Assembly: GCA_029881255.1 (NCBI GenBank)
Contig: JAOUMY010000003.1
Coordinates: forward strand, 120,732 to 184,731
DNA: 64,000 nt
DNA from: Gammaproteobacteria bacterium
Lineage (GTDB): Bacteria > Pseudomonadota > Gammaproteobacteria > S012-40
Reading direction: 5' to 3'
In this document: in pieces, positions 1 to 64,000 of the stretch
Numbering within the stretch: the first letter of the stretch is position 1
Layout: every line of letters starts with the position of its first letter
Notes under the pieces: generated by a model
Databases searched by the model: none
Told to the model about the DNA's origin: nothing
What the model saw: only the letters and a program-made list of their open reading frames with translations
Program-made: the position numbers and the translations under genes

Positions 1-2
1 AA

Positions 3-1817
3 CAGTTTAAGAAAACTGGCCCGCGAAAAAAAGTTGGCTTCTCTTGGCGCAGCGGAAGTACTGGTTTCGGGCGTCCCGGATATGTCTCGCTAGGGGACTG
101 GAAACAGCTTTTTCAATTTACTGACAATATAGACTTTATCAATCTTCAGTACGATGACATCTCGCAAGAAAATGACGACCTTGAGAAAAGATCCGGATTT
201 AGGCTTTCGGTTATCGATGGTGTCGATATAAGAAATAATATTGACGAACTCGCTGCTTTGATATCCGCTCTCGACCTGATCATAACAGTTGGCAACATAA
301 ACGCACCTCTCGCGGGCGCCCTTGGAAAACCAATATGGCGCCTTAACAGCAAACGAGGGAACGATCCCATGCGCCTGGGAGCGGACAACTATCCCTGGCA
401 TCCGTCTACTACATTGTTAAATCAAGTATTCCCAAATGAACGAACGCTTTTCAGTGCGCTGGGACATTGGTTACGTAACTTTAGACCATTCATTAGTCGA
501 AACCATGAACTATTTGACCAACTAAAAAGTGGCCTTATTAGTCAAGCAAATGTACAGCTACACAAAAATGAACAAATCTCCGTAAAAGCAGAATTATGTC
601 CCATTATGGAAAAGATTTTGAATCCCAATCCGGACACATATGATTACGATAAAAATACATATGAATTTGAAAAAAGTTCTATTTGGAACAGAATGATATC
701 GCTTGACTCATCAATAGAAAACCACGTACCAACAGGATTGATCGCAGACTTTATCTACAATTTCTTTCGTCACGCACCGATCCTCAACAATAACTTAGAA
801 ATGATGGATAGAATTGAGAAGTCAACCACATCGAATTGCGTATCGCCAGATATTCTTTTCGCTTTGTACGAAACTCTACCTGCGATTGCCAGAGACGGAA
901 ATAAGGAATTTACGGAGTTTGCTTCAAAAACCTTGTTAAAGAGAACGATAAATGACCGACAAAGTACTAACTATATTATCGACCGACTTTACGATGCAGG
1001 AAGTCTTCAGATTGCACTAGAAGTTAGCGAAGGGCACACTTTTTCTCAAAGCCCCTTAACACAGAAAAAATGGAATGGAGAAATACGCATTGACGATGAC
1101 CTAGTACTGGATATACGCCACTATTGGGAAAATGCATTTTTATGGAGCCCGGTACTACGCTTTCTCAACACCTTAGAAAGCCACATCACTATCATTGCCC
1201 CAAGTGGCACAATTGAAACGTTGAAAGGACTGTATTCTAATATAAACTTTGTTAGCACACTCGAATCTTCATCACCTGTCGACAAGCTCTATCACGCCAC
1301 CTTAGAACGATTTATTTTACACCTTATAAGAAGTAACCATATTACTATAGAACAGCCGGTGAAACGATTCTTCTTATTTGAAGACAGTGAAATTAAATTC
1401 AAGAACAAACTGCCACGGATTGGGTTTTATACAAGAAACCCGCAATATCTATCCAAAGCATACACTTCTGACATCCCAGACTACAACTTTTTCCATCTAG
1501 ACAATCTGCTAGAAGACATATTTGATTTCGATAGCAAAGAATTTGATCGTCACACTCATATAATTTCTGAAAACTTATCGGCAATAATACACTGTATCGA
1601 GGGTTTCGATCTATTTATCACTGATACTTTTTTAGGATATATATCGTCTAGCATGGGCATAATGACGATTTTATATAGTGATGCACCATCACCATACCCT
1701 CAAGTGTTTCCGCAAAATGGTGGAATCCGATGGAATAATTTCCTTAAGCTAGAAACCAGAATACCCAATATTGAAAAACTAATTAAAGAATTATCTTTTA
1801 GAAAAAACAAACAATAA
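3..1817 (+). CDS. GT9-like glycosyltransferase-fold protein, 5' end cut by window
   Basis: The reading frame is already open at the first complete codon, so this is the C-terminal part (604 residues) of a longer protein. The first ATG at 258 is internal. Residues ~11-17 read VGFSWRS and are followed by INLQYDD. The same signature (V-G-x-S/T-W-R-A-G, then I-N-L-Q-Y) occurs in the TPR proteins at 19.6, 32.9 and 34.7 kb, so this resembles their heptosyltransferase/GT9-like C-terminal domain. By analogy TPRs may lie upstream of the window. The last ~320 residues look like a second, more divergent copy of the same fold, ending in a D-L-F-I-T-D-T stretch that matches the D-D-Y-I-G-V-S-N stretch of the 19.6 kb protein. 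The gene is noticeably A+T-rich. The substrate is unknown; glycan transfer to flagellin or a surface polysaccharide is inferred from neighbours. Confidence 0.7.
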   Translation, partial: QFKKTGPRKKVGFSWRSGSTGFGRPGYVSLGDWKQLFQFTDNIDFINLQYDDISQENDDLEKRSGFRLSVIDGVDIRNNIDELAALISALDLIITVGNINAPLAGALGKPIWRLNSKRGNDPMRLGADNYPWHPSTTLLNQVFPNERTLFSALGHWLRNFRPFISRNHELFDQLKSGLISQANVQLHKNEQISVKAELCPIMEKILNPNPDTYDYDKNTYEFEKSSIWNRMISLDSSIENHVPTGLIADFIYNFFRHAPILNNNLEMMDRIEKSTTSNCVSPDILFALYETLPAIARDGNKEFTEFASKTLLKRTINDRQSTNYIIDRLYDAGSLQIALEVSEGHTFSQSPLTQKKWNGEIRIDDDLVLDIRHYWENAFLWSPVLRFLNTLESHITIIAPSGTIETLKGLYSNINFVSTLESSSPVDKLYHATLERFILHLIRSNHITIEQPVKRFFLFEDSEIKFKNKLPRIGFYTRNPQYLSKAYTSDIPDYNFFHLDNLLEDIFDFDSKEFDRHTHIISENLSAIIHCIEGFDLFITDTFLGYISSSMGIMTILYSDAPSPYPQVFPQNGGIRWNNFLKLETRIPNIEKLIKELSFRKNKQ

Positions 1818-1960
1818 TCACCTAATACAACTATGAATTTAACCGCATAAGAGTATGCCGTCACCCACAACAGGCAATTCTACAATAACAATTTGAATTA
1901 TATTTTCAGACTATTCCATTCACCTGAAACTATACCTTTTCGAATGCCTTTTTAGACAAA

Positions 1961-2722
1961 CTAACTAATTTCTGTACTCGATAGAAAATTATAAAACGCT
2001 TCTGCCCATTTTTCGTTTTCCTCATCAGCTTGCTTTCTTAGAGCTTTCTCGCCGATTTCGATCGCATTCCATCCTTCAACATCGATAAACTCGAGCACAT
2101 TTCGAATTGTTTTTTCATAATTATCGACAAACTCCTCATAAATAACTCGATAAGGTGAAACATTTATTTGTTTAAAGTAATTCTGCCAAAGCTCATCTTC
2201 TTTCAATAGTCGTTTATATTGTTGAAATACGGTTTCATGATCATATTCTTTTGCGGTTTTATATTCACCTTTTTCTTTTGCCTCGTCCTCTTGTCGACTG
2301 GTAAAGTAGCCGGTTTTTATTGCCTTTACCATTGACACCGCTTGCCTGACCTTATCTCGCCTGGAAATGTAAATATATTTTGCGTTGGGAAAAATATTTT
2401 CTAATACTTCGGGGGCATTGAAATTCGACCATTCCGGTATAGATATGTAAAAACGCCTCATATCCTCTAGATTTTCCCACATGATCTTTACACCAAAGCA
2501 CCCATTTTCAGTAGTACCTTTTTCGTACATCCTCCTGTTAAACTCTTCGGGTGAGTTTTTCCATAGAGCAGGAAGCGGACCTTTCTCCCCGCGTAGATGC
2601 ATATAGTACTCCAAGGGAATGCCTGCAATTCCTGAATCAACTAATCCTGCGTAGAGGAGGTTACTTCCGGTGCGATGGGATGCACAGATTACATAGCATT
2701 TCTTAGGCGTCGATAAATTCAT
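1961..2722 (-). CDS. Stf0-type sulfotransferase
   Basis: A 253-residue protein resembling the Stf0 family, which transfers sulfate from PAPS to sugar hydroxyls (the type member acts on trehalose). The N-terminus has the 5'-phosphosulfate-binding loop C-A-S-H-R-T-G-S-N-L-L (residues ~13-23). The segment P-L-E-Y-Y follows, and a mid-protein I-Y-I-S-R-R-D-K-V-R-Q-A-V-S segment fits the 3'-phosphate-binding region. It is a single-gene unit facing the methyltransferase at 3100. Base composition is A+T-rich like its left neighbour. The acceptor cannot be read from sequence; a sulfated surface or flagellar glycan is the contextual guess. Confidence 0.8.
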   Translation of the reverse strand: MNLSTPKKCYVICASHRTGSNLLYAGLVDSGIAGIPLEYYMHLRGEKGPLPALWKNSPEEFNRRMYEKGTTENGCFGVKIMWENLEDMRRFYISIPEWSNFNAPEVLENIFPNAKYIYISRRDKVRQAVSMVKAIKTGYFTSRQEDEAKEKGEYKTAKEYDHETVFQQYKRLLKEDELWQNYFKQINVSPYRVIYEEFVDNYEKTIRNVLEFIDVEGWNAIEIGEKALRKQADEENEKWAEAFYNFLSSTEIS

Positions 2723-3024
2723 AATATCCTTTCGTCAATATTCAAACAAAGCACAGGCGCAATCTACTTTTCCCGTTGAACAATTAACAACGGTGCCTCG
2801 CTCCAGCTGGCCAAACACGATACTGGGGCGCCTACATTTAAGAGTCTCAATTATCCCCACCCTATGAACAACAACGAAATCATTCAAGAATTTTGCCACA
2901 ATTGACTAGCCGTAAAGAGACCTTCAAACTGTCTATTCTACAGAACGGAGACGGTCTGTCGCTTGTGACAGCGGTTATCAGAATTGTTATCCAAGTGGTG
3001 AACCCCAAAAAACCGCAAAGCATT

Positions 3025-3053
3025 TTGTAACAGGATCAATTTGCTTTTATAAT
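3025..3053 (+). promoter_or_regulatory. Candidate sigma-70 promoter for the methyltransferase at 3100
   Basis: TTGTAA (3025-3030), a 17-base spacer, then a perfect TATAAT (3048-3053), about 47 bases before the start codon at 3100. This is the only recognisable element in the otherwise featureless 377-base divergent gap 2723-3099. Confidence 0.6.
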
Positions 3054-3099
3054 CCATTGAAACCATTCTATAGCTCAATAGCGAGACAAATTCACGCGT

Positions 3100-4248
3100 A
3101 TGAACAAATCAACTGTTGCCCCTGAATCCGCGGAAACGATCCGTTTCGAATTCGGCAAAAACTGGCAGGCCTTTCTGACAGAATTTGATCATGACAGACT
3201 TGAAACGTCCAGAAAGCATCTTCTTGACACCCTGCAACTGGAAGATCTACAGGGCAAAGACTTTGTTGACATCGGCTGCGGCAGCGGCTTGCATTCACTT
3301 GCTGCTTATTTTTCCGGTGCTCGTCAAATTATCAGCTTTGATTTTGATCCCGATTCTGTGGAAGCGACTAAGTCTTTAAGGGAACGTGCGGGCCATCCTG
3401 AGAACTGGAAGATAATCGAGGGCTCGGTGCTGGATCGCGATTTTATGTCCTCGCTTCCCAAAGGCGATATTGTCTACTCATGGGGCGTTCTCCATCATAC
3501 TGGCGATCTGTGGAATGCGGTGAACAACTCAATAATACCGCTCAAAGATGATGGTGTTTACTATATCGCCTTATACGCCGACGAGGTATATCAGAACCCG
3601 TCACCTCAGTACTGGATCGATATTAAACTAAAATACAATCGCGCAGGCCCTGAGGAAAAAAAGGAAATGGAAAACTGGTACGCCTGGGAGCGAGTACTCA
3701 AGGGCAGAGCCATGCAAGGGGAAAACCCGTTTACCATAATCGATGAATATAACAAAAGCCGGGGTATGGAATTCTGGACAGATGTTCGAGACTGGCTGGG
3801 CGGCTACCCAATTGAATTTTCCACCAGTAGCGATGTAGCTCGATTTTGCTACGAACGCGGACTGAATATCGTCAATATAAACAGTGGACACGGAAATACC
3901 GAGTTTGTCATGACAAAACAGGCAATCAGTCCCGAGAACGACTATTTTGTCGAAGAAATACCAATAACCCGACCTTTCATCCTCGAAGACGGCGCATGTT
4001 ACAAAACACACTTGCCCGAGCAGATCGCTATCGCCAATACCTCTGACAATAAAACCCGCTCCCCACTCATGTTGTTCGAAGACGGCGCCTTGATAGGATT
4101 TCCGCATGCACCTCTTACCGCTATTAAAGATAAAGGCGAGGGCCGCTTTAACCACACAGGAGAATATCTGTACTTTTCCAGCTCCGACAACTCCGACCCG
4201 AATATAAACAATAAAATCTATACTCTTTGGCGAAGAAAGCAGCGCTGA
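3100..4248 (+). CDS. Class I SAM-dependent methyltransferase
   Basis: A 382-residue protein. Residues ~48-70 carry motif I of a Rossmann-fold methyltransferase (F-V-D-I-G-C-G-S-G-L-H-S), and then I-S-F-D-F-D-P-D as the acidic ribose-binding loop. A post-core W-G-V-L-H-H-T-G segment is typical of Methyltransf_11/23-type enzymes. The C-terminal ~140 residues, including a W-x-D-V-R-D-W-L-G-G-Y-P segment, resemble the tail of methyltransferases found in polysaccharide clusters. The gene stands alone, convergent with the GT4 gene 14 bases downstream. The target (sugar, lipid or protein) is unknown. Confidence 0.75.
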   Translation: MNKSTVAPESAETIRFEFGKNWQAFLTEFDHDRLETSRKHLLDTLQLEDLQGKDFVDIGCGSGLHSLAAYFSGARQIISFDFDPDSVEATKSLRERAGHPENWKIIEGSVLDRDFMSSLPKGDIVYSWGVLHHTGDLWNAVNNSIIPLKDDGVYYIALYADEVYQNPSPQYWIDIKLKYNRAGPEEKKEMENWYAWERVLKGRAMQGENPFTIIDEYNKSRGMEFWTDVRDWLGGYPIEFSTSSDVARFCYERGLNIVNINSGHGNTEFVMTKQAISPENDYFVEEIPITRPFILEDGACYKTHLPEQIAIANTSDNKTRSPLMLFEDGALIGFPHAPLTAIKDKGEGRFNHTGEYLYFSSSDNSDPNINNKIYTLWRRKQR

Positions 4249-4262
4249 GAGCTATATTTACT

Positions 4263-5411
4263 TCAAGGCACTGAAATGTGGCCTGTGATGTTTTCGAATA
4301 TATCGGCATATCGTTTTGTCATGTCGGCAAAGGTGATATGTCGCCGGGTCAATGCAAGTGATTTTTCCGCCATAGCCTTTCGTTTTTCGACATTCGCACA
4401 TAGTAAGCCAATAGCGTTTGCCAGGGCATCAACATCCCCTGGCGCGTATTCCAGGGCATTTTCTCCGAACTCTACCTGCTCCGCGATACCGAAAACATTG
4501 GTCGTAATGATGGGCAAACCACATTCCATGGCCTCGAGTATGATACGTGGATAGCTCTCGTTTCGAGAACTGCAAATAAACACATCAGCCGCTTGGTAGC
4601 CATCAAGAATCATATCCGTCTTGGGTAATAAACGACAATCTACCTGTCTGCCCATACAATAGGCATTCATTGCCTCGCTATATTCACCACCTGCATCCCC
4701 AATAAGAACCCCTACGGCCGGCACTCCGTCTACCTGCACGCGACTTAGCGCCTGCAAAATATCCATCTGACCCTTGCGCTCGTGAAATGTGCCAACACAA
4801 AGAAATACGCAGGCATCGGTAGGTATCTGATGCATTTCTCGCCACGATTCACGACTCAATCCTGTTTTTCTATTAAGAAATTCGGCCGTATTTAGTGCAT
4901 TGGGAATACAATCGTCAGCAATTTCTGCGACGCGCTCCTTCCATAGCGTTTTCGTAGCCTGGGAGACAAACACAATCTTGCTCGCCTTCGAAAGCGCATC
5001 CATAGCCAGCTCCAGTCTGCTGCCCAGATACGTCTGCCAATAATCTATACTTTGACTTTCTCTGATATTCCACACTGACGGCCGACCACTACGATGCGCT
5101 GCGATGATTGCCGGGTAGGCTAAAAACGTATTGCCATAAACCATTTCGATTTCCAGTTTTTCAATTAAATTGGCTAGTTCACCGATAGCGGTCTCGATTT
5201 CCTTTTCGCGACGAAGCATACCTTCGGAAAATGGCAGGCTCATCATCGATATATTTTTCTCCTGATATCTTGCAGCAAGCGGCCCGTTTTGGAATGACAT
5301 CACTATCGGTTCTAGATCGGATTGTGTTGAGACAGCCGATATCATCTCAAACATGCTGATAGCCGCGCCCTCAAGATTAAGGTTATGACTGACGGCCAGG
5401 AGTTTCATCAT
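4263..5411 (-). CDS. Glycosyltransferase family 4 (GT-B)
   Basis: A 382-residue GT-B glycosyltransferase. The N-terminal half begins with a short strand and an L-N-L-E-G-A donor-side loop. The C-terminal half has F-L-C-V-G-T-F-H-E-R-K-G-Q (residues ~208-220), the usual Glycos_transf_1 start. The E-x7-E-like segment S-Y-P-R-I-I-L-E-A-M-E-C-G-L-P-I near residue 290 fits the nucleotide-sugar site. It probably acts on the cytoplasmic side using an NDP- or UDP-sugar. It ends convergently against the methyltransferase at 3100-4248 and is divergent from the one at 5575. Substrate unknown. Confidence 0.8.
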   Translation of the reverse strand: MMKLLAVSHNLNLEGAAISMFEMISAVSTQSDLEPIVMSFQNGPLAARYQEKNISMMSLPFSEGMLRREKEIETAIGELANLIEKLEIEMVYGNTFLAYPAIIAAHRSGRPSVWNIRESQSIDYWQTYLGSRLELAMDALSKASKIVFVSQATKTLWKERVAEIADDCIPNALNTAEFLNRKTGLSRESWREMHQIPTDACVFLCVGTFHERKGQMDILQALSRVQVDGVPAVGVLIGDAGGEYSEAMNAYCMGRQVDCRLLPKTDMILDGYQAADVFICSSRNESYPRIILEAMECGLPIITTNVFGIAEQVEFGENALEYAPGDVDALANAIGLLCANVEKRKAMAEKSLALTRRHITFADMTKRYADIFENITGHISVP

Positions 5412-5574
5412 CTTGCATTTCCGAATTTAGGCATAATTCATTATACTGATCCCTCTCTGACAACAATAGACACGTACGACAGAAGTTGCACACGAGTTGA
5501 GTTAAAACATCAAATCATATGAAATTTTCCCTCAAATACAGTTTTCTTGTGTCCTTGTGTAGAAGAACTACCCT

Positions 5575-6561
5575 ATGAAGGAATCACTTTACAAGGAATA
5601 TCTTTCGGAGAGATTTGATCTCAGCGTCGATACACGAGAAGACGATGAAATTTTAGAAGGAAGCCTTGTCGCTCGAGACGAAAAGCAACGCAATATTCCC
5701 ATAAAAGGTGGAATACCCAGATTTAGTGGCAACGGTAATTATGCCGAGAATTTTGGACTTCAGTGGAATGTCTTTCGTGCGACACAGCTGGACAGCGTTT
5801 CAGGCAGACCTATTTCCACCAAAAGATTCTGGACAAACACCAAATGGACAGAGGTTGAGCTAAAAGGAAAAACGGTATTGGAAGTCGGCTCTGGAGCCGG
5901 CCGGTTTACCGAAGTGCTTCTGGCATGTGGAGCGAAAGTTGTCAGTTTTGACTTTAGCGGCGCGGTAGAAGCGAACTACACAAATAACAGAAACAAAGGC
6001 GACCTATTCCTTTTTCAGGGTGATTTATACGATATTCCGTTTCCAGACAAATATTTTGATTATGTATTTTGCTACGGTGTACTTCAGCATACGCCAGATC
6101 CGGATGCAGCCTATCGATCAATATTTTCCAAACTAAAACCCGGTGGGAAAATTTCTATCGACTACTACAGAAAACTTGGCCTGATATCGCCCTGGTCTAC
6201 GCCTAAAAGAATCTGGCGACCAATATGCTCGCGATTACCTCCAGCCCTGTTGTTGAAGATCATTAGGTTTTATATTCCAAAATATCTGCCGATAGACACT
6301 TTTATAAGAAAAATTCCGAAAATCGGTTTCTATCTCGCAGGCCTGATACCCATTCCTTGCTGGAATTACACAAGACTCGGGCTGTCAGATGAAGAAAGAC
6401 GGATATGGGCGATCATGGATACGTTTGACGCATTAGGTGCGCGATATGACCAACCCAAGACGCTGGAAAAGATTAGTGAAATGGTAGAATCAGCGGACAA
6501 CAGCTCTACCGATATATTTTATGGCAGCAACGGCATAGTTGCCAATGTGGTCAGAAAGTAG
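5575..6561 (+). CDS. SAM-dependent methyltransferase with N-terminal Trm112-like segment
   Basis: A 328-residue protein. The first ~50 residues (G-S-L-V-A-R-D ... I-P-I-K-G-G-I-P-R-F) resemble the Trm112p-like lead of many glycan-cluster methyltransferases, though without visible zinc cysteines. The SAM-binding motif V-L-E-V-G-S-G-A-G-R-F-T lies near residues 101-112, followed by V-S-F-D-F-S. The post-motif segment D-Y-V-F-C-Y-G-V-L-Q-H-T-P-D-P is typical of Methyltransf_11. It lies between oppositely oriented glycosyltransferase genes and converges on the AsnB-GT4 fusion with a 15-base gap. Substrate not known. Confidence 0.75.
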   Translation: MKESLYKEYLSERFDLSVDTREDDEILEGSLVARDEKQRNIPIKGGIPRFSGNGNYAENFGLQWNVFRATQLDSVSGRPISTKRFWTNTKWTEVELKGKTVLEVGSGAGRFTEVLLACGAKVVSFDFSGAVEANYTNNRNKGDLFLFQGDLYDIPFPDKYFDYVFCYGVLQHTPDPDAAYRSIFSKLKPGGKISIDYYRKLGLISPWSTPKRIWRPICSRLPPALLLKIIRFYIPKYLPIDTFIRKIPKIGFYLAGLIPIPCWNYTRLGLSDEERRIWAIMDTFDALGARYDQPKTLEKISEMVESADNSSTDIFYGSNGIVANVVRK

Positions 6562-6576
6562 AATTACCTGGGCGAC

Positions 6577-9500
6577 TTATACTGTTTCCTCTTCTTTCGA
6601 ATCTTGCCGAAACAGTTTGAGATAACTTGCCACCAGATTGTCGACGCCGAATCGCTCCTTAACCGATTTATACGCATTTTCACCGAGAGTCCTGGCAAGT
6701 TCCGCGTCCTGAAGAACAGTCAATACTGCATTGATCAGAGGGCCCGGTTCACTGGTATCAAAGACTAAACCTGAATAGTTGTGCTGTACCGCCTCGGCGG
6801 CCCCACCCGCAGCGGTAGTTACGATTGCTCGTTTAAGATATTGCGCCTCAAGCAATGAGTTAGGCGTTCCTTCCAGCCAGGCCGTCTGTAATACCACATC
6901 GGCGGCCCCCAGATAGGTAGACACCTCGGTTTTTCGACCAAGTAACTTCACGGTGTCGCCAAGACCACGTTGTTGTATTTCAGCCTCCAGTGATTTTCGC
7001 TCCGGTCCCTCGCCTAATACCAACACTTTGAGCGAGCCGATCACTTTTTGAACGCCATGAACAACATCTAAGAACAACATGGGTTGTTTCTCACTGGCCA
7101 GGCGAAATACGCCTACCACTAGAGGAATATTCGATGCATCGTGTTCACTACGCAGCGCTCTGACTTCTTCGTCGCCTGGAACATGTATCGTAGAGAAGTC
7201 GACGCCGTTTCTCACTAATTCTACGCGGTGTCGTTCCACACCTATCCAGTCAGCATAACTATTATTTCCTGATTGTGAGTTACCTGTCATCTGAACAGCG
7301 CCTGAGGAAGCGAGCGCTCGATAATATGGCTTGTACCACCGATGATAAAACTCGAAGTTTTGTGGATGATGATTTCTGAAAGAGATGTAAATTTTCGGAA
7401 TCCTGGCAAGAAGACCGGCGAGACCTCCCATAAGGTTTGGCTGATCAAGATAGCAGATTAGCGTATCGGCCTTCCAGGAAACCAGATGACTAAAGGCATG
7501 CCATACATATTTACGCATGAACGCCGGAAGCTCACCAATGAGCTCTATCGGCAACGTCAGATTGTCTACCGGGATATTGGATTCATCAAATCCATCGCAC
7601 GATTGTGTACCCGATACTACTTCAACATTTTTTCCACGCAACAAGGAAAGATAATGCGCTCCCCCTCCCTGCAAACCGTGCAAGGTTATCACTTTCACTT
7701 TCTTGCCTGACGCGGCCAGCCCAACCGCAAGATTGGATAATTGGCGTTCTGCACCACCAGAACTGAAGTCGCTAATAATCAACGCTATTCTTTGTGATTT
7801 CCAATCGCTTGCATTTGTCTTCTGACTGGACTCCTTTGCCCAAGTCGCGATGCGTCGAAGGACTTTTTTCTCGCGGGAACTCATTGAATACCAGGAATGT
7901 AGTTCCGATACCAGCTGTACGCTGCGAGACAAGGTATCGCGCCGAATTAACCCGGTGTTTTGGCGAAACAGCCATTCGGAAGATACTTCTGGAAAGAGGC
8001 GACGACCAATGAATGGAAGCTGTCGAATAAAATCATCTCGAACAAGTGATTTCTGAAAACGGTGAGGCAATTCCTCCGCCTTACTAAATACCATCGGCGT
8101 CCTTTGTCTCTCACGGGAATTTTTTTGCGTATCGAAAGACTCTCTAACCCACTTTGCATTCTGGTAGTAATATACGGCTTCTACATTCTGACTCTGCAAT
8201 TCAAGGCGAAGCTTCTTGTCCAACCCTCCTCTATCAAGAAGAATCACGGAAATTTTTTCAATCGAATATATCCTGGAAACCATTTCCAGCACGGTAGCAG
8301 CGTTCGCCGACCAGTCTGCGGTAATGGTATCCTCGGTATCATCAGCCCATTCGGATACCACATATTTTACGTTAGGAAGAAAGCTTCGCCAACGGGGGAA
8401 GATTCTTGTGGCCAGACCAATAACATCGGCATGCTCCTTCGCCAGTGCCAGACGTAAACTACAAATCATCAATGCATCAACCTCAGCCGGAGGCTTTCCA
8501 GCACTGTTCTGCAGATACTTATCAAGATGCAATAGCGACCACAGCTTATAGTCGCAATTATCGCCACCTTCTTCTATAGATTCAAACCATGATTCTACCC
8601 CTGTCCTGCTCGCCCAAAATGTCCGGCGGTTACGGTTTGTAATCAGACGCGTTTTTGCCAGCGTCGCCAGCGCTTTTCCCGCCCATTGATAAGACGGAAT
8701 ACCAAAGCCGCGTTTGGGCTTCATCATCCACTCTCTTGGAAGGTAACGTGACGCCAGGTGTTTCAATAAATATTTGCCAACGCCCTCATGCATTAAAACC
8801 GACGTAGGCAATTTTTCCGCGAAGCGCGCGACCTCCAGATTTAAAAAAGGTGTCCGCACCTCTAAACCGTGCCGCATGCTCATTCTATCCACTTTGGCCA
8901 ACACTGCGCCTGGCATATAGTGATTAACATCAGTCTTGCGTAAACTGGAGAACACATCGATTCCGGAGGCGTCGACCTCGTTCTGTAGCGAACGAATAAA
9001 ATCATGGTGATGTTCCTGATGTCTACCAATAAGACAAGAAACCTCCGAATCATTAAACACGAGAATTCTATTGCTGTAATAACGACGCCCGGCGGAGGAT
9101 GTCTGACCTGCAAGCGTTTCTTCACTCAAAGTCTGGCTATATCTGCCGTATCCACCAAACAATTCATCCGCGCCATCGCCTGAAAGCGCCACCTTGACTT
9201 CCTTTCGTGCAAATTGACACAACAGATAGGTAGGAAGAAGCGATGTATCGCCATTGGGCTCGTCAATCAAATCACCCAGATGATCGCCAAGCACCAGGTC
9301 GTCGGGCGATACCAGATAAACCCGATGTTCCGCGCCCAGGTGTTTTGCTATTTCTTCAGCCTCGACATGTTCACTGCCAGAAAATCCTTTAAAGCCTGCT
9401 GAAAAAGCCTTAATGGGAATTCCTAGCTTTTTTATCGCCAGAGCGACTACTGTTGATGAATCTACGCCTGCGGACAGAAATGCACCGACCGGCACATCTG

Positions 9501-10281
9501 CACGCAAACGACGTTTTAGACTGCGGACTAAAATGTCCTCGAGCTCATCAGCCAATTCATCGAGTGATGCATGCCTTGTGTTTTCACCTGGCCTGAATTC
9601 GAAATAGCGTTTGGTCTGCAGCGGCTTACCTCTAGCCAGTGTTGCATAGTGTCCGGGCAAAAGCTTTCTAGCGCCTCGGTATATCGTAGATTCCCCATCG
9701 AAATATTGTGCACTAAGGTATTTGGATACTTCCTCATACGGCACCACATCGTCAAAAGACGGAAGATGTAATAGCGCCTTCAATTCCGAGGCGAAACCGA
9801 AATACCTATCGGTATGCGTGTAATAAAACGGCTTTTCCCCGAACGGATCACGCGCCACGAAAAGCATGTCCTTACGAACATCATATAGCGCAAAAGCAAA
9901 CATTCCATCCAGGCGAGACAGCATGTCTGCACCATATCTTCTATACGCCTCAATCAGGACTTCAGTATCAGACTGCGTACGAAATACATGACCAGCCCCT
10001 AACAATTCGCTGCGCAACTCCAGGTAGTTGTATATCTCTCCATTGAAGCTTATGCAGAATGCCTGGTCATGAGACCACATGGGTTGAACGGCCTGGTCGG
10101 ACAAATCAATGATGCTGAGACGTTGGTGGGCAAGTCCAATGCGCGCATCATTATCGATCCACAAGCCACTTGCGTCTGGCCCCCGATGCGCGATGGTAGC
10201 GGACATTTTTTCCAGACAGCTTTTCAGCTGATGACTATCCAGACACTTTTCGAACTGAACTATTCCCGCAATTCCACACAT
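6577..10281 (-). CDS. Asparagine synthase (AsnB-type) fused to GT4 glycosyltransferase
   Basis: A 1234-residue two-enzyme fusion. The start at 10281 is chosen because it gives M-C-G-I-A-G-I-V with the N-terminal nucleophile Cys2 of class II glutamine amidotransferases. A longer frame to 10359 would bury that cysteine and overlap the upstream gene. Residues ~1-200 are the glutaminase domain (R-G-P-D at 33-36; F-N-G-E-I-Y-N at 79-85). Residues ~245-600 are the synthetase domain. Its PP-loop reads L-S-A-G-V-D-S-S (269-276), with Ala where Gly is usual. After a ~230-residue linker, residues ~832-1234 form a GT-B glycosyltransferase with G-G-A-E-R near the start and E-G-T-P-N-S-L-L-E (1137-1145). 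It is the last gene of the pse operon, 8 bases after the Rossmann gene. Asn-synthase homologues in glycan clusters amidate sugar carboxylates; coupling of amidation to transfer is inferred. Confidence 0.85.
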   Translation of the reverse strand: MCGIAGIVQFEKCLDSHQLKSCLEKMSATIAHRGPDASGLWIDNDARIGLAHQRLSIIDLSDQAVQPMWSHDQAFCISFNGEIYNYLELRSELLGAGHVFRTQSDTEVLIEAYRRYGADMLSRLDGMFAFALYDVRKDMLFVARDPFGEKPFYYTHTDRYFGFASELKALLHLPSFDDVVPYEEVSKYLSAQYFDGESTIYRGARKLLPGHYATLARGKPLQTKRYFEFRPGENTRHASLDELADELEDILVRSLKRRLRADVPVGAFLSAGVDSSTVVALAIKKLGIPIKAFSAGFKGFSGSEHVEAEEIAKHLGAEHRVYLVSPDDLVLGDHLGDLIDEPNGDTSLLPTYLLCQFARKEVKVALSGDGADELFGGYGRYSQTLSEETLAGQTSSAGRRYYSNRILVFNDSEVSCLIGRHQEHHHDFIRSLQNEVDASGIDVFSSLRKTDVNHYMPGAVLAKVDRMSMRHGLEVRTPFLNLEVARFAEKLPTSVLMHEGVGKYLLKHLASRYLPREWMMKPKRGFGIPSYQWAGKALATLAKTRLITNRNRRTFWASRTGVESWFESIEEGGDNCDYKLWSLLHLDKYLQNSAGKPPAEVDALMICSLRLALAKEHADVIGLATRIFPRWRSFLPNVKYVVSEWADDTEDTITADWSANAATVLEMVSRIYSIEKISVILLDRGGLDKKLRLELQSQNVEAVYYYQNAKWVRESFDTQKNSRERQRTPMVFSKAEELPHRFQKSLVRDDFIRQLPFIGRRLFPEVSSEWLFRQNTGLIRRDTLSRSVQLVSELHSWYSMSSREKKVLRRIATWAKESSQKTNASDWKSQRIALIISDFSSGGAERQLSNLAVGLAASGKKVKVITLHGLQGGGAHYLSLLRGKNVEVVSGTQSCDGFDESNIPVDNLTLPIELIGELPAFMRKYVWHAFSHLVSWKADTLICYLDQPNLMGGLAGLLARIPKIYISFRNHHPQNFEFYHRWYKPYYRALASSGAVQMTGNSQSGNNSYADWIGVERHRVELVRNGVDFSTIHVPGDEEVRALRSEHDASNIPLVVGVFRLASEKQPMLFLDVVHGVQKVIGSLKVLVLGEGPERKSLEAEIQQRGLGDTVKLLGRKTEVSTYLGAADVVLQTAWLEGTPNSLLEAQYLKRAIVTTAAGGAAEAVQHNYSGLVFDTSEPGPLINAVLTVLQDAELARTLGENAYKSVKERFGVDNLVASYLKLFRQDSKEEETV

Positions 10282-10289
10282 ACGATTCT

Positions 10290-10685
10290 CTATTCCAATA
10301 GTGTATAAATAGAAAAGAGCACTAGTGCGATCAGTGCAACGACTATTACCGCCAGACACCCGAACGCATCCCAGGGAAATTCTGGCGAATGCCCTCGTTC
10401 AGCATCGTTGGCGACAACGATATGTTCTTTGGTTACGCCCAGGGTAAGCAATTGATCATATATATCAGATATTGAAGTACTGGAAATCAGCACAATATCG
10501 TAGTCGAATTCACGAATTTTCGACGGAGCAATCACCGGCACACCTAATACTGTGCTTCCATGTTTTCCCGGGTCATTATCCGAAAAAGCCAATACCTGCA
10601 CGTGTTGCCCCAACTTAGGCAACACCTCTCGGCCTATCAATCCCGCCCCAAAAAGAATGACTTTGGTCTTATGTAACATGTCCAA
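10290..10685 (-). CDS. Small Rossmann-fold nucleotide-binding protein with C-terminal membrane helix
   Basis: A 131-residue protein. Residues ~9-20 (V-I-L-F-G-A-G-L-I-G-R-E) form a glycine-rich Rossmann loop. The acidic F-S-D-N-D-P-G-K-H-G turn and the following V-L-G-V-P-V-I-A-P segment resemble the N-terminal domain of PglD-like sugar acyltransferases and the C-terminal domain of glycan methyltransferases. The last ~25 residues are a hydrophobic membrane segment. The TTG start at 10685 has GGA five bases upstream; an ATG at 10679 is an alternative. It sits between the ATP-grasp gene (27-base gap) and the AsnB-GT4 fusion (8-base gap) in the pse operon. Function unknown. Confidence 0.6.
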   Translation of the reverse strand: MDMLHKTKVILFGAGLIGREVLPKLGQHVQVLAFSDNDPGKHGSTVLGVPVIAPSKIREFDYDIVLISSTSISDIYDQLLTLGVTKEHIVVANDAERGHSPEFPWDAFGCLAVIVVALIALVLFSIYTLLE

Positions 10686-10712
10686 CCAATTCCGATGAAC
10701 TGCCGAAACTAT

Positions 10713-11942
10713 TCAAGTCGTTCGAGTTTCAATGCCAATTAAATTCACGCCGCGCAGCGCATTTTTTTCCGCGAGTTCCACGCTATCTCCCTCGGCGATC
10801 ACAAACGCCACTCTGTCTGCAGAATTATAGTAAGGCCCGATTCTGTCCCCAAGCTTCCTTATAACAAACACTTCAGCCACGCCTGGTTGACTTCTCGCAA
10901 GATCAACGCCGTCAATCTTAGTGATTACGCCGGGCTCAGGAAACACAGACATCACAACCGCCCCCTTATTCCAACGGTGCGCGATATCATCCATATCCAA
11001 AGGCATGCCAACTGCTAATTTTAGCGCCGCCAAAATATCACGTGATCCATACGCGAGGGGCGAGGCATATTGACAGTGAAAACCTCCAGAAAGCCTGGCT
11101 GTCAGTTCTATTAATGAAATGCTGCCATCTCTGTCTATATTGATATCCACTTTGTGCGCGCCAAAGTCTATCCCTATCAACCCGGCAACGTTTTTTGCAA
11201 ACTCAAAGCATTCCCGTTGCTTCTGTTCCGACAACAGTGTCGTCGTAAGCTTTGTTTCACAAGGCCAACGCGGAGAGATGTAATGAGTGTCAATAATGGA
11301 CAATAGTTGGCGATTTTCGTCGTATGCAATCATTTCAACCGTGTGTTTGCTACCTTCCAGACATTGCTCGACAATAACCTGCTTATCATCACCCAGATTG
11401 AATTGACGAGCCAGATGAAAGGCATCGCGCAACTCATGTGCAGCATCTATACGTTGAACGCCTCTTGAAGCGCAGTTGGATACAGGTTTGATCACGCAAG
11501 GGAGACCAACGAATGCTATCGCTTCGTCTAGCTCTTCTGCAGAATTGATAACGCGATACCGCGCCTTTGCGTGAAAATCCAATGCGTCCAAACACTGGTG
11601 CATACGAATCTTGTCATTACAGTCACGTGCTACTGAAAGCGGTATGCCGGGAAGTTTCAATTCTTCTGCAATCGCAGCAACGGTAATCTCAACATCGGCG
11701 CCACAGGTAAACACGCCAGCTATGTGGTGACGAGAGGCAAGCTCCCTGGCCTGTTCGACAGTCTTGTCCACATCCTTCGTACTCACTTCGACGGCGATGT
11801 CCGCATACCGCATTCCGGGCGCATTCACATCCATGTCAAATGCGATGATTCCATGCCCGAGATCTTCTCTGGCGTGGACGTACGCAGGAAAAACCAGATC
11901 GCTCGCGCCAATAATAATTACCCATGATTCGGGTGAATTCAT
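10713..11942 (-). CDS. ATP-grasp carboxylate-amine ligase family protein
   Basis: A 409-residue protein with the order expected for ATP-grasp ligases. The N-terminal pre-ATP-grasp Rossmann domain contains V-I-I-I-G-A-S. The ATP-grasp core has a P-C-V-I-K-P-V-S-N strand (ATP-binding lysine, residue ~157) and a glycine-rich C-A-S-R-G-V loop. A late I-S-L-I-E-L-T-A-R-L-S-G-G-F-H segment supplies the metal-binding Glu and substrate loop, much as in biotin carboxylase/CarB-like enzymes. Such enzymes join a carboxylate to an amine through an acyl-phosphate. It overlaps the upstream methyltransferase by 4 bases (ATGA). Because the operon has no acetyltransferase of the PseH type, adding an acyl or aminoacyl group to an amino sugar is a plausible but unproven role. 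Confidence 0.75.
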   Translation of the reverse strand: MNSPESWVIIIGASDLVFPAYVHAREDLGHGIIAFDMDVNAPGMRYADIAVEVSTKDVDKTVEQARELASRHHIAGVFTCGADVEITVAAIAEELKLPGIPLSVARDCNDKIRMHQCLDALDFHAKARYRVINSAEELDEAIAFVGLPCVIKPVSNCASRGVQRIDAAHELRDAFHLARQFNLGDDKQVIVEQCLEGSKHTVEMIAYDENRQLLSIIDTHYISPRWPCETKLTTTLLSEQKQRECFEFAKNVAGLIGIDFGAHKVDINIDRDGSISLIELTARLSGGFHCQYASPLAYGSRDILAALKLAVGMPLDMDDIAHRWNKGAVVMSVFPEPGVITKIDGVDLARSQPGVAEVFVIRKLGDRIGPYYNSADRVAFVIAEGDSVELAEKNALRGVNLIGIETRTT

Positions 11943-13084
11943 CTATGCATTCCTTCCGGAAAAATATCTCTATAAAGCCCGTAGGCCAGTTTATCAGGAA
12001 ATCTGGTTTTGAGCTTCCTGAGCATAGTATCCTCAGCAGAAAGGCTAGAGACCAAAAACACATCTGCCAAAGCGACTCTAGCGTCGTCACTATGGAAAAT
12101 GTGAAAATCCGCGATTTGCTGTCCTTGCTTGCCGAGATCGTCGTCGATGACCCCGTCTATTACTCTAGCTCCGATTTCACAAAGTTCAATCACGGCCCTG
12201 GTATGCAAGCCGCCACCATAGATCGTCACTATTTTTTCTTGCTCATGCCATTGTTTTAGTAAATCGCGTAACTTCAATTTATACGCCGCCATGCTATGAA
12301 AAAAATTACGAATGTAGTCTTCGCTGTTCGTATGGGGAATATTATCATCATCAAATTGTTCAATCTTATTGGCGACGATCAGGTAGCTACTGGGTGACAT
12401 CGTTGTTGTTGGCTCATTTGTGCTAAATACAGGCATTAGGCCCGCACGTCTTAGCAGGAATTTAACATGATCGGGATGAAAGGTATGGCGATGCCAGCCT
12501 TTGGCGATATAGTAGAATTCAGTAAAATCGTGAGGCAACGTCAAAACATTGGGTACAGCAATAATTACGTGGCCACCCGGTTTTAACTTGCTACGCAGTT
12601 GTATTAGAAAGTCTAGCGGATGCTCAAGGTGTTCCAGGACATGGAATGCCGCAATCAGGTCTAGACTGTTATTCTCGACATGCGCTTCGTGAAATAAGGC
12701 ATTTTCCACTTCCAGATCAAAATGCTGGCGCGCAAAACGCGATTGAACCACTGACGGTTCAACTCCCCTGACACGCCACGAGTGTTTAGCCATCAAATGC
12801 AGAAAGTGGCCGTAGGCACAACCAATCTCCAGCATTTCCCCTGGCGTAAATGCCTTCACATATTCCAGCCTGGATTTTGCCAGTTGATTGATGACGTTGT
12901 CATCTCTTAACAGAAATGCCTCATCATAGCTTTGCGAGTATTCGCTATAATCCGCCCGCACCTCTGATTCGATAAGCGAATAGATGTGACCACAATTCTG
13001 GCAAGCTCCGACGGACAAACCTGTATTGGACCAAATCGACTCAAATGACGATGAATGGCAAACTGGACAGCTTCTGCTTTCCAT
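11939..13084 (-). CDS. Zinc-binding SAM methyltransferase with C-terminal Rossmann domain
   Basis: A 381-residue protein of the Methyltransf_13/23/14 architecture found in sugar C-methyltransferases. The N-terminus has two C-x2-C pairs (C-P-V-C at ~6-9 and C-Q-N-C near 30), a probable zinc site. The middle carries the SAM loop M-L-E-I-G-C-A-Y-G-H-F and then A-F-H-V-L-E-H-L-E-H-P. The C-terminal third begins V-T-I-Y-G-G-G-L-H-T, a Rossmann-like domain. The start at 13084 lies immediately after the pseG stop with GAG upstream; an ATG at 13105 would overlap pseG by 20 bases. It probably methylates a nucleotide-linked or nonulosonic sugar made by this operon. Confidence 0.75.
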   Translation of the reverse strand: MESRSCPVCHSSSFESIWSNTGLSVGACQNCGHIYSLIESEVRADYSEYSQSYDEAFLLRDDNVINQLAKSRLEYVKAFTPGEMLEIGCAYGHFLHLMAKHSWRVRGVEPSVVQSRFARQHFDLEVENALFHEAHVENNSLDLIAAFHVLEHLEHPLDFLIQLRSKLKPGGHVIIAVPNVLTLPHDFTEFYYIAKGWHRHTFHPDHVKFLLRRAGLMPVFSTNEPTTTMSPSSYLIVANKIEQFDDDNIPHTNSEDYIRNFFHSMAAYKLKLRDLLKQWHEQEKIVTIYGGGLHTRAVIELCEIGARVIDGVIDDDLGKQGQQIADFHIFHSDDARVALADVFLVSSLSAEDTMLRKLKTRFPDKLAYGLYRDIFPEGMHR

Positions 13085-13085
13085 A

Positions 13086-14069
13086 CTAGGTCTCGAGCAA
13101 GGCATTAATCAGTCGCTCTCCGCCGCTACCATCGACCAATGTCGTTGCAGCGCTTCCGAACGATGTAAGCTGTGTACGGTTTTGAACAAGCGCGATCAAC
13201 TGTGTGGCTAATTCATCGACTGATGACGATGTATATATGCCTGTCTCGATCGCAGGCCAATTATCGTAGGCCTTCATTAGCGATACACCAACGAGGTGAT
13301 GTGCGTCTGTCGGCTCGATCAGGAAACACCCAAGCCCGACGGCAAACGCCTCTAGCATGCTCACGCCTATCTTGGTTACCACAATATCGGCAGACGAAAG
13401 AACTCTTCCAACCTCGCTAATGCCAACATGAATGGTAGCCTGTAAATTGCCTGCGTATTGTTGCAGCGCTGCCGTTTTTTGACTAGGATCCGTCAGCAAT
13501 ATTTCGATTTTCCCGTCAAACTGAATTTTATTTAAAGCTCCTAGAAAACTGGAAAGATAGTCTTCGCTGAAACCGCCACCAAGCGCAAAAACAATCGTGG
13601 TGTACTTCCCTAGACCCGGACTTGCCTTGGCTTGATAATTCAGCACATCAGATTTCAATACACAGTAATCAAAACCGTAAAGATAACGAACGTTATCACT
13701 GTGTGCTAATGCGGCGATTCTATCTGATGTCATCATAGCGTCAGACACGATGTTTGCCTTTGTTCTGGCCGGACCGCTGTCATCCATAAGCAGAACGACT
13801 TTTCCTTCCGCCATATCTTTTTCGACCACTTCAAGCGGACTACCAACAGGCACGTCGCGAATAATATAAGCCACGGTCTCTGATGCGAATGGATCAGGCA
13901 ATGCTATACCAAACGCACTCATGATATGGGTGGTCTCAACATCGACTGGCGCAACAGTTGCCCGTATTCCCTGTTTCCGGGCCTGCTCAGCCAGCGCAAA
14001 CGATCTATGTAAATGCCCGTATCCGAACTGCTTAGATGCATGTGTATAGATAATGAGGTCTTCATTCAT
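13086..14069 (-). CDS. pseG: UDP-2,4-diacetamido-2,4,6-trideoxy-beta-L-altropyranose hydrolase
   Basis: A 327-residue PseG-family GT-B-fold hydrolase. In the pseudaminic acid pathway it removes UDP to release the free altropyranose for PseI. The start at 14069 overlaps the pseI stop by 8 bases, giving the family-typical N-terminus I-I-Y-T-H-A-S. The G-Y-G-H-L-H-R-S segment (residues ~17-24) contains the G-x-G-H-x-x-R signature with the catalytic histidine. The C-terminal half has the donor-side V-T-K-I-G-V-S-M-L-E-A segment. Position directly after pseI fits. Since no pseH is in the operon, its real substrate may carry a different N-4 substituent. Confidence 0.85.
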   Translation of the reverse strand: MNEDLIIYTHASKQFGYGHLHRSFALAEQARKQGIRATVAPVDVETTHIMSAFGIALPDPFASETVAYIIRDVPVGSPLEVVEKDMAEGKVVLLMDDSGPARTKANIVSDAMMTSDRIAALAHSDNVRYLYGFDYCVLKSDVLNYQAKASPGLGKYTTIVFALGGGFSEDYLSSFLGALNKIQFDGKIEILLTDPSQKTAALQQYAGNLQATIHVGISEVGRVLSSADIVVTKIGVSMLEAFAVGLGCFLIEPTDAHHLVGVSLMKAYDNWPAIETGIYTSSSVDELATQLIALVQNRTQLTSFGSAATTLVDGSGGERLINALLET

Positions 14070-15090
14070 TGACGAAGTCAGCATAGTTAACCAGTTGGCC
14101 CGCCAATACTGGTCGGACAAGCTTTTTCCCAACCAGAGACTCCATATGCCGTGGTTCAAATTGCCCTTCTGCTGGACGAAGGGCCGCCATATCCAGCTCG
14201 CTTACCGAACATCCTTCTTCCATGCTTCGCCTCCAGTACAATGAACGACGCCCGCCTATTCGTCCTCCCTGCTCAGTGCGCATGCAACGTTTTTCGCCGT
14301 TACCGAGAGCACTTTCAATTTCGCGAATCCGTGCAATCATTTGTGAAAATTCATTCATTTCCATTGCAAAAGGACTGTCTGGGTGACCGGCGTCTCTCGA
14401 AAAAGTAACGTGTTTCTCAATCACACGCGCTCCTAAGGCGACTGCCCCTATCGCTGTTGCATCTCCCGGATAGTGATCGGAAAACCCGATAGGCAAATTG
14501 AAAAAGTTCGCCATATTGGGTATCGCACGAAGATTGGCGTCGCTAATATCTGGTGGATAGGCGCCAACACAATGCAATAGTATTGTATTTTTTCTTGCAT
14601 CGCCTAATGCGTCCAAGGCAGCTTCTATCTCTGCATAATCTGACATCCCGGTCGATAAGATAACGGGCAAACCCATGCGACCAACTCTGCGTAGCAATTG
14701 TGTATACGTCAGATCGCCGGAGGCAATCTTGATTGCCCGACATCCTATTTCATTCAGTAAATCGGCGCGATCCAGATCAAACGGGGTCGATAAAAAGTCT
14801 ACGCCGACAGTGTCGCACTCCTGTTTGAGTTGCACATGCCACTCAATTGGCAACTCGTATTTTTGGAGCACGGGAATTGCCGCCGATGGTTGTCCTGTTT
14901 TCTGATCAATTCCATTTTGTAGCGTTGAGGTATTCCAGGATTGAAACTTCACCGCGTCTGCGCCGGACTTCGCACACGCGTGCACATAGTCCCTGGCTAG
15001 CGAAAGATCGCCACCAAAGTTTGAGCCTATCTCGGCGATCACATAGGTTTTTTGGTTTTGTAAAACTTCGTCATACCAACTTGTGCTCAT
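14062..15090 (-). CDS. pseI: Pseudaminic acid synthase (NeuB family)
   Basis: A 342-residue NeuB/PseI-family enzyme that condenses phosphoenolpyruvate with a six-carbon amino sugar to give a nonulosonic acid. Residues ~17-25 read V-I-A-E-I-G-S-N-F, the family signature. V-K-F-Q-S-W, a T-P-F-D segment and the I-K-I-A-S-G-D-L strand follow in the TIM barrel, with G-F-S-D-H-Y-P-G and I-E-K-H-V-T-F later. The last ~60 residues (L-R-P-A-E-G ... L-V-G-K-K-L-V-R) are the antifreeze-like SAF domain. Assignment to pseI rather than neuB or legI rests on pseB, pseC and pseG in the same operon. A 91-base gap separates it from the pseF-like gene. Confidence 0.85.
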   Translation of the reverse strand: MSTSWYDEVLQNQKTYVIAEIGSNFGGDLSLARDYVHACAKSGADAVKFQSWNTSTLQNGIDQKTGQPSAAIPVLQKYELPIEWHVQLKQECDTVGVDFLSTPFDLDRADLLNEIGCRAIKIASGDLTYTQLLRRVGRMGLPVILSTGMSDYAEIEAALDALGDARKNTILLHCVGAYPPDISDANLRAIPNMANFFNLPIGFSDHYPGDATAIGAVALGARVIEKHVTFSRDAGHPDSPFAMEMNEFSQMIARIREIESALGNGEKRCMRTEQGGRIGGRRSLYWRRSMEEGCSVSELDMAALRPAEGQFEPRHMESLVGKKLVRPVLAGQLVNYADFVNE

Positions 15091-15181
15091 ATTTTGTTCC
15101 TATCACGTATTACTGTTCTTTGTCATCGACAAAGCGCTCTCTAAGCCTTTGCGGCGCTTCGATGAGAGCGCATATTCAACA

Positions 15182-16282
15182 CTATGTAAAATCCAAATTC
15201 TGCAGGTCTTCGCATTTAACTATCTTTCCGTCTTCGCTCCCACCGGTAACTAAGCGCTGGTCAGAATTTTCACCAAACACACCAACATAGCGATACGGTG
15301 ATAACAATACCTTCAATGTCTGCGGATTGGGTTGCAGCAATTTAGCTTGAATTCCGTCAATTTTGATTCGTTCAAGCGTATCCGCATCAAATGAAATAAT
15401 TTCCACCCCAACGCCGATTTGGTTGATCAAACTCTCCACAAATACATTCAAACGGCGCCTGACATTGTCACTGGATATCGCATCTTTACCCAAAAATATT
15501 GCGACCGTACACGACACATCTTCGAGACTTTTTTGCCGAACATTACGATTAGTGTCCAAGACACCAGGATGAGACAAGGCCAGTTCTATTACATTGGCGA
15601 GATTATACTCCAGCGACTTTTCCTTGAGCACAGAATAGAGCGCCTTGTGAAAGGCCAGATCCGCAGGGGTATCAATAGAGATTCGGTGTTGTAATTGATA
15701 GAAGATAGCGTCATCTGCAATATGCGCCACACCATAGTCACGGAAAAGATCAGGCTTCTTCCAAATGGCCGGAAACTGATGTTCACGCAGCTCCGCAGTA
15801 TCAGAGAGTCTATCCGCTTTATTCCACACCTCGAAAACGGAAACCAGAACGCCCTCATGTATCGGACGTCTGTTGTTCAGGCGCGAAAACGACGCAATAC
15901 CAACATCAGGACTATTTTTTATCGCACTGATCAGACGACTAATACTGCTAGAACTCAACAGGGGACAATCACCGCTCGCAAGTACGCATATCTCTGCCTC
16001 ATAGATTTTCGCAGCAGAAACCAGTCTTCCAACAACATCATTTTCATTGCCATCGTATAAAAAAAGATTGACGCTTTCGCCATCGGCAAATCCATTCAAT
16101 ACCTGGCTGGCGTTAGTATTAGGAGCGCAAATAACAATGTCATCGAACTGATTTACATCTTTCAGTCGCTTGATAACCCAGGACAATAGACTGTGATCCC
16201 CGATCATTTCAAAGTGCTTACCGGGCAAACGAGTTGAATTCAATCTAACGGGCACAAAGGCGACAGTTTTTCGAGCCGACAA
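15182..16282 (-). CDS. pseF: CMP-nonulosonate cytidylyltransferase-like protein with C-terminal extension
   Basis: A 366-residue protein. The first ~230 residues match the CMP-sugar cytidylyltransferase/SpsF fold. The nucleotide loop P-V-R-L-N-S-T-R-L-P-G-K (11-22) and the A-S-G-D-C-P-L-L metal segment are clear. It should activate the nonulosonic acid with CTP. The remaining ~130 residues are not found in usual ~230-residue PseF enzymes and I do not recognise them. They contain V-A-I-F-L-G-K-D and P-Y-R-Y-V-G-V-F-G-E strands and may be a separate domain. The start is TTG at 16282, one base after the preceding stop and five bases after an AGGGGG ribosome-binding sequence. Gene symbol by context. 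Confidence 0.7.
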   Translation of the reverse strand: MSARKTVAFVPVRLNSTRLPGKHFEMIGDHSLLSWVIKRLKDVNQFDDIVICAPNTNASQVLNGFADGESVNLFLYDGNENDVVGRLVSAAKIYEAEICVLASGDCPLLSSSSISRLISAIKNSPDVGIASFSRLNNRRPIHEGVLVSVFEVWNKADRLSDTAELREHQFPAIWKKPDLFRDYGVAHIADDAIFYQLQHRISIDTPADLAFHKALYSVLKEKSLEYNLANVIELALSHPGVLDTNRNVRQKSLEDVSCTVAIFLGKDAISSDNVRRRLNVFVESLINQIGVGVEIISFDADTLERIKIDGIQAKLLQPNPQTLKVLLSPYRYVGVFGENSDQRLVTGGSEDGKIVKCEDLQNLDFT

Positions 16283-16283
16283 G

Positions 16284-17315
16284 CTAGCCCCCTAACTCAA
16301 AACGAAACCCTTCTATCCATGGGAACGCTTCGTCGTCATCCATGTAAGCGGCAGAAAACAATTTCCCGTCGGGGGCAATGAGTGCGTCAGCATAGCCACC
16401 GTTATACAAATTCTCATACTCGGCCAATACACATATACGTTTCCACACACCGTCACAATATTCCGCCGCTGAAATCGCAGGCTGGTGATTATCGAGATCG
16501 CGGTAGAGTAACACGGGCCTGTCACCGCCTTTAATCAATACCGGAGAGTGTCCGTGCAGACCGGTCTCCTGTACGGGTAGCCAATCAGTCATACCTGATT
16601 CAGAGATCGCAAAATAAAGCGGATTGGGTTTAGCTTCGGCACGGATCACTGCAATCCACTTACCGTTGCTCATCTGCACGAAGGTATTTTCATTCAGATA
16701 TTTCTTGAGTGCATCGGAGTGAACGATTACTGATTTGATGTACCAACTATTTCCTCTATCCTGCGACCCAAGTATTACTGGCGAATGCATGATATCGCCC
16801 TCAACTGTAGCGTAGCTCGACATAAGCCACTCTCCTGTGTCGATAAGCCTCACATGCCCGTAGACCGCTGCTACCAATACGCCACCGTTGCGACGATCTA
16901 TCAGGGAGTTGATAGGCCGACGATTTAAAATGAGCGGACTTTTACCGTGTGTAGCTTCGTCGAGTCGAGAAGCATCAAAAATGCTGATATAGGGAACGTT
17001 TTCCTGATTGTTTCGATAATGCCTGGAAACCAGAACGCACTGTCCGTCGAACGGGCCACTCAGTATTGCGTCAAGATCATTGGGAAGCGTATGTGTTTGA
17101 TTAAAGAAAACGGGTACACGTTGCCAGCGATTCTCCGTCCCACCGTCACCGAAATAAAAATAGATTTTGCCACCATCTCCATGCGGGGTTTTCGAAGGCG
17201 TGACACCCTGTCGGCACGCCATCCAGATTCTGTCGCCATGGCAAATCAAGGTAGGAAAAGCGGAATAGCGACCACTTTTTTTAGGCTCGATGGAAAACTG
17301 TCTTTCGACTTTCAT
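16284..17315 (-). CDS. BNR-repeat, sialidase-like beta-propeller protein
   Basis: A 343-residue protein without a visible signal peptide. Segments such as G-R-Y-S-A-F-P-T-L, I-W-M-A-C-R-Q-G and S-Q-D-R-G-N-S-W-Y resemble sialidase-superfamily propeller blades. The last fits the Asp-box S-x-D-x-G-x-x-W, and R-P-V-L-L-Y-R-D-L-D and P-W-I-E-G-F suggest further blades. Sialidases cleave or transfer nonulosonic acids, so its place between pseC (9-base gap) and pseF (1-base gap) is suggestive. Lack of an export signal argues against a simple secreted hydrolase. Catalytic Arg triad and Tyr/Glu pair cannot be assigned by eye; a carbohydrate-binding or structural role is possible. Confidence 0.65.
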   Translation of the reverse strand: MKVERQFSIEPKKSGRYSAFPTLICHGDRIWMACRQGVTPSKTPHGDGGKIYFYFGDGGTENRWQRVPVFFNQTHTLPNDLDAILSGPFDGQCVLVSRHYRNNQENVPYISIFDASRLDEATHGKSPLILNRRPINSLIDRRNGGVLVAAVYGHVRLIDTGEWLMSSYATVEGDIMHSPVILGSQDRGNSWYIKSVIVHSDALKKYLNENTFVQMSNGKWIAVIRAEAKPNPLYFAISESGMTDWLPVQETGLHGHSPVLIKGGDRPVLLYRDLDNHQPAISAAEYCDGVWKRICVLAEYENLYNGGYADALIAPDGKLFSAAYMDDDEAFPWIEGFRFELGG

Positions 17316-17324
17316 CGTGTGTTT

Positions 17325-18461
17325 TCACTGACTCCGCAAACTATCTACCAGTCCCAAAATCGTTTCGATTACACGCTGCACATCGGCATTAGTCATTGCC
17401 GGAAAGATCGGCAAACTGATAATTTGCCGAGACACCTGCTCCGCAACCACGCAATTCGCCGCTGGATACATCTCTTTGTAAAAGGGCTGCAGGTGGACCG
17501 GAAAATAGTGAACATTGACACCAATCTGCGCTTTGCGCAATTGCGCAAACAGTTCATCGCGATCAAGTTCACCATCGCTAATGCTTATGATATAGAGGTG
17601 CCAGGCATGACCTATCTCGCTTACCGTTGACAGCGGCGCAATACCGAAAACAGTGGAAAAAACCTCATTGTAGATCTGTGCAATCTCTCGTCGTCTGTCG
17701 ATAAAGTGTTTGAGTTTAGATAGCTGACTCAGCCCAAGAGCAGCATGAATATCACTCATACGATAGTTATAACCCGGCGCATGCATTTCGTAATACCAGT
17801 TATTCGACAATTCGCGCTGTTGACTGTCTCGCGACATGCCATGATTGCGAAACCGGCGCGAAAATTCTGCCAGCGATTTGTTGTTTGTGACCAACATTCC
17901 ACCCTCACCACAGGCAATAGCCTTGACGGGATGAAAGCTGAAAACGGTGATATCGGCCAGGGTTCCCACCGGCCTTCCTTTGTAGCTTGCACCCAGTGAA
18001 TGACAGGCATCGGCAACAAGAATCAAATTGTGTCTATCGGCTATTTTACGCAGCGCGTCATAGTCACAAGCTTGTCCGGCGAAATCCATGGCAATAATGG
18101 CGCGAGTGCGAGCGCTAATTCGTTGTTCAACGCTAGCGGTATCAAGCAACAAAGTGTCCGCATCGACATCCGCGAATACCGGCGTTCCTCCCTGATACAC
18201 AACACAGTTCGCGGTAGCGAGAAAAGTCATCGTCGGAACGATAACCTCGTCACCAGGACCAATACCAATACTGGCCATCGCGCAATGTAAAGCGGCGGTG
18301 CCACTACTTACAGCGATGGCGTATTCCGCACCACAAAACTTTGCAATAGCATCCTCAAACTGCGAAACCTTCGGTCCGGTCGTTAACCAGGGTGAGCGCA
18401 ATGTTTCTACAACGGCATCGATATCCTGCTGATCAATCGTCTGACGTCCGTAAGGCAACAT
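17325..18461 (-). CDS. pseC: UDP-4-amino-4,6-dideoxy-N-acetyl-beta-L-altrosamine transaminase
   Basis: A 378-residue DegT/DnrJ/EryC1-type PLP aminotransferase, the second pseudaminic acid step (4-keto to 4-amino sugar using glutamate). Residues 51-58 (V-S-S-G-T-A-A-L) bind the cofactor phosphate. D-A-C-H-S-L-G lies at ~151-157, and S-F-H-P-V-K places the PLP lysine at residue 180, followed by the glycine-rich G-E-G-G. Length and N-terminus (L-P-Y-G-R-Q) match PseC. It is 8 bases downstream of pseB, as in most pse operons. Product 4-amino group is normally acetylated by PseH, which is not seen here. Confidence 0.9.
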   Translation of the reverse strand: MLPYGRQTIDQQDIDAVVETLRSPWLTTGPKVSQFEDAIAKFCGAEYAIAVSSGTAALHCAMASIGIGPGDEVIVPTMTFLATANCVVYQGGTPVFADVDADTLLLDTASVEQRISARTRAIIAMDFAGQACDYDALRKIADRHNLILVADACHSLGASYKGRPVGTLADITVFSFHPVKAIACGEGGMLVTNNKSLAEFSRRFRNHGMSRDSQQRELSNNWYYEMHAPGYNYRMSDIHAALGLSQLSKLKHFIDRRREIAQIYNEVFSTVFGIAPLSTVSEIGHAWHLYIISISDGELDRDELFAQLRKAQIGVNVHYFPVHLQPFYKEMYPAANCVVAEQVSRQIISLPIFPAMTNADVQRVIETILGLVDSLRSQ

Positions 18462-18469
18462 AGGCGTTT

Positions 18470-19468
18470 TCAGAACCCCATTTGAGAGATCATGCGACGC
18501 AATTGGTCGACGTCCAGCCAGTCCTCGTTTTTTTCGCTGCTGTATTCAAATCCATTTGGACAACAGGTGCCACCTTTCCGGGCAGCCTTTTCCTTGCGTT
18601 CATTTTTTGGATCGATATAGGTGGGGTATATGATAAAGCGGTCTTGCAGTTCAATGGTGTAACGGGCGTCATCACGCGCCACCATCACTTCGTGTAATTT
18701 CTCACCCGGTCGAATACCGACGACGTTCAGTTCACACTCCGGCGCAACTGCGTGAGCTAGATCGGTGATTCTTACACTGGGTATCTTGGGCACGAAAATC
18801 TCGCCACCTTCCATACCTGTCATACAATCAAGTACAAACTCAACAGCCTCATCCAGGCTAATCCAGAAGCGTGTCATTTCCGGATCAGTAATGGTCAGCG
18901 CGCCAGTTTGCTTTTGACGCATAAACAAGGGCACCACGCTACCGCGACTGGCGACAACATTGCCATATCGCACCACGGCAAAGCGCGTTTTCTTTGTACC
19001 GCGATAATTATTCGCCGCGACAAACATCTTGTCCGCACACAGCTTGCTCGCACCGTATAGATTAATGGGATTGGCGGCCTTGTCTGTGCTCAGATTGATC
19101 ACCGTGCTGACATTGCAGTCCAGCGCAGCCTCAATAACATTGGCGGAACCGTTGATATTGGTCTTGATCGCTTCAAAGGGATTGTATTCACAGGTGTCAA
19201 CCTGCTTAAGGGCGGCAGCATGAATCACCACGTCTACTTGATCGAAGGCGCGATAAAGACGGTTCTGATCACGCACATCACCAATAAAATAACGAATATA
19301 GGGAAATTCTGACTTGGGAAAGCGCGCCGCCATCTCCGATTGTTTGAGCTCGTCACGACTGAAGATGATTAACTTGCGCGGACGAAATCGCTGAGTCACG
19401 ATTTCGACGAATTTTTGACCAAACGACCCGGTTCCCCCGGTCACCAAAACTACTTTGTCATTTAGCAT
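18470..19468 (-). CDS. pseB: UDP-N-acetylglucosamine 4,6-dehydratase (inverting)
   Basis: A 332-residue short-chain dehydrogenase-type enzyme for the first pseudaminic acid step (UDP-GlcNAc C5-inverting 4,6-dehydration). T-G-G-T-G-S-F-G (10-17) binds NADP. N-L-S-T-D-K (125-130) and Y138-x3-K142 supply the catalytic residues. The I-R-P-G-E-K-L-H-E segment near the C-terminus is characteristic of the FlaA1/PseB/CapD family. It heads the ten-gene leftward operon. The intergenic space to the divergent TPR gene is ~126 bases and holds only a weak promoter-like sequence. Confidence 0.92.
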   Translation of the reverse strand: MLNDKVVLVTGGTGSFGQKFVEIVTQRFRPRKLIIFSRDELKQSEMAARFPKSEFPYIRYFIGDVRDQNRLYRAFDQVDVVIHAAALKQVDTCEYNPFEAIKTNINGSANVIEAALDCNVSTVINLSTDKAANPINLYGASKLCADKMFVAANNYRGTKKTRFAVVRYGNVVASRGSVVPLFMRQKQTGALTITDPEMTRFWISLDEAVEFVLDCMTGMEGGEIFVPKIPSVRITDLAHAVAPECELNVVGIRPGEKLHEVMVARDDARYTIELQDRFIIYPTYIDPKNERKEKAARKGGTCCPNGFEYSSEKNEDWLDVDQLRRMISQMGF

Positions 19469-19594
19469 TCGGGTTTACGCCTTCCTTTTACTCAGTGATA
19501 GCGTCAGGCATAAAGTACCACACATTAACCGTATGGCGACATTTTTTAAACGCGAGCAAGCACTTCACTGGTCGAGAAATTGCTACTGAGGTTT

Positions 19595-21685
19595 ATGCGC
19601 CATATTCCAAACACCCATGCCAGCGGAGATCTGTTTCAGAAGGCCGTAGACCGATTTCGTCAGGGAGATCTGGAGCAGGCTCGTGGCCTGTGTGAAAAAT
19701 TGTTGCGCACACAGCCGAGCAACGTCCAAACGCTTCAGCTCTATGGCACTGTCTTGTATTTCGGCAAGACTCTGGACCAGGCCGCAACCGTCCTGCAAAA
19801 AGCCGTGAAGCTTCACGACAATAGCCCGGAAACACATAACACGCTCGGATGTGTCTATAAAGACAGCAACAGTGCAGAACTCGCTGAACAACATTTAAAA
19901 CACGCCTTAGCACTGCGCCCAAATTACGCTGCGGCAATGCTGAATCTCTCAATACTCTACATACAGACTAAGCGCCTAGCTGAGGCGATTGAATCGCTGA
20001 AGACGCTGGTTGGGCAAGAACCTCAGCACGCCAAGGCCAACTATCTGCTTGGCCAGTGCTTTCTGGATGGTGGTTTGTTACAAAACGCCATACACCACTT
20101 TCGAATCTGCTGGTCACTCTCGCCGCAGGACATCGACTTGAGCGCAAAGCTAGCAAGCCTTTACTTACACCAACGCATGTTTAACGATGCACGCAACGTC
20201 CTTGAACAAAGCAGTAGATATGCGCCTCAGGCCTTTCCCCTATTATTGCAATGGGGAAACCTGCATCTCGAAGAAGGTCGCCTGGACGAAGCAGAACATT
20301 TGTATAAGCGCCTGCTAAAAGAGAATGACAATAGCGAAATACTGCTCAACAATCTCGGTGTTATCGCCGAAAAGCGCGAACAATACGAGCAGGCAAACGA
20401 CTATTACCTGCGTTCGCTTGCAATCAAACCCGAATCGACGCTTACCTTGGTCAACCTCGGAAGAGTTGCCTGGCGGAAAAATGAATACCGCGCAGGACGA
20501 CAGTGGTGTGAAAAGGCGCTGCAACTTGCCCCAAATGATGTGGGAGCGAAGCTGTGTCTGGCCAACATCACCGAGTCAGAATCAGACATCTCCGGCGCTG
20601 AACAAATATTGCGCACCCTTATTGAACAGGATGGCGACAACTTCAAGGCCTGGTATAACCTCGGGAATCTGCTGCAACGACGCGGAGACCTGGTTCACGC
20701 GGCGCAATGCTATCGAGCAACGTCACGCTTGAATCCCACCTATGCCGATGCATCACTCAATCTCGGAATTGCATTATTAACTATGGGCCAGTTCGAGGAA
20801 GGCTGGCACCACTACTTTCACCGCCTGCGATTTCCGCCAGACGGTATTTGCCTGAGCCCGATTGGTCAACAGGCATCATATACCGGAAAAAAAATATTGC
20901 TGCTGCGCGCGCAAGGGATAGGAGACGAAATTCTGTTTCTGCGCTATGCCACGCTACTTGCCGAACAGGGAGCAACACTCACTTACTGCCCAAATAAAAA
21001 GCTACGCGCAATTATTGAGCGTTTACCGTTTATTGACTCGGTGCAAGATGAGAACAACCCCGATCAGCGAGGCCATGACTTTACATTTATGGTCGATGAT
21101 TTACCTTTGATAACCGGCTGCACCTCGAAAGATGACATGCCATCGCCGATCACATTTCAACCGTTGCCAGACAAAATCGTCCAAATCAAACACCGCCTAC
21201 TACCATACCAGGATGGCAAACCTATCGTCGGCCTGACCTGGCGCGCAGGCGCCCGAAAGGCAAACACCGGCTTCGAAAACGCACGCGTACTCAGCAAACA
21301 AATTGAATTGGAAAAATTCGCAGCGATGGTTCACGGCTTAGACGCGCACTTCCTCATTCTTCAACGTGATGTGGAAACCCAGGAACTTTCCACATTGGCA
21401 GAATTACTCACTGTACCTGTTCACGATTTTTCAGACCTAAACGATGATCTGGAAGGAATGATCGCACTACTCGCGCAACTCGACGACTATATCGGCGTGA
21501 GCAATACCAATATGCACTTGATGACAGCAATAGGCGGCAGCGCACAGGTTTTGGTTCTCTTTCCACCGGATTGGCGTTGGATGTATAGCGGCGATAGCAC
21601 GCCCTGGTGTCCCGGTTTTCACATTCTTCGCCAGTCGCCCGAAGGGGAGTGGCCCGCGCTTTTTCCACTGGGACACAAACACTGA
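19595..21685 (+). CDS. TPR protein with GT9-like C-terminal domain
   Basis: A 696-residue protein, probably cytoplasmic. About eleven tetratricopeptide repeats fill residues ~10-390, with recurring A-x2-L-x3-G, N-L-G and A-x3-Y-x3-L positions. The C-terminal ~300 residues have L-L-R-A-Q-G-I-G-D-E-I-L-F-L-R-Y, V-G-L-T-W-R-A-G and Y-I-G-V-S-N-T-N-M-H-L, resembling heptosyltransferase/GT9 donor-site motifs. This TPR plus GT-B layout recalls O-GlcNAc transferase, but homology to that enzyme is not claimed. The ATG at 19595 follows GAGG; an upstream TTG at 19580 is less likely. It is divergent from pseB and close to flagellin genes, so a role in flagellin glycosylation is inferred. Confidence 0.75.
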   Translation: MRHIPNTHASGDLFQKAVDRFRQGDLEQARGLCEKLLRTQPSNVQTLQLYGTVLYFGKTLDQAATVLQKAVKLHDNSPETHNTLGCVYKDSNSAELAEQHLKHALALRPNYAAAMLNLSILYIQTKRLAEAIESLKTLVGQEPQHAKANYLLGQCFLDGGLLQNAIHHFRICWSLSPQDIDLSAKLASLYLHQRMFNDARNVLEQSSRYAPQAFPLLLQWGNLHLEEGRLDEAEHLYKRLLKENDNSEILLNNLGVIAEKREQYEQANDYYLRSLAIKPESTLTLVNLGRVAWRKNEYRAGRQWCEKALQLAPNDVGAKLCLANITESESDISGAEQILRTLIEQDGDNFKAWYNLGNLLQRRGDLVHAAQCYRATSRLNPTYADASLNLGIALLTMGQFEEGWHHYFHRLRFPPDGICLSPIGQQASYTGKKILLLRAQGIGDEILFLRYATLLAEQGATLTYCPNKKLRAIIERLPFIDSVQDENNPDQRGHDFTFMVDDLPLITGCTSKDDMPSPITFQPLPDKIVQIKHRLLPYQDGKPIVGLTWRAGARKANTGFENARVLSKQIELEKFAAMVHGLDAHFLILQRDVETQELSTLAELLTVPVHDFSDLNDDLEGMIALLAQLDDYIGVSNTNMHLMTAIGGSAQVLVLFPPDWRWMYSGDSTPWCPGFHILRQSPEGEWPALFPLGHKH

Positions 21686-21767
21686 CCCATTTAACGGCGC
21701 ATTTTTTGTACGGTATGAATCACGACCAACGTCGCTTTAGCCTACACCACCGAACTGGTAAGACTGA

Positions 21768-22637
21768 ATGACCATACACCAACCAATCTACATAGTCGGC
21801 ATGCATCGCTCAGGCACGTCTATGCTTACCCGTTTGCTGGAGCGGGCGGGACTCTTTGTCGGATACAATAAAGAGGGCAACAACGAAGCGATTTTTTTTC
21901 TCCAGCTGAATGAGTGGATGTTACGGCAGGCCAATGCCAGCTGGGATAATCCGTACAACTTTCAATTTATCAACCAAGAGCTCGAGGAATATTTCGTTGA
22001 GGTACTGCAAGCACAATTAAGGGCAAATGCGCCTGCGGCTTTTTTAGGCCCTAATCTGGCAACACAACACCCGGATCTACACCAATTGTCGTTCAGCTGG
22101 GGCTGGAAAGACCCGAGAAACTGCATCACTTTACACATCTGGAAACGAATTTTCCCTGATATGAAGGTGTTAAACATCTATCGCAATCCCATCGACATCG
22201 CCTATAGCTTGCACAAACGTGAGCTCAGCTACGCACAGCGTATGGAAGCGAGCCTGGTCGCTCATCCCGGTAAGGTTGCCACTGGCGAATTCAAACGCCA
22301 CCGATCTCCGCGGGTTTTTCATCTGCATGAGGGCGTAAAACTGTGGAAAGAATATTTACAACAGGTCGACAAACAGCGCGGGCTATTTTCTAGTGCTGAC
22401 TGGCGCGACGTACACTATGAAGAATTCCTGCAGAACCCCGTTGGGACGCTAACAGACCTGGTGCAATTTTGCGGCATGGATAACACGGTTATTGATATCG
22501 CTGAGTTGGCGAAAGACGTCAAGCAAGAACGGCGTTATGCCTTTACTCAGAACCCGTCACTAACAGCACTCTACAATGAGGTTCGCACCGACCCGCTGAT
22601 ACAATCGCTTGGATATGGAGATATCCCACTGGAATAA
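21768..22637 (+). CDS. Sulfotransferase family protein
   Basis: A 289-residue PAPS-dependent sulfotransferase. V-G-M-H-R-S-G-T-S-M-L (residues ~9-19) is the phosphosulfate-binding loop. L-N-I-Y-R-N-P-I-D-I-A-Y-S-L near residue 145 is the 3'-phosphate motif, and V-H-Y-E-E-F-L-Q-N-P later matches Sulfotransfer_1/3 proteins. No signal peptide or membrane segment is visible. It follows the TPR/GT9-like gene by 82 bases in the same direction. The acceptor is unknown; sugar hydroxyls of the flagellar or surface glycan are likely targets. Confidence 0.8.
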   Translation: MTIHQPIYIVGMHRSGTSMLTRLLERAGLFVGYNKEGNNEAIFFLQLNEWMLRQANASWDNPYNFQFINQELEEYFVEVLQAQLRANAPAAFLGPNLATQHPDLHQLSFSWGWKDPRNCITLHIWKRIFPDMKVLNIYRNPIDIAYSLHKRELSYAQRMEASLVAHPGKVATGEFKRHRSPRVFHLHEGVKLWKEYLQQVDKQRGLFSSADWRDVHYEEFLQNPVGTLTDLVQFCGMDNTVIDIAELAKDVKQERRYAFTQNPSLTALYNEVRTDPLIQSLGYGDIPLE

Positions 22638-22749
22638 CTCGGACAAAAGGTGCACATTGCTGAGGATCGAGGCAACAACATCGGAAAGTCTTTATCGGTA
22701 AAGTCAAATGGCGATAATTGACATCTCTTGTTTCGAGTTATAAAAAACG

Positions 22750-23757
22750 TCAGGCATTTTTTTTCAGGGCTTCACAGACTCTCATCCAGTGCCCAGCGAT
22801 CACTGCAGGTGAATGATGTTCCTGAATGAAACTCTGGGCATCGCGAATTCGCGTCGACAGGTTCGCTACATTTTCCCGCATATCTTCCAGACCACGTGTG
22901 ATACTTTCACCCACATACATCCACTGTGCAAACGGCTGATAGGCAGGTACGGGATGCGCCACGACGAAACGCCCTGCCCAGGCAGATTCGATTAGCCGAT
23001 TCGGACTCTTAACCGCACGACGTTCATCAGCGGTACTTGGAATTATGACGGCGTGACAGGCGTGCATTTGTCTGGGCATAGTATCCAGACTCCACTTTAC
23101 AAAAGTCATACGCAGCCCGCTGGTGGTGTGCGAATGAAAATCATGTATCGCTTTTTCCAGTCCCTTAATTGGCGAGGTCACTACACTCAGTTCCACGCGA
23201 CTATCGCGGGCAAAAGTCTCCAGCTCCGGAATCACTGATAGCAATGAGTCTATATTGGTATGACTGCCGAACCATAGAAGATTCAAGGGTTCGTCAATGC
23301 GAGAAAGCGCTTCGCCGCGTACACCTTCGTACGGATCGGAAATGACTTGAATCGGCACTTCACTATATTTTGCGGCAATTCTTGCCATTTCAGGCGTTGA
23401 CGCCACAATAAGATCGGCATGTTGCGCCATGTAACGATAAAACTCACTTTTGTTGCGTTCAAAGTGATTGTCACACAGGTCAAAAACGACGGATACACCC
23501 GCTTTTTTTACTCGGTTGAGCAAGCTCTTTGCGACCTTGTTAAAGGTCTTGCCGAAGATCACCACATCTGCGTGATTTATCTGTTCAAAAGAATGCTCAG
23601 TGGTGTTCTGATCAATATTCAGTAATTCGATTTGTGCACCGCGTGTTGACATCTCCATCGCGGGAATCGTCATCCGATATCGCGCACTGGCAAGATCGGA
23701 GTACGGCTTTCCATCAACGATGCTTATGTTTCCAGATGATAACCAGGCAATGTTCAT
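22750..23757 (-). CDS. Glycosyltransferase (GT-B, group 1-like)
   Basis: A 335-residue protein resembling group 1 glycosyltransferases. It begins M-N-I-A-W-L-S-S-G-N-I. Y-S-D-L-A-S-A-R-Y-R-M (residues ~19-29) matches a segment common in such transferases of surface-polysaccharide clusters. The C-terminal half has L-L-W-F-G-S-H-T-N-I-D-S-L and a late A-V-K-S-P-N-R-L-I-E-S-A-W-A-G-R-F-V acidic segment, consistent with donor binding. It is on its own between two rightward sulfotransferase genes. Donor and acceptor unknown. Confidence 0.7.
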   Translation of the reverse strand: MNIAWLSSGNISIVDGKPYSDLASARYRMTIPAMEMSTRGAQIELLNIDQNTTEHSFEQINHADVVIFGKTFNKVAKSLLNRVKKAGVSVVFDLCDNHFERNKSEFYRYMAQHADLIVASTPEMARIAAKYSEVPIQVISDPYEGVRGEALSRIDEPLNLLWFGSHTNIDSLLSVIPELETFARDSRVELSVVTSPIKGLEKAIHDFHSHTTSGLRMTFVKWSLDTMPRQMHACHAVIIPSTADERRAVKSPNRLIESAWAGRFVVAHPVPAYQPFAQWMYVGESITRGLEDMRENVANLSTRIRDAQSFIQEHHSPAVIAGHWMRVCEALKKNA

Positions 23758-24018
23758 TTGCAGTATCTCAACACATCATTTGTACCCAACTGTTTCCGCC
23801 TTTTTTCAATACTGAAATTTCACTACTAGCCATCCTACTCCAGTCAGCATTCATGCCAGGGCTGACGATTTATAAGCGCTATTCGCTGGTATTATCTGCA
23901 ATGCTCTCTAAAAGCCGGCGCGATAGCCCGGTCAAGATTTGCCGCTGAGTTGTCGATAACTTCCCCAGATGTATTGGAATCTGGATAGCAATAATTCAGT
24001 GCAACAGGCGGCAAGAAA

Positions 24019-25482
24019 GTGAACGTTCACACTCTACTCAAGGAAGCGGTAAAGGCGCACAAACAACGGAACCTCGCGGAAGCCGAGCAGTTGTACAAAC
24101 GCGTGCTTGCCATAGAGCCCAATAATGTCGATGCCACACATTATCTGGCGCTCATCGCCCAAGAGGTAGATCGGCACGATATTGCCGTTCAGTTGCTTGA
24201 AAAAGCACTTTCCTTTGCGAAAAATGATGCGAATATTCGATACAATCTGGCGCTATCACTACAAAAGCTTGAGCGCTTTGAAGATGCTCGTCATCACTAC
24301 TACGAAGCGATCAAACTCAATCCCTCGCTTTCTGTTGCCTACAACAATCTTGGCGTTATTTATCAGCAGGAAGGCTTGCACGACAAAGCCAGCGCGCTAT
24401 TTCAAAAAGCGATTAGCCTGGACTCAGGTTTCGCCGATGCCTATTTCAATCTCGCGCAAAGCAAGCGTTTTAGTGGCAGCCCTGAGATTGCGACAGAGAT
24501 TGAAAATCTACTTAAACAGAATGATCTTAAGCAAAACGAGGCGATCGCCTGTCACTTTGCCCTGGGAAAAATATATGACGATTTACAATTATATACCCAG
24601 GCTTTCGAACATTATCGTGAAGGTAATGACTTAAAGAACCAGGGATTCAACATCGAGGCATATCGCAAGTATGTCTACACCATCGAAAGCGTTTTCGACG
24701 CAGAATTACTGGCGCGCAGCAATCGCAATCATACGGCGATTGGCGAGCTGATATTCGTCCTCGGCATGCCCAGGTCGGGCACTACCTTAGTCGAACAAAT
24801 CATAGGCGCCCATCCCAAAGTCACGACTGGTGGCGAAATGGGGATAATTGGTAACTTTATCGATGAGATCGACCAGATAGTGGATGCCGCTGAACCCTAT
24901 CCACAATGTATTGCTGAATTGTCCAACGAAAAAATTCGCGAACTATCCGATCGGGTACTTATCGAGTTGGAACGCCGCCGCCCAGGATTTCTGGTTTTGA
25001 CAGACAAAACGCCCGTAAACTTTCTGCATGTCGGACTGATACATTTATTATTTCCAAAAAGCCGTATCATTCATTGCACACGCAACCCTCTGGACACATG
25101 TCTGTCTTGTTACTTTCAGAATTTCAATCGTCGCCATCATTACAGCAGCGACCTGAAAACACTCGGCCAGTTTTATCGTTTGCACGAGCATCTACTTGAA
25201 CACTGGAAAAACCTGTTGCCCGATCGCATACTCAGCGTCAACTACGAACAGCTGGTAAGTCACGGCGAGGAAGAGATACGCCGCATCATCGACCATTGCG
25301 GACTTGACTGGTCCGAGCAATGCCTGCATTTCGACAAGAACGCCAATAGTGTACGCACCGCAAGTAACTGGCAGGTCAGACAGCCTTTGTATAAGCGCTC
25401 AGTCAATCGTTGGGAAAACTACCGGGAATTTCTCGGGGAGTTGTTTGAAGGCCTGGATTTGGATCAAAAGCTGTTACTGTAA
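24019..25482 (+). CDS. TPR-containing sulfotransferase
   Basis: A 487-residue protein starting at GTG. About five TPR units occupy residues ~1-200 (for example A-E-Q-L-Y-K-R-V-L-A-I-E-P-N-N and A-Y-N-N-L-G-V-I-Y-Q). The sulfotransferase domain follows: F-V-L-G-M-P-R-S-G-T-T-L-V-E-Q-I (phosphosulfate loop, ~residues 246-261), the G-G-E-M acceptor-side segment, C-T-R-N-P-L-D-T-C-L-S (3'-phosphate loop) and a Y-E-Q-L motif. TPR-sulfotransferase fusions resemble tyrosylprotein sulfotransferase-type enzymes. The 3' end overlaps the convergent fliT by 19 bases. Its place beside the flagellin block makes flagellin or its glycan a candidate substrate; this is inference. Confidence 0.85.
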   Translation: MNVHTLLKEAVKAHKQRNLAEAEQLYKRVLAIEPNNVDATHYLALIAQEVDRHDIAVQLLEKALSFAKNDANIRYNLALSLQKLERFEDARHHYYEAIKLNPSLSVAYNNLGVIYQQEGLHDKASALFQKAISLDSGFADAYFNLAQSKRFSGSPEIATEIENLLKQNDLKQNEAIACHFALGKIYDDLQLYTQAFEHYREGNDLKNQGFNIEAYRKYVYTIESVFDAELLARSNRNHTAIGELIFVLGMPRSGTTLVEQIIGAHPKVTTGGEMGIIGNFIDEIDQIVDAAEPYPQCIAELSNEKIRELSDRVLIELERRRPGFLVLTDKTPVNFLHVGLIHLLFPKSRIIHCTRNPLDTCLSCYFQNFNRRHHYSSDLKTLGQFYRLHEHLLEHWKNLLPDRILSVNYEQLVSHGEEEIRRIIDHCGLDWSEQCLHFDKNANSVRTASNWQVRQPLYKRSVNRWENYREFLGELFEGLDLDQKLLL

Positions 25483-25772
25483 GACGATACGGCTTTCTTA
25501 CCCGTAGCCATACGCTGGCTTTCAGCGCGATGAGTTTCTCTGGCGCGCTGTCCCATTTGCAGAATAATCGCATTCAGCTCAGTCAACAGCTGTAGCTTTT
25601 GCCGAATCTGCTCCTGTTCAAACTCGCTCAACGAATCCATAGAAAAATCGGGAAGAATATTTTGTCTTTGTTGTTCTAATGACTCGACTTGTTCCCATTC
25701 ACCTACGGTTGCCATTTGCAGCATTTCATGGCTTAGCGTAAGCAAGGTATCGAGTTTCTGTTGACTGTCCAT
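25464..25772 (-). CDS. fliT: Flagellar export chaperone FliT
   Basis: A 102-residue, mostly helical and acidic protein. Its place directly after fliS (13-base gap) and its length match FliT, the FliD chaperone that also moderates flagellar gene expression in enterics. The sequence L-L-T-L-S-H-E-M-L-Q-M-A and W-E-Q-V-E-S-L-E-Q-Q-R match the FliT helical hairpin. AGGTGG lies seven bases before the ATG. It ends 19 bases inside the end of the convergent TPR-sulfotransferase gene. Identification rests on context plus helix pattern. Confidence 0.75.
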   Translation of the reverse strand: MDSQQKLDTLLTLSHEMLQMATVGEWEQVESLEQQRQNILPDFSMDSLSEFEQEQIRQKLQLLTELNAIILQMGQRARETHRAESQRMATGKKAVSSYSNSF

Positions 25773-25785
25773 GTGACACCACCTG

Positions 25786-26244
25786 TTACACTGCGCCTGT
25801 CACACCCGGTGAATCACCGGCCTGTTCCTCGGCAAGTCCCGCCTGAGCCTGTTGCTGGCTATCAATCTGCATCCAGGCCTCTTTAATCGTATTGATCAAA
25901 CTGGTAACTTCGTCGAGCTTGCGCACATCATTTTCGGCATTGGCCAATACCAGTGTCCGTTCCATGTAGTCATACAGCGCCTCAAGATTGCTTGCAATGT
26001 CACCACCTTTTTCAAAATCCAGACTTGCGCGCAGTCCGCCTACGATCGAAATAGCCCAGCTGATAAAGTTTCCCTTCTGTGAGATATCGCCCCTTTCCAT
26101 ATGCCCTTTGGCATTGGCAATTTTATCTAGTGCGCCTTCAAGCAACATCAGGATTAGCCGATGCGGGCTGGCATAGGCCGTACCCGAGTGGGCGCCAACC
26201 TTACCGTATGCTTTGATCGCACTATGGGCTTTTGGGGAACTCAT
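25786..26244 (-). CDS. fliS: Flagellin export chaperone FliS
   Basis: A 152-residue FliS, which binds the C-terminus of flagellin in the cytoplasm to prevent early polymerisation. The signature A-Y-A-S-P-H-R-L-I-L-M-L-L-E-G-A lies at residues ~23-38. I-S-W-A-I-S-I-V-G-G-L-R-A-S-L-D and Y-D-Y-M-E-R-T-L follow in the helical bundle. The last ~25 residues are a Gln/Ala-rich tail. An AGGAG sequence lies eight bases before the ATG. It is between fliD (33-base gap) and fliT. Confidence 0.92.
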   Translation of the reverse strand: MSSPKAHSAIKAYGKVGAHSGTAYASPHRLILMLLEGALDKIANAKGHMERGDISQKGNFISWAISIVGGLRASLDFEKGGDIASNLEALYDYMERTLVLANAENDVRKLDEVTSLINTIKEAWMQIDSQQQAQAGLAEEQAGDSPGVTGAV

Positions 26245-26277
26245 ATAACAACTCCTCTATACGACATCCTGGCTACA

Positions 26278-28296
26278 TTATGACTTCTTTGGACCTGGCA
26301 AATTCTTCAACTGATTCTCGAGATAGGTTCCCGTCGTATTCAGCTGTGCTACCAATGCGTCCATCGTACTAAACTTTAATAAATAACGTTTCTCCAGGTC
26401 GGACAGCCTGGTTAGCAAGGTTGATCGATCACTGTTAATTGTATCAATCTGTTCATTGAATATCTGGCTGCGCGAGGCAATTATGCCATCCGAATCCAGA
26501 TAACTGTCGAGCAAATCATCCAATGCAGAGAACACACCGGTTATATTCTTTACTCGGTCGCTATAGGTTGCCGTCGCGCCGATATAGTCGACTTCCATAT
26601 CTTTAAAAAGGTTTCCAGTACCTGTAAGAGTACGCCCGCTACCAGTCGCACTTTCACCGCCTATGGTGCCTTGCACATTGGTGCCAGACTGTATGGCGGA
26701 AACCGCAAAACCCAGGTTCAAATACTGCAGTTGTGCGTCAGTAATTTCCACTGATGAGGTACTGCCCCATTCATTAGACGTTATGCTGAACTGACTGCTC
26801 ACAGCGTCAAAATTTACAGTGACAGATGACTTTTGGCTACTCGCCTGTAATGCACTATTTATTGCCGTTTGCAGTTGCGTTGCAATATCGGCTTCGGATA
26901 AACCGGCACCAATAATGTTATCTATCGTGATTTCCAGACCACCATCGACTCTCAACTTCAAAATATCCGAAGCTGTCATGGTATACGGACCAGCTGCCGC
27001 CACGCCCGAGGTATACGCACCATGGGTTGCCGCTGCGGTAATATCGATGGCGATGTATTCTGAAGAAATATTTGGCGGTGTATAACCGAACTCCAGATTA
27101 TTGGCCAGTTTGCCATCTTTCGTACCGGCAAGACCACCGGCAAAAAGATTCCGCACCTCATCCAGGTCTGACGACAACGCAGTAGACAACTTGGAGGAGT
27201 CTAAGCTAAGCGTTCCATCTTCGTTTGTGGTAATACCGACCGATGCAAACGAATTATAGGTCACACTCGGATCATAAAAACTGGAAACACTGGTATTCAA
27301 GACACCGCGAATTCGGCTTTCAATTCCACGCAACACCGAATCACCAATGAACATGCCCGACTCTTTGGATTCAGAATCGTAGTAAGTCAAATCTTTTAGC
27401 AAAGTGGACAACTCATTGAAGGCGTCGACAAAGCTTCCTACCTGTGTCGCCAGTGTTGCCGTGCTGGCGGAAATGCGTAGTGTCGATACGGTTCCTGATT
27501 CCGCTTTTTTAAGATTAAGCGTAACGCCTTCGATGGCACCAGAGATTGTATCGGTATCGCTACTAACGGTAACCCCGTCTATGATTGCAACAGCGTCTTG
27601 AGCTGCCAAGGATTCCGTCATGTGCTGCGTGCCAGTCGGATCATAAGTCAACATAGAGAGTCCGTTGGCATCCGTGTCATTACCATCCGAATCGCCACTC
27701 ACCGCGATGCGCATGCTATTTGCCGCGCCGCTCTCGGAATTCAAGGTTAACTGATATCCACTGCCATTATAGATAACACTAGCGGTAATGCCGATATCCG
27801 CATCGTTTATCGCATCTTTGATGCCATTCAATGTACCGTCAGTAATATTGATCGTTGCCTGGCGCGAAGCATCAGGTGTATAGGTCGGACCAGCGGTCAA
27901 TTCACCAAAATCTATGGTCAATGTACCGGTACCAACCACCGCGCTGGTATCAGCAACTTCGGCAGCCACCAGGCTCTGTGCCTGAGAAAGACTTTCCACC
28001 TGAATGGAGTGGGCGCCAATTGCCGCTTTGGTCGTTGCCGAGGCGGTAAAAAGTGTTTCATTGGTAGAGGTAGCGTTCAACTTGCTGTAAGAGGAGGCTA
28101 ATTTGAGGCTTAAATAAGATGACTGGAAACTGGACAAGGCACTCTTTACAGTTGCCATTGCACCGATCTTGGCCTGGAGTTGTGTCTCCTTTCTGTCCAG
28201 ACGCAACTGCTTGGCGCTGCCTTCGGCAGCAACCAATTGGCCTACAAGTCCTTGAATATCAAGACCTGAGCCTACGCCTAATGACGAAATTGCCAT
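26278..28296 (-). CDS. fliD: Flagellar hook-associated protein 2 (filament cap)
   Basis: A 672-residue FliD, which forms the pentameric cap that folds flagellin at the filament tip. The N-terminus S-S-L-G-V-G-S-G-L-D-I-Q-G-L-V (residues ~4-18) is the family signature. The C-terminal I-N-S-D-R-S-T-L-L-T-R-L-S-D-L-E-K-R-Y coiled coil and M-D-A-L-V-A-Q-L-N form the D0 end. It is longer than the ~470 residues of enteric FliD, the extra length lying in the central exposed domains. A strong GAGGAG precedes the ATG. The sigma-54-like promoter at 28392-28407 suggests fliDST is its own unit. Confidence 0.93.
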   Translation of the reverse strand: MAISSLGVGSGLDIQGLVGQLVAAEGSAKQLRLDRKETQLQAKIGAMATVKSALSSFQSSYLSLKLASSYSKLNATSTNETLFTASATTKAAIGAHSIQVESLSQAQSLVAAEVADTSAVVGTGTLTIDFGELTAGPTYTPDASRQATINITDGTLNGIKDAINDADIGITASVIYNGSGYQLTLNSESGAANSMRIAVSGDSDGNDTDANGLSMLTYDPTGTQHMTESLAAQDAVAIIDGVTVSSDTDTISGAIEGVTLNLKKAESGTVSTLRISASTATLATQVGSFVDAFNELSTLLKDLTYYDSESKESGMFIGDSVLRGIESRIRGVLNTSVSSFYDPSVTYNSFASVGITTNEDGTLSLDSSKLSTALSSDLDEVRNLFAGGLAGTKDGKLANNLEFGYTPPNISSEYIAIDITAAATHGAYTSGVAAAGPYTMTASDILKLRVDGGLEITIDNIIGAGLSEADIATQLQTAINSALQASSQKSSVTVNFDAVSSQFSITSNEWGSTSSVEITDAQLQYLNLGFAVSAIQSGTNVQGTIGGESATGSGRTLTGTGNLFKDMEVDYIGATATYSDRVKNITGVFSALDDLLDSYLDSDGIIASRSQIFNEQIDTINSDRSTLLTRLSDLEKRYLLKFSTMDALVAQLNTTGTYLENQLKNLPGPKKS

Positions 28297-28391
28297 AATA
28301 GTTCTCCTCTACCTTCTCAGTATCGGCCATGGCCGTACCAAGATTGAGAAATTCATGACGACACTGCGAATAGTGTCCTCTACCAGAAATT

Positions 28392-28407
28392 TGCAAGTGA
28401 TATGCCA
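28392..28407 (-). promoter_or_regulatory. Candidate sigma-54 promoter for fliDST
   Basis: On the minus strand the site reads TGGCATA-TCAC-TTGCA, matching the RpoN consensus TGGCACG-N4-TTGCW at both the GG (-24) and GC (-12) doublets. It lies directly after the flaG stop and ~96 bases before the fliD start. Confidence 0.7.
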
Positions 28408-28408
28408 A

Positions 28409-28819
28409 TCAAGCCTTGGTATCGAAGATCACGCCCTGTGCGCTTTGCAGGCGCTTGGCGATTTCCAACATTTCTTCTGATGGAATCTGGCGCAACACTT
28501 TTTGCGTCGCTGCGTCTTTGATCGTCACTACGGTTCTGCCGGTATCAGAATCAATCTGAAACTGCAGTTCGCGATCCAGGTTTTGTGTGTGGCTCTTTAT
28601 TGCTTCAACTGCCTTTGCAATATCGTCCTGACGTGCCGGAGAAACGTTGGCTTGCGCAGGTGTTTCCTGTGCCGACTTGGCAGCCGCTTGCGTTTCTGTT
28701 TGGCGAGTTGAGGCAAGGGCATCAGCATGCTCTACTTCAGACGCTGTATTTGTAGCCTGCCCCCGGGTTTGAGGTGTATCAAACTGGGCCGGTAATCGCT
28801 TAATGTCTTGTATATCCAT
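28409..28819 (-). CDS. flaG: Flagellar protein FlaG
   Basis: A 136-residue FlaG-family protein found next to flagellin and fliD in polar flagellates, where it influences filament length. The N-terminal ~75 residues are low-complexity Ala/Gln/Thr. The conserved C-terminus contains L-Q-F-Q-I-D-S-D-T-G-R-T-V-V-T-I-K-D and V-L-R-Q-I-P-S-E-E-M-L-E-I. The start at 28819 is preferred because AGGTG lies six bases upstream; the in-frame ATG at 28837 has no ribosome-binding site. It follows flagellin 1 by 58 bases across a GC-rich hairpin, so it is probably read through from the flagellin promoter. Confidence 0.88.
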   Translation of the reverse strand: MDIQDIKRLPAQFDTPQTRGQATNTASEVEHADALASTRQTETQAAAKSAQETPAQANVSPARQDDIAKAVEAIKSHTQNLDRELQFQIDSDTGRTVVTIKDAATQKVLRQIPSEEMLEIAKRLQSAQGVIFDTKA

Positions 28820-28850
28820 TACGATCACCTCTCTCATCTTGAAAGGAGTT

Positions 28851-28870
28851 GGGGCGGCGCGAGCCGCCCC
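28851..28870 (-). promoter_or_regulatory. GC-rich hairpin between flagellin 1 and flaG
   Basis: A perfect 8-bp stem (GGGGCGGC / GCCGCCCC) with a 4-base loop, directly after the flagellin stop. No U-run follows on the minus strand, so it is not a standard terminator. Partial attenuation or protection of the flagellin mRNA 3' end is plausible. Confidence 0.55.
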
Positions 28871-28877
28871 TCACCTG

Positions 28878-30350
28878 TTAACTCAAAAGACTCAACACGT
28901 TTTGCGGAATTGCATTGGCTTGCGCCAACATCGCAACACCCGCTTGCTGCAAGATCTGGTTACGTGTCAACTCAGCTGTTTCGATAGCAAAGTCGGCATC
29001 GCGTATCCGTGATCGTGCGGCACTGAGGTTTTCTACATTGGTTTCGAGGTTACGTATCGTAGACTCAAAACGACTTTGTAGAGCACCAAAACGTGCACGC
29101 TGGCTACTGACTTGCGCCAGCGCAGCATCCACGACAGATAGCGCTAGATTACTGCCCGTTACCGTGCTGATATCTAGATCCGCTACCTTTTGCAAGGTAG
29201 AAGCTTCTGTCGAGTTGTTAAGTGCATGGCTGGTATTGGAATCCGTGATGGAGAATGATTTCTCTGCATCAAAGAAAACCTCACCACTACCAACCGCCGT
29301 CGACGCTGTACCATCATTACTCAATACGGTCGAAGACGCTTCCGCAGTTCCTTGCACACCAGCACCACCTGTTACGGTAACCGTACCGGAATTGGTGTAA
29401 GTCGTGTCGCTGACTACAACGTTTTCACCTTGATAATGCGTTAAGGTGATACCTGTGCCATCGTCTTTGACCTTGGCAACGACACCGGTCTTGGACTGGT
29501 AGTCGTTAAATGCTTGTACCGCGGCAGACAGAGACTCGGTCCCTGTAGCGGCGGAAAGGTCGAAGCTGATAGTCGAGGCGGTTGCATTGTCACCATTGAC
29601 AGTCAACTGATAAGTACCGGAACTGGAGAAAGCCAGATCGATTTCCGTTACGGCAGTAGCTTTAACACCGGTAGACTCACTAACCAGATTAACTGATTCT
29701 GCGATGTCTGCAGCGTTATCAGTCGAGACGTAGGAAACGGCTTTGGTCCCTTCCGAACCGACGACAGTGAGTGTTCCAGCGGCGGTAAAACGATCCACAC
29801 CTTGCGCTACATGGTTGTTCTGACCATAAATACGATAATCACCGTATTTATCAGTCTTGAAGTTTCCAGTGGTGGCGACAATGGTCTGATTGGCATTGGC
29901 ACCGATTTGAAACAGTGCGGTACCGAAAGAGCCGTCAAGTATCTTCTGACCATTAAACTCTGTGGTCTTGGCGATACGGTTAAGTTCTGCTGTTAGCTGA
30001 CCAACCTCCAGTTGCAGTGCCTTGCGGTCACCTGATGAGTTGGTTGCATTGATGGACTGGACTGCAAGCTCGCGAACACGCTGCAGGATGGTACTAGCCT
30101 CCTGCAGGGCGCCTTCTGCGACCTGAGCCAGAGAGATACCATCGTTTGCGTTTCGAGTAGCAACAGATAGACCGCGGACCTGGGCGGTAAACCGCTCAGA
30201 TATCGCGAGACCAGCGGCATCGTCTCGAGCGCTGTTGATGCGCAATCCAGACGATAGCCTTTGCAATGACGTACTTAATGAGCCTTGAGAACGGTTTAGG
30301 TTCTTCTGCGCATTAAGTGCCATCACATTGGTATTAATTATTTGTGGCAT
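28878..30350 (-). CDS. fliC: Flagellin 1
   Basis: A 490-residue flagellin. The N-terminal D0/D1 ([14 protein letters not shown], then [14 protein letters not shown]) and the C-terminal half ([22 protein letters not shown]) are classic. The central ~200 residues are Ser/Thr-rich, the usual place for O-linked glycans. It is very similar in protein sequence to flagellin 2, including the central domain, whereas synonymous positions differ widely. GAGG precedes the ATG. A sigma-28-like promoter and a 5' leader hairpin lie upstream. Confidence 0.95.
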
Positions 30351-30433
30351 GACGCTATCCTCAAATTATATTCATACCTCGAAAACTTCCTCCCTATAAA
30401 TAGGAAGAATCCGAGCCCCGTAGGGTAAACTTC

Positions 30434-30467
30434 AGCGGATATACCTCTACTACCGGTATTCACCGCT
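30434..30467 (-). promoter_or_regulatory. 5' leader hairpin of flagellin 1 mRNA
   Basis: Outer arms AGCGG/CCGCT and inner arms ATACC/GGTAT form a stem just downstream of the predicted sigma-28 start. Flagellin 2 has the same outer arms but inner arms ATATCTC/GAGATAT at 32643-32676, so the pairing is conserved through compensating changes. Likely an mRNA stability or translation element. Confidence 0.6.
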
Positions 30468-30478
30468 CCCTGTCTTGG

Positions 30479-30505
30479 TTTTCGGCCTTTAACTGCAGCG
30501 ATTGA
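30479..30505 (-). promoter_or_regulatory. Candidate sigma-28 (FliA) promoter for flagellin 1
   Basis: On the minus strand, TCAATCGC, 11 bases, then GCCGAAAA. The -10 is close to the FliA consensus GCCGATAA. The -35 keeps only the T-x-A-A part of TAAAGTTT but shares TCAA with the flagellin 2 promoter. Predicted transcript start is ~120 bases before the ATG. Confidence 0.6.
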
Positions 30506-30766
30506 GCGAAAAAAGGTAAAATATGACACGCGTCACACATTAATATTTCTCTTTAATACATATAGTTACACTTATTTTTTAATATCTATTATTAGTATTG
30601 GTCGTAGAGTTTTTCCAGGTTTTCGCGCCCGAACTAACACCGTTTTTTTCTTTTATTTCAATAGATTAAAGTTTCCAGGCATATTCTTGGGTATTGATGG
30701 TTTTTCTAGGGGGCAAATTCTTTCCTTGGGGTTTTTGTTGGATTTTTAAGTGCCGGAGTTGTCGCA

Positions 30767-30962
30767 AAGTGTACGGGTTAAGGTCTCCAGCTTGCCTTTC
30801 GCGCTGTGTCAGGTGTTCTGAGGGTGATGTCTCGCAAAACACGCTGTAAATACGTCCATGTACGCTCGACGGCCGCGTCCATGCGGCCGACGGTTTTGCG
30901 AGACATCACCCTCAGAACACCTTCCTTGCGCAGTCAAGCTGGAGACCTTAACCCGTACACTT
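30767..30962. repeat. ~196-bp inverted-repeat (MITE-like) element between flagellins 1 and 2
   Basis: Two pairs of perfect inverted arms are nested. The outer pair is 28 bp (30767-30794 with 30935-30962) and the inner pair 30 bp (30811-30840 with 30893-30922). They are separated by short unpaired stretches. The central loop holds a further 7-bp stem, CGGCCGC/GCGGCCG (30870-30876 with 30883-30889). There is no open reading frame of note. An imperfect direct repeat GTGCCG(G)AG flanks it (30750-30758 and 30973-30980). The element occupies most of the otherwise empty gap 30351-31096 apart from the flagellin 1 promoter region and the flagellin 2 terminator. It could fold into a large cruciform or RNA hairpin. 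Confidence 0.85.
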
Positions 30963-31048
30963 CGCTCTTTACGTGCCGAGATTAATGCAGCTAATTGATT
31001 TGCTAGCTAACACAAATCGAGCACTGATAAATCTATTTCAGAAAGACG

Positions 31049-31075
31049 AAAAAAAGGCGGCCCTCAGGCCGCCTT
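31049..31075 (-). terminator. Rho-independent terminator of flagellin 2
   Basis: A perfect 9-bp stem (AAGGCGGCC / GGCCGCCTT) with a 4-base loop, followed on the minus strand by a seven-base U-run, 22 bases after the flagellin 2 stop. Confidence 0.9.
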
Positions 31076-31096
31076 GCAGTTTTGGAAACGCTATTT

Positions 31097-32572
31097 TTAT
31101 CCTAGTAGACTCAATACGTTCTGAGGTATTGCATTGGCCTGGGCCAACATCGCGGTACCAGCTTGCTGTAGGATCTGGTTGCGCGTCAGCTCGGCGGTCT
31201 CGACTGCGAAGTCCGCGTCTCTGATACGAGAACGTGCAGCACTCAGGTTTTCTATGCTGGTTTCAAGGTTACGAATCGTAGATTCGAAACGACTTTGAAG
31301 AGCACCGAAACGTGCGCGCTGATTACTGACCTGTGCCAGTGCCGCGTCGACGATATACATCGCTGTGTTACTTCCTGTAACGGTACTGATGTCGAGATCA
31401 GCAACTTTCAACAATGAAGAAGCCTCTGTCGAGTTATTCAAGGCATGGCTGGTGTTGGAGTCTGTGATCGAGAATGACTTCTCAGCATCAAAGAAAATCT
31501 CACCGCTGCCAACTACGGAAGAGGCCGTACCTTCATTCGTCAATACCGATGTAGACGCCTCAGCAGTACCTTGAACACCTGCACCGCCGGTTAAGGTCAC
31601 CGTACCTGAATTGGTATATGTGGTGTCACTTACCTGGATATTTTCACCCTGGTAATGCGTCAAGGTGATACCCGATCCGTCTTCCTTCACCTTGGCTACA
31701 ACGCCAGTCTTGGACTGATAGTCGTTAAATGCCTGTACCGCAGAAGACAGGGACTCGATACCCGTATCTGAGTCAAGACTAAAACTGATCGTGACCGCAG
31801 ATGTAGTGTTATCACCATTCAGGGTTAACTGATATGTACCCGAGGATGAGAACACCATGTCGATTTCGGTTAATGCAGTTGCCTTAACCCCTGTGCCTTC
31901 ACTAACCAGGTTAACAGACTCTGCAATATCAGCGGCGTTGTCAGTAGTCTGGTAGTTAACCGTTTTGGTACCCTCAGATCCAACAATCGTCAAAGTACCA
32001 GCAGCGGTAAAACGATCCGCACCTTGCGCTACGTGGTTATTCTGACCATAAATACGGTAATCACCATATTTGTCTGTCTTAAAGTTACCGGTTGTTGCCA
32101 CGATGGTCTGATTGGCGTTCGCGCCGATCTGGAACAGTGCTGTTCCAAATGTTCCGTCCAGGATCTTCTGACCATTAAATTCCGTTGTCTTGGCAATACG
32201 ATTCAATTCTGCAGTGAGCTGTCCTACTTCCAGTTGTAGTGCCTTACGGTCACCGGCAGAGTTAGTGGCGTTGGCTGACTGTACTGCCAGCTCACGCACA
32301 CGCTGAAGAATCAAGCCTGCTTCCTGCAGTGCACCTTCTGCCACCTGGGCCAAAGAGATACCGTCGTTCGCGTTACGAGCCGCTACCGTCAGACCACGAA
32401 CCTGAGAAGTAAAACGCTCAGAGATCGCAAGACCAGCGGCATCGTCTTTGGCGGAGTTGATACGTAGACCAGATGACAGTCGTTGGAGAGATGTCGCTAG
32501 ACCACTCTGAGAACGGTTTAAGTTCTTCTGAGCGTTCAATGACATTACATTGGTATTAATAATTTGAGGCAT
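31097..32572 (-). CDS. fliC: Flagellin 2
   Basis: A 491-residue flagellin paralogous to flagellin 1. The D0/D1 ends ([14 protein letters not shown] at the start; N-V-L-S-L-L-G at the end) and the central Ser/Thr-rich region can be aligned throughout with few gaps. Codon choice differs at many third positions, indicating an old duplication held by purifying selection. GAGGG lies eight bases before the ATG. It is a single-gene unit with its own sigma-28-like promoter and strong terminator, and is divergent from the TPR/GT9-like gene at 32926. Confidence 0.95.
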
Positions 32573-32642
32573 GATATAGCCCTCTGTAATAGCCCCGATA
32601 ACAACAGGCGTAGATAGCCTACTGCTCGAGTAATATAGTCAC

Positions 32643-32676
32643 AGCGGATATATCTCTCCTGGAGATATTTACCGCT
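32643..32676 (-). promoter_or_regulatory. 5' leader hairpin of flagellin 2 mRNA
   Basis: AGCGG with CCGCT as outer arms and ATATCTC with GAGATAT as inner arms, immediately downstream of the sigma-28-like -10. It is the counterpart of the flagellin 1 leader hairpin at 30434-30467, with compensating base changes in the inner stem. Confidence 0.6.
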
Positions 32677-32686
32677 CCCACGCACT

Positions 32687-32713
32687 TTTTCGTCCACCCA
32701 CAACGAAACTTGA
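32687..32713 (-). promoter_or_regulatory. Candidate sigma-28 (FliA) promoter for flagellin 2
   Basis: TCAAGTTT, exactly 11 bases, then GACGAAAA on the minus strand, against the FliA consensus TAAAGTTT-N11-GCCGATAA. The predicted start lies ~110 bases before the flagellin 2 ATG. Confidence 0.7.
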
Positions 32714-32925
32714 GAGGTGTTTGGCACTTTTGGCAAAAATCTGCCGTCTGGCTTAAAAGGCAATCCCCTGTAATTCAAGCAGATAGCCACGTCTGTATAA
32801 CAACCGGCAAACGCTTGCCTGCTGACGCTTCCGCTGCCATATCAGCCACTTATGTACAAATTTCCAGCGCGTCCGGTCGGTATTTTGCACTCACCTGTGT
32901 TCACCACTTCAATCATTGGGACATC

Positions 32926-34713
32926 ATGTCTGCGCAATTGCTTCAGCAGGCCGCCAAGGCCTTTAACCAGGGACAGTACCAACAATGCGTATCCCTGTGC
33001 GCGAAAATGCTTAAGCAGCAACCGCGAAATGTAACAGCAATGATGCTCCTGGGTCTGGCAGAGTTCCGCCAGGGAAGAACGGAAGAAGGTATCGCGCATT
33101 TACGCAAAATTCTGACTCTCGACCCCGGTCATCTCGAAACACTTAACAACCTGGCCATTATTCTTGAGCAGACCGCTCAATATGATGAAGCGAAAAACTG
33201 CTATCAACGCGCAATCACGGCCCATCCGAAGGCGCTCATGTCCTACGCAAATTTCGGTGACTTGTTGCGCAAGACCGGCCAAACAGAAAAAGCCATTGAA
33301 GTGCTTGAGCAAGGCTTGCATGTAGATGAGCAACACTTTCCCTGTTTGAATTATCTGGCCTTGTGCTATGAACAACAGGGAAAACGAACACAGGCAATCG
33401 CAATCCTAAGCCGCATTACCAAAATCGATCCGAATAATGAAAGAGCCAATGCCAATTTAGGCAGTCTTTACTATCTCGACAAACAATATGAACAGGCACT
33501 CTCACCACTTAACGACGCGCTGAGAATAAACCCTACAAGTCTTTCTGCGCTAAACAGCCTCGCTGCCACACTCATTGATATGTCGCGACTCGAAGAAGCA
33601 TGGCCCTTCCTCGAACGCGCTATGGCTATTGCGCCGGAAGCGCCTGAGGTTTTAGACAACCTCGGCAAATGGTATCTATTCTCCGGTGAACTCGATCAGG
33701 CGCTGATTTATCTAAACCAGGCGAGCGAAAAAATGCCTGACAATTTAAAACCGGTTTGGCATCGTTCCTTTGTCTATTTATTAAAAGGTGACTATGCGCG
33801 AGGATGGGATGACTACTTCGCCGGATATACTTCCGGGGAACGGATGATACGCGCCTTTCCCTTTCCCGTCTGGCAGGGCGAATCACTACACGAAAAGACG
33901 ATACTCATACACGCAGAGCAAGGTATTGGTGATGAAATCATGTTCGCCTCATGCCTGCCAGATGTCATTGCGGTTGCAGGACACGTCATTATTGAGTGTG
34001 ATTCGCGACTGGGCGAATTGTACCAACGCGCTTTTCCAGGCGCCGAAATCATAAGTGGCCCACGCAGCGAAAACTTTGCGCAGCTATCACGCTTAACCAG
34101 TATCGATTACCACTTGCCTTGTGGGTGTCTGCCACGCCTGCTCCGACGTGATATCTCCAATTTTCCCGGCACGCCATTTCTTCGCGCCGACGAGGAAAAA
34201 ATCCTGCGTTGGCGCAAGCGCTATCAGGACATAGGCGAGAATCTTAATGTCGGTATTTCCTGGCGCGCAGGAAAATTGAACAATCAGGAAAAACGCAGTA
34301 TCCATCTCGTCGATATGCTACCTCTGCTAAGCCTACCCGGCATCAGCTTTATCAATCTTCAATATGGTGATTGCCAGCAAGAAATTGCTGATTTACGTAA
34401 TCAATACGGCATCACCGTACACCACTGGCCGGACAGCGATCCCAAAAACGAACAAGATGATTTTGCCGCACAAATCAGCGCACTTGACGCCGTTTTATCG
34501 GTAAGTAACGCCACCGTTCATCTCGCCGGCGCGCTAGGCGTAAAAACATTCAATTTGCTACCCTATGTTCCGAGCTGGCGCTGGACGATGTACGGCGACA
34601 AAACACCCTGGTATGACTGTGTTGAACTATTGCGCCAGTCCTCAAACGAAGACTGGACCGAAGTACTGAGCAAGGCCACTGATCGACTACGGGCACTTGG
34701 CACGCATGGATGA
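32926..34713 (+). CDS. TPR protein with GT9-like C-terminal domain
   Basis: A 595-residue protein. The start at 32926 (M-S-A-Q-L-L-Q-Q-A) is chosen because GGGA lies just upstream and TPRs begin immediately; the longer frame from 32710 crosses the flagellin 2 promoter. About nine TPRs occupy residues ~1-290. The C-terminal part has I-L-I-H-A-E-Q-G-I-G-D-E-I-M-F-A, V-G-I-S-W-R-A-G and V-L-S-V-S-N-A-T-V-H-L-A-G-A, similar to the GT9 fold and to the proteins at 19.6 and 34.7 kb. It overlaps the next TPR gene by 8 bases, implying translational coupling. Divergence from flagellin 2 supports a flagellin-linked role. Confidence 0.75.
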   Translation: MSAQLLQQAAKAFNQGQYQQCVSLCAKMLKQQPRNVTAMMLLGLAEFRQGRTEEGIAHLRKILTLDPGHLETLNNLAIILEQTAQYDEAKNCYQRAITAHPKALMSYANFGDLLRKTGQTEKAIEVLEQGLHVDEQHFPCLNYLALCYEQQGKRTQAIAILSRITKIDPNNERANANLGSLYYLDKQYEQALSPLNDALRINPTSLSALNSLAATLIDMSRLEEAWPFLERAMAIAPEAPEVLDNLGKWYLFSGELDQALIYLNQASEKMPDNLKPVWHRSFVYLLKGDYARGWDDYFAGYTSGERMIRAFPFPVWQGESLHEKTILIHAEQGIGDEIMFASCLPDVIAVAGHVIIECDSRLGELYQRAFPGAEIISGPRSENFAQLSRLTSIDYHLPCGCLPRLLRRDISNFPGTPFLRADEEKILRWRKRYQDIGENLNVGISWRAGKLNNQEKRSIHLVDMLPLLSLPGISFINLQYGDCQQEIADLRNQYGITVHHWPDSDPKNEQDDFAAQISALDAVLSVSNATVHLAGALGVKTFNLLPYVPSWRWTMYGDKTPWYDCVELLRQSSNEDWTEVLSKATDRLRALGTHG

Positions 34714-36334
34714 ATTATTGCAAACCGCGCATCAGTTACACACGCAGGGAAAAATACCTGAGGCAATTACGCGTTACCGCGAAATACTCACAAAACACCC
34801 CGAGCGAGATGACGTTCAAATTCTCTACGGCTTTGCTCTCGTTCAAAGCGGTAATTTTTCGCAAGCGCTTTCCACTCTCGAATCAGTACCGCAACAAACA
34901 AAAACAGCCGATGTTTATAGCGCTATTTCTAGTTGCCACCAACAACTGGGCAATATACAGGCAGCAATAACGGCGCTACAAAACGCTCTCGCCATACAGG
35001 AACGACCTGAACTGTTCGATCGTCTGTCTCGTTTGTTCATACAAATCGGTTCTTATGCGCAGGCTAGAGATCTGAGCACAAAATGCGTAGCGCGTTATCC
35101 AGAGTTTCTTTCTGCGCAACTGGTATTGGCCGTGGCATATATGCATCTAGATCAAACGCATCTTGCTTTGGGCATCCTGGAAGCGATACACAGTGATAGC
35201 CCTGTGCTGTCGCGCGAGCGTGATATAAATCTCGCCAACGCCCACCGAATTTTGGGCAACGATCAAAACGCACTTTCCATTTTAACTCATTTGCTCGAAA
35301 ACAAACCCGATGACGATGCGTTACACGTCAATCGCGGTCATATACTGAAGAAGTTAGGCAAACATTCTGACGCACAAGACGCCTATCAGCTCGCGCTGAA
35401 AGTAAATCCGCACAACCGTCTGGCTCAGTGGAATCTCGCGCAGCTCACCTTGGGGAAATTCCAATGGGATCAGGGCTGGAAACTGTATCAGGTCGGAAAA
35501 AGTATTGGGCTGCGTCCACAATTGAACAGCACGCTGACCTATTGGCAAGGTCAGCCTTTACACGACATCCCGCTGTTACTGATTTGCGAACAAGGCCTGG
35601 GCGAAGAAATACTGTTTGCCAGTTGTTTTGCTGATGTGGCAAGTCTCGCCCCGAATACCACGGTTGCCTGTGATCCACGACTCATACCGCTGTTTTCCAC
35701 ATCGTTTCCTGAATTCACCTTTGTCAGTAAAAACACTACTCCCACGACATTGAGCAAGCAAACGCAACTTTGCTTGTGTGGGGACTTACCAGCCATGTTT
35801 AGACAACAACTGGCAGATTTTCCCAAGCGAAAAGCCTGGCTCAAGCCTCCACAGGTTGACGACCAATGCCAAAAGCTCTCCCCTAACACACTAAACATTG
35901 GCTTTTCCTGGCAGGGTGGCAAGAACGAAGAAGAACGACTCTTCCGATCGATTCCTCTACCGCACTGGCATGCGCTGTTTGGTACGGGGCACAATTGGAT
36001 TTCTCTACAATACGATTTCGATAAGGTACATAGTGATGCGCCGGAAAATGTGACCCTTCCTTCAATCGATGTAAAAAACGATATTGCCGCCCTGGCACAC
36101 CTGATCAATCAACTCGACGTCGTTATCACCATCGACAACAGCATTGCTCATCTCGCCGCCGCGTTGGGAAAACCGACCTGGGTGTTACTACCAGCGTCGG
36201 CCTACTGGGTTTGGGGTGAAGGATCTGAAGCGACGCCATGGTATCCCAGCGCGACGCTGATACGACAAAACCGCCCATATGCATGGAGCGATGTCATTAA
36301 GACCGTTGGTGATATGCTGTTGAAGCGATCCTGA
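34706..36334 (+). CDS. TPR protein with GT9-like C-terminal domain
   Basis: A 542-residue protein. The ATG at 34706 overlaps the preceding stop by 8 bases; a TTG at 34697 is the less likely alternative. TPR-like repeats span residues ~1-250 (A-I-T-R-Y-R-E-I-L, A-I-T-A-L-Q-N-A-L, D-A-Q-D-A-Y-Q-L-A-L-K-V-N-P). The C-terminal domain contains L-L-I-C-E-Q-G-L-G-E-E-I-L-F-A-S, I-G-F-S-W-Q-G-G and V-I-T-I-D-N-S-I-A-H-L-A-A-A-L-G-K-P, close to GT9 donor-site motifs. It forms a two-gene unit with its neighbour between flagellins 2 and 3. Function inferred as glycan transfer to flagellin. Confidence 0.75.
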   Translation: MDELLQTAHQLHTQGKIPEAITRYREILTKHPERDDVQILYGFALVQSGNFSQALSTLESVPQQTKTADVYSAISSCHQQLGNIQAAITALQNALAIQERPELFDRLSRLFIQIGSYAQARDLSTKCVARYPEFLSAQLVLAVAYMHLDQTHLALGILEAIHSDSPVLSRERDINLANAHRILGNDQNALSILTHLLENKPDDDALHVNRGHILKKLGKHSDAQDAYQLALKVNPHNRLAQWNLAQLTLGKFQWDQGWKLYQVGKSIGLRPQLNSTLTYWQGQPLHDIPLLLICEQGLGEEILFASCFADVASLAPNTTVACDPRLIPLFSTSFPEFTFVSKNTTPTTLSKQTQLCLCGDLPAMFRQQLADFPKRKAWLKPPQVDDQCQKLSPNTLNIGFSWQGGKNEEERLFRSIPLPHWHALFGTGHNWISLQYDFDKVHSDAPENVTLPSIDVKNDIAALAHLINQLDVVITIDNSIAHLAAALGKPTWVLLPASAYWVWGEGSEATPWYPSATLIRQNRPYAWSDVIKTVGDMLLKRS

Positions 36335-36367
36335 AAAATGGCGCTGCGTGTGAGAGTGCAACAATAG

Positions 36368-36402
36368 AAAAAGGCGGGATGTTAGTCCCGCCTTTTCTTT
36401 TT
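36368..36402. terminator. Bidirectional rho-independent terminator
   Basis: AAAAGGCGGGA pairs with TCCCGCCTTTT around a 6-base loop and is followed by TCTTTTTT. It lies between the convergent TPR gene and flagellin 3, with A-runs and T-runs on either side that suit both directions. Confidence 0.88.
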
Positions 36403-36417
36403 TGTTTATGATATCGC

Positions 36418-37896
36418 TTACTGTAGCAAGCTGAGTACGTTCTGCGGTACCTGATTGGCCTGCGCCAACATCGCCGTTCCAGCCTGTTGCAAGATTTGCG
36501 TACGCGTGAGTTCTGCGGTTTCCACAGCGAAGTCCGCGTCCTGAATTCGCGAACGTGCCGCGCTCAGATTCTCGACGCTGGTTTCGAGATTTCGAATAGT
36601 CGACTCAAAACGAGCCTGCAAGGCACCGAAACGTGCACGCTGCCCACTCACCTGCGCTATCGCTTTGTCGACGATTACCAACGCCTCGTTTGAACTACTG
36701 ACTGAAGTCAGATCGAGATCGGCTACCTTGAGCAAGGCTGACGCTTCGTTGGTTTGCCTTAATACCTCACCCGCCGTCATCGTCTGGATGGCAAAGGATT
36801 TTGCCGAATCAAAAATAATTTGACCAGTACCTACCGCCGCAGATTGGGCGCCATCGGCCGCTAACACTGTGGTGCCTGATCCGGCTAAGCCGCCAAGACT
36901 GTCGCCACCCTGTACGGTTACACTACCCGCATTACTGTAAAGTGTGTCACGAATGGTGAGATTGTTGCCTGAATAGTTGGTCAACGTAATACCAGTTCCA
37001 TCCGATTTCACGGTGGCTACCACGCCGGTCCTTGCCTGATGATCATTGACGGCCTGTACAGCCGCACCAAGCGCCTCAAGGCCTGTATCTTTTGTTAGAT
37101 AGAAACTAACTGAAGCCGGCGTGCTGAGGTTATCAGACAAAATCTCGAACTGATAGGATCCAGACGCCGAAAATGTCAAATCGACATCCGTTTTTGCCCA
37201 CGCATCAACACCTGTTACATCCGACACGAGGTTAATTGCATCAACGATGTCAGCCGCAGTATCAGTAGATGCATAGTTAACGCTGGCAAAACCGTCGGCG
37301 CCAGTTATAAAAAGCGATCCATTCGATGAAGTGAATCTGTCCACGCCAGCAGTGACCGTACTGGCTTGACCAGCGATGCGATAATCACCGTATTGATTGG
37401 TCTTAAAATTTGCCGTAGTGGCCACGATTGTTTGATTGGCGTTAGAACCTACCTGAAAAAGTGCCGTTCCAAAGGTACCGTCGAGGATCTTCTGGCCATT
37501 AAACTCGGCCGAACGCGCTATACGCTGCAATTCGGCAACGAGCTGTTTGTTTTCCAGATCGAGCGCTTTTCTGTCATTTGTTGAGTTGGTGGCGTTAATC
37601 GATTGCACAGCCAATTCTCGAATGCGCTGAAGAATGTTGCTTGCCTCCTGCAATGCACCTTCTGCAACCTGTGACAGTGAAATACCATCATTTGCATTTC
37701 TCACCGCGACCGTCAAACCTCTCACTTGAGAGGTAAAACGCTCAACGATTGCAAGACCTGCAGCGTCATCTTTTGCGCTGTTGATACGCAGACCTGAGGA
37801 CAGTCGTTGCAAGGAGGTTTTCAGTCCGTCCTGCGAGCGGTTAAGGTTACGCTGCGCATTCATTGACATGATGTTGGTGTTAATAATTTGAGGCAT
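36418..37896 (-). CDS. fliC: Flagellin 3 (divergent paralogue)
   Basis: A 492-residue flagellin with canonical ends ([37 protein letters not shown]). Its central domain is clearly less similar to flagellins 1 and 2 than these are to each other. It lacks the sigma-28-like promoter and leader hairpin of the other two and instead has a sigma-54-type site at 37999-38014. AAGGAG precedes the ATG. This pattern resembles polar flagellates in which one flagellin is expressed earlier than the others. Confidence 0.95.
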
Positions 37897-37963
37897 GGTC
37901 TGTCTCCTTCGGCGTCCTTAGCGCAATCAGCGCCCGGTATCGCTCACTGGTGTTGAAACTATG

Positions 37964-37979
37964 TAGTGCTCTAGCACTA
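37964..37979. promoter_or_regulatory. 16-bp palindrome downstream of the flagellin 3 promoter
   Basis: TAGTGCT-CT-AGCACTA, perfect 7-base arms with a 2-base centre. It falls roughly 10-25 bases into the transcript predicted from the sigma-54 site, where a repressor operator or a leader structure could act. Confidence 0.45.
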
Positions 37980-37998
37980 AAATAATCTGATGAAAAAT

Positions 37999-38014
37999 TG
38001 CAACTGCCTTGCCA
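37999..38014 (-). promoter_or_regulatory. Candidate sigma-54 promoter for flagellin 3
   Basis: On the minus strand TGGCAAG-GCAG-TTGCA, one mismatch from the RpoN consensus TGGCACG-N4-TTGCW with both invariant doublets present. Predicted leader is ~90 bases. No FliA-type sequence was found upstream of this gene. Confidence 0.72.
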
Positions 38015-38158
38015 ATTTTTGTTACCGATGTAACTCCTTGAAATCCTGCTTTCATATTGACAAGTCGAGTCATACTCGATGCGCAAGCGGCAAACATTTG
38101 CAGATAACTGCAAGCATTTTCCTGTCTACTTCCTATATGCAAACGCATCATCCTATCC

Positions 38159-39508
38159 TTATAAATAGTTAAACAGTGACAATTCCGATACTTTCTTATA
38201 AGTATTTTGCGAAGCATCAAGCGCGGTCAGCTGCATGTTTAGTCGTGTAATCGCCTCCGCATAGTCCAGGTCTTCTATTTGTGACAAAACCTGCCTAAGC
38301 TGGAGATTAAAACTCTCATTGATTTCTTTCTGTTTTTGCACCGTATTCATACGTGCACCCACCCGTGCACGCGTATCCAGCACACTACCAATCGCCTGAT
38401 CAATATCCACGATGACGCGATTCATGGCGCTGTGAAAATGTGTTCTCTCTGCATCAGTAGCCTGCTCAGAGACCAGTGCATCCTCTAGATTTTTAATCGT
38501 TTTAAAAATGTTCTGGTAGTTGCTGGGTTTGATCGTAAAGGTGTCCTGCGTTGCCGGGCCGACCGCAGTGATCGGTCCTGTTGCCGTTGGCTCGCCGCTG
38601 ATAGAGGTTTGAATACCATATTGCTCCAATCCGATGATTTCCGAATCCTGATACACTACCCCAGTGTCTGTGGCGGCCAGTATTGCGGCAAAATACGCTG
38701 CTTCATTGGCGTAAAGAAAACCGCCAGGCGGGGCAACACCGCTACCGCTTATGATTACCTGTCCTTTGCTATTCGTCACATAATATTCCACCGGTTGATT
38801 TGGTAACGCCGATGTCGAAGGCATGAATTTCACTTGATAGGTATCTGGAACATAGGTTCCAACTACCGCGCCTGGATCGATAATGCCTGTTCCCTGATTA
38901 GCCGGATCTTCCCATACGGAAAATCGTCCATTACCATCGCGGACCTCCATAAAAACATCCTGACCATCATCATTTACTTCGATCTTGGTCGTCGTACCAA
39001 TTTTTAATTCACGTTTTCCGTCGTCTCCATTGTAGACGTAATCATTCAGCGAAAGATCATAGGAAAAGGGGCGGGACTTACCTTTGTATCCTGAAAACAC
39101 ATATTCGTTATTGCTATCAGTCGCGTTTGCTAGCGACACTACCTGATCCTTCAACAACAATATTTCTTCTCGAATATAGCGCCGTGTTTCGACTGTTTGA
39201 CTATCGTTATTCGCATAGACGGCCATTTCACGCACGCGTTGTAGCGCGGTCATTATCCCCTGTAGTAAACCCTCTTCTTCACCCAGGCGATTGTCTGCAT
39301 ACTGAATATTAACCTGGTACTGATTGGTAATCGCGGTCGATTCCTGAAGATTGATCGCGCGAGCTGATCCATAAGGATCATCGGACGGTGCCAATATTCG
39401 CTTGCCTGTGGTGATCTGCAACTGCGTATTACTCAGTTCACCTTGCTGGCGCAACATGGCGTCCAGTGCGAATTTGGTCATCATGGCTGAGGAAATTCTA
39501 GTCGTCAT
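38159..39508 (-). CDS. flgL: Flagellar hook-associated protein 3
   Basis: A 449-residue FlgL, which joins FlgK to the flagellin filament. The N-terminus R-I-S-S-A-M-M-T-K and L-Q-I-T-T-G-K-R-I-L-A-P-S-D-D-P are family signatures. The C-terminus D-L-D-Y-A-E-A-I-T-R-L-N-M-Q and L-S-L-F-N-Y-L match flagellin-like D0. It is longer than the enteric protein (~317) because of a larger central domain. It starts 6 bases after the flgK stop with AGGGGGT as ribosome-binding site. Last gene of the flg block. Confidence 0.93.
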   Translation of the reverse strand: MTTRISSAMMTKFALDAMLRQQGELSNTQLQITTGKRILAPSDDPYGSARAINLQESTAITNQYQVNIQYADNRLGEEEGLLQGIMTALQRVREMAVYANNDSQTVETRRYIREEILLLKDQVVSLANATDSNNEYVFSGYKGKSRPFSYDLSLNDYVYNGDDGKRELKIGTTTKIEVNDDGQDVFMEVRDGNGRFSVWEDPANQGTGIIDPGAVVGTYVPDTYQVKFMPSTSALPNQPVEYYVTNSKGQVIISGSGVAPPGGFLYANEAAYFAAILAATDTGVVYQDSEIIGLEQYGIQTSISGEPTATGPITAVGPATQDTFTIKPSNYQNIFKTIKNLEDALVSEQATDAERTHFHSAMNRVIVDIDQAIGSVLDTRARVGARMNTVQKQKEINESFNLQLRQVLSQIEDLDYAEAITRLNMQLTALDASQNTYKKVSELSLFNYL

Positions 39509-39514
39509 ACCGGA

Positions 39515-41812
39515 TTACCCCCTTACTGCCTGAAGTAGCGTCTGAAACACTTGATCAGCGGCCGCGATTACTTGGGCTGCCGCAGCATAGGCCTGTTGAT
39601 AACGCAACAAGTCTGCAGCTTCTTCGTCCAGATTCACGCCGGAAATCGCCTCACGCAATTCTTTGGACTGATTGAGTAGGGCCTCTTGAGAACGGTAATT
39701 AATTTCTGCTTGTTGCGTTCGGTTACCCACAGCAGTAACTATTTGGCTATACGCTTCGTGATAGGTAGCATTTCCACCCAACATGGTTCCCTTTAGCTGT
39801 AACGCGGCGAGAGCCAATGCATTGCGATTATCGCCAGTACCAGAAGTATTGTTGTCAACATAGAAAACATCGCCCACCCACGCTTCACCGGAAAGCGTTA
39901 CACTCCAACCGTCGGTCGCGGTAAAGTTCAATGTCGTAGAAGTTGTTGAATAGGCATTCCATGTCACGCCACCGTCGATGGAATATTGATCTGCGGGACC
40001 GTAAATGTTTCCGCCGGAATGTCCCATGAGAATGTTCACGGGTATTCCAACGCTTGTACCAAACAACGTAGGATCTGTTACGGTGGTTTCCTCGATTTGA
40101 CCTCTACCCTGGTTACCCTCGGTACCACCATTATTATCCACATAGAACTGATCACCATCATTGGCGTTTCCAGTCAACATAATGGAAAAACCGTCAGTCG
40201 CCGTGCGATCGATAAGCGTGCCTGCGGGATTGTATGCGTTCCAGGTACCACCACCATCGATGGAATATTGGTTTGCCGGCAGTCCGCTACCTGGCGCTCC
40301 AGAGTCCCGTAGTAAAATTGGCATCGGAAAAAGTATCGGACCGGTATTCAAAAGATTTTCGTCGACGATGTTGAAGTTAGAAAGATAGGCCGCGCCAGTG
40401 TTTGTGCCGCGTGCCTCATTACCTGCGTCTAGCCATGAACGCAAGGGCGACGCCGCAGCGACTAGATTGGGATCATCGAAAACCATCGCAATTTTTCGCG
40501 ACGCATCACGCGTACCGTGAATAAAGAACTTGTCGCCAGCAAGCGGAACTACATCCAGCTCCAAATACATACCATCTACTGGCGAAAACTCAACAGGAGG
40601 TCCCGCGACGGAGACAGTCAACACAGTTGTTGTACCGTTAGAGAGATTTAACAAATTGTAATTTGTACCATCGTAAGACAACTCGTAGTCTGTAGGAAGA
40701 ATGTCCGGCACATCGATTCTATTCGCCAGCGTAGCAGTTGTTCCCCCAGTATTCAGACTCAATGTCGCAGTACCAGTGTTGTACACACTCGAACTCATCA
40801 TCGAGTTGTAGTCAGGCTCGACAAAAAAATCGAGACCTAGATTGTCATTTAGGTCGATCCCCAGATTGTGCTGATCATTAAAAGTACGTGACAGGCCTTG
40901 CGCAATCCATCCCAGATAATTTTGTGCAGGGACTAAAATGTCATTGCGAAACTCGATAACACCGCCAAGATCGCCACCCTTCAGCGTATTGGTGATCGGG
41001 ATCAGTATATTGGTGTATTTATCTTCATAAGCAACTTCATAGTATAGGGGATCATCGGGATCGGACTGTGCCACCAGTTTTCTATACTGGGTACCCAGTA
41101 CGAGACTTTGGCCACCACCCATGAAGATATTGAGGCTACCGTCGTCTTGCGGTATGACGGTAATGCCGATGTGTTCAGACAGCTGATCAATCAAATGGTC
41201 ACGCTGATCGAGTATGTCATTCGGTGAGTTCCCCTGCCCGATACCTGTGGCAACAATTACCTCTTGATTGATGTCGGCAATCTGTTGCGCCAGGGCATTA
41301 ATCGTAGAAACCTGGTTTTGAATTCTCGCATTTTGTGCTTTACGCAAATCATGAAACCAGTCGTCCATGGTATGGATGCGGTCTACCATTGCTTCTGCCT
41401 GCGTCATCATAACTTCGCGCGCCGGTAGTGATGTTGGGTCATCGGACACACCTTGTATGGCATCAAAAAAGTCTTCCATGGCCGGTGCAAGTGCCGCATC
41501 CTGGTCGGCAAGAAGATTATCTATTTGCGTGGCAAATTCATTGAATACCGAAAAAAATTCAGTTGAAGACGTTCTTTGTCTAACCTGATTCACGGCAAAG
41601 TCGTTATACATGCGCTCTGTAGTAATCAAACGCACGCCATTACCGACGAATCCATTGCCGAACGGCGACGGGTCATTATTTGTAACGATTACCCGTTGAC
41701 GCGAATATCCGGGGGTATTGACGTTGGCAACGTTGTGTCCAACTGTGTTCAGATTACGTTGAAAAGCCGCCAGTCCGGACAAACCAATTTGTAAAATATC
41801 ACCGCCAGCCAT
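39515..41812 (-). CDS. flgK: Flagellar hook-associated protein 1
   Basis: A 765-residue FlgK, the first hook-filament junction protein. The start I-G-L-S-G-L-A-A-F-Q-R-N-L and V-N-T-P-G-Y-S-R-Q-R and the C-terminus L-L-R-Y-Q-Q-A-Y-A-A-A-A-Q-V-I are canonical for axial proteins. It is well above the usual ~450-680 residues. Part of the excess is a tandem repeat near residues ~490-660 in which Q-Y-S-I-D-G-G-x-T-W-N-A-Y and F-Y-V-D-N-N each occur twice, about 95 residues apart. AGGAG precedes the ATG. It is in the flgJ-K-L unit. Confidence 0.95.
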   Translation of the reverse strand: MAGGDILQIGLSGLAAFQRNLNTVGHNVANVNTPGYSRQRVIVTNNDPSPFGNGFVGNGVRLITTERMYNDFAVNQVRQRTSSTEFFSVFNEFATQIDNLLADQDAALAPAMEDFFDAIQGVSDDPTSLPAREVMMTQAEAMVDRIHTMDDWFHDLRKAQNARIQNQVSTINALAQQIADINQEVIVATGIGQGNSPNDILDQRDHLIDQLSEHIGITVIPQDDGSLNIFMGGGQSLVLGTQYRKLVAQSDPDDPLYYEVAYEDKYTNILIPITNTLKGGDLGGVIEFRNDILVPAQNYLGWIAQGLSRTFNDQHNLGIDLNDNLGLDFFVEPDYNSMMSSSVYNTGTATLSLNTGGTTATLANRIDVPDILPTDYELSYDGTNYNLLNLSNGTTTVLTVSVAGPPVEFSPVDGMYLELDVVPLAGDKFFIHGTRDASRKIAMVFDDPNLVAAASPLRSWLDAGNEARGTNTGAAYLSNFNIVDENLLNTGPILFPMPILLRDSGAPGSGLPANQYSIDGGGTWNAYNPAGTLIDRTATDGFSIMLTGNANDGDQFYVDNNGGTEGNQGRGQIEETTVTDPTLFGTSVGIPVNILMGHSGGNIYGPADQYSIDGGVTWNAYSTTSTTLNFTATDGWSVTLSGEAWVGDVFYVDNNTSGTGDNRNALALAALQLKGTMLGGNATYHEAYSQIVTAVGNRTQQAEINYRSQEALLNQSKELREAISGVNLDEEAADLLRYQQAYAAAAQVIAAADQVFQTLLQAVRG

Positions 41813-41829
41813 TTTTCATACTCCTGTGG

Positions 41830-42849
41830 TTAACCGGTTAAACCGGTCGGCAACTGCATTTCACGTTCGCGCAGTTGTTGTATCGTGTTCTTTACGTTTT
41901 CACGACCCATAATATTGGCAATTTTATCCGCATATTTTGGGTCTGTTGCGTAACCAGCGGCCTGTAGCTCTTTTACAAACCGCACAGGATCGTTGCCATG
42001 TTTAAGCGCGGACTGGTAACGATCACTGGTCTTGAGAAAATTCACGTAGTCGTCGAAACTTTGTTTCACTGAGGCGTAGGCACGAAACTGGGCACGCTCT
42101 TTTTCAGGTTTTCCCTTGATAAATTCCATGGTGTTTCGACTAATACTGTCCCCATCCCAGCGATTATCTGCTTTGATGTTGAACAGATTGTGGCTGCTCT
42201 CACCATCACGCTTGTGAATAACGTGTTTTCCCCAACCGGTTTCCAGTGCCGCCTGTGCAATCAATACTTCAGGATTAAGATTGAGTTCTTTTGCGGCCTT
42301 TTGCGCGTGCGGCCACATGGAATGAATAAAACGTGAAGTGGGATCTAGCTTCTTGTCGCCATTGTTCGCAACAGGTGATGCGGCCGTCGTACTCGTCGGG
42401 GCATGTGTTTCATAGGCCTTTACCGCACGATTAATTTTGTGTGGCGCGGGTTTATCGTTTCTTATCGGAAACGCCTGCTTTTGCATTTCTTCTACCGTGG
42501 AAATGCTTTTTACGCGCGGCGCAATTCGATTAGCTGGCGATTGACTGGTTGGCCCTTCCATTTGGCGCACAATCATGTCGGCCAGACCCAGGCTGCCACC
42601 TTTAGTCAATTCAACAGAGAGTTGATCGTCATACATCTGTGTATAAAACTTTTCGCCTTCGGAATCGAATAAAGGATTACCTTCACTTGCTTCGCGCATG
42701 GACTTGATCATCATCTTCATAAAGATAGATTCAAATTTCTTGGCGACTTCCTGCAAGGCACCCGAGTCCTGGCGACGTGACTTCTGACGCAGGCCGTCCA
42801 GCGCGCGTGAGTCGTAATAGAAGTCAGTGTTTTTTGCAGCAAGCGTCAT
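41830..42849 (-). CDS. flgJ: Flagellar rod cap protein and peptidoglycan hydrolase
   Basis: A 339-residue two-domain FlgJ. Residues ~1-110 are the rod-cap domain (K-F-E-S-I-F-M-K-M-M-I-K-S-M-R). After a ~60-residue linker, residues ~165-320 are a glucosaminidase domain with I-A-Q-A-A-L-E-T-G-W-G-K (catalytic Glu) and H-N-L-F-N-I-K-A. It cuts a hole in peptidoglycan for the rod. A 333-base gap separates it from flgI, and a partial sigma-54 site lies 33 bases upstream, so it may head a flgJKL unit. Confidence 0.95.
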   Translation of the reverse strand: MTLAAKNTDFYYDSRALDGLRQKSRRQDSGALQEVAKKFESIFMKMMIKSMREASEGNPLFDSEGEKFYTQMYDDQLSVELTKGGSLGLADMIVRQMEGPTSQSPANRIAPRVKSISTVEEMQKQAFPIRNDKPAPHKINRAVKAYETHAPTSTTAASPVANNGDKKLDPTSRFIHSMWPHAQKAAKELNLNPEVLIAQAALETGWGKHVIHKRDGESSHNLFNIKADNRWDGDSISRNTMEFIKGKPEKERAQFRAYASVKQSFDDYVNFLKTSDRYQSALKHGNDPVRFVKELQAAGYATDPKYADKIANIMGRENVKNTIQQLREREMQLPTGLTG

Positions 42850-42881
42850 GTCTTCATTCCTGAGATTCCTGCCTATGGGAT

Positions 42882-42897
42882 TTCAGAATGCGTGCCA
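42882..42897 (-). promoter_or_regulatory. Partial sigma-54-like site before flgJ
   Basis: On the minus strand TGGCACG-CATT-CTGAA. The -24 half is a perfect consensus, but the -12 GC doublet is GA. It is weak, yet sits where an independent flgJKL promoter would be expected in the 333-base gap 42850-43181. Confidence 0.35.
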
Positions 42898-42993
42898 ACT
42901 TCTGGCTTTTTTGAGACGATTTAAACATCGTATTTTCAATGAGTTACAAGGAGATTGCCGTGCCGTGTGGCGACTGGCAAAAGACTGGGAATG

Positions 42994-43027
42994 AGCGGCA
43001 ATGCCTCACCGGAAATGGCTTGCCGCT
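42994..43027. repeat. Hairpin in the flgI-flgJ gap
   Basis: AGCGGCA pairs perfectly with TGCCGCT, and inner GCC pairs with GGC, in a 34-base structure. No U-run follows on the minus strand, so an RNA processing or partial termination role is more likely than full termination. The rest of the 42850-43181 gap shows no gene. Confidence 0.45.
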
Positions 43028-43181
43028 GGAGAGTTACTCCTGCTTGAAGAATGAACGAAAAACTTGTTCTAAATTACTGCATAGGATGAGACAGGGAAAT
43101 TGAATCGGCTCAGTTTAATACGTGAAAACATCCGTCTTGTTAGACAGCCGTCGAGTACCAGACCCAATATCAGGAAGAAGC

Positions 43182-44285
43182 CTAGATCACGATGAGTTCA
43201 GCCTTCAAAGCACCCGCTTCTTTCAAGGCTTCGAGAATGGCAACCAGATCACCAGGCGCGGCGCCGACCTTGTTTATTGCACGAACGATTTCGTCTAGTG
43301 ATACACCAGGATCAAAAAGAAACATGCGATTATTTTCCTGTTCCGCCGTAATTGTCGTCGCGGCGGTGACCACCGTTTGCGCATTACTGAGTGGAGGAGG
43401 TTGATTAACAGTTTCTTCGCGATTAACACGCACCACCAGTGATCCGTGTGAAACTGCGGCCGGAGAAACTCTTACCTCAGATCCGATCACTACCGTGCCG
43501 GTGCGGGAATTGATGATAACTTTTGCGGCGCCCAATGCGGGTTTAACATCAATATTTTCTAACATAGAAACAAAAGAGACGCGCTGTGATGGATCACGCG
43601 GCGCGATAACCTGCACAGTTGTACCGTCTAGCGGTTGCGCCGTTCCTTCGCCAAACTGTTGGTTGATGGCTTCAGCCATACGATTTGCCGTTGTAAAATC
43701 ACCCTGACGCAGATTCAGCATTACAGAGTTTCCATTATGAAACGAGGTCAACACCGCACGCTCCACCGTTGCGCCATTGGGAACACGACCTGTACTTGGA
43801 ATGTTTACAGTCACGCGGGATCCATCGGCATCTACGCCAAAACCACTCACAATTAGATTGCCTTGCGCCAATGCGTAGACATTGCCATCAGCGCCCTTGA
43901 GTGGCGTCATCAACAAACTTCCGCCTTGCAGACTTTTGGCGTTACCTATTGAGGACACCGTAACATCGAGCCTTTGACCTGGTTTAGCAAACGCTGGCAA
44001 CTCGGCTTGCACCGTAACTGCGGCGACGTTTTTCAACTGTGGATTTAAGTCCGGTGGCAAAGTAATGCCAAACTGCGCCAGCATGCTCTTGAGGCTTTGC
44101 ACTGTAAATGGTGTCTGATTGGTCTGATCACCGCTGCCGTTTAGTCCCACCACCAGGCCATAGCCTACGAGTTGGTTGCTGCGCACCCCCATTACTGAGG
44201 AAATATCTTTCACCCGTTCGGACAAAGCATTCGCCGAAACAGTCAGCAATATCACAGTCAAGACCCATTGATTTATCGTGCGCAT
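43182..44285 (-). CDS. flgI: Flagellar P-ring protein
   Basis: A 367-residue FlgI, forming the periplasmic P-ring in the peptidoglycan layer. The start at 44285 gives a Sec signal peptide ([14 protein letters not shown], cleavage after A-N-A) and the usual length; a longer frame to 44315 would overlap flg[21 protein letters not shown] is the family signature. The C-terminus [14 protein letters not shown] is conserved. It follows flgH by 17 bases. Confidence 0.95.
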
Positions 44286-44302
44286 TAAACTCTTACTCCG
44301 AA

Positions 44303-44971
44303 TTAGAAAGGCCACATGGGACTGTTAAATAATCGCGCCAACCAACCCTGGGTATTGGCGTCGGCAATCACGCCGCTCGATCCGTAAATAATTTGCGCAT
44401 TCGCAACATTCGTCGACAACACCGTGTTGTCCGCTTTTATATCAGCCGGTCGAACAATACCGGAAAACTTTACGTGCTCCCCACCCTGGTTGAGCTGCAA
44501 ACGCTTTTCCCCTTGTACGATCAAATAGCCGTTGGGTAGCACTTCGGAAACAGTAACAGTTACCCGCCCATTAAGACTATTGCTCTGACTGGCATCACCT
44601 GCGCCGGCAAACGAATTACCCGATTCAAGTCCAGCGCTGAGCGGTCTGCCCAAAATAGACAGGGGATTGCCAAATACCGTTGGCGCCGCGATATCGACTG
44701 AGCTGTCTTTAGACGTACTGGTGCTCGACGATTTTTTTGCGTTGGTATTTTCCTGCAAAATTACCGTGATCGAATCACCGACTCGCTTGGCTGACATATC
44801 GGAAAACAAACTCATTCCATAGCCGGTTTGATAAATACTGCCGTTTTCCTGTGGTGGCGGAGACGCAACGACCGGTCTAATCGGCGCAAATTCAATATCA
44901 GCAGGTGGCGGCGGATTATGTGCGCATGCCATGCACAACAATACGGGTAAAAACACGAATCCTTGTTTCAT
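44303..44971 (-). CDS. flgH: Flagellar L-ring lipoprotein
   Basis: A 222-residue FlgH of the outer-membrane L-ring. The signal ends C-M-A-C near residue 16, a loose lipobox. [20 protein letters not shown] and the C-terminal [16 protein letters not shown] are family motifs. AGGTG precedes the ATG. It lies between flgG (11-base gap) and flgI. Confidence 0.93.
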
Positions 44972-44982
44972 CCATCACCTAC

Positions 44983-45768
44983 CTAGGTATTCTGATTAAG
45001 GTTGCGCAACATGCCATCGGTGGCGGCGACTGCCTTGGAATTCATTTCATAAGCACGTTGTGTTTCGATCATATTGACCAGTTCTTCAACGACATTAACA
45101 TTCGAGCTTTCCAAAGAGCCCTGTATCAGCGAACCAAATCCATCAAGACCAGGGGTACCGAGGATCGGCGCACCACTGGCAACAGTCTGGCGATAAAGAT
45201 TTTCACCGACAGGTTGCATACCGGCCGGATTAATAAAATCCGCCAACTGAATATTTCCCACTTGCACAGGTTCAACGTTGCCCGGAATTACCACACCGAC
45301 ATTTCCATCACCGGAGACACTGATACTCTGTGCATCTTCGGGAATAGTGATTTGTGGTTCTAATGGATAACCACCTGCAGTTACAAGACGTCCCTGCGCA
45401 TCGACGCGGAACGAACCGTCACGGGTATATCCAACCTGTCCATCGGGCATAAGAATCTGCAAAAAGCCTCGCCCCTGTATCGCCAGGTCAAACGAGTTTT
45501 CGGTGTGTATCAAGTTGCCCTGTGAATGCAGCTTTTCTGTCGCCACTGTTCGAACACCGCTACCGAGCATCAAACCTGAAGGCAAGATGGTATCTTCGCT
45601 GGTTTGTGCACCTGGCTGACGCAGATTTTGATAAATCAAATCCTGAAAGATTGCGCGTCCACGTTTAAAGCCAACGGTACTGACATTGGCGAGGTTATTC
45701 GAAATCACCGCCATGCGCATATTTTGCGCTTCCAGTCCTGTTTTTGATACCCAAAGTGCTCTGTCCAT
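44983..45768 (-). CDS. flgG: Flagellar distal rod protein
   Basis: A 261-residue FlgG, equal in length to enteric FlgG (260). The N-terminus [11 protein letters not shown] and [14 protein letters not shown], the G-R-G-F-L-Q-I centre and the C-terminal [18 protein letters not shown] are canonical. It builds the distal rod through the P- and L-rings. AGAGGT lies before the ATG. It follows flgF by 66 bases. Confidence 0.95.
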
Positions 45769-45834
45769 CTCGTACCTCTATGCTCAAACGCATTAACGAC
45801 TATTCAGTGTCGCGATAAAATTTCAATTCACTCA

Positions 45835-46575
45835 CTAATTCATGCGCAGCAACATATCTGTCGCCTGCGCGGCTTCTTCCGCACTACTCATCACCTTGGT
45901 CTGCATTTCAAAATGTCGCGACAACTCGATCATTTTCACCATCGACTCAACCACGCTGACATTGCTGCGTTCCAGTGCGCCAGGCACGAGATTGACATTA
46001 GCATCGGCGTCAGCGGGTAAACCGTTTTTCTGGCGAAACAAGCCGTCTCTACCTTTTTCCATATCGGCGAAAGCAGGATTGACCAGCTTTATGCGATCGA
46101 CGACAACTAAGGCATCCGCGCCTTCGCCGATGGGCTGAATTGTGATACTGCCATCACGACCAATCGAAATGCCTTGGGCAGGAGGGATTACAATCGGCCC
46201 GCCGTTACCCATAACAGGATTGCCAACGCCATTCACCAACTGGCCTGTTGCCGACACGCGCAAATCGCCTGCACGCGTGTATGCTTCAGTTCCGTCTGCC
46301 GCTTCTATCGCAATCCAACCATTTTGTTCGATAGCAATATCCAGATCGCGACCGGTGTTCTCAATCGGTCCTGGTGTGAAATCAATTCCTGGCCGTTCTG
46401 TCATCGCATAAACGCGCGTCGGCAAACCCGGACCGAATACCGGCATACTGCGCGCCTGTTCCAGGTCCTGACGAAATCCCACCGTGCTCGCGTTAGCGAG
46501 ATTGTTGCTGTTGAGTCCCTGGGCCAGGAGAGTTTCCTTGGCCCCGGACATTCCGATATACAGCATGCGATCCAT
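45835..46575 (-). CDS. flgF: Flagellar proximal rod protein FlgF
   Basis: A 246-residue FlgF. M-L-Y-I-G-M-S-G-A-K-E and S-N-N-L-A-N-A-S-T-V-G-F-R-Q-D form the axial N-terminus; E-S-M-V-K-M-I-E-L-S-R-H-F-E-M-Q closes it. Length agrees with the family (251 in E. coli). AAGGTG precedes the ATG. It sits between flgE (30-base gap) and flgG, as in most flgBCDEFGHIJ operons. Confidence 0.94.
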   Translation of the reverse strand: MDRMLYIGMSGAKETLLAQGLNSNNLANASTVGFRQDLEQARSMPVFGPGLPTRVYAMTERPGIDFTPGPIENTGRDLDIAIEQNGWIAIEAADGTEAYTRAGDLRVSATGQLVNGVGNPVMGNGGPIVIPPAQGISIGRDGSITIQPIGEGADALVVVDRIKLVNPAFADMEKGRDGLFRQKNGLPADADANVNLVPGALERSNVSVVESMVKMIELSRHFEMQTKVMSSAEEAAQATDMLLRMN

Positions 46576-46605
46576 TGTTTATGTCACCTTATGTCAGACT
46601 GGGGA

Positions 46606-48009
46606 TTAACGGATATTCAACAAGGCCTGCGTCAACTGGTCCGCCGTACTGATAACCTGAGCATTGGCCTGATAGTTTCGTTGCGCCACGATCATGTTGA
46701 CCAGTTCGTCGGCGATTTCGACTGTCGATGACTCCAACGCACCTGATTGAATCAAACCAAGACTTGCGGTACCGGGTTGACCAAGCACCGTATCACCGGC
46801 GTCGAAAGATTCGACCCACAGTGAATCACCTTTTTGTCTCAGGCCTTGAGGGTTTGGAACGTTGGCCAGGCCAACCATGCCCAGAACTTCTTTATTACCG
46901 TTGGTATAGCGCGCGAACACCACGCCATTTTCTTCCACATCGAATCCGGTGAGTCGACCAGTGGTAAAACCATCCTGGTCTAGCGTGTTAACGGCGAAAT
47001 CACTTCCGTACTGCGTGGTAGGGCCCACATCCACAGACAACTGAATCGCTGCTGCACCGGTTTTCAATAAAGGTGCGTCGTAGTCGACTAACACCAGTTC
47101 ATCATTAGTGGTACTAATAGCGCCAGCCGCAGTACCGTCGTAATAACGCGTTTCCAATAAGGTTCCGTCGTTGTTAAACAGCAATACCGATGGACGATTT
47201 GAATCCGCTGCGGGTATTGCACCTGGCGCACCGGTATTCGTGGCATTTAGCGAGTTACCATCCATAAAGGTAAACATTTGCCACACATTGTTATACGTAC
47301 CTGCTGGGACGAGAGGAGCACCTGCATACTCATCTACTTTGCGGTAATACATTTGCAACTCATGTGGCGCACCCAGACTGTCGTAAACCGTCGTTGCGGT
47401 AACATGGTGATAAGTCGCTGGGTTAAGCCGATCAAAGACGGTACCAGGGGCAACATTACTAAAGTAGGTATCTGCAGCAGCGGTGTCTATCCGTATTGGC
47501 GTAACATCGGCATCGACATTCACATTCATATTGACTCTTGTAGACGCAACCGGAGCCCCAATCGTATTATCCAATTGCAGATCCTGAAGTGAACCGGTAT
47601 TGAACGTTACACTCGTACCCACCGATGCGGGTGGAAACACCTGCAGTGTCTGTCCTGTGCTATTTACCACAAAACCATCACGGTCCAGACCGAAGGTGCC
47701 ATTGCGTGACAAGTAACGACCTTTGTCATCTTTTAAAATGAAAAATCCCTGTCCAGTAATCGCGAGGTCGGTACTGTTGTCGGTATATTCGATATTGCCC
47801 TGACTGAAAATTTGTCGAATATTGGAGGTACGCACGCCGCTACCGTTGGTAACAGCAGTGATCCCACCATACGCCGATGCGTATACATCAACAAATTCCG
47901 CACGAGAATGTTTAAAACCCGTGGTACTGGAGTTGGCAATATTATTACCCGTGACTTTTAAATCTGCTGAAGCTGAGTGCAGACCACTTAACGCGATACG
48001 AAATGGCAT
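46606..48009 (-). CDS. flgE: Flagellar hook protein
   Basis: A 467-residue hook protein. The start A-L-S-G-L-H-S-A-S-A-D-L and N-S-S-T-T-G-F-K-H-S-R-A-E-F, G-Q-G-F-F-I-L in the centre, and the end E-L-V-N-M-I-V-A-Q-R-N-Y-Q-A-N-A are diagnostic. It is ~65 residues longer than enteric FlgE, in the exposed D2 region. A strong AAGGAGG lies just before the ATG. It follows flgD by 33 bases. Confidence 0.95.
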   Translation of the reverse strand: MPFRIALSGLHSASADLKVTGNNIANSSTTGFKHSRAEFVDVYASAYGGITAVTNGSGVRTSNIRQIFSQGNIEYTDNSTDLAITGQGFFILKDDKGRYLSRNGTFGLDRDGFVVNSTGQTLQVFPPASVGTSVTFNTGSLQDLQLDNTIGAPVASTRVNMNVNVDADVTPIRIDTAAADTYFSNVAPGTVFDRLNPATYHHVTATTVYDSLGAPHELQMYYRKVDEYAGAPLVPAGTYNNVWQMFTFMDGNSLNATNTGAPGAIPAADSNRPSVLLFNNDGTLLETRYYDGTAAGAISTTNDELVLVDYDAPLLKTGAAAIQLSVDVGPTTQYGSDFAVNTLDQDGFTTGRLTGFDVEENGVVFARYTNGNKEVLGMVGLANVPNPQGLRQKGDSLWVESFDAGDTVLGQPGTASLGLIQSGALESSTVEIADELVNMIVAQRNYQANAQVISTADQLTQALLNIR

Positions 48010-48042
48010 AAGAGCCTCCTTCTTACGATTACCGCAAAACTG

Positions 48043-48732
48043 TTACAAAATTTCTTTCACTTGATCCATCGTCATGCTGCCAAGACCGGCAACATTTAGT
48101 TTCATCCCTTCGCCATTGCGCCCAAGCGTAACGCTATCAACTGGCGCAACAAAATTTGTCGTAAAAGCTTCTTGTTTACCCGCAATATTTCCTGTGGCTG
48201 TAATGGTGTAATCGCCAGACGGCATATCTTGCCCTTGATCGTCTTTACCATCCCATGCAAAACGCGCCAAACCTTCGGGTTCACTGCCCAACGATATGTT
48301 GCGTATCGGAACACCCATATTGTTGCGAATTTGCACTTGAATATCTGTTGCTGTTTCTGGCAATTCAACTCCACCAAAAAATCGCTCACCTTCACCTTGC
48401 GGTAGAAAGCCTTTATCCGCAGGAACCATCACAAAACGTCCAACCAAGCTAGACGCCTGTAGTGCCTGATTTGAAACCATGGACTCATTCAGTTTATCTA
48501 TGGACTGCTGCATTTCCTGCAAACCTGAGACGGTACTGAACTGCGCCATTTGCCCGAGGAATTCGCCGTTATCCTGTGGCTTCATCGGATCCTGACTCTG
48601 CACCTGCGCAATCAGAATTTTTAAGAATTCTTCCTGACCAAGCGTGTCGCGCTTCTCGGCTTCCTTGACCTGTTTTTTACCTATCCCTAGTTGATCAATC
48701 AGAGGATTCGGTTTTGAGATGTCGTTACTCAT
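48043..48732 (-). CDS. flgD: Flagellar hook assembly scaffold protein
   Basis: A 229-residue FlgD, the hook cap. The N-terminal F-L-K-I-L-I-A-Q-V-Q-S-Q-D-P-M-K-P (residues ~35-51) and the following F-L-G-Q-M-A-Q-F-S-T-V-S-G-L are the conserved export and capping region. The C-terminal half has F-A-W-D-G-K-D-D-Q-G, typical of the FlgD Ig-like domain. It lies between flgC and flgE. Confidence 0.94.
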   Translation of the reverse strand: MSNDISKPNPLIDQLGIGKKQVKEAEKRDTLGQEEFLKILIAQVQSQDPMKPQDNGEFLGQMAQFSTVSGLQEMQQSIDKLNESMVSNQALQASSLVGRFVMVPADKGFLPQGEGERFFGGVELPETATDIQVQIRNNMGVPIRNISLGSEPEGLARFAWDGKDDQGQDMPSGDYTITATGNIAGKQEAFTTNFVAPVDSVTLGRNGEGMKLNVAGLGSMTMDQVKEIL

Positions 48733-48761
48733 AGCGTCTTACTCCGCGTACTCACCGGAAA

Positions 48762-49175
48762 CTATTGTCCCAGTCTCAGTGTTGCCATCAACAACTGCTT
48801 TGATGTGTTCATAATCTCCACGTTACTCTGATAAGAACGGGAAGCCGAAATCATGTTTGCCATCTCTTCCACCACATTCACGTTGGGTAAAAAGATATAG
48901 CCTTCTTCATTTGCTAACGGGTGCTGAGGTTCATAACGCATACGTAACTCAGCCTTGCTTTCAATTATCCCTTTAACGCGCACGCCGACAAGGGAACCAT
49001 CTTCACGCGCTTCGTTTAATGCTGCCGCAAAAACCGGATGCCGCGCACGATAAGTCTGTTCAGTACTGCTACTCACAGATTCCGCATTGGCGAGATTACT
49101 TGAGGTCACATTTAAGCGAACCATTTGCGCACTCATCGCCGAACCGGAAACATCAAAAATGCCTAACAGCGACAT
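48762..49175 (-). CDS. flgC: Flagellar proximal rod protein FlgC
   Basis: A 137-residue FlgC. I-F-D-V-S-G-S-A-M-S-A-Q and S-S-N-L-A-N-A-E-S form the N-terminus. P-N-V-N-V-V-E-E-M-A-N-M-I-S-A-S-R-S-Y, near the C-terminus, is the family signature. GGGAGGTG precedes the ATG, and its start overlaps the flgB stop in a TAATG arrangement, so the two are translationally coupled. Confidence 0.95.
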   Translation of the reverse strand: MSLLGIFDVSGSAMSAQMVRLNVTSSNLANAESVSSSTEQTYRARHPVFAAALNEAREDGSLVGVRVKGIIESKAELRMRYEPQHPLANEEGYIFLPNVNVVEEMANMISASRSYQSNVEIMNTSKQLLMATLRLGQ

Positions 49176-49579
49176 TATTCACCTCCCTTGATGGCCTTGA
49201 TCAGGCCCTGAAACTTTCCTGTCAAGAATTGCAGACTGGCCTGATACTGCACACTGTTCTGTGCAAACTCAGCCTTCTCTACCTGTTGGTCGACGGTATT
49301 ACCGTCGAGTGATGCATGGAACGGCACGCGGTAAAGTTCTTCCGCATCGGCAGCTGTAGCACCGTTAGGCTGGATGTGGCCTGCATGCGTCATCGTGAGT
49401 TGTTCGCCTTTGTTCATGCCAGCCATGCCCTGGAGCACAGACTGAAAATCAATATCCTTGGCCTTGTAGTTAGGCGTGTCCGCATTGGCTATATTGGACG
49501 ATATCAGGGCATGACGGCGCGTGCGTATGTATAACGCCTGCTCGTGTATCCCCATTGCCTTGTCCAGATCGAAACGCAC
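49175..49579 (-). CDS. flgB: Flagellar proximal rod protein FlgB
   Basis: A 134-residue FlgB. The start is taken at GTG 49579, with AGGAG seven bases upstream, giving the family-like N-terminus (F-D-L-D-K-A-M-G-I-H-E-Q-A-L). A longer frame to 49627 would run into the promoter. S-S-N-I-A-N-A-D-T-P-N-Y-K-A is diagnostic and Y-Q-A-S-L-Q-F-L-T-G-K-F closes the protein. First gene of the leftward flgBCDEFGHI unit. Confidence 0.94.
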   Translation of the reverse strand: MRFDLDKAMGIHEQALYIRTRRHALISSNIANADTPNYKAKDIDFQSVLQGMAGMNKGEQLTMTHAGHIQPNGATAADAEELYRVPFHASLDGNTVDQQVEKAEFAQNSVQYQASLQFLTGKFQGLIKAIKGGE

Positions 49580-49615
49580 GGTATTACTCCTGCCTGTTAT
49601 TCCTGCAGGGAAAAC

Positions 49616-49631
49616 AGCAATCCACATGCCA
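49616..49631 (-). promoter_or_regulatory. Candidate sigma-54 promoter for the flgB operon
   Basis: On the minus strand TGGCATG-TGGA-TTGCT, one mismatch from TGGCACG-N4-TTGCW, ~37 bases before the flgB GTG start. Confidence 0.75.
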
Positions 49632-49730
49632 TTTCTTAAATCAAAGGGATTTCATAGAGTTACGAAAAGCAGACTGGTTCCAGGGAGAGGCAAAGCGGCA
49701 AACCCCTACCGCTCAAATTCGCCATAGAGG

Positions 49731-50585
49731 CTATATGGAGGAAGCCTGTGAGTTACGACGATAGATGACGCCGTTACCGACGCGCTCCATCGAATAGGCC
49801 TCGGTATAACGATTTGGTGCCTCGGAACTACCCAAAATAAGATAACCGTCAGGCTGCAAAATCTGACTCATGCGGTTGAGAATATCTGACTTCAATTCTG
49901 TAGAAAAATAGATCAACACATTGCGGCAAAAGATGACATCAAAACGGCCTAAGAGTGTATAGGAACCTTTCAGATTGAGTGGACGAAAATCCACACGCTT
50001 TCTGATCTCGGGTCGTATCTCCCACAGATTACCGCTCTTGATAAAGAAACGCTTTTTGCGTTCTTCCGATAAACCTCGGGCCATGGCGCTATCGTCGTAA
50101 CACCCTGCGCGGGAATACGCCAACATAGTCGGCGAGATATCCGTGGCAATAATCTCGATACCACCGGAAAACGTACCAGGATTCGCCAGCAAAAACTCCT
50201 GAACGATGATGCCGATAGAGTATGGTTCCTGGCCAGAAGAACATGCGGAGGACCAGATCTTGACTGGACGATCGCGTATTTTGGAAAGCGCCGGCAGAAT
50301 ATTCTGTTTGAGCACTTCGTAAGGATAACTATCTCGAAACCAGTTGGTTTCGTTCGTAGTCATCGCGTCGACAACTTTGTCTCTGAGCCCTGTGAGTATG
50401 CCGTCCGATTGCTTCAGCTTTTCCAGCAGTTCACCAAAACCACCAAGCTTATGCTCTTCCAACAGTCTATTGAGGCGACTACTCACCAGGTATTGCTTGC
50501 CATCCCCTAGCAATATCCCTGAGGCGTCTTCCAGAAAACTCCGAAAGGTGTCGTATTGTTCCTTAGTAATAACCTGGTTAGTCAA
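49731..50585 (-). CDS. cheR: Chemotaxis protein methyltransferase CheR
   Basis: A 284-residue CheR, which methylates glutamates of chemoreceptors using SAM. The N-terminal helical domain (residues ~1-75) precedes T-T-N-E-T-N-W-F-R-D, the invariant substrate loop. W-S-S-A-C-S-S-G-Q-E-P-Y-S near residue 109 is the SAM motif. F-D-V-I-F-C-R-N-V-L-I-Y-F is the catalytic-face strand. The start is TTG at 50585 preceded by GGTGG; the next Met is too far in. It follows cheV by 43 bases and the two are probably one unit from the sigma-28-like promoter at 51614. Confidence 0.93.
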   Translation of the reverse strand: MTNQVITKEQYDTFRSFLEDASGILLGDGKQYLVSSRLNRLLEEHKLGGFGELLEKLKQSDGILTGLRDKVVDAMTTNETNWFRDSYPYEVLKQNILPALSKIRDRPVKIWSSACSSGQEPYSIGIIVQEFLLANPGTFSGGIEIIATDISPTMLAYSRAGCYDDSAMARGLSEERKKRFFIKSGNLWEIRPEIRKRVDFRPLNLKGSYTLLGRFDVIFCRNVLIYFSTELKSDILNRMSQILQPDGYLILGSSEAPNRYTEAYSMERVGNGVIYRRNSQASSI

Positions 50586-50628
50586 TGGGATCCCACCGCG
50601 TTAATGTCCTTGCAGTCTACACTACCAT

Positions 50629-51576
50629 TTAACTTTTCTGGTAGTTTTCATACCACTCCTGAATACTACGCTCAACTAATCCACCAAGTTGGTCACTATC
50701 GAATTTGGATAGAAAATCATCCGCTTCAACGCGTTCAAGCAAGCTGGAATCAAACACTCCGCTAAGCGATGTATGTAGTAAAACTTTGAGATGACGCAAG
50801 GCTGCGTCATTTCGAATTTCGGATGTCAGGGTATAACCATCCATCTCAGGCATTTCCACATCAGAAATTACCAGTGCCAACGTCCTCAGTTTCTCTGGAT
50901 CGTTGTCGCGCCAGGTTTGCAGTTGGTCGAGTGCCTTGCGTCCATCTTCACAGGTAGTGATATCAACGCCAACTCTGCCCAGAGTTCGCTTGATCTGATT
51001 CCGAGCTACGGAAGAATCATCCGCAATCAACACATGACAGAGTTTTTTAACATCGTTACCAACAATGTTGCCACTCTCACTTTTATCTCCAATACCAATG
51101 CTGCCGCCGGTTACTTCGTAAAGTACTTTTTCCACATCGAGAATTTCGACCAATTCTTTGTCTACCTCGGCAACCGCCGTTAAATAGTGATTATTGCCTG
51201 TGGCTTTGGAAAGTGGACGGACATCCTCCCAGTGCAGATTCACGATGTGCTCCACGCCGGATACCAGAAAACCCTGAACATTACGATTGAACTCAGTAAT
51301 GATCACAGAACAATTCTCAATGTTTTCCAACGGTGGCAAACCTATGGCTTGCTGCAGATCGATAACCAGAAACGTGCTACCACGTAGCTTGGTCATACCT
51401 CTTACCGCGCCACTCGCATGTGGTACGCGGGTCAAGGGAGGACAGGTAATGACTTCGCGTATCTTAAATACGTTTATTCCGAACTTCTGTTTGTTATGCA
51501 GGTAGAACAGCAGTAATTCGAGACGATTCTGCCCCACCAGATTTGTACGTTGATCTACACCTTTTAGAACTGACAT
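50629..51576 (-). CDS. cheV: Chemotaxis coupling protein CheV
   Basis: A 315-residue CheV: CheW-like domain (residues ~15-165, with L-L-L-F-Y-L ... F-G-I-N-V-F-K-I-R-E) and response-regulator domain (~180-305). The receiver has the phosphate-accepting Asp in V-I-S-D-V-E-M-P-E-M-D-G and the acidic H-V-L-I-A-D-D-S-S. The start at 51576 follows AAGG; the longer frame would cover the promoter. It couples receptors to CheA and can act as a phosphate sink. Confidence 0.94.
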   Translation of the reverse strand: MSVLKGVDQRTNLVGQNRLELLLFYLHNKQKFGINVFKIREVITCPPLTRVPHASGAVRGMTKLRGSTFLVIDLQQAIGLPPLENIENCSVIITEFNRNVQGFLVSGVEHIVNLHWEDVRPLSKATGNNHYLTAVAEVDKELVEILDVEKVLYEVTGGSIGIGDKSESGNIVGNDVKKLCHVLIADDSSVARNQIKRTLGRVGVDITTCEDGRKALDQLQTWRDNDPEKLRTLALVISDVEMPEMDGYTLTSEIRNDAALRHLKVLLHTSLSGVFDSSLLERVEADDFLSKFDSDQLGGLVERSIQEWYENYQKS

Positions 51577-51613
51577 CTGATACCTTAAAAACGCTATATC
51601 GCCGATCTTTCCA

Positions 51614-51640
51614 ATATCGGCGGATATCGAATGATTCTTA
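51614..51640 (-). promoter_or_regulatory. Candidate sigma-28 promoter for cheV-cheR
   Basis: On the minus strand TAAGAATC, 11 bases, GCCGATAT, close to TAAAGTTT-N11-GCCGATAA. The -10 is one arm of a palindrome (CGCCGAT at 51600-51606 with ATCGGCG at 51616-51622) that lies between cheV and flgA. Confidence 0.7.
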
Positions 51641-51669
51641 AAGGTATATAGGTATCGAATGGTCATTCC

Positions 51670-51685
51670 GGGCATGTGGCTTGCA
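51670..51685 (+). promoter_or_regulatory. Candidate sigma-54 promoter for flgA
   Basis: GGGCATG-TGGC-TTGCA, two mismatches from TGGCACG-N4-TTGCW with GG and GC doublets intact, 31 bases before the chosen flgA start. Confidence 0.65.
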
Positions 51686-51715
51686 AAAATCCCTCATAAA
51701 CAAGGCGATCCTGTA

Positions 51716-52417
51716 ATGTTCAAGTTCCTACGCACACCTCTGCCACTTATCATTTGCTGTATCCATCTCCCGGCCCAGGGTGCCGTGCAGGATCTTGATG
51801 CCGTTCAAACGCAGGTAAAACAGTTCATTGCCGCCTCAATCACACAAAAGCCTGGAGTTAGAACAAAGATCGAAGTAAACGCCCTGGACCCGCGTCTACG
51901 TCTCAAACCCTGTGGACAAGCCCTGGCAATTACGCAGCAGAACGCATCACAGACGGGTAGCAGGCGCACACTTCAGGTCAGTTGTCCGGACAAAACCGGC
52001 TGGACTATCTATGTTCCTGTTTCAATAAGTCAATTTGGCAGCGTCATGGCAACTCGTAGCCACCTGCGGCGCAATACAGCCGTCTCAGCAAACGATATTG
52101 TTGCCATTGACATGCCATTAGATGGATTGACGAGTGGATATTTCATGCAGGCTCAAGATGTTATCGGTATGTTTACCCGACGTAACCTGCGCAGTGGCAT
52201 GGTGCTTGCCCCTAAGCATTTGAGGCCACCGCATATCGTCCGTAAGGGAGAGAGCGTCACCATACAGGCGATAGTGAGTGGGGTGGAAGTCAAAATGAAC
52301 GGCACGGCGATGACAGACGGCGCCAGAGGTGAGGTGATAGACATCATCAACAACTCCTCGAAGCGCGCAATTGAAGCAGAAGTCATTCGTCCCGGCGTAG
52401 TTCAGGTGCGACTGTGA
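51716..52417 (+). CDS. flgA: Flagellar P-ring assembly chaperone FlgA
   Basis: A 233-residue periplasmic chaperone. The start at 51716 gives a signal peptide (F-K-F-L-R-T-P-L-P-L-I-I-C-C, cleavage near Q-G-A) and lies after the sigma-54-like site. Residues ~50-110 (D-P-R-L-R-L-K-P-C) and the SAF-type C-terminal domain (V-R-K-G-E-S-V-T-I-Q-A, G-E-V-I-D-I-I-N, R-P-G-V-V-Q-V) are typical. It helps FlgI assemble the P-ring. It is divergent from cheV. Confidence 0.93.
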   Translation: MFKFLRTPLPLIICCIHLPAQGAVQDLDAVQTQVKQFIAASITQKPGVRTKIEVNALDPRLRLKPCGQALAITQQNASQTGSRRTLQVSCPDKTGWTIYVPVSISQFGSVMATRSHLRRNTAVSANDIVAIDMPLDGLTSGYFMQAQDVIGMFTRRNLRSGMVLAPKHLRPPHIVRKGESVTIQAIVSGVEVKMNGTAMTDGARGEVIDIINNSSKRAIEAEVIRPGVVQVRL

Positions 52418-52491
52418 GGGTCTGGCAAGGGATTTTTTTAATTGGTCCAAGCCAGGTCTTAAGCTATTGATTAAAAAAAATGAAAAAAAGC

Positions 52492-52518
52492 TAAAGTTTT
52501 TCTGCGAAGTGTCGACTA
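52492..52518 (+). promoter_or_regulatory. Candidate sigma-28 promoter for flgM
   Basis: A perfect -35 TAAAGTTT, 11 bases, then GTCGACTA, against the FliA consensus TAAAGTTT-N11-GCCGATAA. It is ~50 bases before the flgM start, giving the expected feedback control of the anti-sigma factor. Confidence 0.75.
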
Positions 52519-52567
52519 TCGACTATAGAGACACCTGTTTTAGAGAAATTTTCTGGAGGATATAGAA

Positions 52568-52897
52568 ATGGCCATTGAAATTACCGGTTCGGGACACAAC
52601 CCCGGCACCATTATCAGCGAAAGTCAGCGCCAACAAGGCGTTCAATCCGCGACCCAGGCCCAGCCTGCACCTGTGGCGGCAACGCCCGTACAGGAAGGAG
52701 ACACGGTTAATTTGACCAGTACCGCGTCTCAATTACGCGCACTGGAGCAACAACTCAGCACACAGCCCGTGATCGACACTCAACGTGTTGCTGCAATCCG
52801 TAACGATATTCAAACAGGCCAGTACCAGATTAATCCTGCTCGCGTCGCCGACAAGATGATACAACTGGAAAGCCTGATCAATCAGCGATTGGGATAA
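52568..52897 (+). CDS. flgM: Anti-sigma-28 factor FlgM
   Basis: A 109-residue FlgM. The N-terminal ~50 residues are low-complexity (Ala/Gln/Pro-rich), as expected for an unfolded secreted protein. The C-terminal half carries V-N-L-T-S-T-A-S-Q-L-R-A-L and V-A-A-I-R-N-D-I-Q-T-G-Q-Y-Q-I-N-P, the sigma-28-binding helices. GGAGG precedes the ATG. It holds FliA inactive until hook completion. Three bases separate it from flgN. Confidence 0.93.
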   Translation: MAIEITGSGHNPGTIISESQRQQGVQSATQAQPAPVAATPVQEGDTVNLTSTASQLRALEQQLSTQPVIDTQRVAAIRNDIQTGQYQINPARVADKMIQLESLINQRLG

Positions 52898-52900
52898 TCT

Positions 52901-53389
52901 ATGAGCGCCGCCGCCCAGTCCGCGAAACAGTTGCTCGACGAGCAGATCAATATACTCACGCAGCTATCGCAACTCCTGCGAGTTGAGTACGATCTTCTGA
53001 GCACGCAAAAGCCGGATGATCTGCAATCCTACGGCGAGCAAAAGCAAAACATGGTCAACGATCTGGAAGTATTGAATCGTAGCTGGCAGGATTTTCTACG
53101 CGCACAGGGCTGCGAGTTCACCCTTGAGGGCATACGCAAGTGTCTGGTGCAAATGGATACCGGCGCTACTCTCGGTTTGGAATCTCTGTGGAAGACCTTG
53201 AGCACGCTATCCAAGGATTGTCAGCAACAGAATATGATCAACGGCGCGGTGATTGCCTTACGCCAACAGGTAACGCAACAAGCCATGGATATTTTACGCG
53301 GTCAAAGCATGGGTGGTTCGCTATACGATAACAAAGGCGGACATAAACCCGGTGATGGCAGTAGCGGTCATACCATCGCCAAGGCCTGA
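52901..53389 (+). CDS. flgN: Flagellar export chaperone FlgN
   Basis: A 162-residue helical protein matching FlgN, the chaperone of FlgK and FlgL. L-L-R-V-E-Y-D-L-L-S-T-Q-K-P-D-D-L and the later L-W-K-T-L-S-T-L-S-K-D-C-Q-Q-Q-N segment fit the family. The C-terminal ~35 residues are glycine- and histidine-rich. Position after flgM is decisive. Its last 22 bases overlap the convergent gene at 53368. Confidence 0.88.
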   Translation: MSAAAQSAKQLLDEQINILTQLSQLLRVEYDLLSTQKPDDLQSYGEQKQNMVNDLEVLNRSWQDFLRAQGCEFTLEGIRKCLVQMDTGATLGLESLWKTLSTLSKDCQQQNMINGAVIALRQQVTQQAMDILRGQSMGGSLYDNKGGHKPGDGSSGHTIAKA

Positions 53390-54000
53390 TAACGCCGAAA
53401 ATCGTCGATTTCATCCACATCCCATAACTCCGCCAATTCGCTCACCGACAGGCGCAAATTTTTTGCACGCCGACGTGTTTGCTGCATGACTTCCGAACTG
53501 CCCCAGGGAATCTCGTCAAACAACTGTTTATACACGACCTTCATGCCCAGCAACACGTAGCCACCATCTTCCGCCGGATTGATCACAACATCAGAACCGG
53601 CAAGCAAAGCGGCAAAAGCTTGCCGCACTCTTGCCGCGTTCATTGCCGGGCAGTCTGTACCCACAATGACCACATGACAGGGCTGAGTCTCCGCATTAGA
53701 CAAATTGTATTCAAAAGCGGTCTGCATGCGTTGACCGAGATCGCCGGAACACTGGGCATAAAGCTCGGCGTCATACTGCTTTTTCGCCTTGGAGAATACA
53801 TCGTGTTCACAATCAGGTGCACACCATAACTGAGTTTGCCAATGTTTTTTATCGACGCAGTTTACGAGTGTTCGTGTGATGAGTTCCTTCTGCAAATTTG
53901 CCGCACCGTCCGCGCCGAGTTCAGGAATGAGACGTGTTTTGGAATACCCAGCTACGGGGGCCTTGGCGAAGACCATTAAAATACGACGCGGCATGGTCAT
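53368..54000 (-). CDS. DUF2064 / TIGR04282-type glycosyltransferase
   Basis: A 210-residue GT-A-like protein resembling DUF2064/TIGR04282 proteins, which occur with ArsS. M-V-F-A-K-A-P-V-A-G-Y-S-K-T-R-L (residues ~9-24) is the family signature. V-I-V-G-T-D-C-P-A-M supplies the DxD-like acid. V-V-I-N-P-A-E-D-G-G-Y-V-L-L-G is a second conserved segment. The start at 54000 overlaps the upstream stop as ATGA. It is the last gene of the arsS cluster and overlaps the end of flgN by 22 bases. Sugar transfer in arsenosugar assembly is known for the family by association only. Confidence 0.85.
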   Translation of the reverse strand: MTMPRRILMVFAKAPVAGYSKTRLIPELGADGAANLQKELITRTLVNCVDKKHWQTQLWCAPDCEHDVFSKAKKQYDAELYAQCSGDLGQRMQTAFEYNLSNAETQPCHVVIVGTDCPAMNAARVRQAFAALLAGSDVVINPAEDGGYVLLGMKVVYKQLFDEIPWGSSEVMQQTRRRAKNLRLSVSELAELWDVDEIDDFRRYQALAMV

Positions 54001-54671
54001 AAATACTGACGCGCCAGACGTTCGGGCGAGACACCAAGAAAATACGCAAGACGCAAGCGCCACATTAATAAGATGGTGCGCGCAATACCGCGGCGTTCCC
54101 AGCGACGACTAGAGGTAGTAAGCGCTTGTGAAATACAATACGGACGGGAGATCCGCTTGAGTCGTCTGCTAAGTTCGATGTCTTCCATCAAAGGAATTTC
54201 CGCGTAGCCCTTGAGTTGTTGAAACAAGGAACGACGGACAAATATCGCCTGATCGCCGGTGGCGATACCACTAAAACGGGAACGTATATTCATCAGCATT
54301 TCGACGATGCGCAGCAACCAGTGACTGCCCGACAAACGCACATCAAAACGCCCCCAATTGCGCCCTGTTTGTTCAAGGCCGTTACATACGATGTTGACGG
54401 CATGATTTGGGAGCTGCGTATCCGCGTGCAGAAAAAGAATAATATCGCCGCTCGCCTTGCTGGCGCCGGTATTCATTTGTCGCGCACGCCCCTTGGGGCC
54501 AACAAAGGCCATGTCTGCGTGTGGCGATGCTAGCGCTACCGTACCATCATCACTACCACCATCGACGACGATGATTTCATGCCCCTGTTGTCGCCACTGT
54601 TGCAAACCCCGTAACGTTGCTTCGATATTGGCTGCTTCGTTGTATGTGGGAATGACAATCGATACTTTCAT
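53997..54671 (-). CDS. TIGR04283-type family 2 glycosyltransferase
   Basis: A 224-residue GT-A glycosyltransferase. V-S-I-V-I-P-T-Y-N-E-A-A-N-I (residues 3-16) starts the GT2 fold. I-I-V-V-D-G-G-S-D-D-G-T follows, and F-L-H-A-D-T-Q-L-P supplies the DxD metal site. G-D-Q-A-I-F-V-R-R near residue 150 fits the acceptor region. The C-terminal R-W-E-R-R-G-I-A-R-T-I-L segment is typical of the TIGR04283 family, which accompanies ArsS. It is 7 bases after arsS and overlaps the next gene by 4 bases. Confidence 0.87.
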   Translation of the reverse strand: MKVSIVIPTYNEAANIEATLRGLQQWRQQGHEIIVVDGGSDDGTVALASPHADMAFVGPKGRARQMNTGASKASGDIILFLHADTQLPNHAVNIVCNGLEQTGRNWGRFDVRLSGSHWLLRIVEMLMNIRSRFSGIATGDQAIFVRRSLFQQLKGYAEIPLMEDIELSRRLKRISRPYCISQALTTSSRRWERRGIARTILLMWRLRLAYFLGVSPERLARQYL

Positions 54672-54678
54672 GAGATGC

Positions 54679-55641
54679 TTAAGCTAGCGCACCACCGCAA
54701 CTACTGCCCTGTCCTGCGGTACAGGCATAACAGTGATCGGCAATCACAATCGGTGCACCGCTGATATCCTCGCTAGTCAATTCACTGATATGGGTTTTGC
54801 TCTTGTTCGACAGCTTTGCCGGTAATTCCAGCTGTTGATTGAAATCGCAATCGTAAACGAAACCCTGCCAATCGACGCTGATCAGGCTTTTACACATTAC
54901 GCCATCCAGATTGGACTCTGCGTATGCGGATTTTAGCAGACCCATGTATTCGTCAAATTGCCCTTTCGAAATCAGCGTACTGCCAAATCGTTTGATTGGC
55001 ATATTGGTTATCGTGAAAAGCTGATTGAATTCGATGCCGTAATTTTCGCCTAAATGGCGTTTGTAATCGGCTTCGAGCTCTGCCTGTGGTGGCGGTAAGA
55101 ACGGTCCGGTTGGGTTATACACCAGGTTTAATTCCAATCCTGAGCCCTGTTTGCCATAGCCCAGATCATTCAATAATCGCAGACCGGTAAGACTGCCGTC
55201 GAACACGCCTTTGCCTCGCTGACCATCGACATTTTCCTGTAAATAACAAGGCATCGATGCGACCACTTCCACTTTATACTGCGCAAGAAATTCACCTAGA
55301 CTTTCATATCCGGGCTCAGACAATATGGTGAGATTACACCTGTCTATCACATGTATATTCATCTCGCGCGCGGCAATCACCAATTTACGGAAATAGGGAT
55401 TCATTTCCGGTGCGCCCCCGGTCAGATCCAGACTTGCCGGTCTTTGCACGCGCATATAATCGATGAGTTGCTGTATCGTTTCTTCGTCCATATTTTCTTT
55501 GCGCTTTGGACTGGCATTCACATGGCAATGCAAACACTGTTGATTGCAGCGATAGCCTAGATTGACTTGCAAGGTGTGCAGTTTTCCGCGAGAAATTGCG
55601 GGGAAATCGGTTTGTTTTAAAAGCGGCAACGTAGCGTGCAT
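54679..55641 (-). CDS. arsS: Arsenosugar biosynthesis radical SAM protein ArsS
   Basis: A 320-residue radical SAM enzyme. The iron-sulfur motif C-x3-C-x2-C is Cys32-Cys36-Cys39 (R-C-N-Q-Q-C-L-H-C-H). D-L-T-G-G-A-P-E-M-N-P follows as the SAM-binding GGE-like motif. The C-terminus C-Y-A-C-T-A-G-Q-G-S-S-C-G-G is the family's Cys-rich tail; in some members the Cys before G-G is selenocysteine, here it is Cys. The start at 55641 has GGAGACC just upstream. ArsS links dimethylarsenic to a deoxyadenosyl group, the entry to arsenosugars. No arsM methyltransferase is nearby. Confidence 0.85.
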   Translation of the reverse strand: MHATLPLLKQTDFPAISRGKLHTLQVNLGYRCNQQCLHCHVNASPKRKENMDEETIQQLIDYMRVQRPASLDLTGGAPEMNPYFRKLVIAAREMNIHVIDRCNLTILSEPGYESLGEFLAQYKVEVVASMPCYLQENVDGQRGKGVFDGSLTGLRLLNDLGYGKQGSGLELNLVYNPTGPFLPPPQAELEADYKRHLGENYGIEFNQLFTITNMPIKRFGSTLISKGQFDEYMGLLKSAYAESNLDGVMCKSLISVDWQGFVYDCDFNQQLELPAKLSNKSKTHISELTSEDISGAPIVIADHCYACTAGQGSSCGGALA

Positions 55642-55679
55642 AAGGTCTCCGATGATGGTGACTTGCTGGTTAATCAAAT

Positions 55680-56435
55680 CTATTTGCTATTCAATTCCCA
55701 GTCATAGTTGAGGTCTGTTTCAATTTCCATACCCGCGGGTAGCTCTGGTTTGTATTTTCTAAAAAAGGCAACCAGACCTCCCATGCTGTCGAAATCCTCT
55801 TCGAACCAGTCAAATATCTTCGAGACGTGGACACGATTGCCCTGGCGCAACAATCCTTTTTTGCTATTCGATAAAAAATTCAGGGACTGCGCATCTAACT
55901 GCGCATTCAATTGACGTGCTGTATAGGCCTCTTGCCGTAAATCCGGACAACTGACTGACGCGCAGACGATAGCCATGTGTATGCGTGGATCACCCATCTT
56001 GCGTAGTATTTCATGCTCTACCGCGTGTAGCGTAACATTTTTTCCACCAATCGTACCGGCATCCTTTTTCCACACCGGATTCAGCCAATTTCCGATATCG
56101 CGTATGCTGCTCACCGGCCAGTGATCAATAATTATTTTGATTGCCAGTATGTTATACGCATTAATGTAGAACGCCAGTTTCTCTTCATTTGTTTGCAATT
56201 TGTGCAGTGGATAGTCTGCAATCTGCTGATATACGGTTTGTAAGCGAGCATCCTGGCGCAATCGTTGGTAGTCGAGCTGATTGAGCTCAACGCCATTCTT
56301 TTTGCCCCTACTGACATTGTCTGCCAACAATTGATTGTATTGTTGCCAATCCGGTTCGACCGCGAACACTTGCGACATCGATAACATGATTAACAATAGA
56401 CTTGACGCGGTTACTGTCCACCTGAAAAAAGCCAT
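55680..56435 (-). CDS. Exported DUF547-family protein
   Basis: A 251-residue protein with a Sec signal peptide (hydrophobic run at residues ~9-20, likely cleavage after V-F-A). The mature part is a DUF547 domain, recognised by F-Y-I-N-A-Y-N, I-I-D-H-W-P-V, H-A-V-E-H-E-I-L-R and H-M-A-I-V-C-A-S-V-S-C-P-D-L-R. Catalytic activity is not established for the family, though the conserved His/Cys residues suggest an enzyme. It sits 38 bases before arsS and is divergent from the ECF sigma factor. Confidence 0.8.
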   Translation of the reverse strand: MAFFRWTVTASSLLLIMLSMSQVFAVEPDWQQYNQLLADNVSRGKKNGVELNQLDYQRLRQDARLQTVYQQIADYPLHKLQTNEEKLAFYINAYNILAIKIIIDHWPVSSIRDIGNWLNPVWKKDAGTIGGKNVTLHAVEHEILRKMGDPRIHMAIVCASVSCPDLRQEAYTARQLNAQLDAQSLNFLSNSKKGLLRQGNRVHVSKIFDWFEEDFDSMGGLVAFFRKYKPELPAGMEIETDLNYDWELNSK

Positions 56436-56515
56436 ACCTCAAGACACCTTTGTTTTGATGTCTTTGATGGACGAAGCACGACAAAATTTGTTACAAAGAG
56501 GCCCAGGAAGGAATT

Positions 56516-57118
56516 ATGTCTACAGACGAATCAGACCTAATTAAGCGATTAATCGCCGGCGAAGAGAATGCATTTCGGGAAGTGGTGTCAACTCACCACG
56601 CCAATATGCTTTATCTTGCGCGTAGCTTTGTCGGTGATGCCATTGCGGAAGAGGTCGTCCAGGAATCCTGGGTCTCGGTGCTCAAGGCCTTGCCAAACTT
56701 TCAGCAGCGCTCCAGCCTGAAAACGTGGATTAGCCGCATCGTTTCCAATTGCGCATTGACGCGCCTGCGCAAGGAAAAGCGGCTCGTACAATTTGCCGAT
56801 ATGAGCGATCTGGAAAGCGGTCAACTCGTCAGTGATCGGTTCAAATCCGATGGTCATTGGCAGCAAGCACCCCTGGTCTGGGAACAGACTACCCCCGAGG
56901 CCATACTTGAGAGCAACCAGCTCAGGGAGCAGATTCGTAGCGCCATGGACCATCTCCCGCCTATACAGCAAACCATCCTGAATCTGCGGGATATGCAGGG
57001 ACTGGAAATGGACGAAATTTGTAAGATTCTGGACATCAGTGAGTCTAATAGTCGAGTTCTGCTGCATCGCGCCCGTACCAGGATGTGGCAAGTCATTGAT
57101 AAAGCAAATAGAGACTGA
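56516..57118 (+). CDS. ECF-type RNA polymerase sigma factor
   Basis: A 200-residue sigma-70-family ECF factor. Region 2 spans residues ~10-85, with E-E-V-V-Q-E-S-W-V-S-V-L-K (region 2.2-2.3) and F-Q-Q-R-S-S-L-K-T-W-I-S-R-I. Region 4 spans ~145-195, with L-P-P-I-Q-Q-T-I-L-N-L-R-D and S-E-S-N-S-R-V-L-L-H-R-A-R as its helix-turn-helix. An AGGAAGG sequence precedes the ATG. It is paired with the zinc-finger protein two bases downstream. Divergence from the DUF547-arsS unit makes that unit a possible target. Confidence 0.9.
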   Translation: MSTDESDLIKRLIAGEENAFREVVSTHHANMLYLARSFVGDAIAEEVVQESWVSVLKALPNFQQRSSLKTWISRIVSNCALTRLRKEKRLVQFADMSDLESGQLVSDRFKSDGHWQQAPLVWEQTTPEAILESNQLREQIRSAMDHLPPIQQTILNLRDMQGLEMDEICKILDISESNSRVLLHRARTRMWQVIDKANRD

Positions 57119-57120
57119 TC

Positions 57121-57357
57121 ATGTTGAGTTGTAAAGACATTACTCAGATGGCAAGTGATTACCGTGATCACCACATGGGTGTATGGCAGCGCATGCAATT
57201 TCGCGTGCACCTAATGATGTGTACCCATTGCCGCCGTTTTATGTATCAGCTGGAGACCACCATAGGCAGCATCAGCCGGATAACGCCGGTTGAAACCGAT
57301 GAAAAAACGGTAGAAGATCAGGTTGCACGCCTGTTGGCCGAGTCCCGTAAGAAATAG
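57121..57357 (+). CDS. zf-HC2-type anti-sigma-like protein
   Basis: A 78-residue protein. Cys4 and the H-x3-C-x2-C set (His30, Cys34, Cys37) match the zinc-binding anti-sigma (ZAS / zf-HC2) signature. There is no membrane segment, so it is a soluble form. It starts two bases after the ECF sigma stop, and sequestering that sigma factor is the likely role. The end of the transcript is marked by a hairpin at 57381-57408. Confidence 0.85.
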   Translation: MLSCKDITQMASDYRDHHMGVWQRMQFRVHLMMCTHCRRFMYQLETTIGSISRITPVETDEKTVEDQVARLLAESRKK

Positions 57358-57380
57358 GCCGGCCCATCGGGATAAAGGAC

Positions 57381-57408
57381 AAAAAAAACCGCCCACAGGG
57401 CGGTTTTT
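57381..57408. terminator. Bidirectional rho-independent terminator
   Basis: ACCGCCC-ACA-GGGCGGT flanked by an A-run on the left and a T-run on the right, between the anti-sigma gene and the convergent grxD. Confidence 0.9.
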
Positions 57409-57432
57409 CGTTTCACGAGTAATCTGGGAGGC

Positions 57433-57768
57433 TTACTCGCTGATTTGCTTTGAATTCTTGATCGCTTCTTCGACCATAGTCTTGAGCTCACCGCTTTGGA
57501 ACAGCTCAAGCGTGATGTCACAGCCACCAACCAATTCGCCATTAATATAAATCTGAGGAAAAGTAGGCCAATCGGCGAAAGCAGGAAGGTTCTGAAAAAT
57601 TTCTGGATCTTCAAGCACATTGACGTAGCCGAACTCAACGCCACAAGCCTGTAGTGCCTGCGCGGCGCGGCTGGAAAACCCACACATAGGAAACTGGGGT
57701 GATCCCTTCATATAGATAAGTACAGGCGTGCTTTCTACCTGTTGTTTAATTCTTTCCAAAACGTCCAT
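57433..57768 (-). CDS. grxD: Monothiol glutaredoxin, CGFS type
   Basis: A 111-residue Grx4-type glutaredoxin. The active-site C-G-F-S is at residues 29-32, with the invariant K21-G upstream. W-P-T-F-P-Q-I-Y-I-N-G-E-L-V-G-G-C-D is the glutathione-binding and cis-Pro region. The start at 57768 follows GAGGGC; a longer frame to 57810 adds unrelated residues. Monothiol glutaredoxins carry and transfer iron-sulfur clusters, often with BolA. Convergent with the anti-sigma gene. Confidence 0.95.
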   Translation of the reverse strand: MDVLERIKQQVESTPVLIYMKGSPQFPMCGFSSRAAQALQACGVEFGYVNVLEDPEIFQNLPAFADWPTFPQIYINGELVGGCDITLELFQSGELKTMVEEAIKNSKQISE

Positions 57769-57870
57769 TAATATGCCCTCAATCTGGAAGTCGTGATATG
57801 CCCAATACAATATCGTTTTAGTCAGGTATTTTCAAGCGCCAATCCGGCTTTTTTTGGGCTTTATACAAAA

Positions 57871-59649
57871 CTACGCCGCATCCACATTACGCTGCAGCCA
57901 AAATTCCAGGAGTGCCAGATGCCACAGCTTGCTGCCCTTGATACGGGTAAAATGGGATTCAGGCTCAGACAATAGACGCTCAACATAGTCACGTTGGTAG
58001 ATATCCCGTTGTAAACAGGCATCAGACATTAGAATATCGCGCATGAAGTTTAGAAAGTCTCCCTGCACATATTTCAGGGCTGGCATCGGAAAATATCCTT
58101 TAGGCCGATCAATAACGGCATCCGGTATCAAACCGCGGGAAATATTTTTTAGCAGGTGTTTTCCACCCGATTGTAGTTTTAATTCCGGCGGCATCGCCGC
58201 AGCAAGCTCCACCAATTCATGGTCGAGGAAAGGTACTCTCGCTTCCAATCCCCAGGCCATGGTCATATTGTCTACGCGTTTCACCGGATCATCGACGATG
58301 AGTGTCGTGCAGTCAAAACGCAAAACCTGATCAATAAAGGTATCGGCATTTGGCTCTGACAAGGCTTGTTCCACTAACGCACTGGTAAAGTCTTCGCTAT
58401 ACCATGCCGGCGTCAGCATGCGCGCGAACTCGTCGTGATCACGATCAAAGTAATAGTTGCGAAAACGCTCTAACGGTTTACCTGTTGCGTCATGCATTTG
58501 TGGATACCAGAAATAGCCGCCAAATACTTCGTCAGCGCCCTGGCCGGATTGAACCACTTTGACGTGTTGCGACACTTGTTCCGCCAGGAGATAAAACGCC
58601 ACAGCATCCTGACCAAACATCGGTTCCGTCATTTGGTCCACGGCTTCCGGCAAACGCGGTAGCACTTCACTGTTTGGAATATGCAGGCGCGTGTGTTTGG
58701 TCTGATAGCGTTCAACGACCTGGTCGGAAAATTCAAACTCACTGCCTTTTTCATCACCGATATCTTCAAAACCAATGGAGAATGTTCGCAAATCCTGCAC
58801 ACCGGCTTCGGCCAATAAAGCGACTAACAGGCTCGAATCCAGCCCGCCAGACAACAACACGCCAACAGGCACATCGGCAATTTCCTTGCGCTTTTGTACC
58901 GCACTGCGTAACGCGGCGTGTATGAGCTCCTGCCATTCACTTTCATTTTTTGCTGTGGCTGGCCGTTGTGCATTCAAGCGCCAGTATGTCTTTTCTTCCA
59001 CTTGTCCGTTGTCATGCACAATCATATATGTGGCCGGTCTGACCTTGCGTATACCGTTCAGAATAGTGCGTGGAGCAGGAACGACGGCATGCAATGAAAA
59101 CAGATTGTGCAAGGCGACGGGATCTATGCTGGTATCCGAATCCTTTGCCGCTAGTATCGACTGCGTAGTGGAAGCGAAACGCAGGCGTTTTTTGTCGAAA
59201 CTGTAGTAGAAAGGTTTGATCCCGAATCGATCACGCGCGAGAAATAGCTGACGTTTATTCATGTCCCATATGGCGAAGGCAAACATACCGTGCAAACGCT
59301 CAACGCAAGACGCACCCCAGGCGTGGTAGGCCTTGATAATCACTTCTGTGTCGCCATCGGAAAAAAACTGATATCCCTTTGCCTTTAATTCTTCGCGCAG
59401 GATTCGGTAATTGTATATCGTGCCGTTAAACACGATGTTCAAACCCAGTTCGCGATCTAACATTGGCTGGTGTGAACGTTCTGACAAATCGATAATCGAT
59501 AAACGTCGATGTCCAAATCCGAGAGGGCCATCGAAATACTCCCCCATGGAATCAGGGCCACGACGCTCGAGCTTACTCGTCATGTTGCGAACAACCTTCG
59601 CATCTGCTTGCTGCCCGTCAAAACGCAACTCACCGCAAATTCCGCACAT
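57871..59649 (-). CDS. Asparagine synthase-family amidotransferase (NAGGN amidotransferase-like)
   Basis: A 592-residue class II glutamine amidotransferase. M-C-G-I-C-G-E-L-R-F-D opens with the nucleophile Cys2. The glutaminase domain spans ~1-210, and the synthetase PP-loop L-L-S-G-G-L-D-S-S is canonical. Segments such as H-A-V-V-P-A-P-R-T-I-L, V-V-Q-S-G-Q-G-A-D-E-V-F-G-G-Y and V-K-R-V-D-N-M-T-M-A-W-G-L-E resemble the N-acetylglutaminylglutamine amide (osmolyte) enzyme as I recall that family. Its usual ATP-grasp partner is not in this window, so the substrate is uncertain; ordinary asparagine synthesis is an alternative. It lies 37 bases after the hydantoinase-B gene. Confidence 0.75.
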   Translation of the reverse strand: MCGICGELRFDGQQADAKVVRNMTSKLERRGPDSMGEYFDGPLGFGHRRLSIIDLSERSHQPMLDRELGLNIVFNGTIYNYRILREELKAKGYQFFSDGDTEVIIKAYHAWGASCVERLHGMFAFAIWDMNKRQLFLARDRFGIKPFYYSFDKKRLRFASTTQSILAAKDSDTSIDPVALHNLFSLHAVVPAPRTILNGIRKVRPATYMIVHDNGQVEEKTYWRLNAQRPATAKNESEWQELIHAALRSAVQKRKEIADVPVGVLLSGGLDSSLLVALLAEAGVQDLRTFSIGFEDIGDEKGSEFEFSDQVVERYQTKHTRLHIPNSEVLPRLPEAVDQMTEPMFGQDAVAFYLLAEQVSQHVKVVQSGQGADEVFGGYFWYPQMHDATGKPLERFRNYYFDRDHDEFARMLTPAWYSEDFTSALVEQALSEPNADTFIDQVLRFDCTTLIVDDPVKRVDNMTMAWGLEARVPFLDHELVELAAAMPPELKLQSGGKHLLKNISRGLIPDAVIDRPKGYFPMPALKYVQGDFLNFMRDILMSDACLQRDIYQRDYVERLLSEPESHFTRIKGSKLWHLALLEFWLQRNVDAA

Positions 59650-59686
59650 ATCTCTTCCTATCGCTGCCTAAAGCAAAACAAAAATT

Positions 59687-61228
59687 TTATCCATAACCAC
59701 CACCGCCAGGCGTTTTGATGCACAAACGCTGGCCTTTTTTTACTGTCAATGTGACCTTGCCGGGGAGTTTTTGTTCGTCCAGTGTATTTTCGCCGGGCTG
59801 ACCTGATGCGCCGTTACCCAACCCCCAAGGTGTATGACGGCGGCGTTCCGTTAACAAGGTAACTTGCGCGTCATCGAGAAATTCGAGTTCACGTATTAAG
59901 CCATTTCCACCTCGAAACCTGCCATCGCCGCCGGATGACTCTCGCACAGCATAGCGCCGTACACGCAATGGATAATGCATTTCCAACGATTCAATTGGTG
60001 TATTCAAGGTATTCGTCATATGGGTCTGTACCGCATCCAGTCCGTGAGATGTTGCACTCGCCCCCATACCACCACCCATAGTTTCGTAATAATCCCAATG
60101 CTGTCCATTGTGAGTGCCACCCATGGCTAAATTATTCATCGAACCATGGCTCGCTGCGGCAACTTTTTTCGGGATAGCTTGCGCCAGAGCGCCGAGCACC
60201 ACATCAACCACCCGGGTACTCGTCTCAACATTTCCTGCGGCAACAGCCGCAGGTCGACGCGCATTCAACAAACACCCCTCTGGCGCATGTAGACGTATGG
60301 AACGAAAAGCGCCAGCGCATGCAGGAGTCTGCTCCGGCATCAAACAACGAAAAACGTAATAGACACCTGCCGCCGCGACCGACAGTGGACAATTGATATT
60401 TCCCGTGACTTGCGCAGCGGTGCCAGTAAAATCCACCTCGACGTCGTGACCACGCACCAGCAAGTGGACCTTGATTGGGATATCGAGATTACCCATACCA
60501 TCATCATCAAGCACATCTTCAAATCTATAGCTGCCATCGGGAATGCTATTTAATGCCGTCCTCGCCAGACGCTCAGCGTAGTCATTGAGTTCATCCAGTC
60601 CTGTTTCAAATGATGCGATACCTTGTTTAGCAATAAATTCAGACAAGCGTTTAACGCCGAGCTGATTCGCACTCATTTGCGCAACAAAATCCCCGCGTGC
60701 ATGAGAAGCATTACGCACATTCCCCAGTATGGACTGAAAAACACCTTCGTCTAAAACACCGGCGCGCACCAACTTGGTCGGTGGTATAACCACACCTTCT
60801 TCGTCCAGTGATTTGGACAAAGGCATAGAGCCTGGACTGGACGCACCAATATCCGCATGATGGGCGCGATTGGCGACGAAGGCGACAAGCTGTTCGTTTG
60901 CATAAACCGGCGACACTACGGTGATATCAGGTAAATGCGTTCCACCCAGATAGGGGTCGTTGAGGATCAATACATCCCGCGCGTTCCAGTCCGTGTTTCC
61001 AACCAGATCGCGCATAGCATAGGCCATACTGCCGAGATGAACCGGGATGTGCGCGGCCTGGGCGCACAATTCCCCTCTGGCGTCGAAGATGGCGCAGGAA
61101 AAATCCAGTCTGTCCTTGATATTGGGCGAGAATGCCGACCGCTGCAGGACCACGCCCATTTCGTCGCAAATCGCCGCGATGCGACTGGAGAAAATTGAAA
61201 GCTCTATTGCATCCATAGGTTTAGCCAT
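59687..61228 (-). CDS. Hydantoinase B / oxoprolinase family protein
   Basis: A 513-residue HyuB-family protein. R-L-D-F-S-C-A-I-F-D, L-I-L-N-D-P-Y-L-G-G-T-H-L-P-D-I and F-V-A-N-R-A-H-H-A-D-I-G are conserved in the B subunit of ATP-dependent hydantoinase/5-oxoprolinase. The late G-G-N-G-L-I-R-E-L-E-F and C-I-K-T-P-G-G-G-G-Y-G are also family features. The A subunit (HyuA) normally adjoins it, but none is seen. The start is uncertain (ATG at 61228 or 61216, GTG at 61255); none has a clear ribosome-binding site. It heads a two-gene unit with the amidotransferase and is divergent from sodB. Confidence 0.85.
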   Translation of the reverse strand: MAKPMDAIELSIFSSRIAAICDEMGVVLQRSAFSPNIKDRLDFSCAIFDARGELCAQAAHIPVHLGSMAYAMRDLVGNTDWNARDVLILNDPYLGGTHLPDITVVSPVYANEQLVAFVANRAHHADIGASSPGSMPLSKSLDEEGVVIPPTKLVRAGVLDEGVFQSILGNVRNASHARGDFVAQMSANQLGVKRLSEFIAKQGIASFETGLDELNDYAERLARTALNSIPDGSYRFEDVLDDDGMGNLDIPIKVHLLVRGHDVEVDFTGTAAQVTGNINCPLSVAAAGVYYVFRCLMPEQTPACAGAFRSIRLHAPEGCLLNARRPAAVAAGNVETSTRVVDVVLGALAQAIPKKVAAASHGSMNNLAMGGTHNGQHWDYYETMGGGMGASATSHGLDAVQTHMTNTLNTPIESLEMHYPLRVRRYAVRESSGGDGRFRGGNGLIRELEFLDDAQVTLLTERRRHTPWGLGNGASGQPGENTLDEQKLPGKVTLTVKKGQRLCIKTPGGGGYG

Positions 61229-61297
61229 GGGTTTATCGGTCACAAATACTACCACGCCTGCTGGCTCAAGGAGTTATAATGTCCGCCGCTTTACGGC

Positions 61298-61326
61298 TTG
61301 CCTCACATGCGTGCTTACTTTAGACT
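61298..61326 (+). promoter_or_regulatory. Candidate sigma-70 promoter for sodB
   Basis: TTGCCT, 17-base spacer, TAGACT, ~60 bases before the sodB ATG. No clear iron-regulator box was recognised by eye. Confidence 0.4.
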
Positions 61327-61386
61327 ACGTTTAACCATACAAAACTTGTCAAGAATTGCACCACAAAGTATTTGAAGGAGACTTTC

Positions 61387-61968
61387 ATGGAACACAAATT
61401 ACCCCAACTGCCATATGCAATGGACGCCCTCGCCCCGACAATTTCCAAGGAAACCCTGGAATACCACTATGGCAAGCATCATCAGACTTATGTCACCAAT
61501 CTGAACAATTTGATCAAAGGCACTGAATTCGCTGATGCGAGTCTGGAAGACATCATCAAGAAGGCTTCCGGTGGTCTGTTCAATAATGCAGCACAGGTGT
61601 GGAATCACACTTTTTACTGGAACTGCCTCAGCCCAAATGGCGGTGGCCAGCCTAGCGGCGATCTCGCTAGCGCAATCGACAAGGCCTTCGGCTCTTTCGA
61701 TGCCTTCAAGGAAAAGTTTTCTACCTCTGCAGCAACCAATTTTGGTTCAGGCTGGACCTGGCTGGTGAAGAACAGCGACGGTTCGGTAGAACTGGCAAAT
61801 ACATCAAACGCCGGCTGCCCACTGACTGAAGGTAAGACGCCGATTTTGACTATCGATGTTTGGGAACATGCGTATTACATCGATTTTCGCAACGCACGCC
61901 CCAAGTACATTGAATCCTTCTGGGGTCTGGTTAACTGGGATTTCGCTGCGAAAAACTACGGCGCGTAG
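61387..61968 (+). CDS. sodB: Superoxide dismutase (Fe)
   Basis: A 193-residue Fe/Mn-type SOD. The ATG at 61387 is chosen because GAAGGAG lies just upstream. H27 and [11 protein letters not shown] supply ligands, with [16 protein letters not shown] near the C-terminus supplying Asp and His. The residues around them, and near-identity in long stretches to E. coli SodB as I recall it, indicate the iron form. It dismutates superoxide in the cytoplasm. A strong terminator follows. Confidence 0.95.
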
Positions 61969-61991
61969 TTAAAATCCCTTCGCATTAAATC

Positions 61992-62030
61992 AAAAACCGG
62001 GGTGAATCTGCACGATTCCCCCGGTTTTTT
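61992..62030 (+). terminator. Rho-independent terminator of sodB
   Basis: AAAAACCGGGG pairs with CCCCGGTTTTT around a 16-base loop and is followed by a T-run, 23 bases after the sodB stop. Confidence 0.88.
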
Positions 62031-62063
62031 TCGTTTTTCTGCCGCGATAGCACCGCGAAAGAA

Positions 62064-62092
62064 TTGCGACATGCTATAGGTATGGCTAGAAT
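62064..62092 (+). promoter_or_regulatory. Candidate sigma-70 promoter for argD-argF
   Basis: TTGCGA, exactly 17 bases, then TAGAAT. It would give a leader of ~165 bases before argD containing the hairpin at 62212-62239. No arginine-repressor box was evident. Confidence 0.5.
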
Positions 62093-62211
62093 ACTTGGCT
62101 CCTCTTGACGAGGATAAATCGGCAGTTCGTAACAGGCGTTTCTATATTTAAGGGTCCGATTTAAATCCCGACCTGGATTCTGTAAGAAATGTTTTAAGGC
62201 AAATTATTCTG

Positions 62212-62239
62212 GAAAGCGGTCTCCGCGAGGCCGCTTTTC
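62212..62239 (+). promoter_or_regulatory. Hairpin in the argD leader
   Basis: GAAAGCGG pairs with CCGCTTTTC around an 11-base loop and is followed by a weak T-rich stretch. It ends 24 bases before the argD start and could be a weak attenuator or the remnant of one. Confidence 0.4.
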
Positions 62240-62263
62240 TCATTTTGGCGAACGAGAACAGCG

Positions 62264-63448
62264 ATGTCAGATACGATTATGAAAACCTACAACCGGATTC
62301 CTCTCAGCTTTACCCGCGGAGAAGGTGCTTATCTATTCGACGCAGACGGTCGGCAGTTTCTGGATGCGGTGAGCGGAGTTGCCGTGTGCTGCTTGGGTCA
62401 TGCGCATCCTGCAGTGTCCAAGGCTATTTGTGAGCAAGCCAATACGCTTGTGCACACTTCCAACCTTTTCCAGATCCCTTTACAACAACAGCTTGCTGAT
62501 CGATTAACAAAGCTTGCCGGCATGGATAAAATTTTCTTCGGCAACTCTGGGGCCGAAGCTAATGAAGCGGCGATCAAGATCGCGCGCTTATACGGAAACA
62601 AACAAGGCATAAAAAACCCTGCCATCATTGTTACCGAGAGCAGTTTTCATGGCCGCACCCTGGCGACATTATCCGCCACCGGCAACCGCAAGGTGCAAGC
62701 CGGGTTTGAGCCGCTGGTACAAGGATTTTTGCGCGTTCCATACAACGATCTTGAGGCGATACGTCGTGTTGCCGAACACAATAATCAAGTGGTCGCGATA
62801 CTCGTCGAACCGATACAAGGCGAAGGCGGAGTGAACATCCCTGATGCCAATTACCTGGATGGGATCCGCGAGATCTGCGATCAGCATAATTGGCTAATGA
62901 TGCTTGATGAAATTCAAACCGGCATGGGTCGTACCGGTAAATGGTTTGGCTACCAACACGGTAAATCCACGCCTGATGTCATCACCCTGGCAAAGGCTCT
63001 AGGCAATGGCGTACCGATAGGCGCCTGTCTTGCGCGTGGCCCAGCTGCCGACGTGCTCGGCCCGGGCAATCACGGCTCAACCTTTGGTGGCAACCCGCTC
63101 GCCTGTGCAGCCGCGCTCGCAGTGGTTGAAACCCTGGAGAAGGAAAAACTGATTCAGGCCTCGGCTACTACAGGCGAGAAAATCCTTGCCGGTTTCAGGA
63201 AGGCACTCGAAGGGGTGGAAGGGGTAGTCAACATTCGTGGCAAAGGAATGATATTGGGTATAGAACTCGATCGTCCCTGCGCAGAGATGGTACAGCGCTG
63301 TATTGAAAATTCCGTACTGGTTAATGTGACTTCGGAAAAAGTCGTACGCTTGCTGCCCCCATTAAATCTTTCCAGCGCACAGGCGGACACCTTGGTAAAA
63401 ACCGTCAGCGATACAATAAAAACATTTCTGCAGGAGAGTAGCGTATGA
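62264..63448 (+). CDS. argD: Acetylornithine aminotransferase
   Basis: A 394-residue class III PLP aminotransferase of arginine biosynthesis. [19 protein letters not shown] (residues ~24-42), [12 protein letters not shown] (phosphate-binding), the [13 protein letters not shown] segment and [10 protein letters not shown] (PLP lysine) are diagnostic. It converts N-acetylglutamate semialdehyde to N-acetylornithine. Its stop overlaps argF by 4 bases (ATGA), so the two form an operon. Confidence 0.93.
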
Positions 63449-64000
63449 CTACGCCACGTCACTTTCTGACTCTGCGCGACTTGAGCGCAGAAGAGCATCA
63501 ATACCTGATACGACGTGCAATTGAACTCAAACGCATGCACAAGGCCGGTGAAAGCTATGAGCCGTTGAAAAACAAAGTGCTTGGCATGGTGTTCGAAAAA
63601 TCATCGACCCGTACCCGGGTTTCTTTCGAAACCGGCATGATACATTTTGGCGGCCAGGCAATTTTTCTTTCGCCACGCGATACACAGCTGGGACGCGGAG
63701 AACCCATTGAAGATTCAGCCCGCGTATTATCACGCATGGTCGATATCGTCATGATACGCACCTTCGAGCATCACAAGCTGGAGAAATTCGCACGCTTTGC
63801 CTCCGTACCTGTTATCAATGCACTGACAGATCAGTTTCACCCCTGCCAGTTGTTAGCAGACATGCAAACCTATTTCGAGCACCGTGGCGATATCAAGGGC
63901 AAGACAGTTACCTGGATAGGCGATGGCAATAATATGTGTCACTCCTATATCAATGCCGCCGTGATGTACGACTTTAATCTTCGGATTGCGACGCCGAAAG
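63445..64000 (+). CDS. argF: Ornithine carbamoyltransferase, 3' end cut by window
   Basis: The first 185 residues of OTCase, which forms citrulline from ornithine and carbamoyl phosphate. F-E-K-S-S-T-R-T-R (residues 50-58) is the carbamoyl-phosphate loop. [11 protein letters not shown] is the second signature, and [10 protein letters not shown] begins the ornithine domain. AGGAG lies nine bases before the ATG, which overlaps the argD stop by 4 bases. The frame is open to the window edge. Confidence 0.95.

Follow-up and report, generated by a model that had tools for sequence, protein, structure and literature searches.

Candidate FlmG-type flagellin O-glycosyltransferases encoded between flagellin genes in a gammaproteobacterium

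Which enzymes attach sugars to flagellin in a bacterium that has a nonulosonic acid pathway and lacks a motility-associated factor (Maf), and which sugars do they attach? A 64,000-nucleotide stretch of a gammaproteobacterial contig (hereafter the window; JAOUMY010000003.1, positions 120,732 to 184,731) raises this question because two genes encoding tetratricopeptide repeats (TPRs) followed by a GT9-like glycosyltransferase (GT) domain, ORFs A and B, lie on the + strand between flagellin 2 and flagellin 3, both on the - strand. An earlier note had described this pair, a third such gene beside pseB and a related C-terminus at the start of the window, and had suggested that they may form a family of flagellin-specific O-glycosyltransferases that attaches the nonulosonic acid. 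All four genes were recovered (ORFs A, B and C, and the end of a 1173-residue TPR-GT protein, ORF D; Table 1); the functional claims fared differently, as described below.

Table 1 Positions of the TPR-GT, flagellar and sugar genes discussed (genome and locus handles, such as G004 and L030, are our own)
Feature	Position	Strand	Description
ORF D, C-terminal part	3..1817	+	frame open from base 3; full protein 1173 aa, L030:1028-4549
Stf0-type sulfotransferase	1961-2722	-	
Fusion protein	6577-10359	-	1260 aa; glutamine amidotransferase + asparagine synthase joined to GT4-type glycosyltransferase
ATP-grasp ligase	10713-11942	-	L-amino acid ligase C-terminal domain
Nonulosonic acid (Pse-type) genes	13086..19468	-	
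PseG-like	13086-14159	-	
NeuB	14062-15090	-	
CMP-sugar synthetase-like	15182-16282	-	
PseC	17325-18461	-	above cut-off
PseB	18470-19468	-	above cut-off
ORF C	19595..21685	+	696 aa; TPR + GT-B; group III; H-type donor site; beside pseB
Sulfotransfer_3	21768-22637	+	
TPR + Sulfotransfer_3	24019..25482	+	also beside FliD in G004 and G011
Flagellin 1	28878..30350	-	
Flagellin 2, likely acceptor	31097..32572	-	central region 28% Ser/Thr
ORF A	32926..34713	+	TPR ~residues 1-305, then GT9-like GT-B ~310-595; group I; H-type donor site
ORF B	34697..36334	+	TPR + GT9-like GT-B; group I; H-type donor site; GEE replaces GDE
Flagellin 3, likely acceptor	36418..37896	-	
FlgL and FlgK	38159..41812	-	

Domain layout and predicted fold

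ORF A begins with an ATG at 32926 and encodes 595 residues. ORF B begins at either TTG 34697 or ATG 34706, giving 545 or 542 residues, and overlaps the end of ORF A by ~8-17 bp, from which translational coupling of the two genes is likely. Sigma-54 and sigma-28 promoter patterns were sought upstream of ORF A and none was convincing. TPR arrays are present in A, B, C and D, with strong Pfam matches for A, B and C, and ORF B also passes the cut-off of the GT9 model PF01075 (2.9e-5, 23.9 bits against a cut-off of 22); the full Pfam match lists of B and C contain no match to PF13844 (GT41). The part of ORF D that lies within the window comprises the donor half of its GT domain (~3-440) and then a C-terminal tail of ~450 residues.

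In the AlphaFold2 model of whole ORF A (pLDDT 88.8) about nine helix pairs precede a GT-B domain, and the structures ranked first by Foldseek are SPINDLY and OGT, GT41 enzymes in which a TPR superhelix holding the protein substrate is likewise combined with a GT-B catalytic domain. The comparison with OGT drawn in the earlier note is therefore fair for the layout, but it does not extend to the catalytic fold: when the GT domain of ORF A was modeled separately (pLDDT 87.9), GT9 structures occupied Foldseek ranks 1-6, with 3tov the best, followed by WaaF (1psw), WaaC and then TibC. TibC is a protein heptosyltransferase and thus also modifies protein, yet ORF A differs from WaaC, WaaF and TibC in having a TPR docking arm, and identity to them is 10-14%. 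A sequence search of the PDB with seven GT domains as queries matched nothing. The same domain pair is found in many genomes under the annotation "tetratricopeptide repeat-containing glycosyltransferase family protein" (e.g. Granulicella WP_013582209), mostly with no assigned acceptor or donor.

Relation to FlmG and to flagellin genes

Enzymes of this design are already defined by Caulobacter FlmG, a 596-residue protein in which an N-terminal TPR domain binds flagellins and a C-terminal GT-B domain puts pseudaminic acid on them in the cytoplasm, ahead of export; the system has been reconstituted in E. coli, and FlmG stands in for Maf in Caulobacter, which has none (eLife 2020, PMC7591256). Novelty of the family is thus unsupported. 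We retrieved Caulobacter fljK loci (n = 78) with a FljK query that is 100% identical to the sequence of C. vibrioides DSM 9893. The C. vibrioides locus contains FlmG as a TPR-GT gene (L032:5922-7709, - strand, 596 aa), and 38 of these 78 loci are matched by the GT domain of ORF A, for the most part with 30-35% identity. In full-length BLASTP FlmG aligns with A across both the TPR and GT regions (28% over 501 residues, E 1e-54), with B at E 1e-30 and with C at E 6e-18; sequence identity to FlmG is low (28-31%). A and FlmG are nearly equal in length and have in common LQYGDC, an FP after the CDxRL region and R407. On predicted domains A, B and C thus all combine an N-terminal TPR region with a C-terminal GT-B domain homologous to that of FlmG. 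Donor reprogramming of FlmG is reportedly the subject of an EMBO J 2023 paper.

The genomic setting is also that of FlmG, with flagellin neighbors, a Pse pathway and no Maf. Neither Maf model (PF01973 or PF20157) matched anywhere in the genome. PF20157 does detect Maf in 3 of the 276 genomes of the class, in two of them beside flagellin, so its silence here is informative. A Maf gene elsewhere in the genome was considered as an explanation and dropped, since this whole-genome profile search found none. Maf is presumed to do the same job, cytoplasmic O-glycosylation of flagellin before export, but differs from A and B in GT fold family and domain order; in a passage of PMC13317340 that cites Unay et al., some Maf proteins are said to carry TPRs at the C-terminus.

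An association with flagellin genes is supported. TPR-GT genes lie in or beside flagellin genes in the window and in G004, G011, G007, G123, G181, G280 and G070. The order FlgK-FlgL-[TPR-GT]-flagellin-FlaG-FliD recurs in G123, G004, G070 and G181, and in part in G007, G011 and G280, often with the TPR-GT gene on the opposite strand between flagellins; that opposite-strand arrangement is found in G004, G011 and G007, where the main copies are A-like, at 36-46% identity. In related genomes nine of the 21 A-like places have a flagellin gene no more than 5 kb away, against 0.23 expected (p 6e-13, a value that treats related genomes as independent); for the full set of 45 places the count is 11 against 0.49 expected. 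Named Azospirillum and Roseomonas plasmid records likewise have family members beside annotated flagellin genes. Three A-like copies occur in G134, a complete genome without a flagellin gene, and C-like copies in G044 and G174, also without one. The FlmG homology and the synteny stand; flagellin specificity of the whole family, given these genomes, is unsupported.

Caulobacter has one FlmG, whereas this genome has seven TPR-GT genes (A, B, C, D, E, F and H), six of them in one flagellar and sugar island. E and F form a tandem pair beside a fleQ-like gene, with the flagellins ~45 kb downstream of them; H is on a different contig away from flagellar genes. In GT-domain trees group II (which includes H) and group III (C, E and F) are each supported at 100/100, and group I is the remainder (A, B, D, FlmG and Azospirillum sequences). 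Within group I, D joins FlmG, Azospirillum and copies from G219 and G270 in a clade supported at 98/99; A and B, part of the same group I grade, fall outside it. Strict monophyly of group I was rejected as a claim: the quick tree gives it 95 and the careful tree nests group II inside with low support, so only groups II and III and the clade of FlmG and D are asserted. R361, F370-P371, R407, F413 and Y480 (A numbering) characterize group I and are mostly missing in II and III. C, E and F may act on other sites or other proteins.

Several observations on relatives stand apart from this argument. A 229-residue protein closes group III gene arrays here (L029:7055-7744) and in G004 (L167:5175-5864; 73% identical); a GT8-like FMDCDM motif was read in it by eye, and it has no Pfam match. 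Six group III genes follow one another in tandem in G004 (L167:5955-17420). The A-like genes of G134 (L142; G134:C1:3172000-3191000) have as neighbors genes for a genuine GT41 (OGT-type) enzyme, a GT2 and a DegT aminotransferase. In G174 a group III gene and the gene for a prepilin-like protein (L165:3524-4123), a possible alternative acceptor, lie several kb apart.

Donor-site residues and the distribution of NeuB

GT9-like enzymes are expected to use a His, Arg-Trp and Arg-Gln set on the nucleotide-diphosphate side of the donor. In ORF A this set is H532, R552 W553 and R570 Q571; it is kept in A, B (which has V552) and C (H-type) and lost in FlmG and D (H-lost). At the lost site FlmG has N and LG.D.YPW, and D has P and RLGADNYPW (NINAPLAGALG...RLGADNYPW). 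Thus D matches the donor-site state of FlmG and A and B do not, with the qualification that this state is a marker proposed here, outside the published FlmG definition. A CMP-sugar donor carries one phosphate, and loss of pyrophosphate-side residues fits such a donor, making D the best candidate for the nonulosonic acid transferase.

The distribution of NeuB across genomes points the same way. By profile search NeuB is absent from the A-type-carrying genomes G004 (100% complete), G034, G048, G123, G134 and G181, which therefore cannot make nonulosonic acid; partial matches to the NeuB model (1e-8 to 1e-12 over ~180 positions) were counted as not NeuB and are probably DAHP/KDO-type synthases. 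G004 nevertheless has A- and B-like genes between its flagellins. A-type genes thus differ from Caulobacter FlmG in occurring also without NeuB, and the claim that A and B attach the nonulosonic acid is unsupported, given same-position relatives in NeuB-less genomes and donor residues that FlmG and D lack. We likewise dropped the idea that every TPR-GT protein here attaches this sugar. The proximity of C to pseB, as a sign of nonulosonic acid transfer, is weakened by group III genes in NeuB-negative and even flagellin-less genomes.

Among copies of known status, H-lost ones were found in seven gammaproteobacterial genomes, all NeuB-positive (G000, G007, G081, G114, G219, G270 and G280), and in the Caulobacterales genomes examined, also NeuB-positive, while 12 of the 14 genomes with group I genes and no H-lost copy lack NeuB (Fisher p 3e-4, or 7e-4 once two genomes less than 90% complete are left out; the p-value is too small because the genomes share ancestry). 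G007 entered the H-lost set on a second look at further copies in NeuB-positive genomes, through G007:C266 (best match D, 40%); the same check was afterwards made on copies from NeuB-negative genomes, none of which was H-lost. NeuB in G081 and the Caulobacterales genomes was confirmed after the residue rule had predicted it. In G280 and G270 NeuB and an H-lost gene are adjacent. There are exceptions: an H-type group II gene of G243 is flanked by NeuB and flagellin, and two genomes, G167 and G220, are NeuB-positive with no H-lost copy found. Residue class alone is not proof of donor identity.

Giant proteins of up to 2726 residues, in which a single open frame holds 2-4 [TPR-GT] modules in tandem, were also encountered (L168:5082-13262 in G219, L175 in G114, L170/L171 in G270 and Azospirillum WP_111068144.1, L139:6540-10769); they are H-lost wherever readable.

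Proposed function and alternatives

The explanation we favor, with moderate confidence, is that A and B are FlmG-type flagellin O-glycosyltransferases using an NDP-sugar and that D is the CMP-nonulosonic acid transferase. Judged from sequence, one arm of A and B very probably holds flagellin while the other attaches a sugar, as in FlmG. Freshly synthesized flagellin would dock on the N-terminal TPR solenoid, and the GT9-like GT-B domain at the C-terminus would take one sugar from its nucleotide donor and place it on Ser/Thr in the flagellin central region; by analogy with FlmG, transfer would be cytoplasmic and ahead of export. The donor of A and B would most likely be a UDP-, dTDP-, GDP- or ADP-type sugar rather than CMP-nonulosonic acid. 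The comparison across genomes suggests this division, with A and B attaching an ordinary nucleotide sugar and D, most likely, the sialic-acid-like one. We infer flagellin as acceptor, the O-linkage, the donors and cytoplasmic action before export.

It is unlikely that A and/or B transfer nonulosonic acid as FlmG does, with the residue split irrelevant and the NeuB-negative relatives using another donor. The FlmG-like domain order, the Pse genes in the same island and the group-I signatures common to A and FlmG would fit, but the orthologous position is occupied in G004, where NeuB is nowhere to be found in a complete genome, A and B retain the residues that FlmG and D lost, and it is D that is closer to FlmG in the tree. 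Recurrence of the opposite-strand placement at ~40% identity, well above chance, makes it improbable that A and B act on an adhesin, pilin, LPS or other surface molecule and lie here only through clustering of sugar genes, and for LPS a GT with no TPR docking arm would be enough; the relatives in flagellin-less G134, G044 and G174, and family members far from flagellin, are what such a target would explain. ORF B has GEE in the Gly-rich loop where GDE is otherwise nearly invariant, and the Glu in place of Asp may make it a weak or inactive enzyme. This, together with the overlap of the two genes, could indicate that B, and perhaps A too, is a partner or regulator of glycosylation rather than a catalyst; we give this little credence, since the donor-site His, Trp and Arg-Gln are retained in B and the synteny of B is seen again in G004 and G007.

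The island contains further sugar genes. Three sulfotransferase genes (one Stf0-type, two Sulfotransfer_3) make a sulfated flagellin glycan possible, and the one joined to TPRs may follow the same flagellin-docking principle. The glutamine amidotransferase-asparagine synthase-GT4 protein is an unusual fusion, and the ATP-grasp ligase, whose gene is part of the nonulosonic acid operon, may couple an amino acid to the sugar.

Returning to the assignment of A and B to NDP-sugars and D to nonulosonic acid, a broader and more tentative proposal is that two FlmG-type donor classes are readable from sequence, His-Arg-Trp-Arg-Gln for NDP-sugars placed directly on flagellin and loss of these pyrophosphate-side residues for CMP-nonulosonic acids. 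If the two-class reading is true, this genome, with both classes and the third clade of C, E and F, would place several different sugars on one flagellin set by means of TPR-docked transferases working in parallel, joined by a sulfotransferase that docks in the same way; FlmG-type enzymes have been multiplied here and probably split by donor. FlmG has been described in Caulobacter with pseudaminic acid (PMC7591256). Our analysis suggests that proteins of FlmG design are widespread across Gammaproteobacteria and Azospirillum-type Alphaproteobacteria, with many members unable to use nonulosonic acid, and that the donor type can be predicted from a few residues. If so, flagellin sugars would become predictable from genomes without Maf, and the family would offer a natural enzyme series for engineering protein O-glycosylation.
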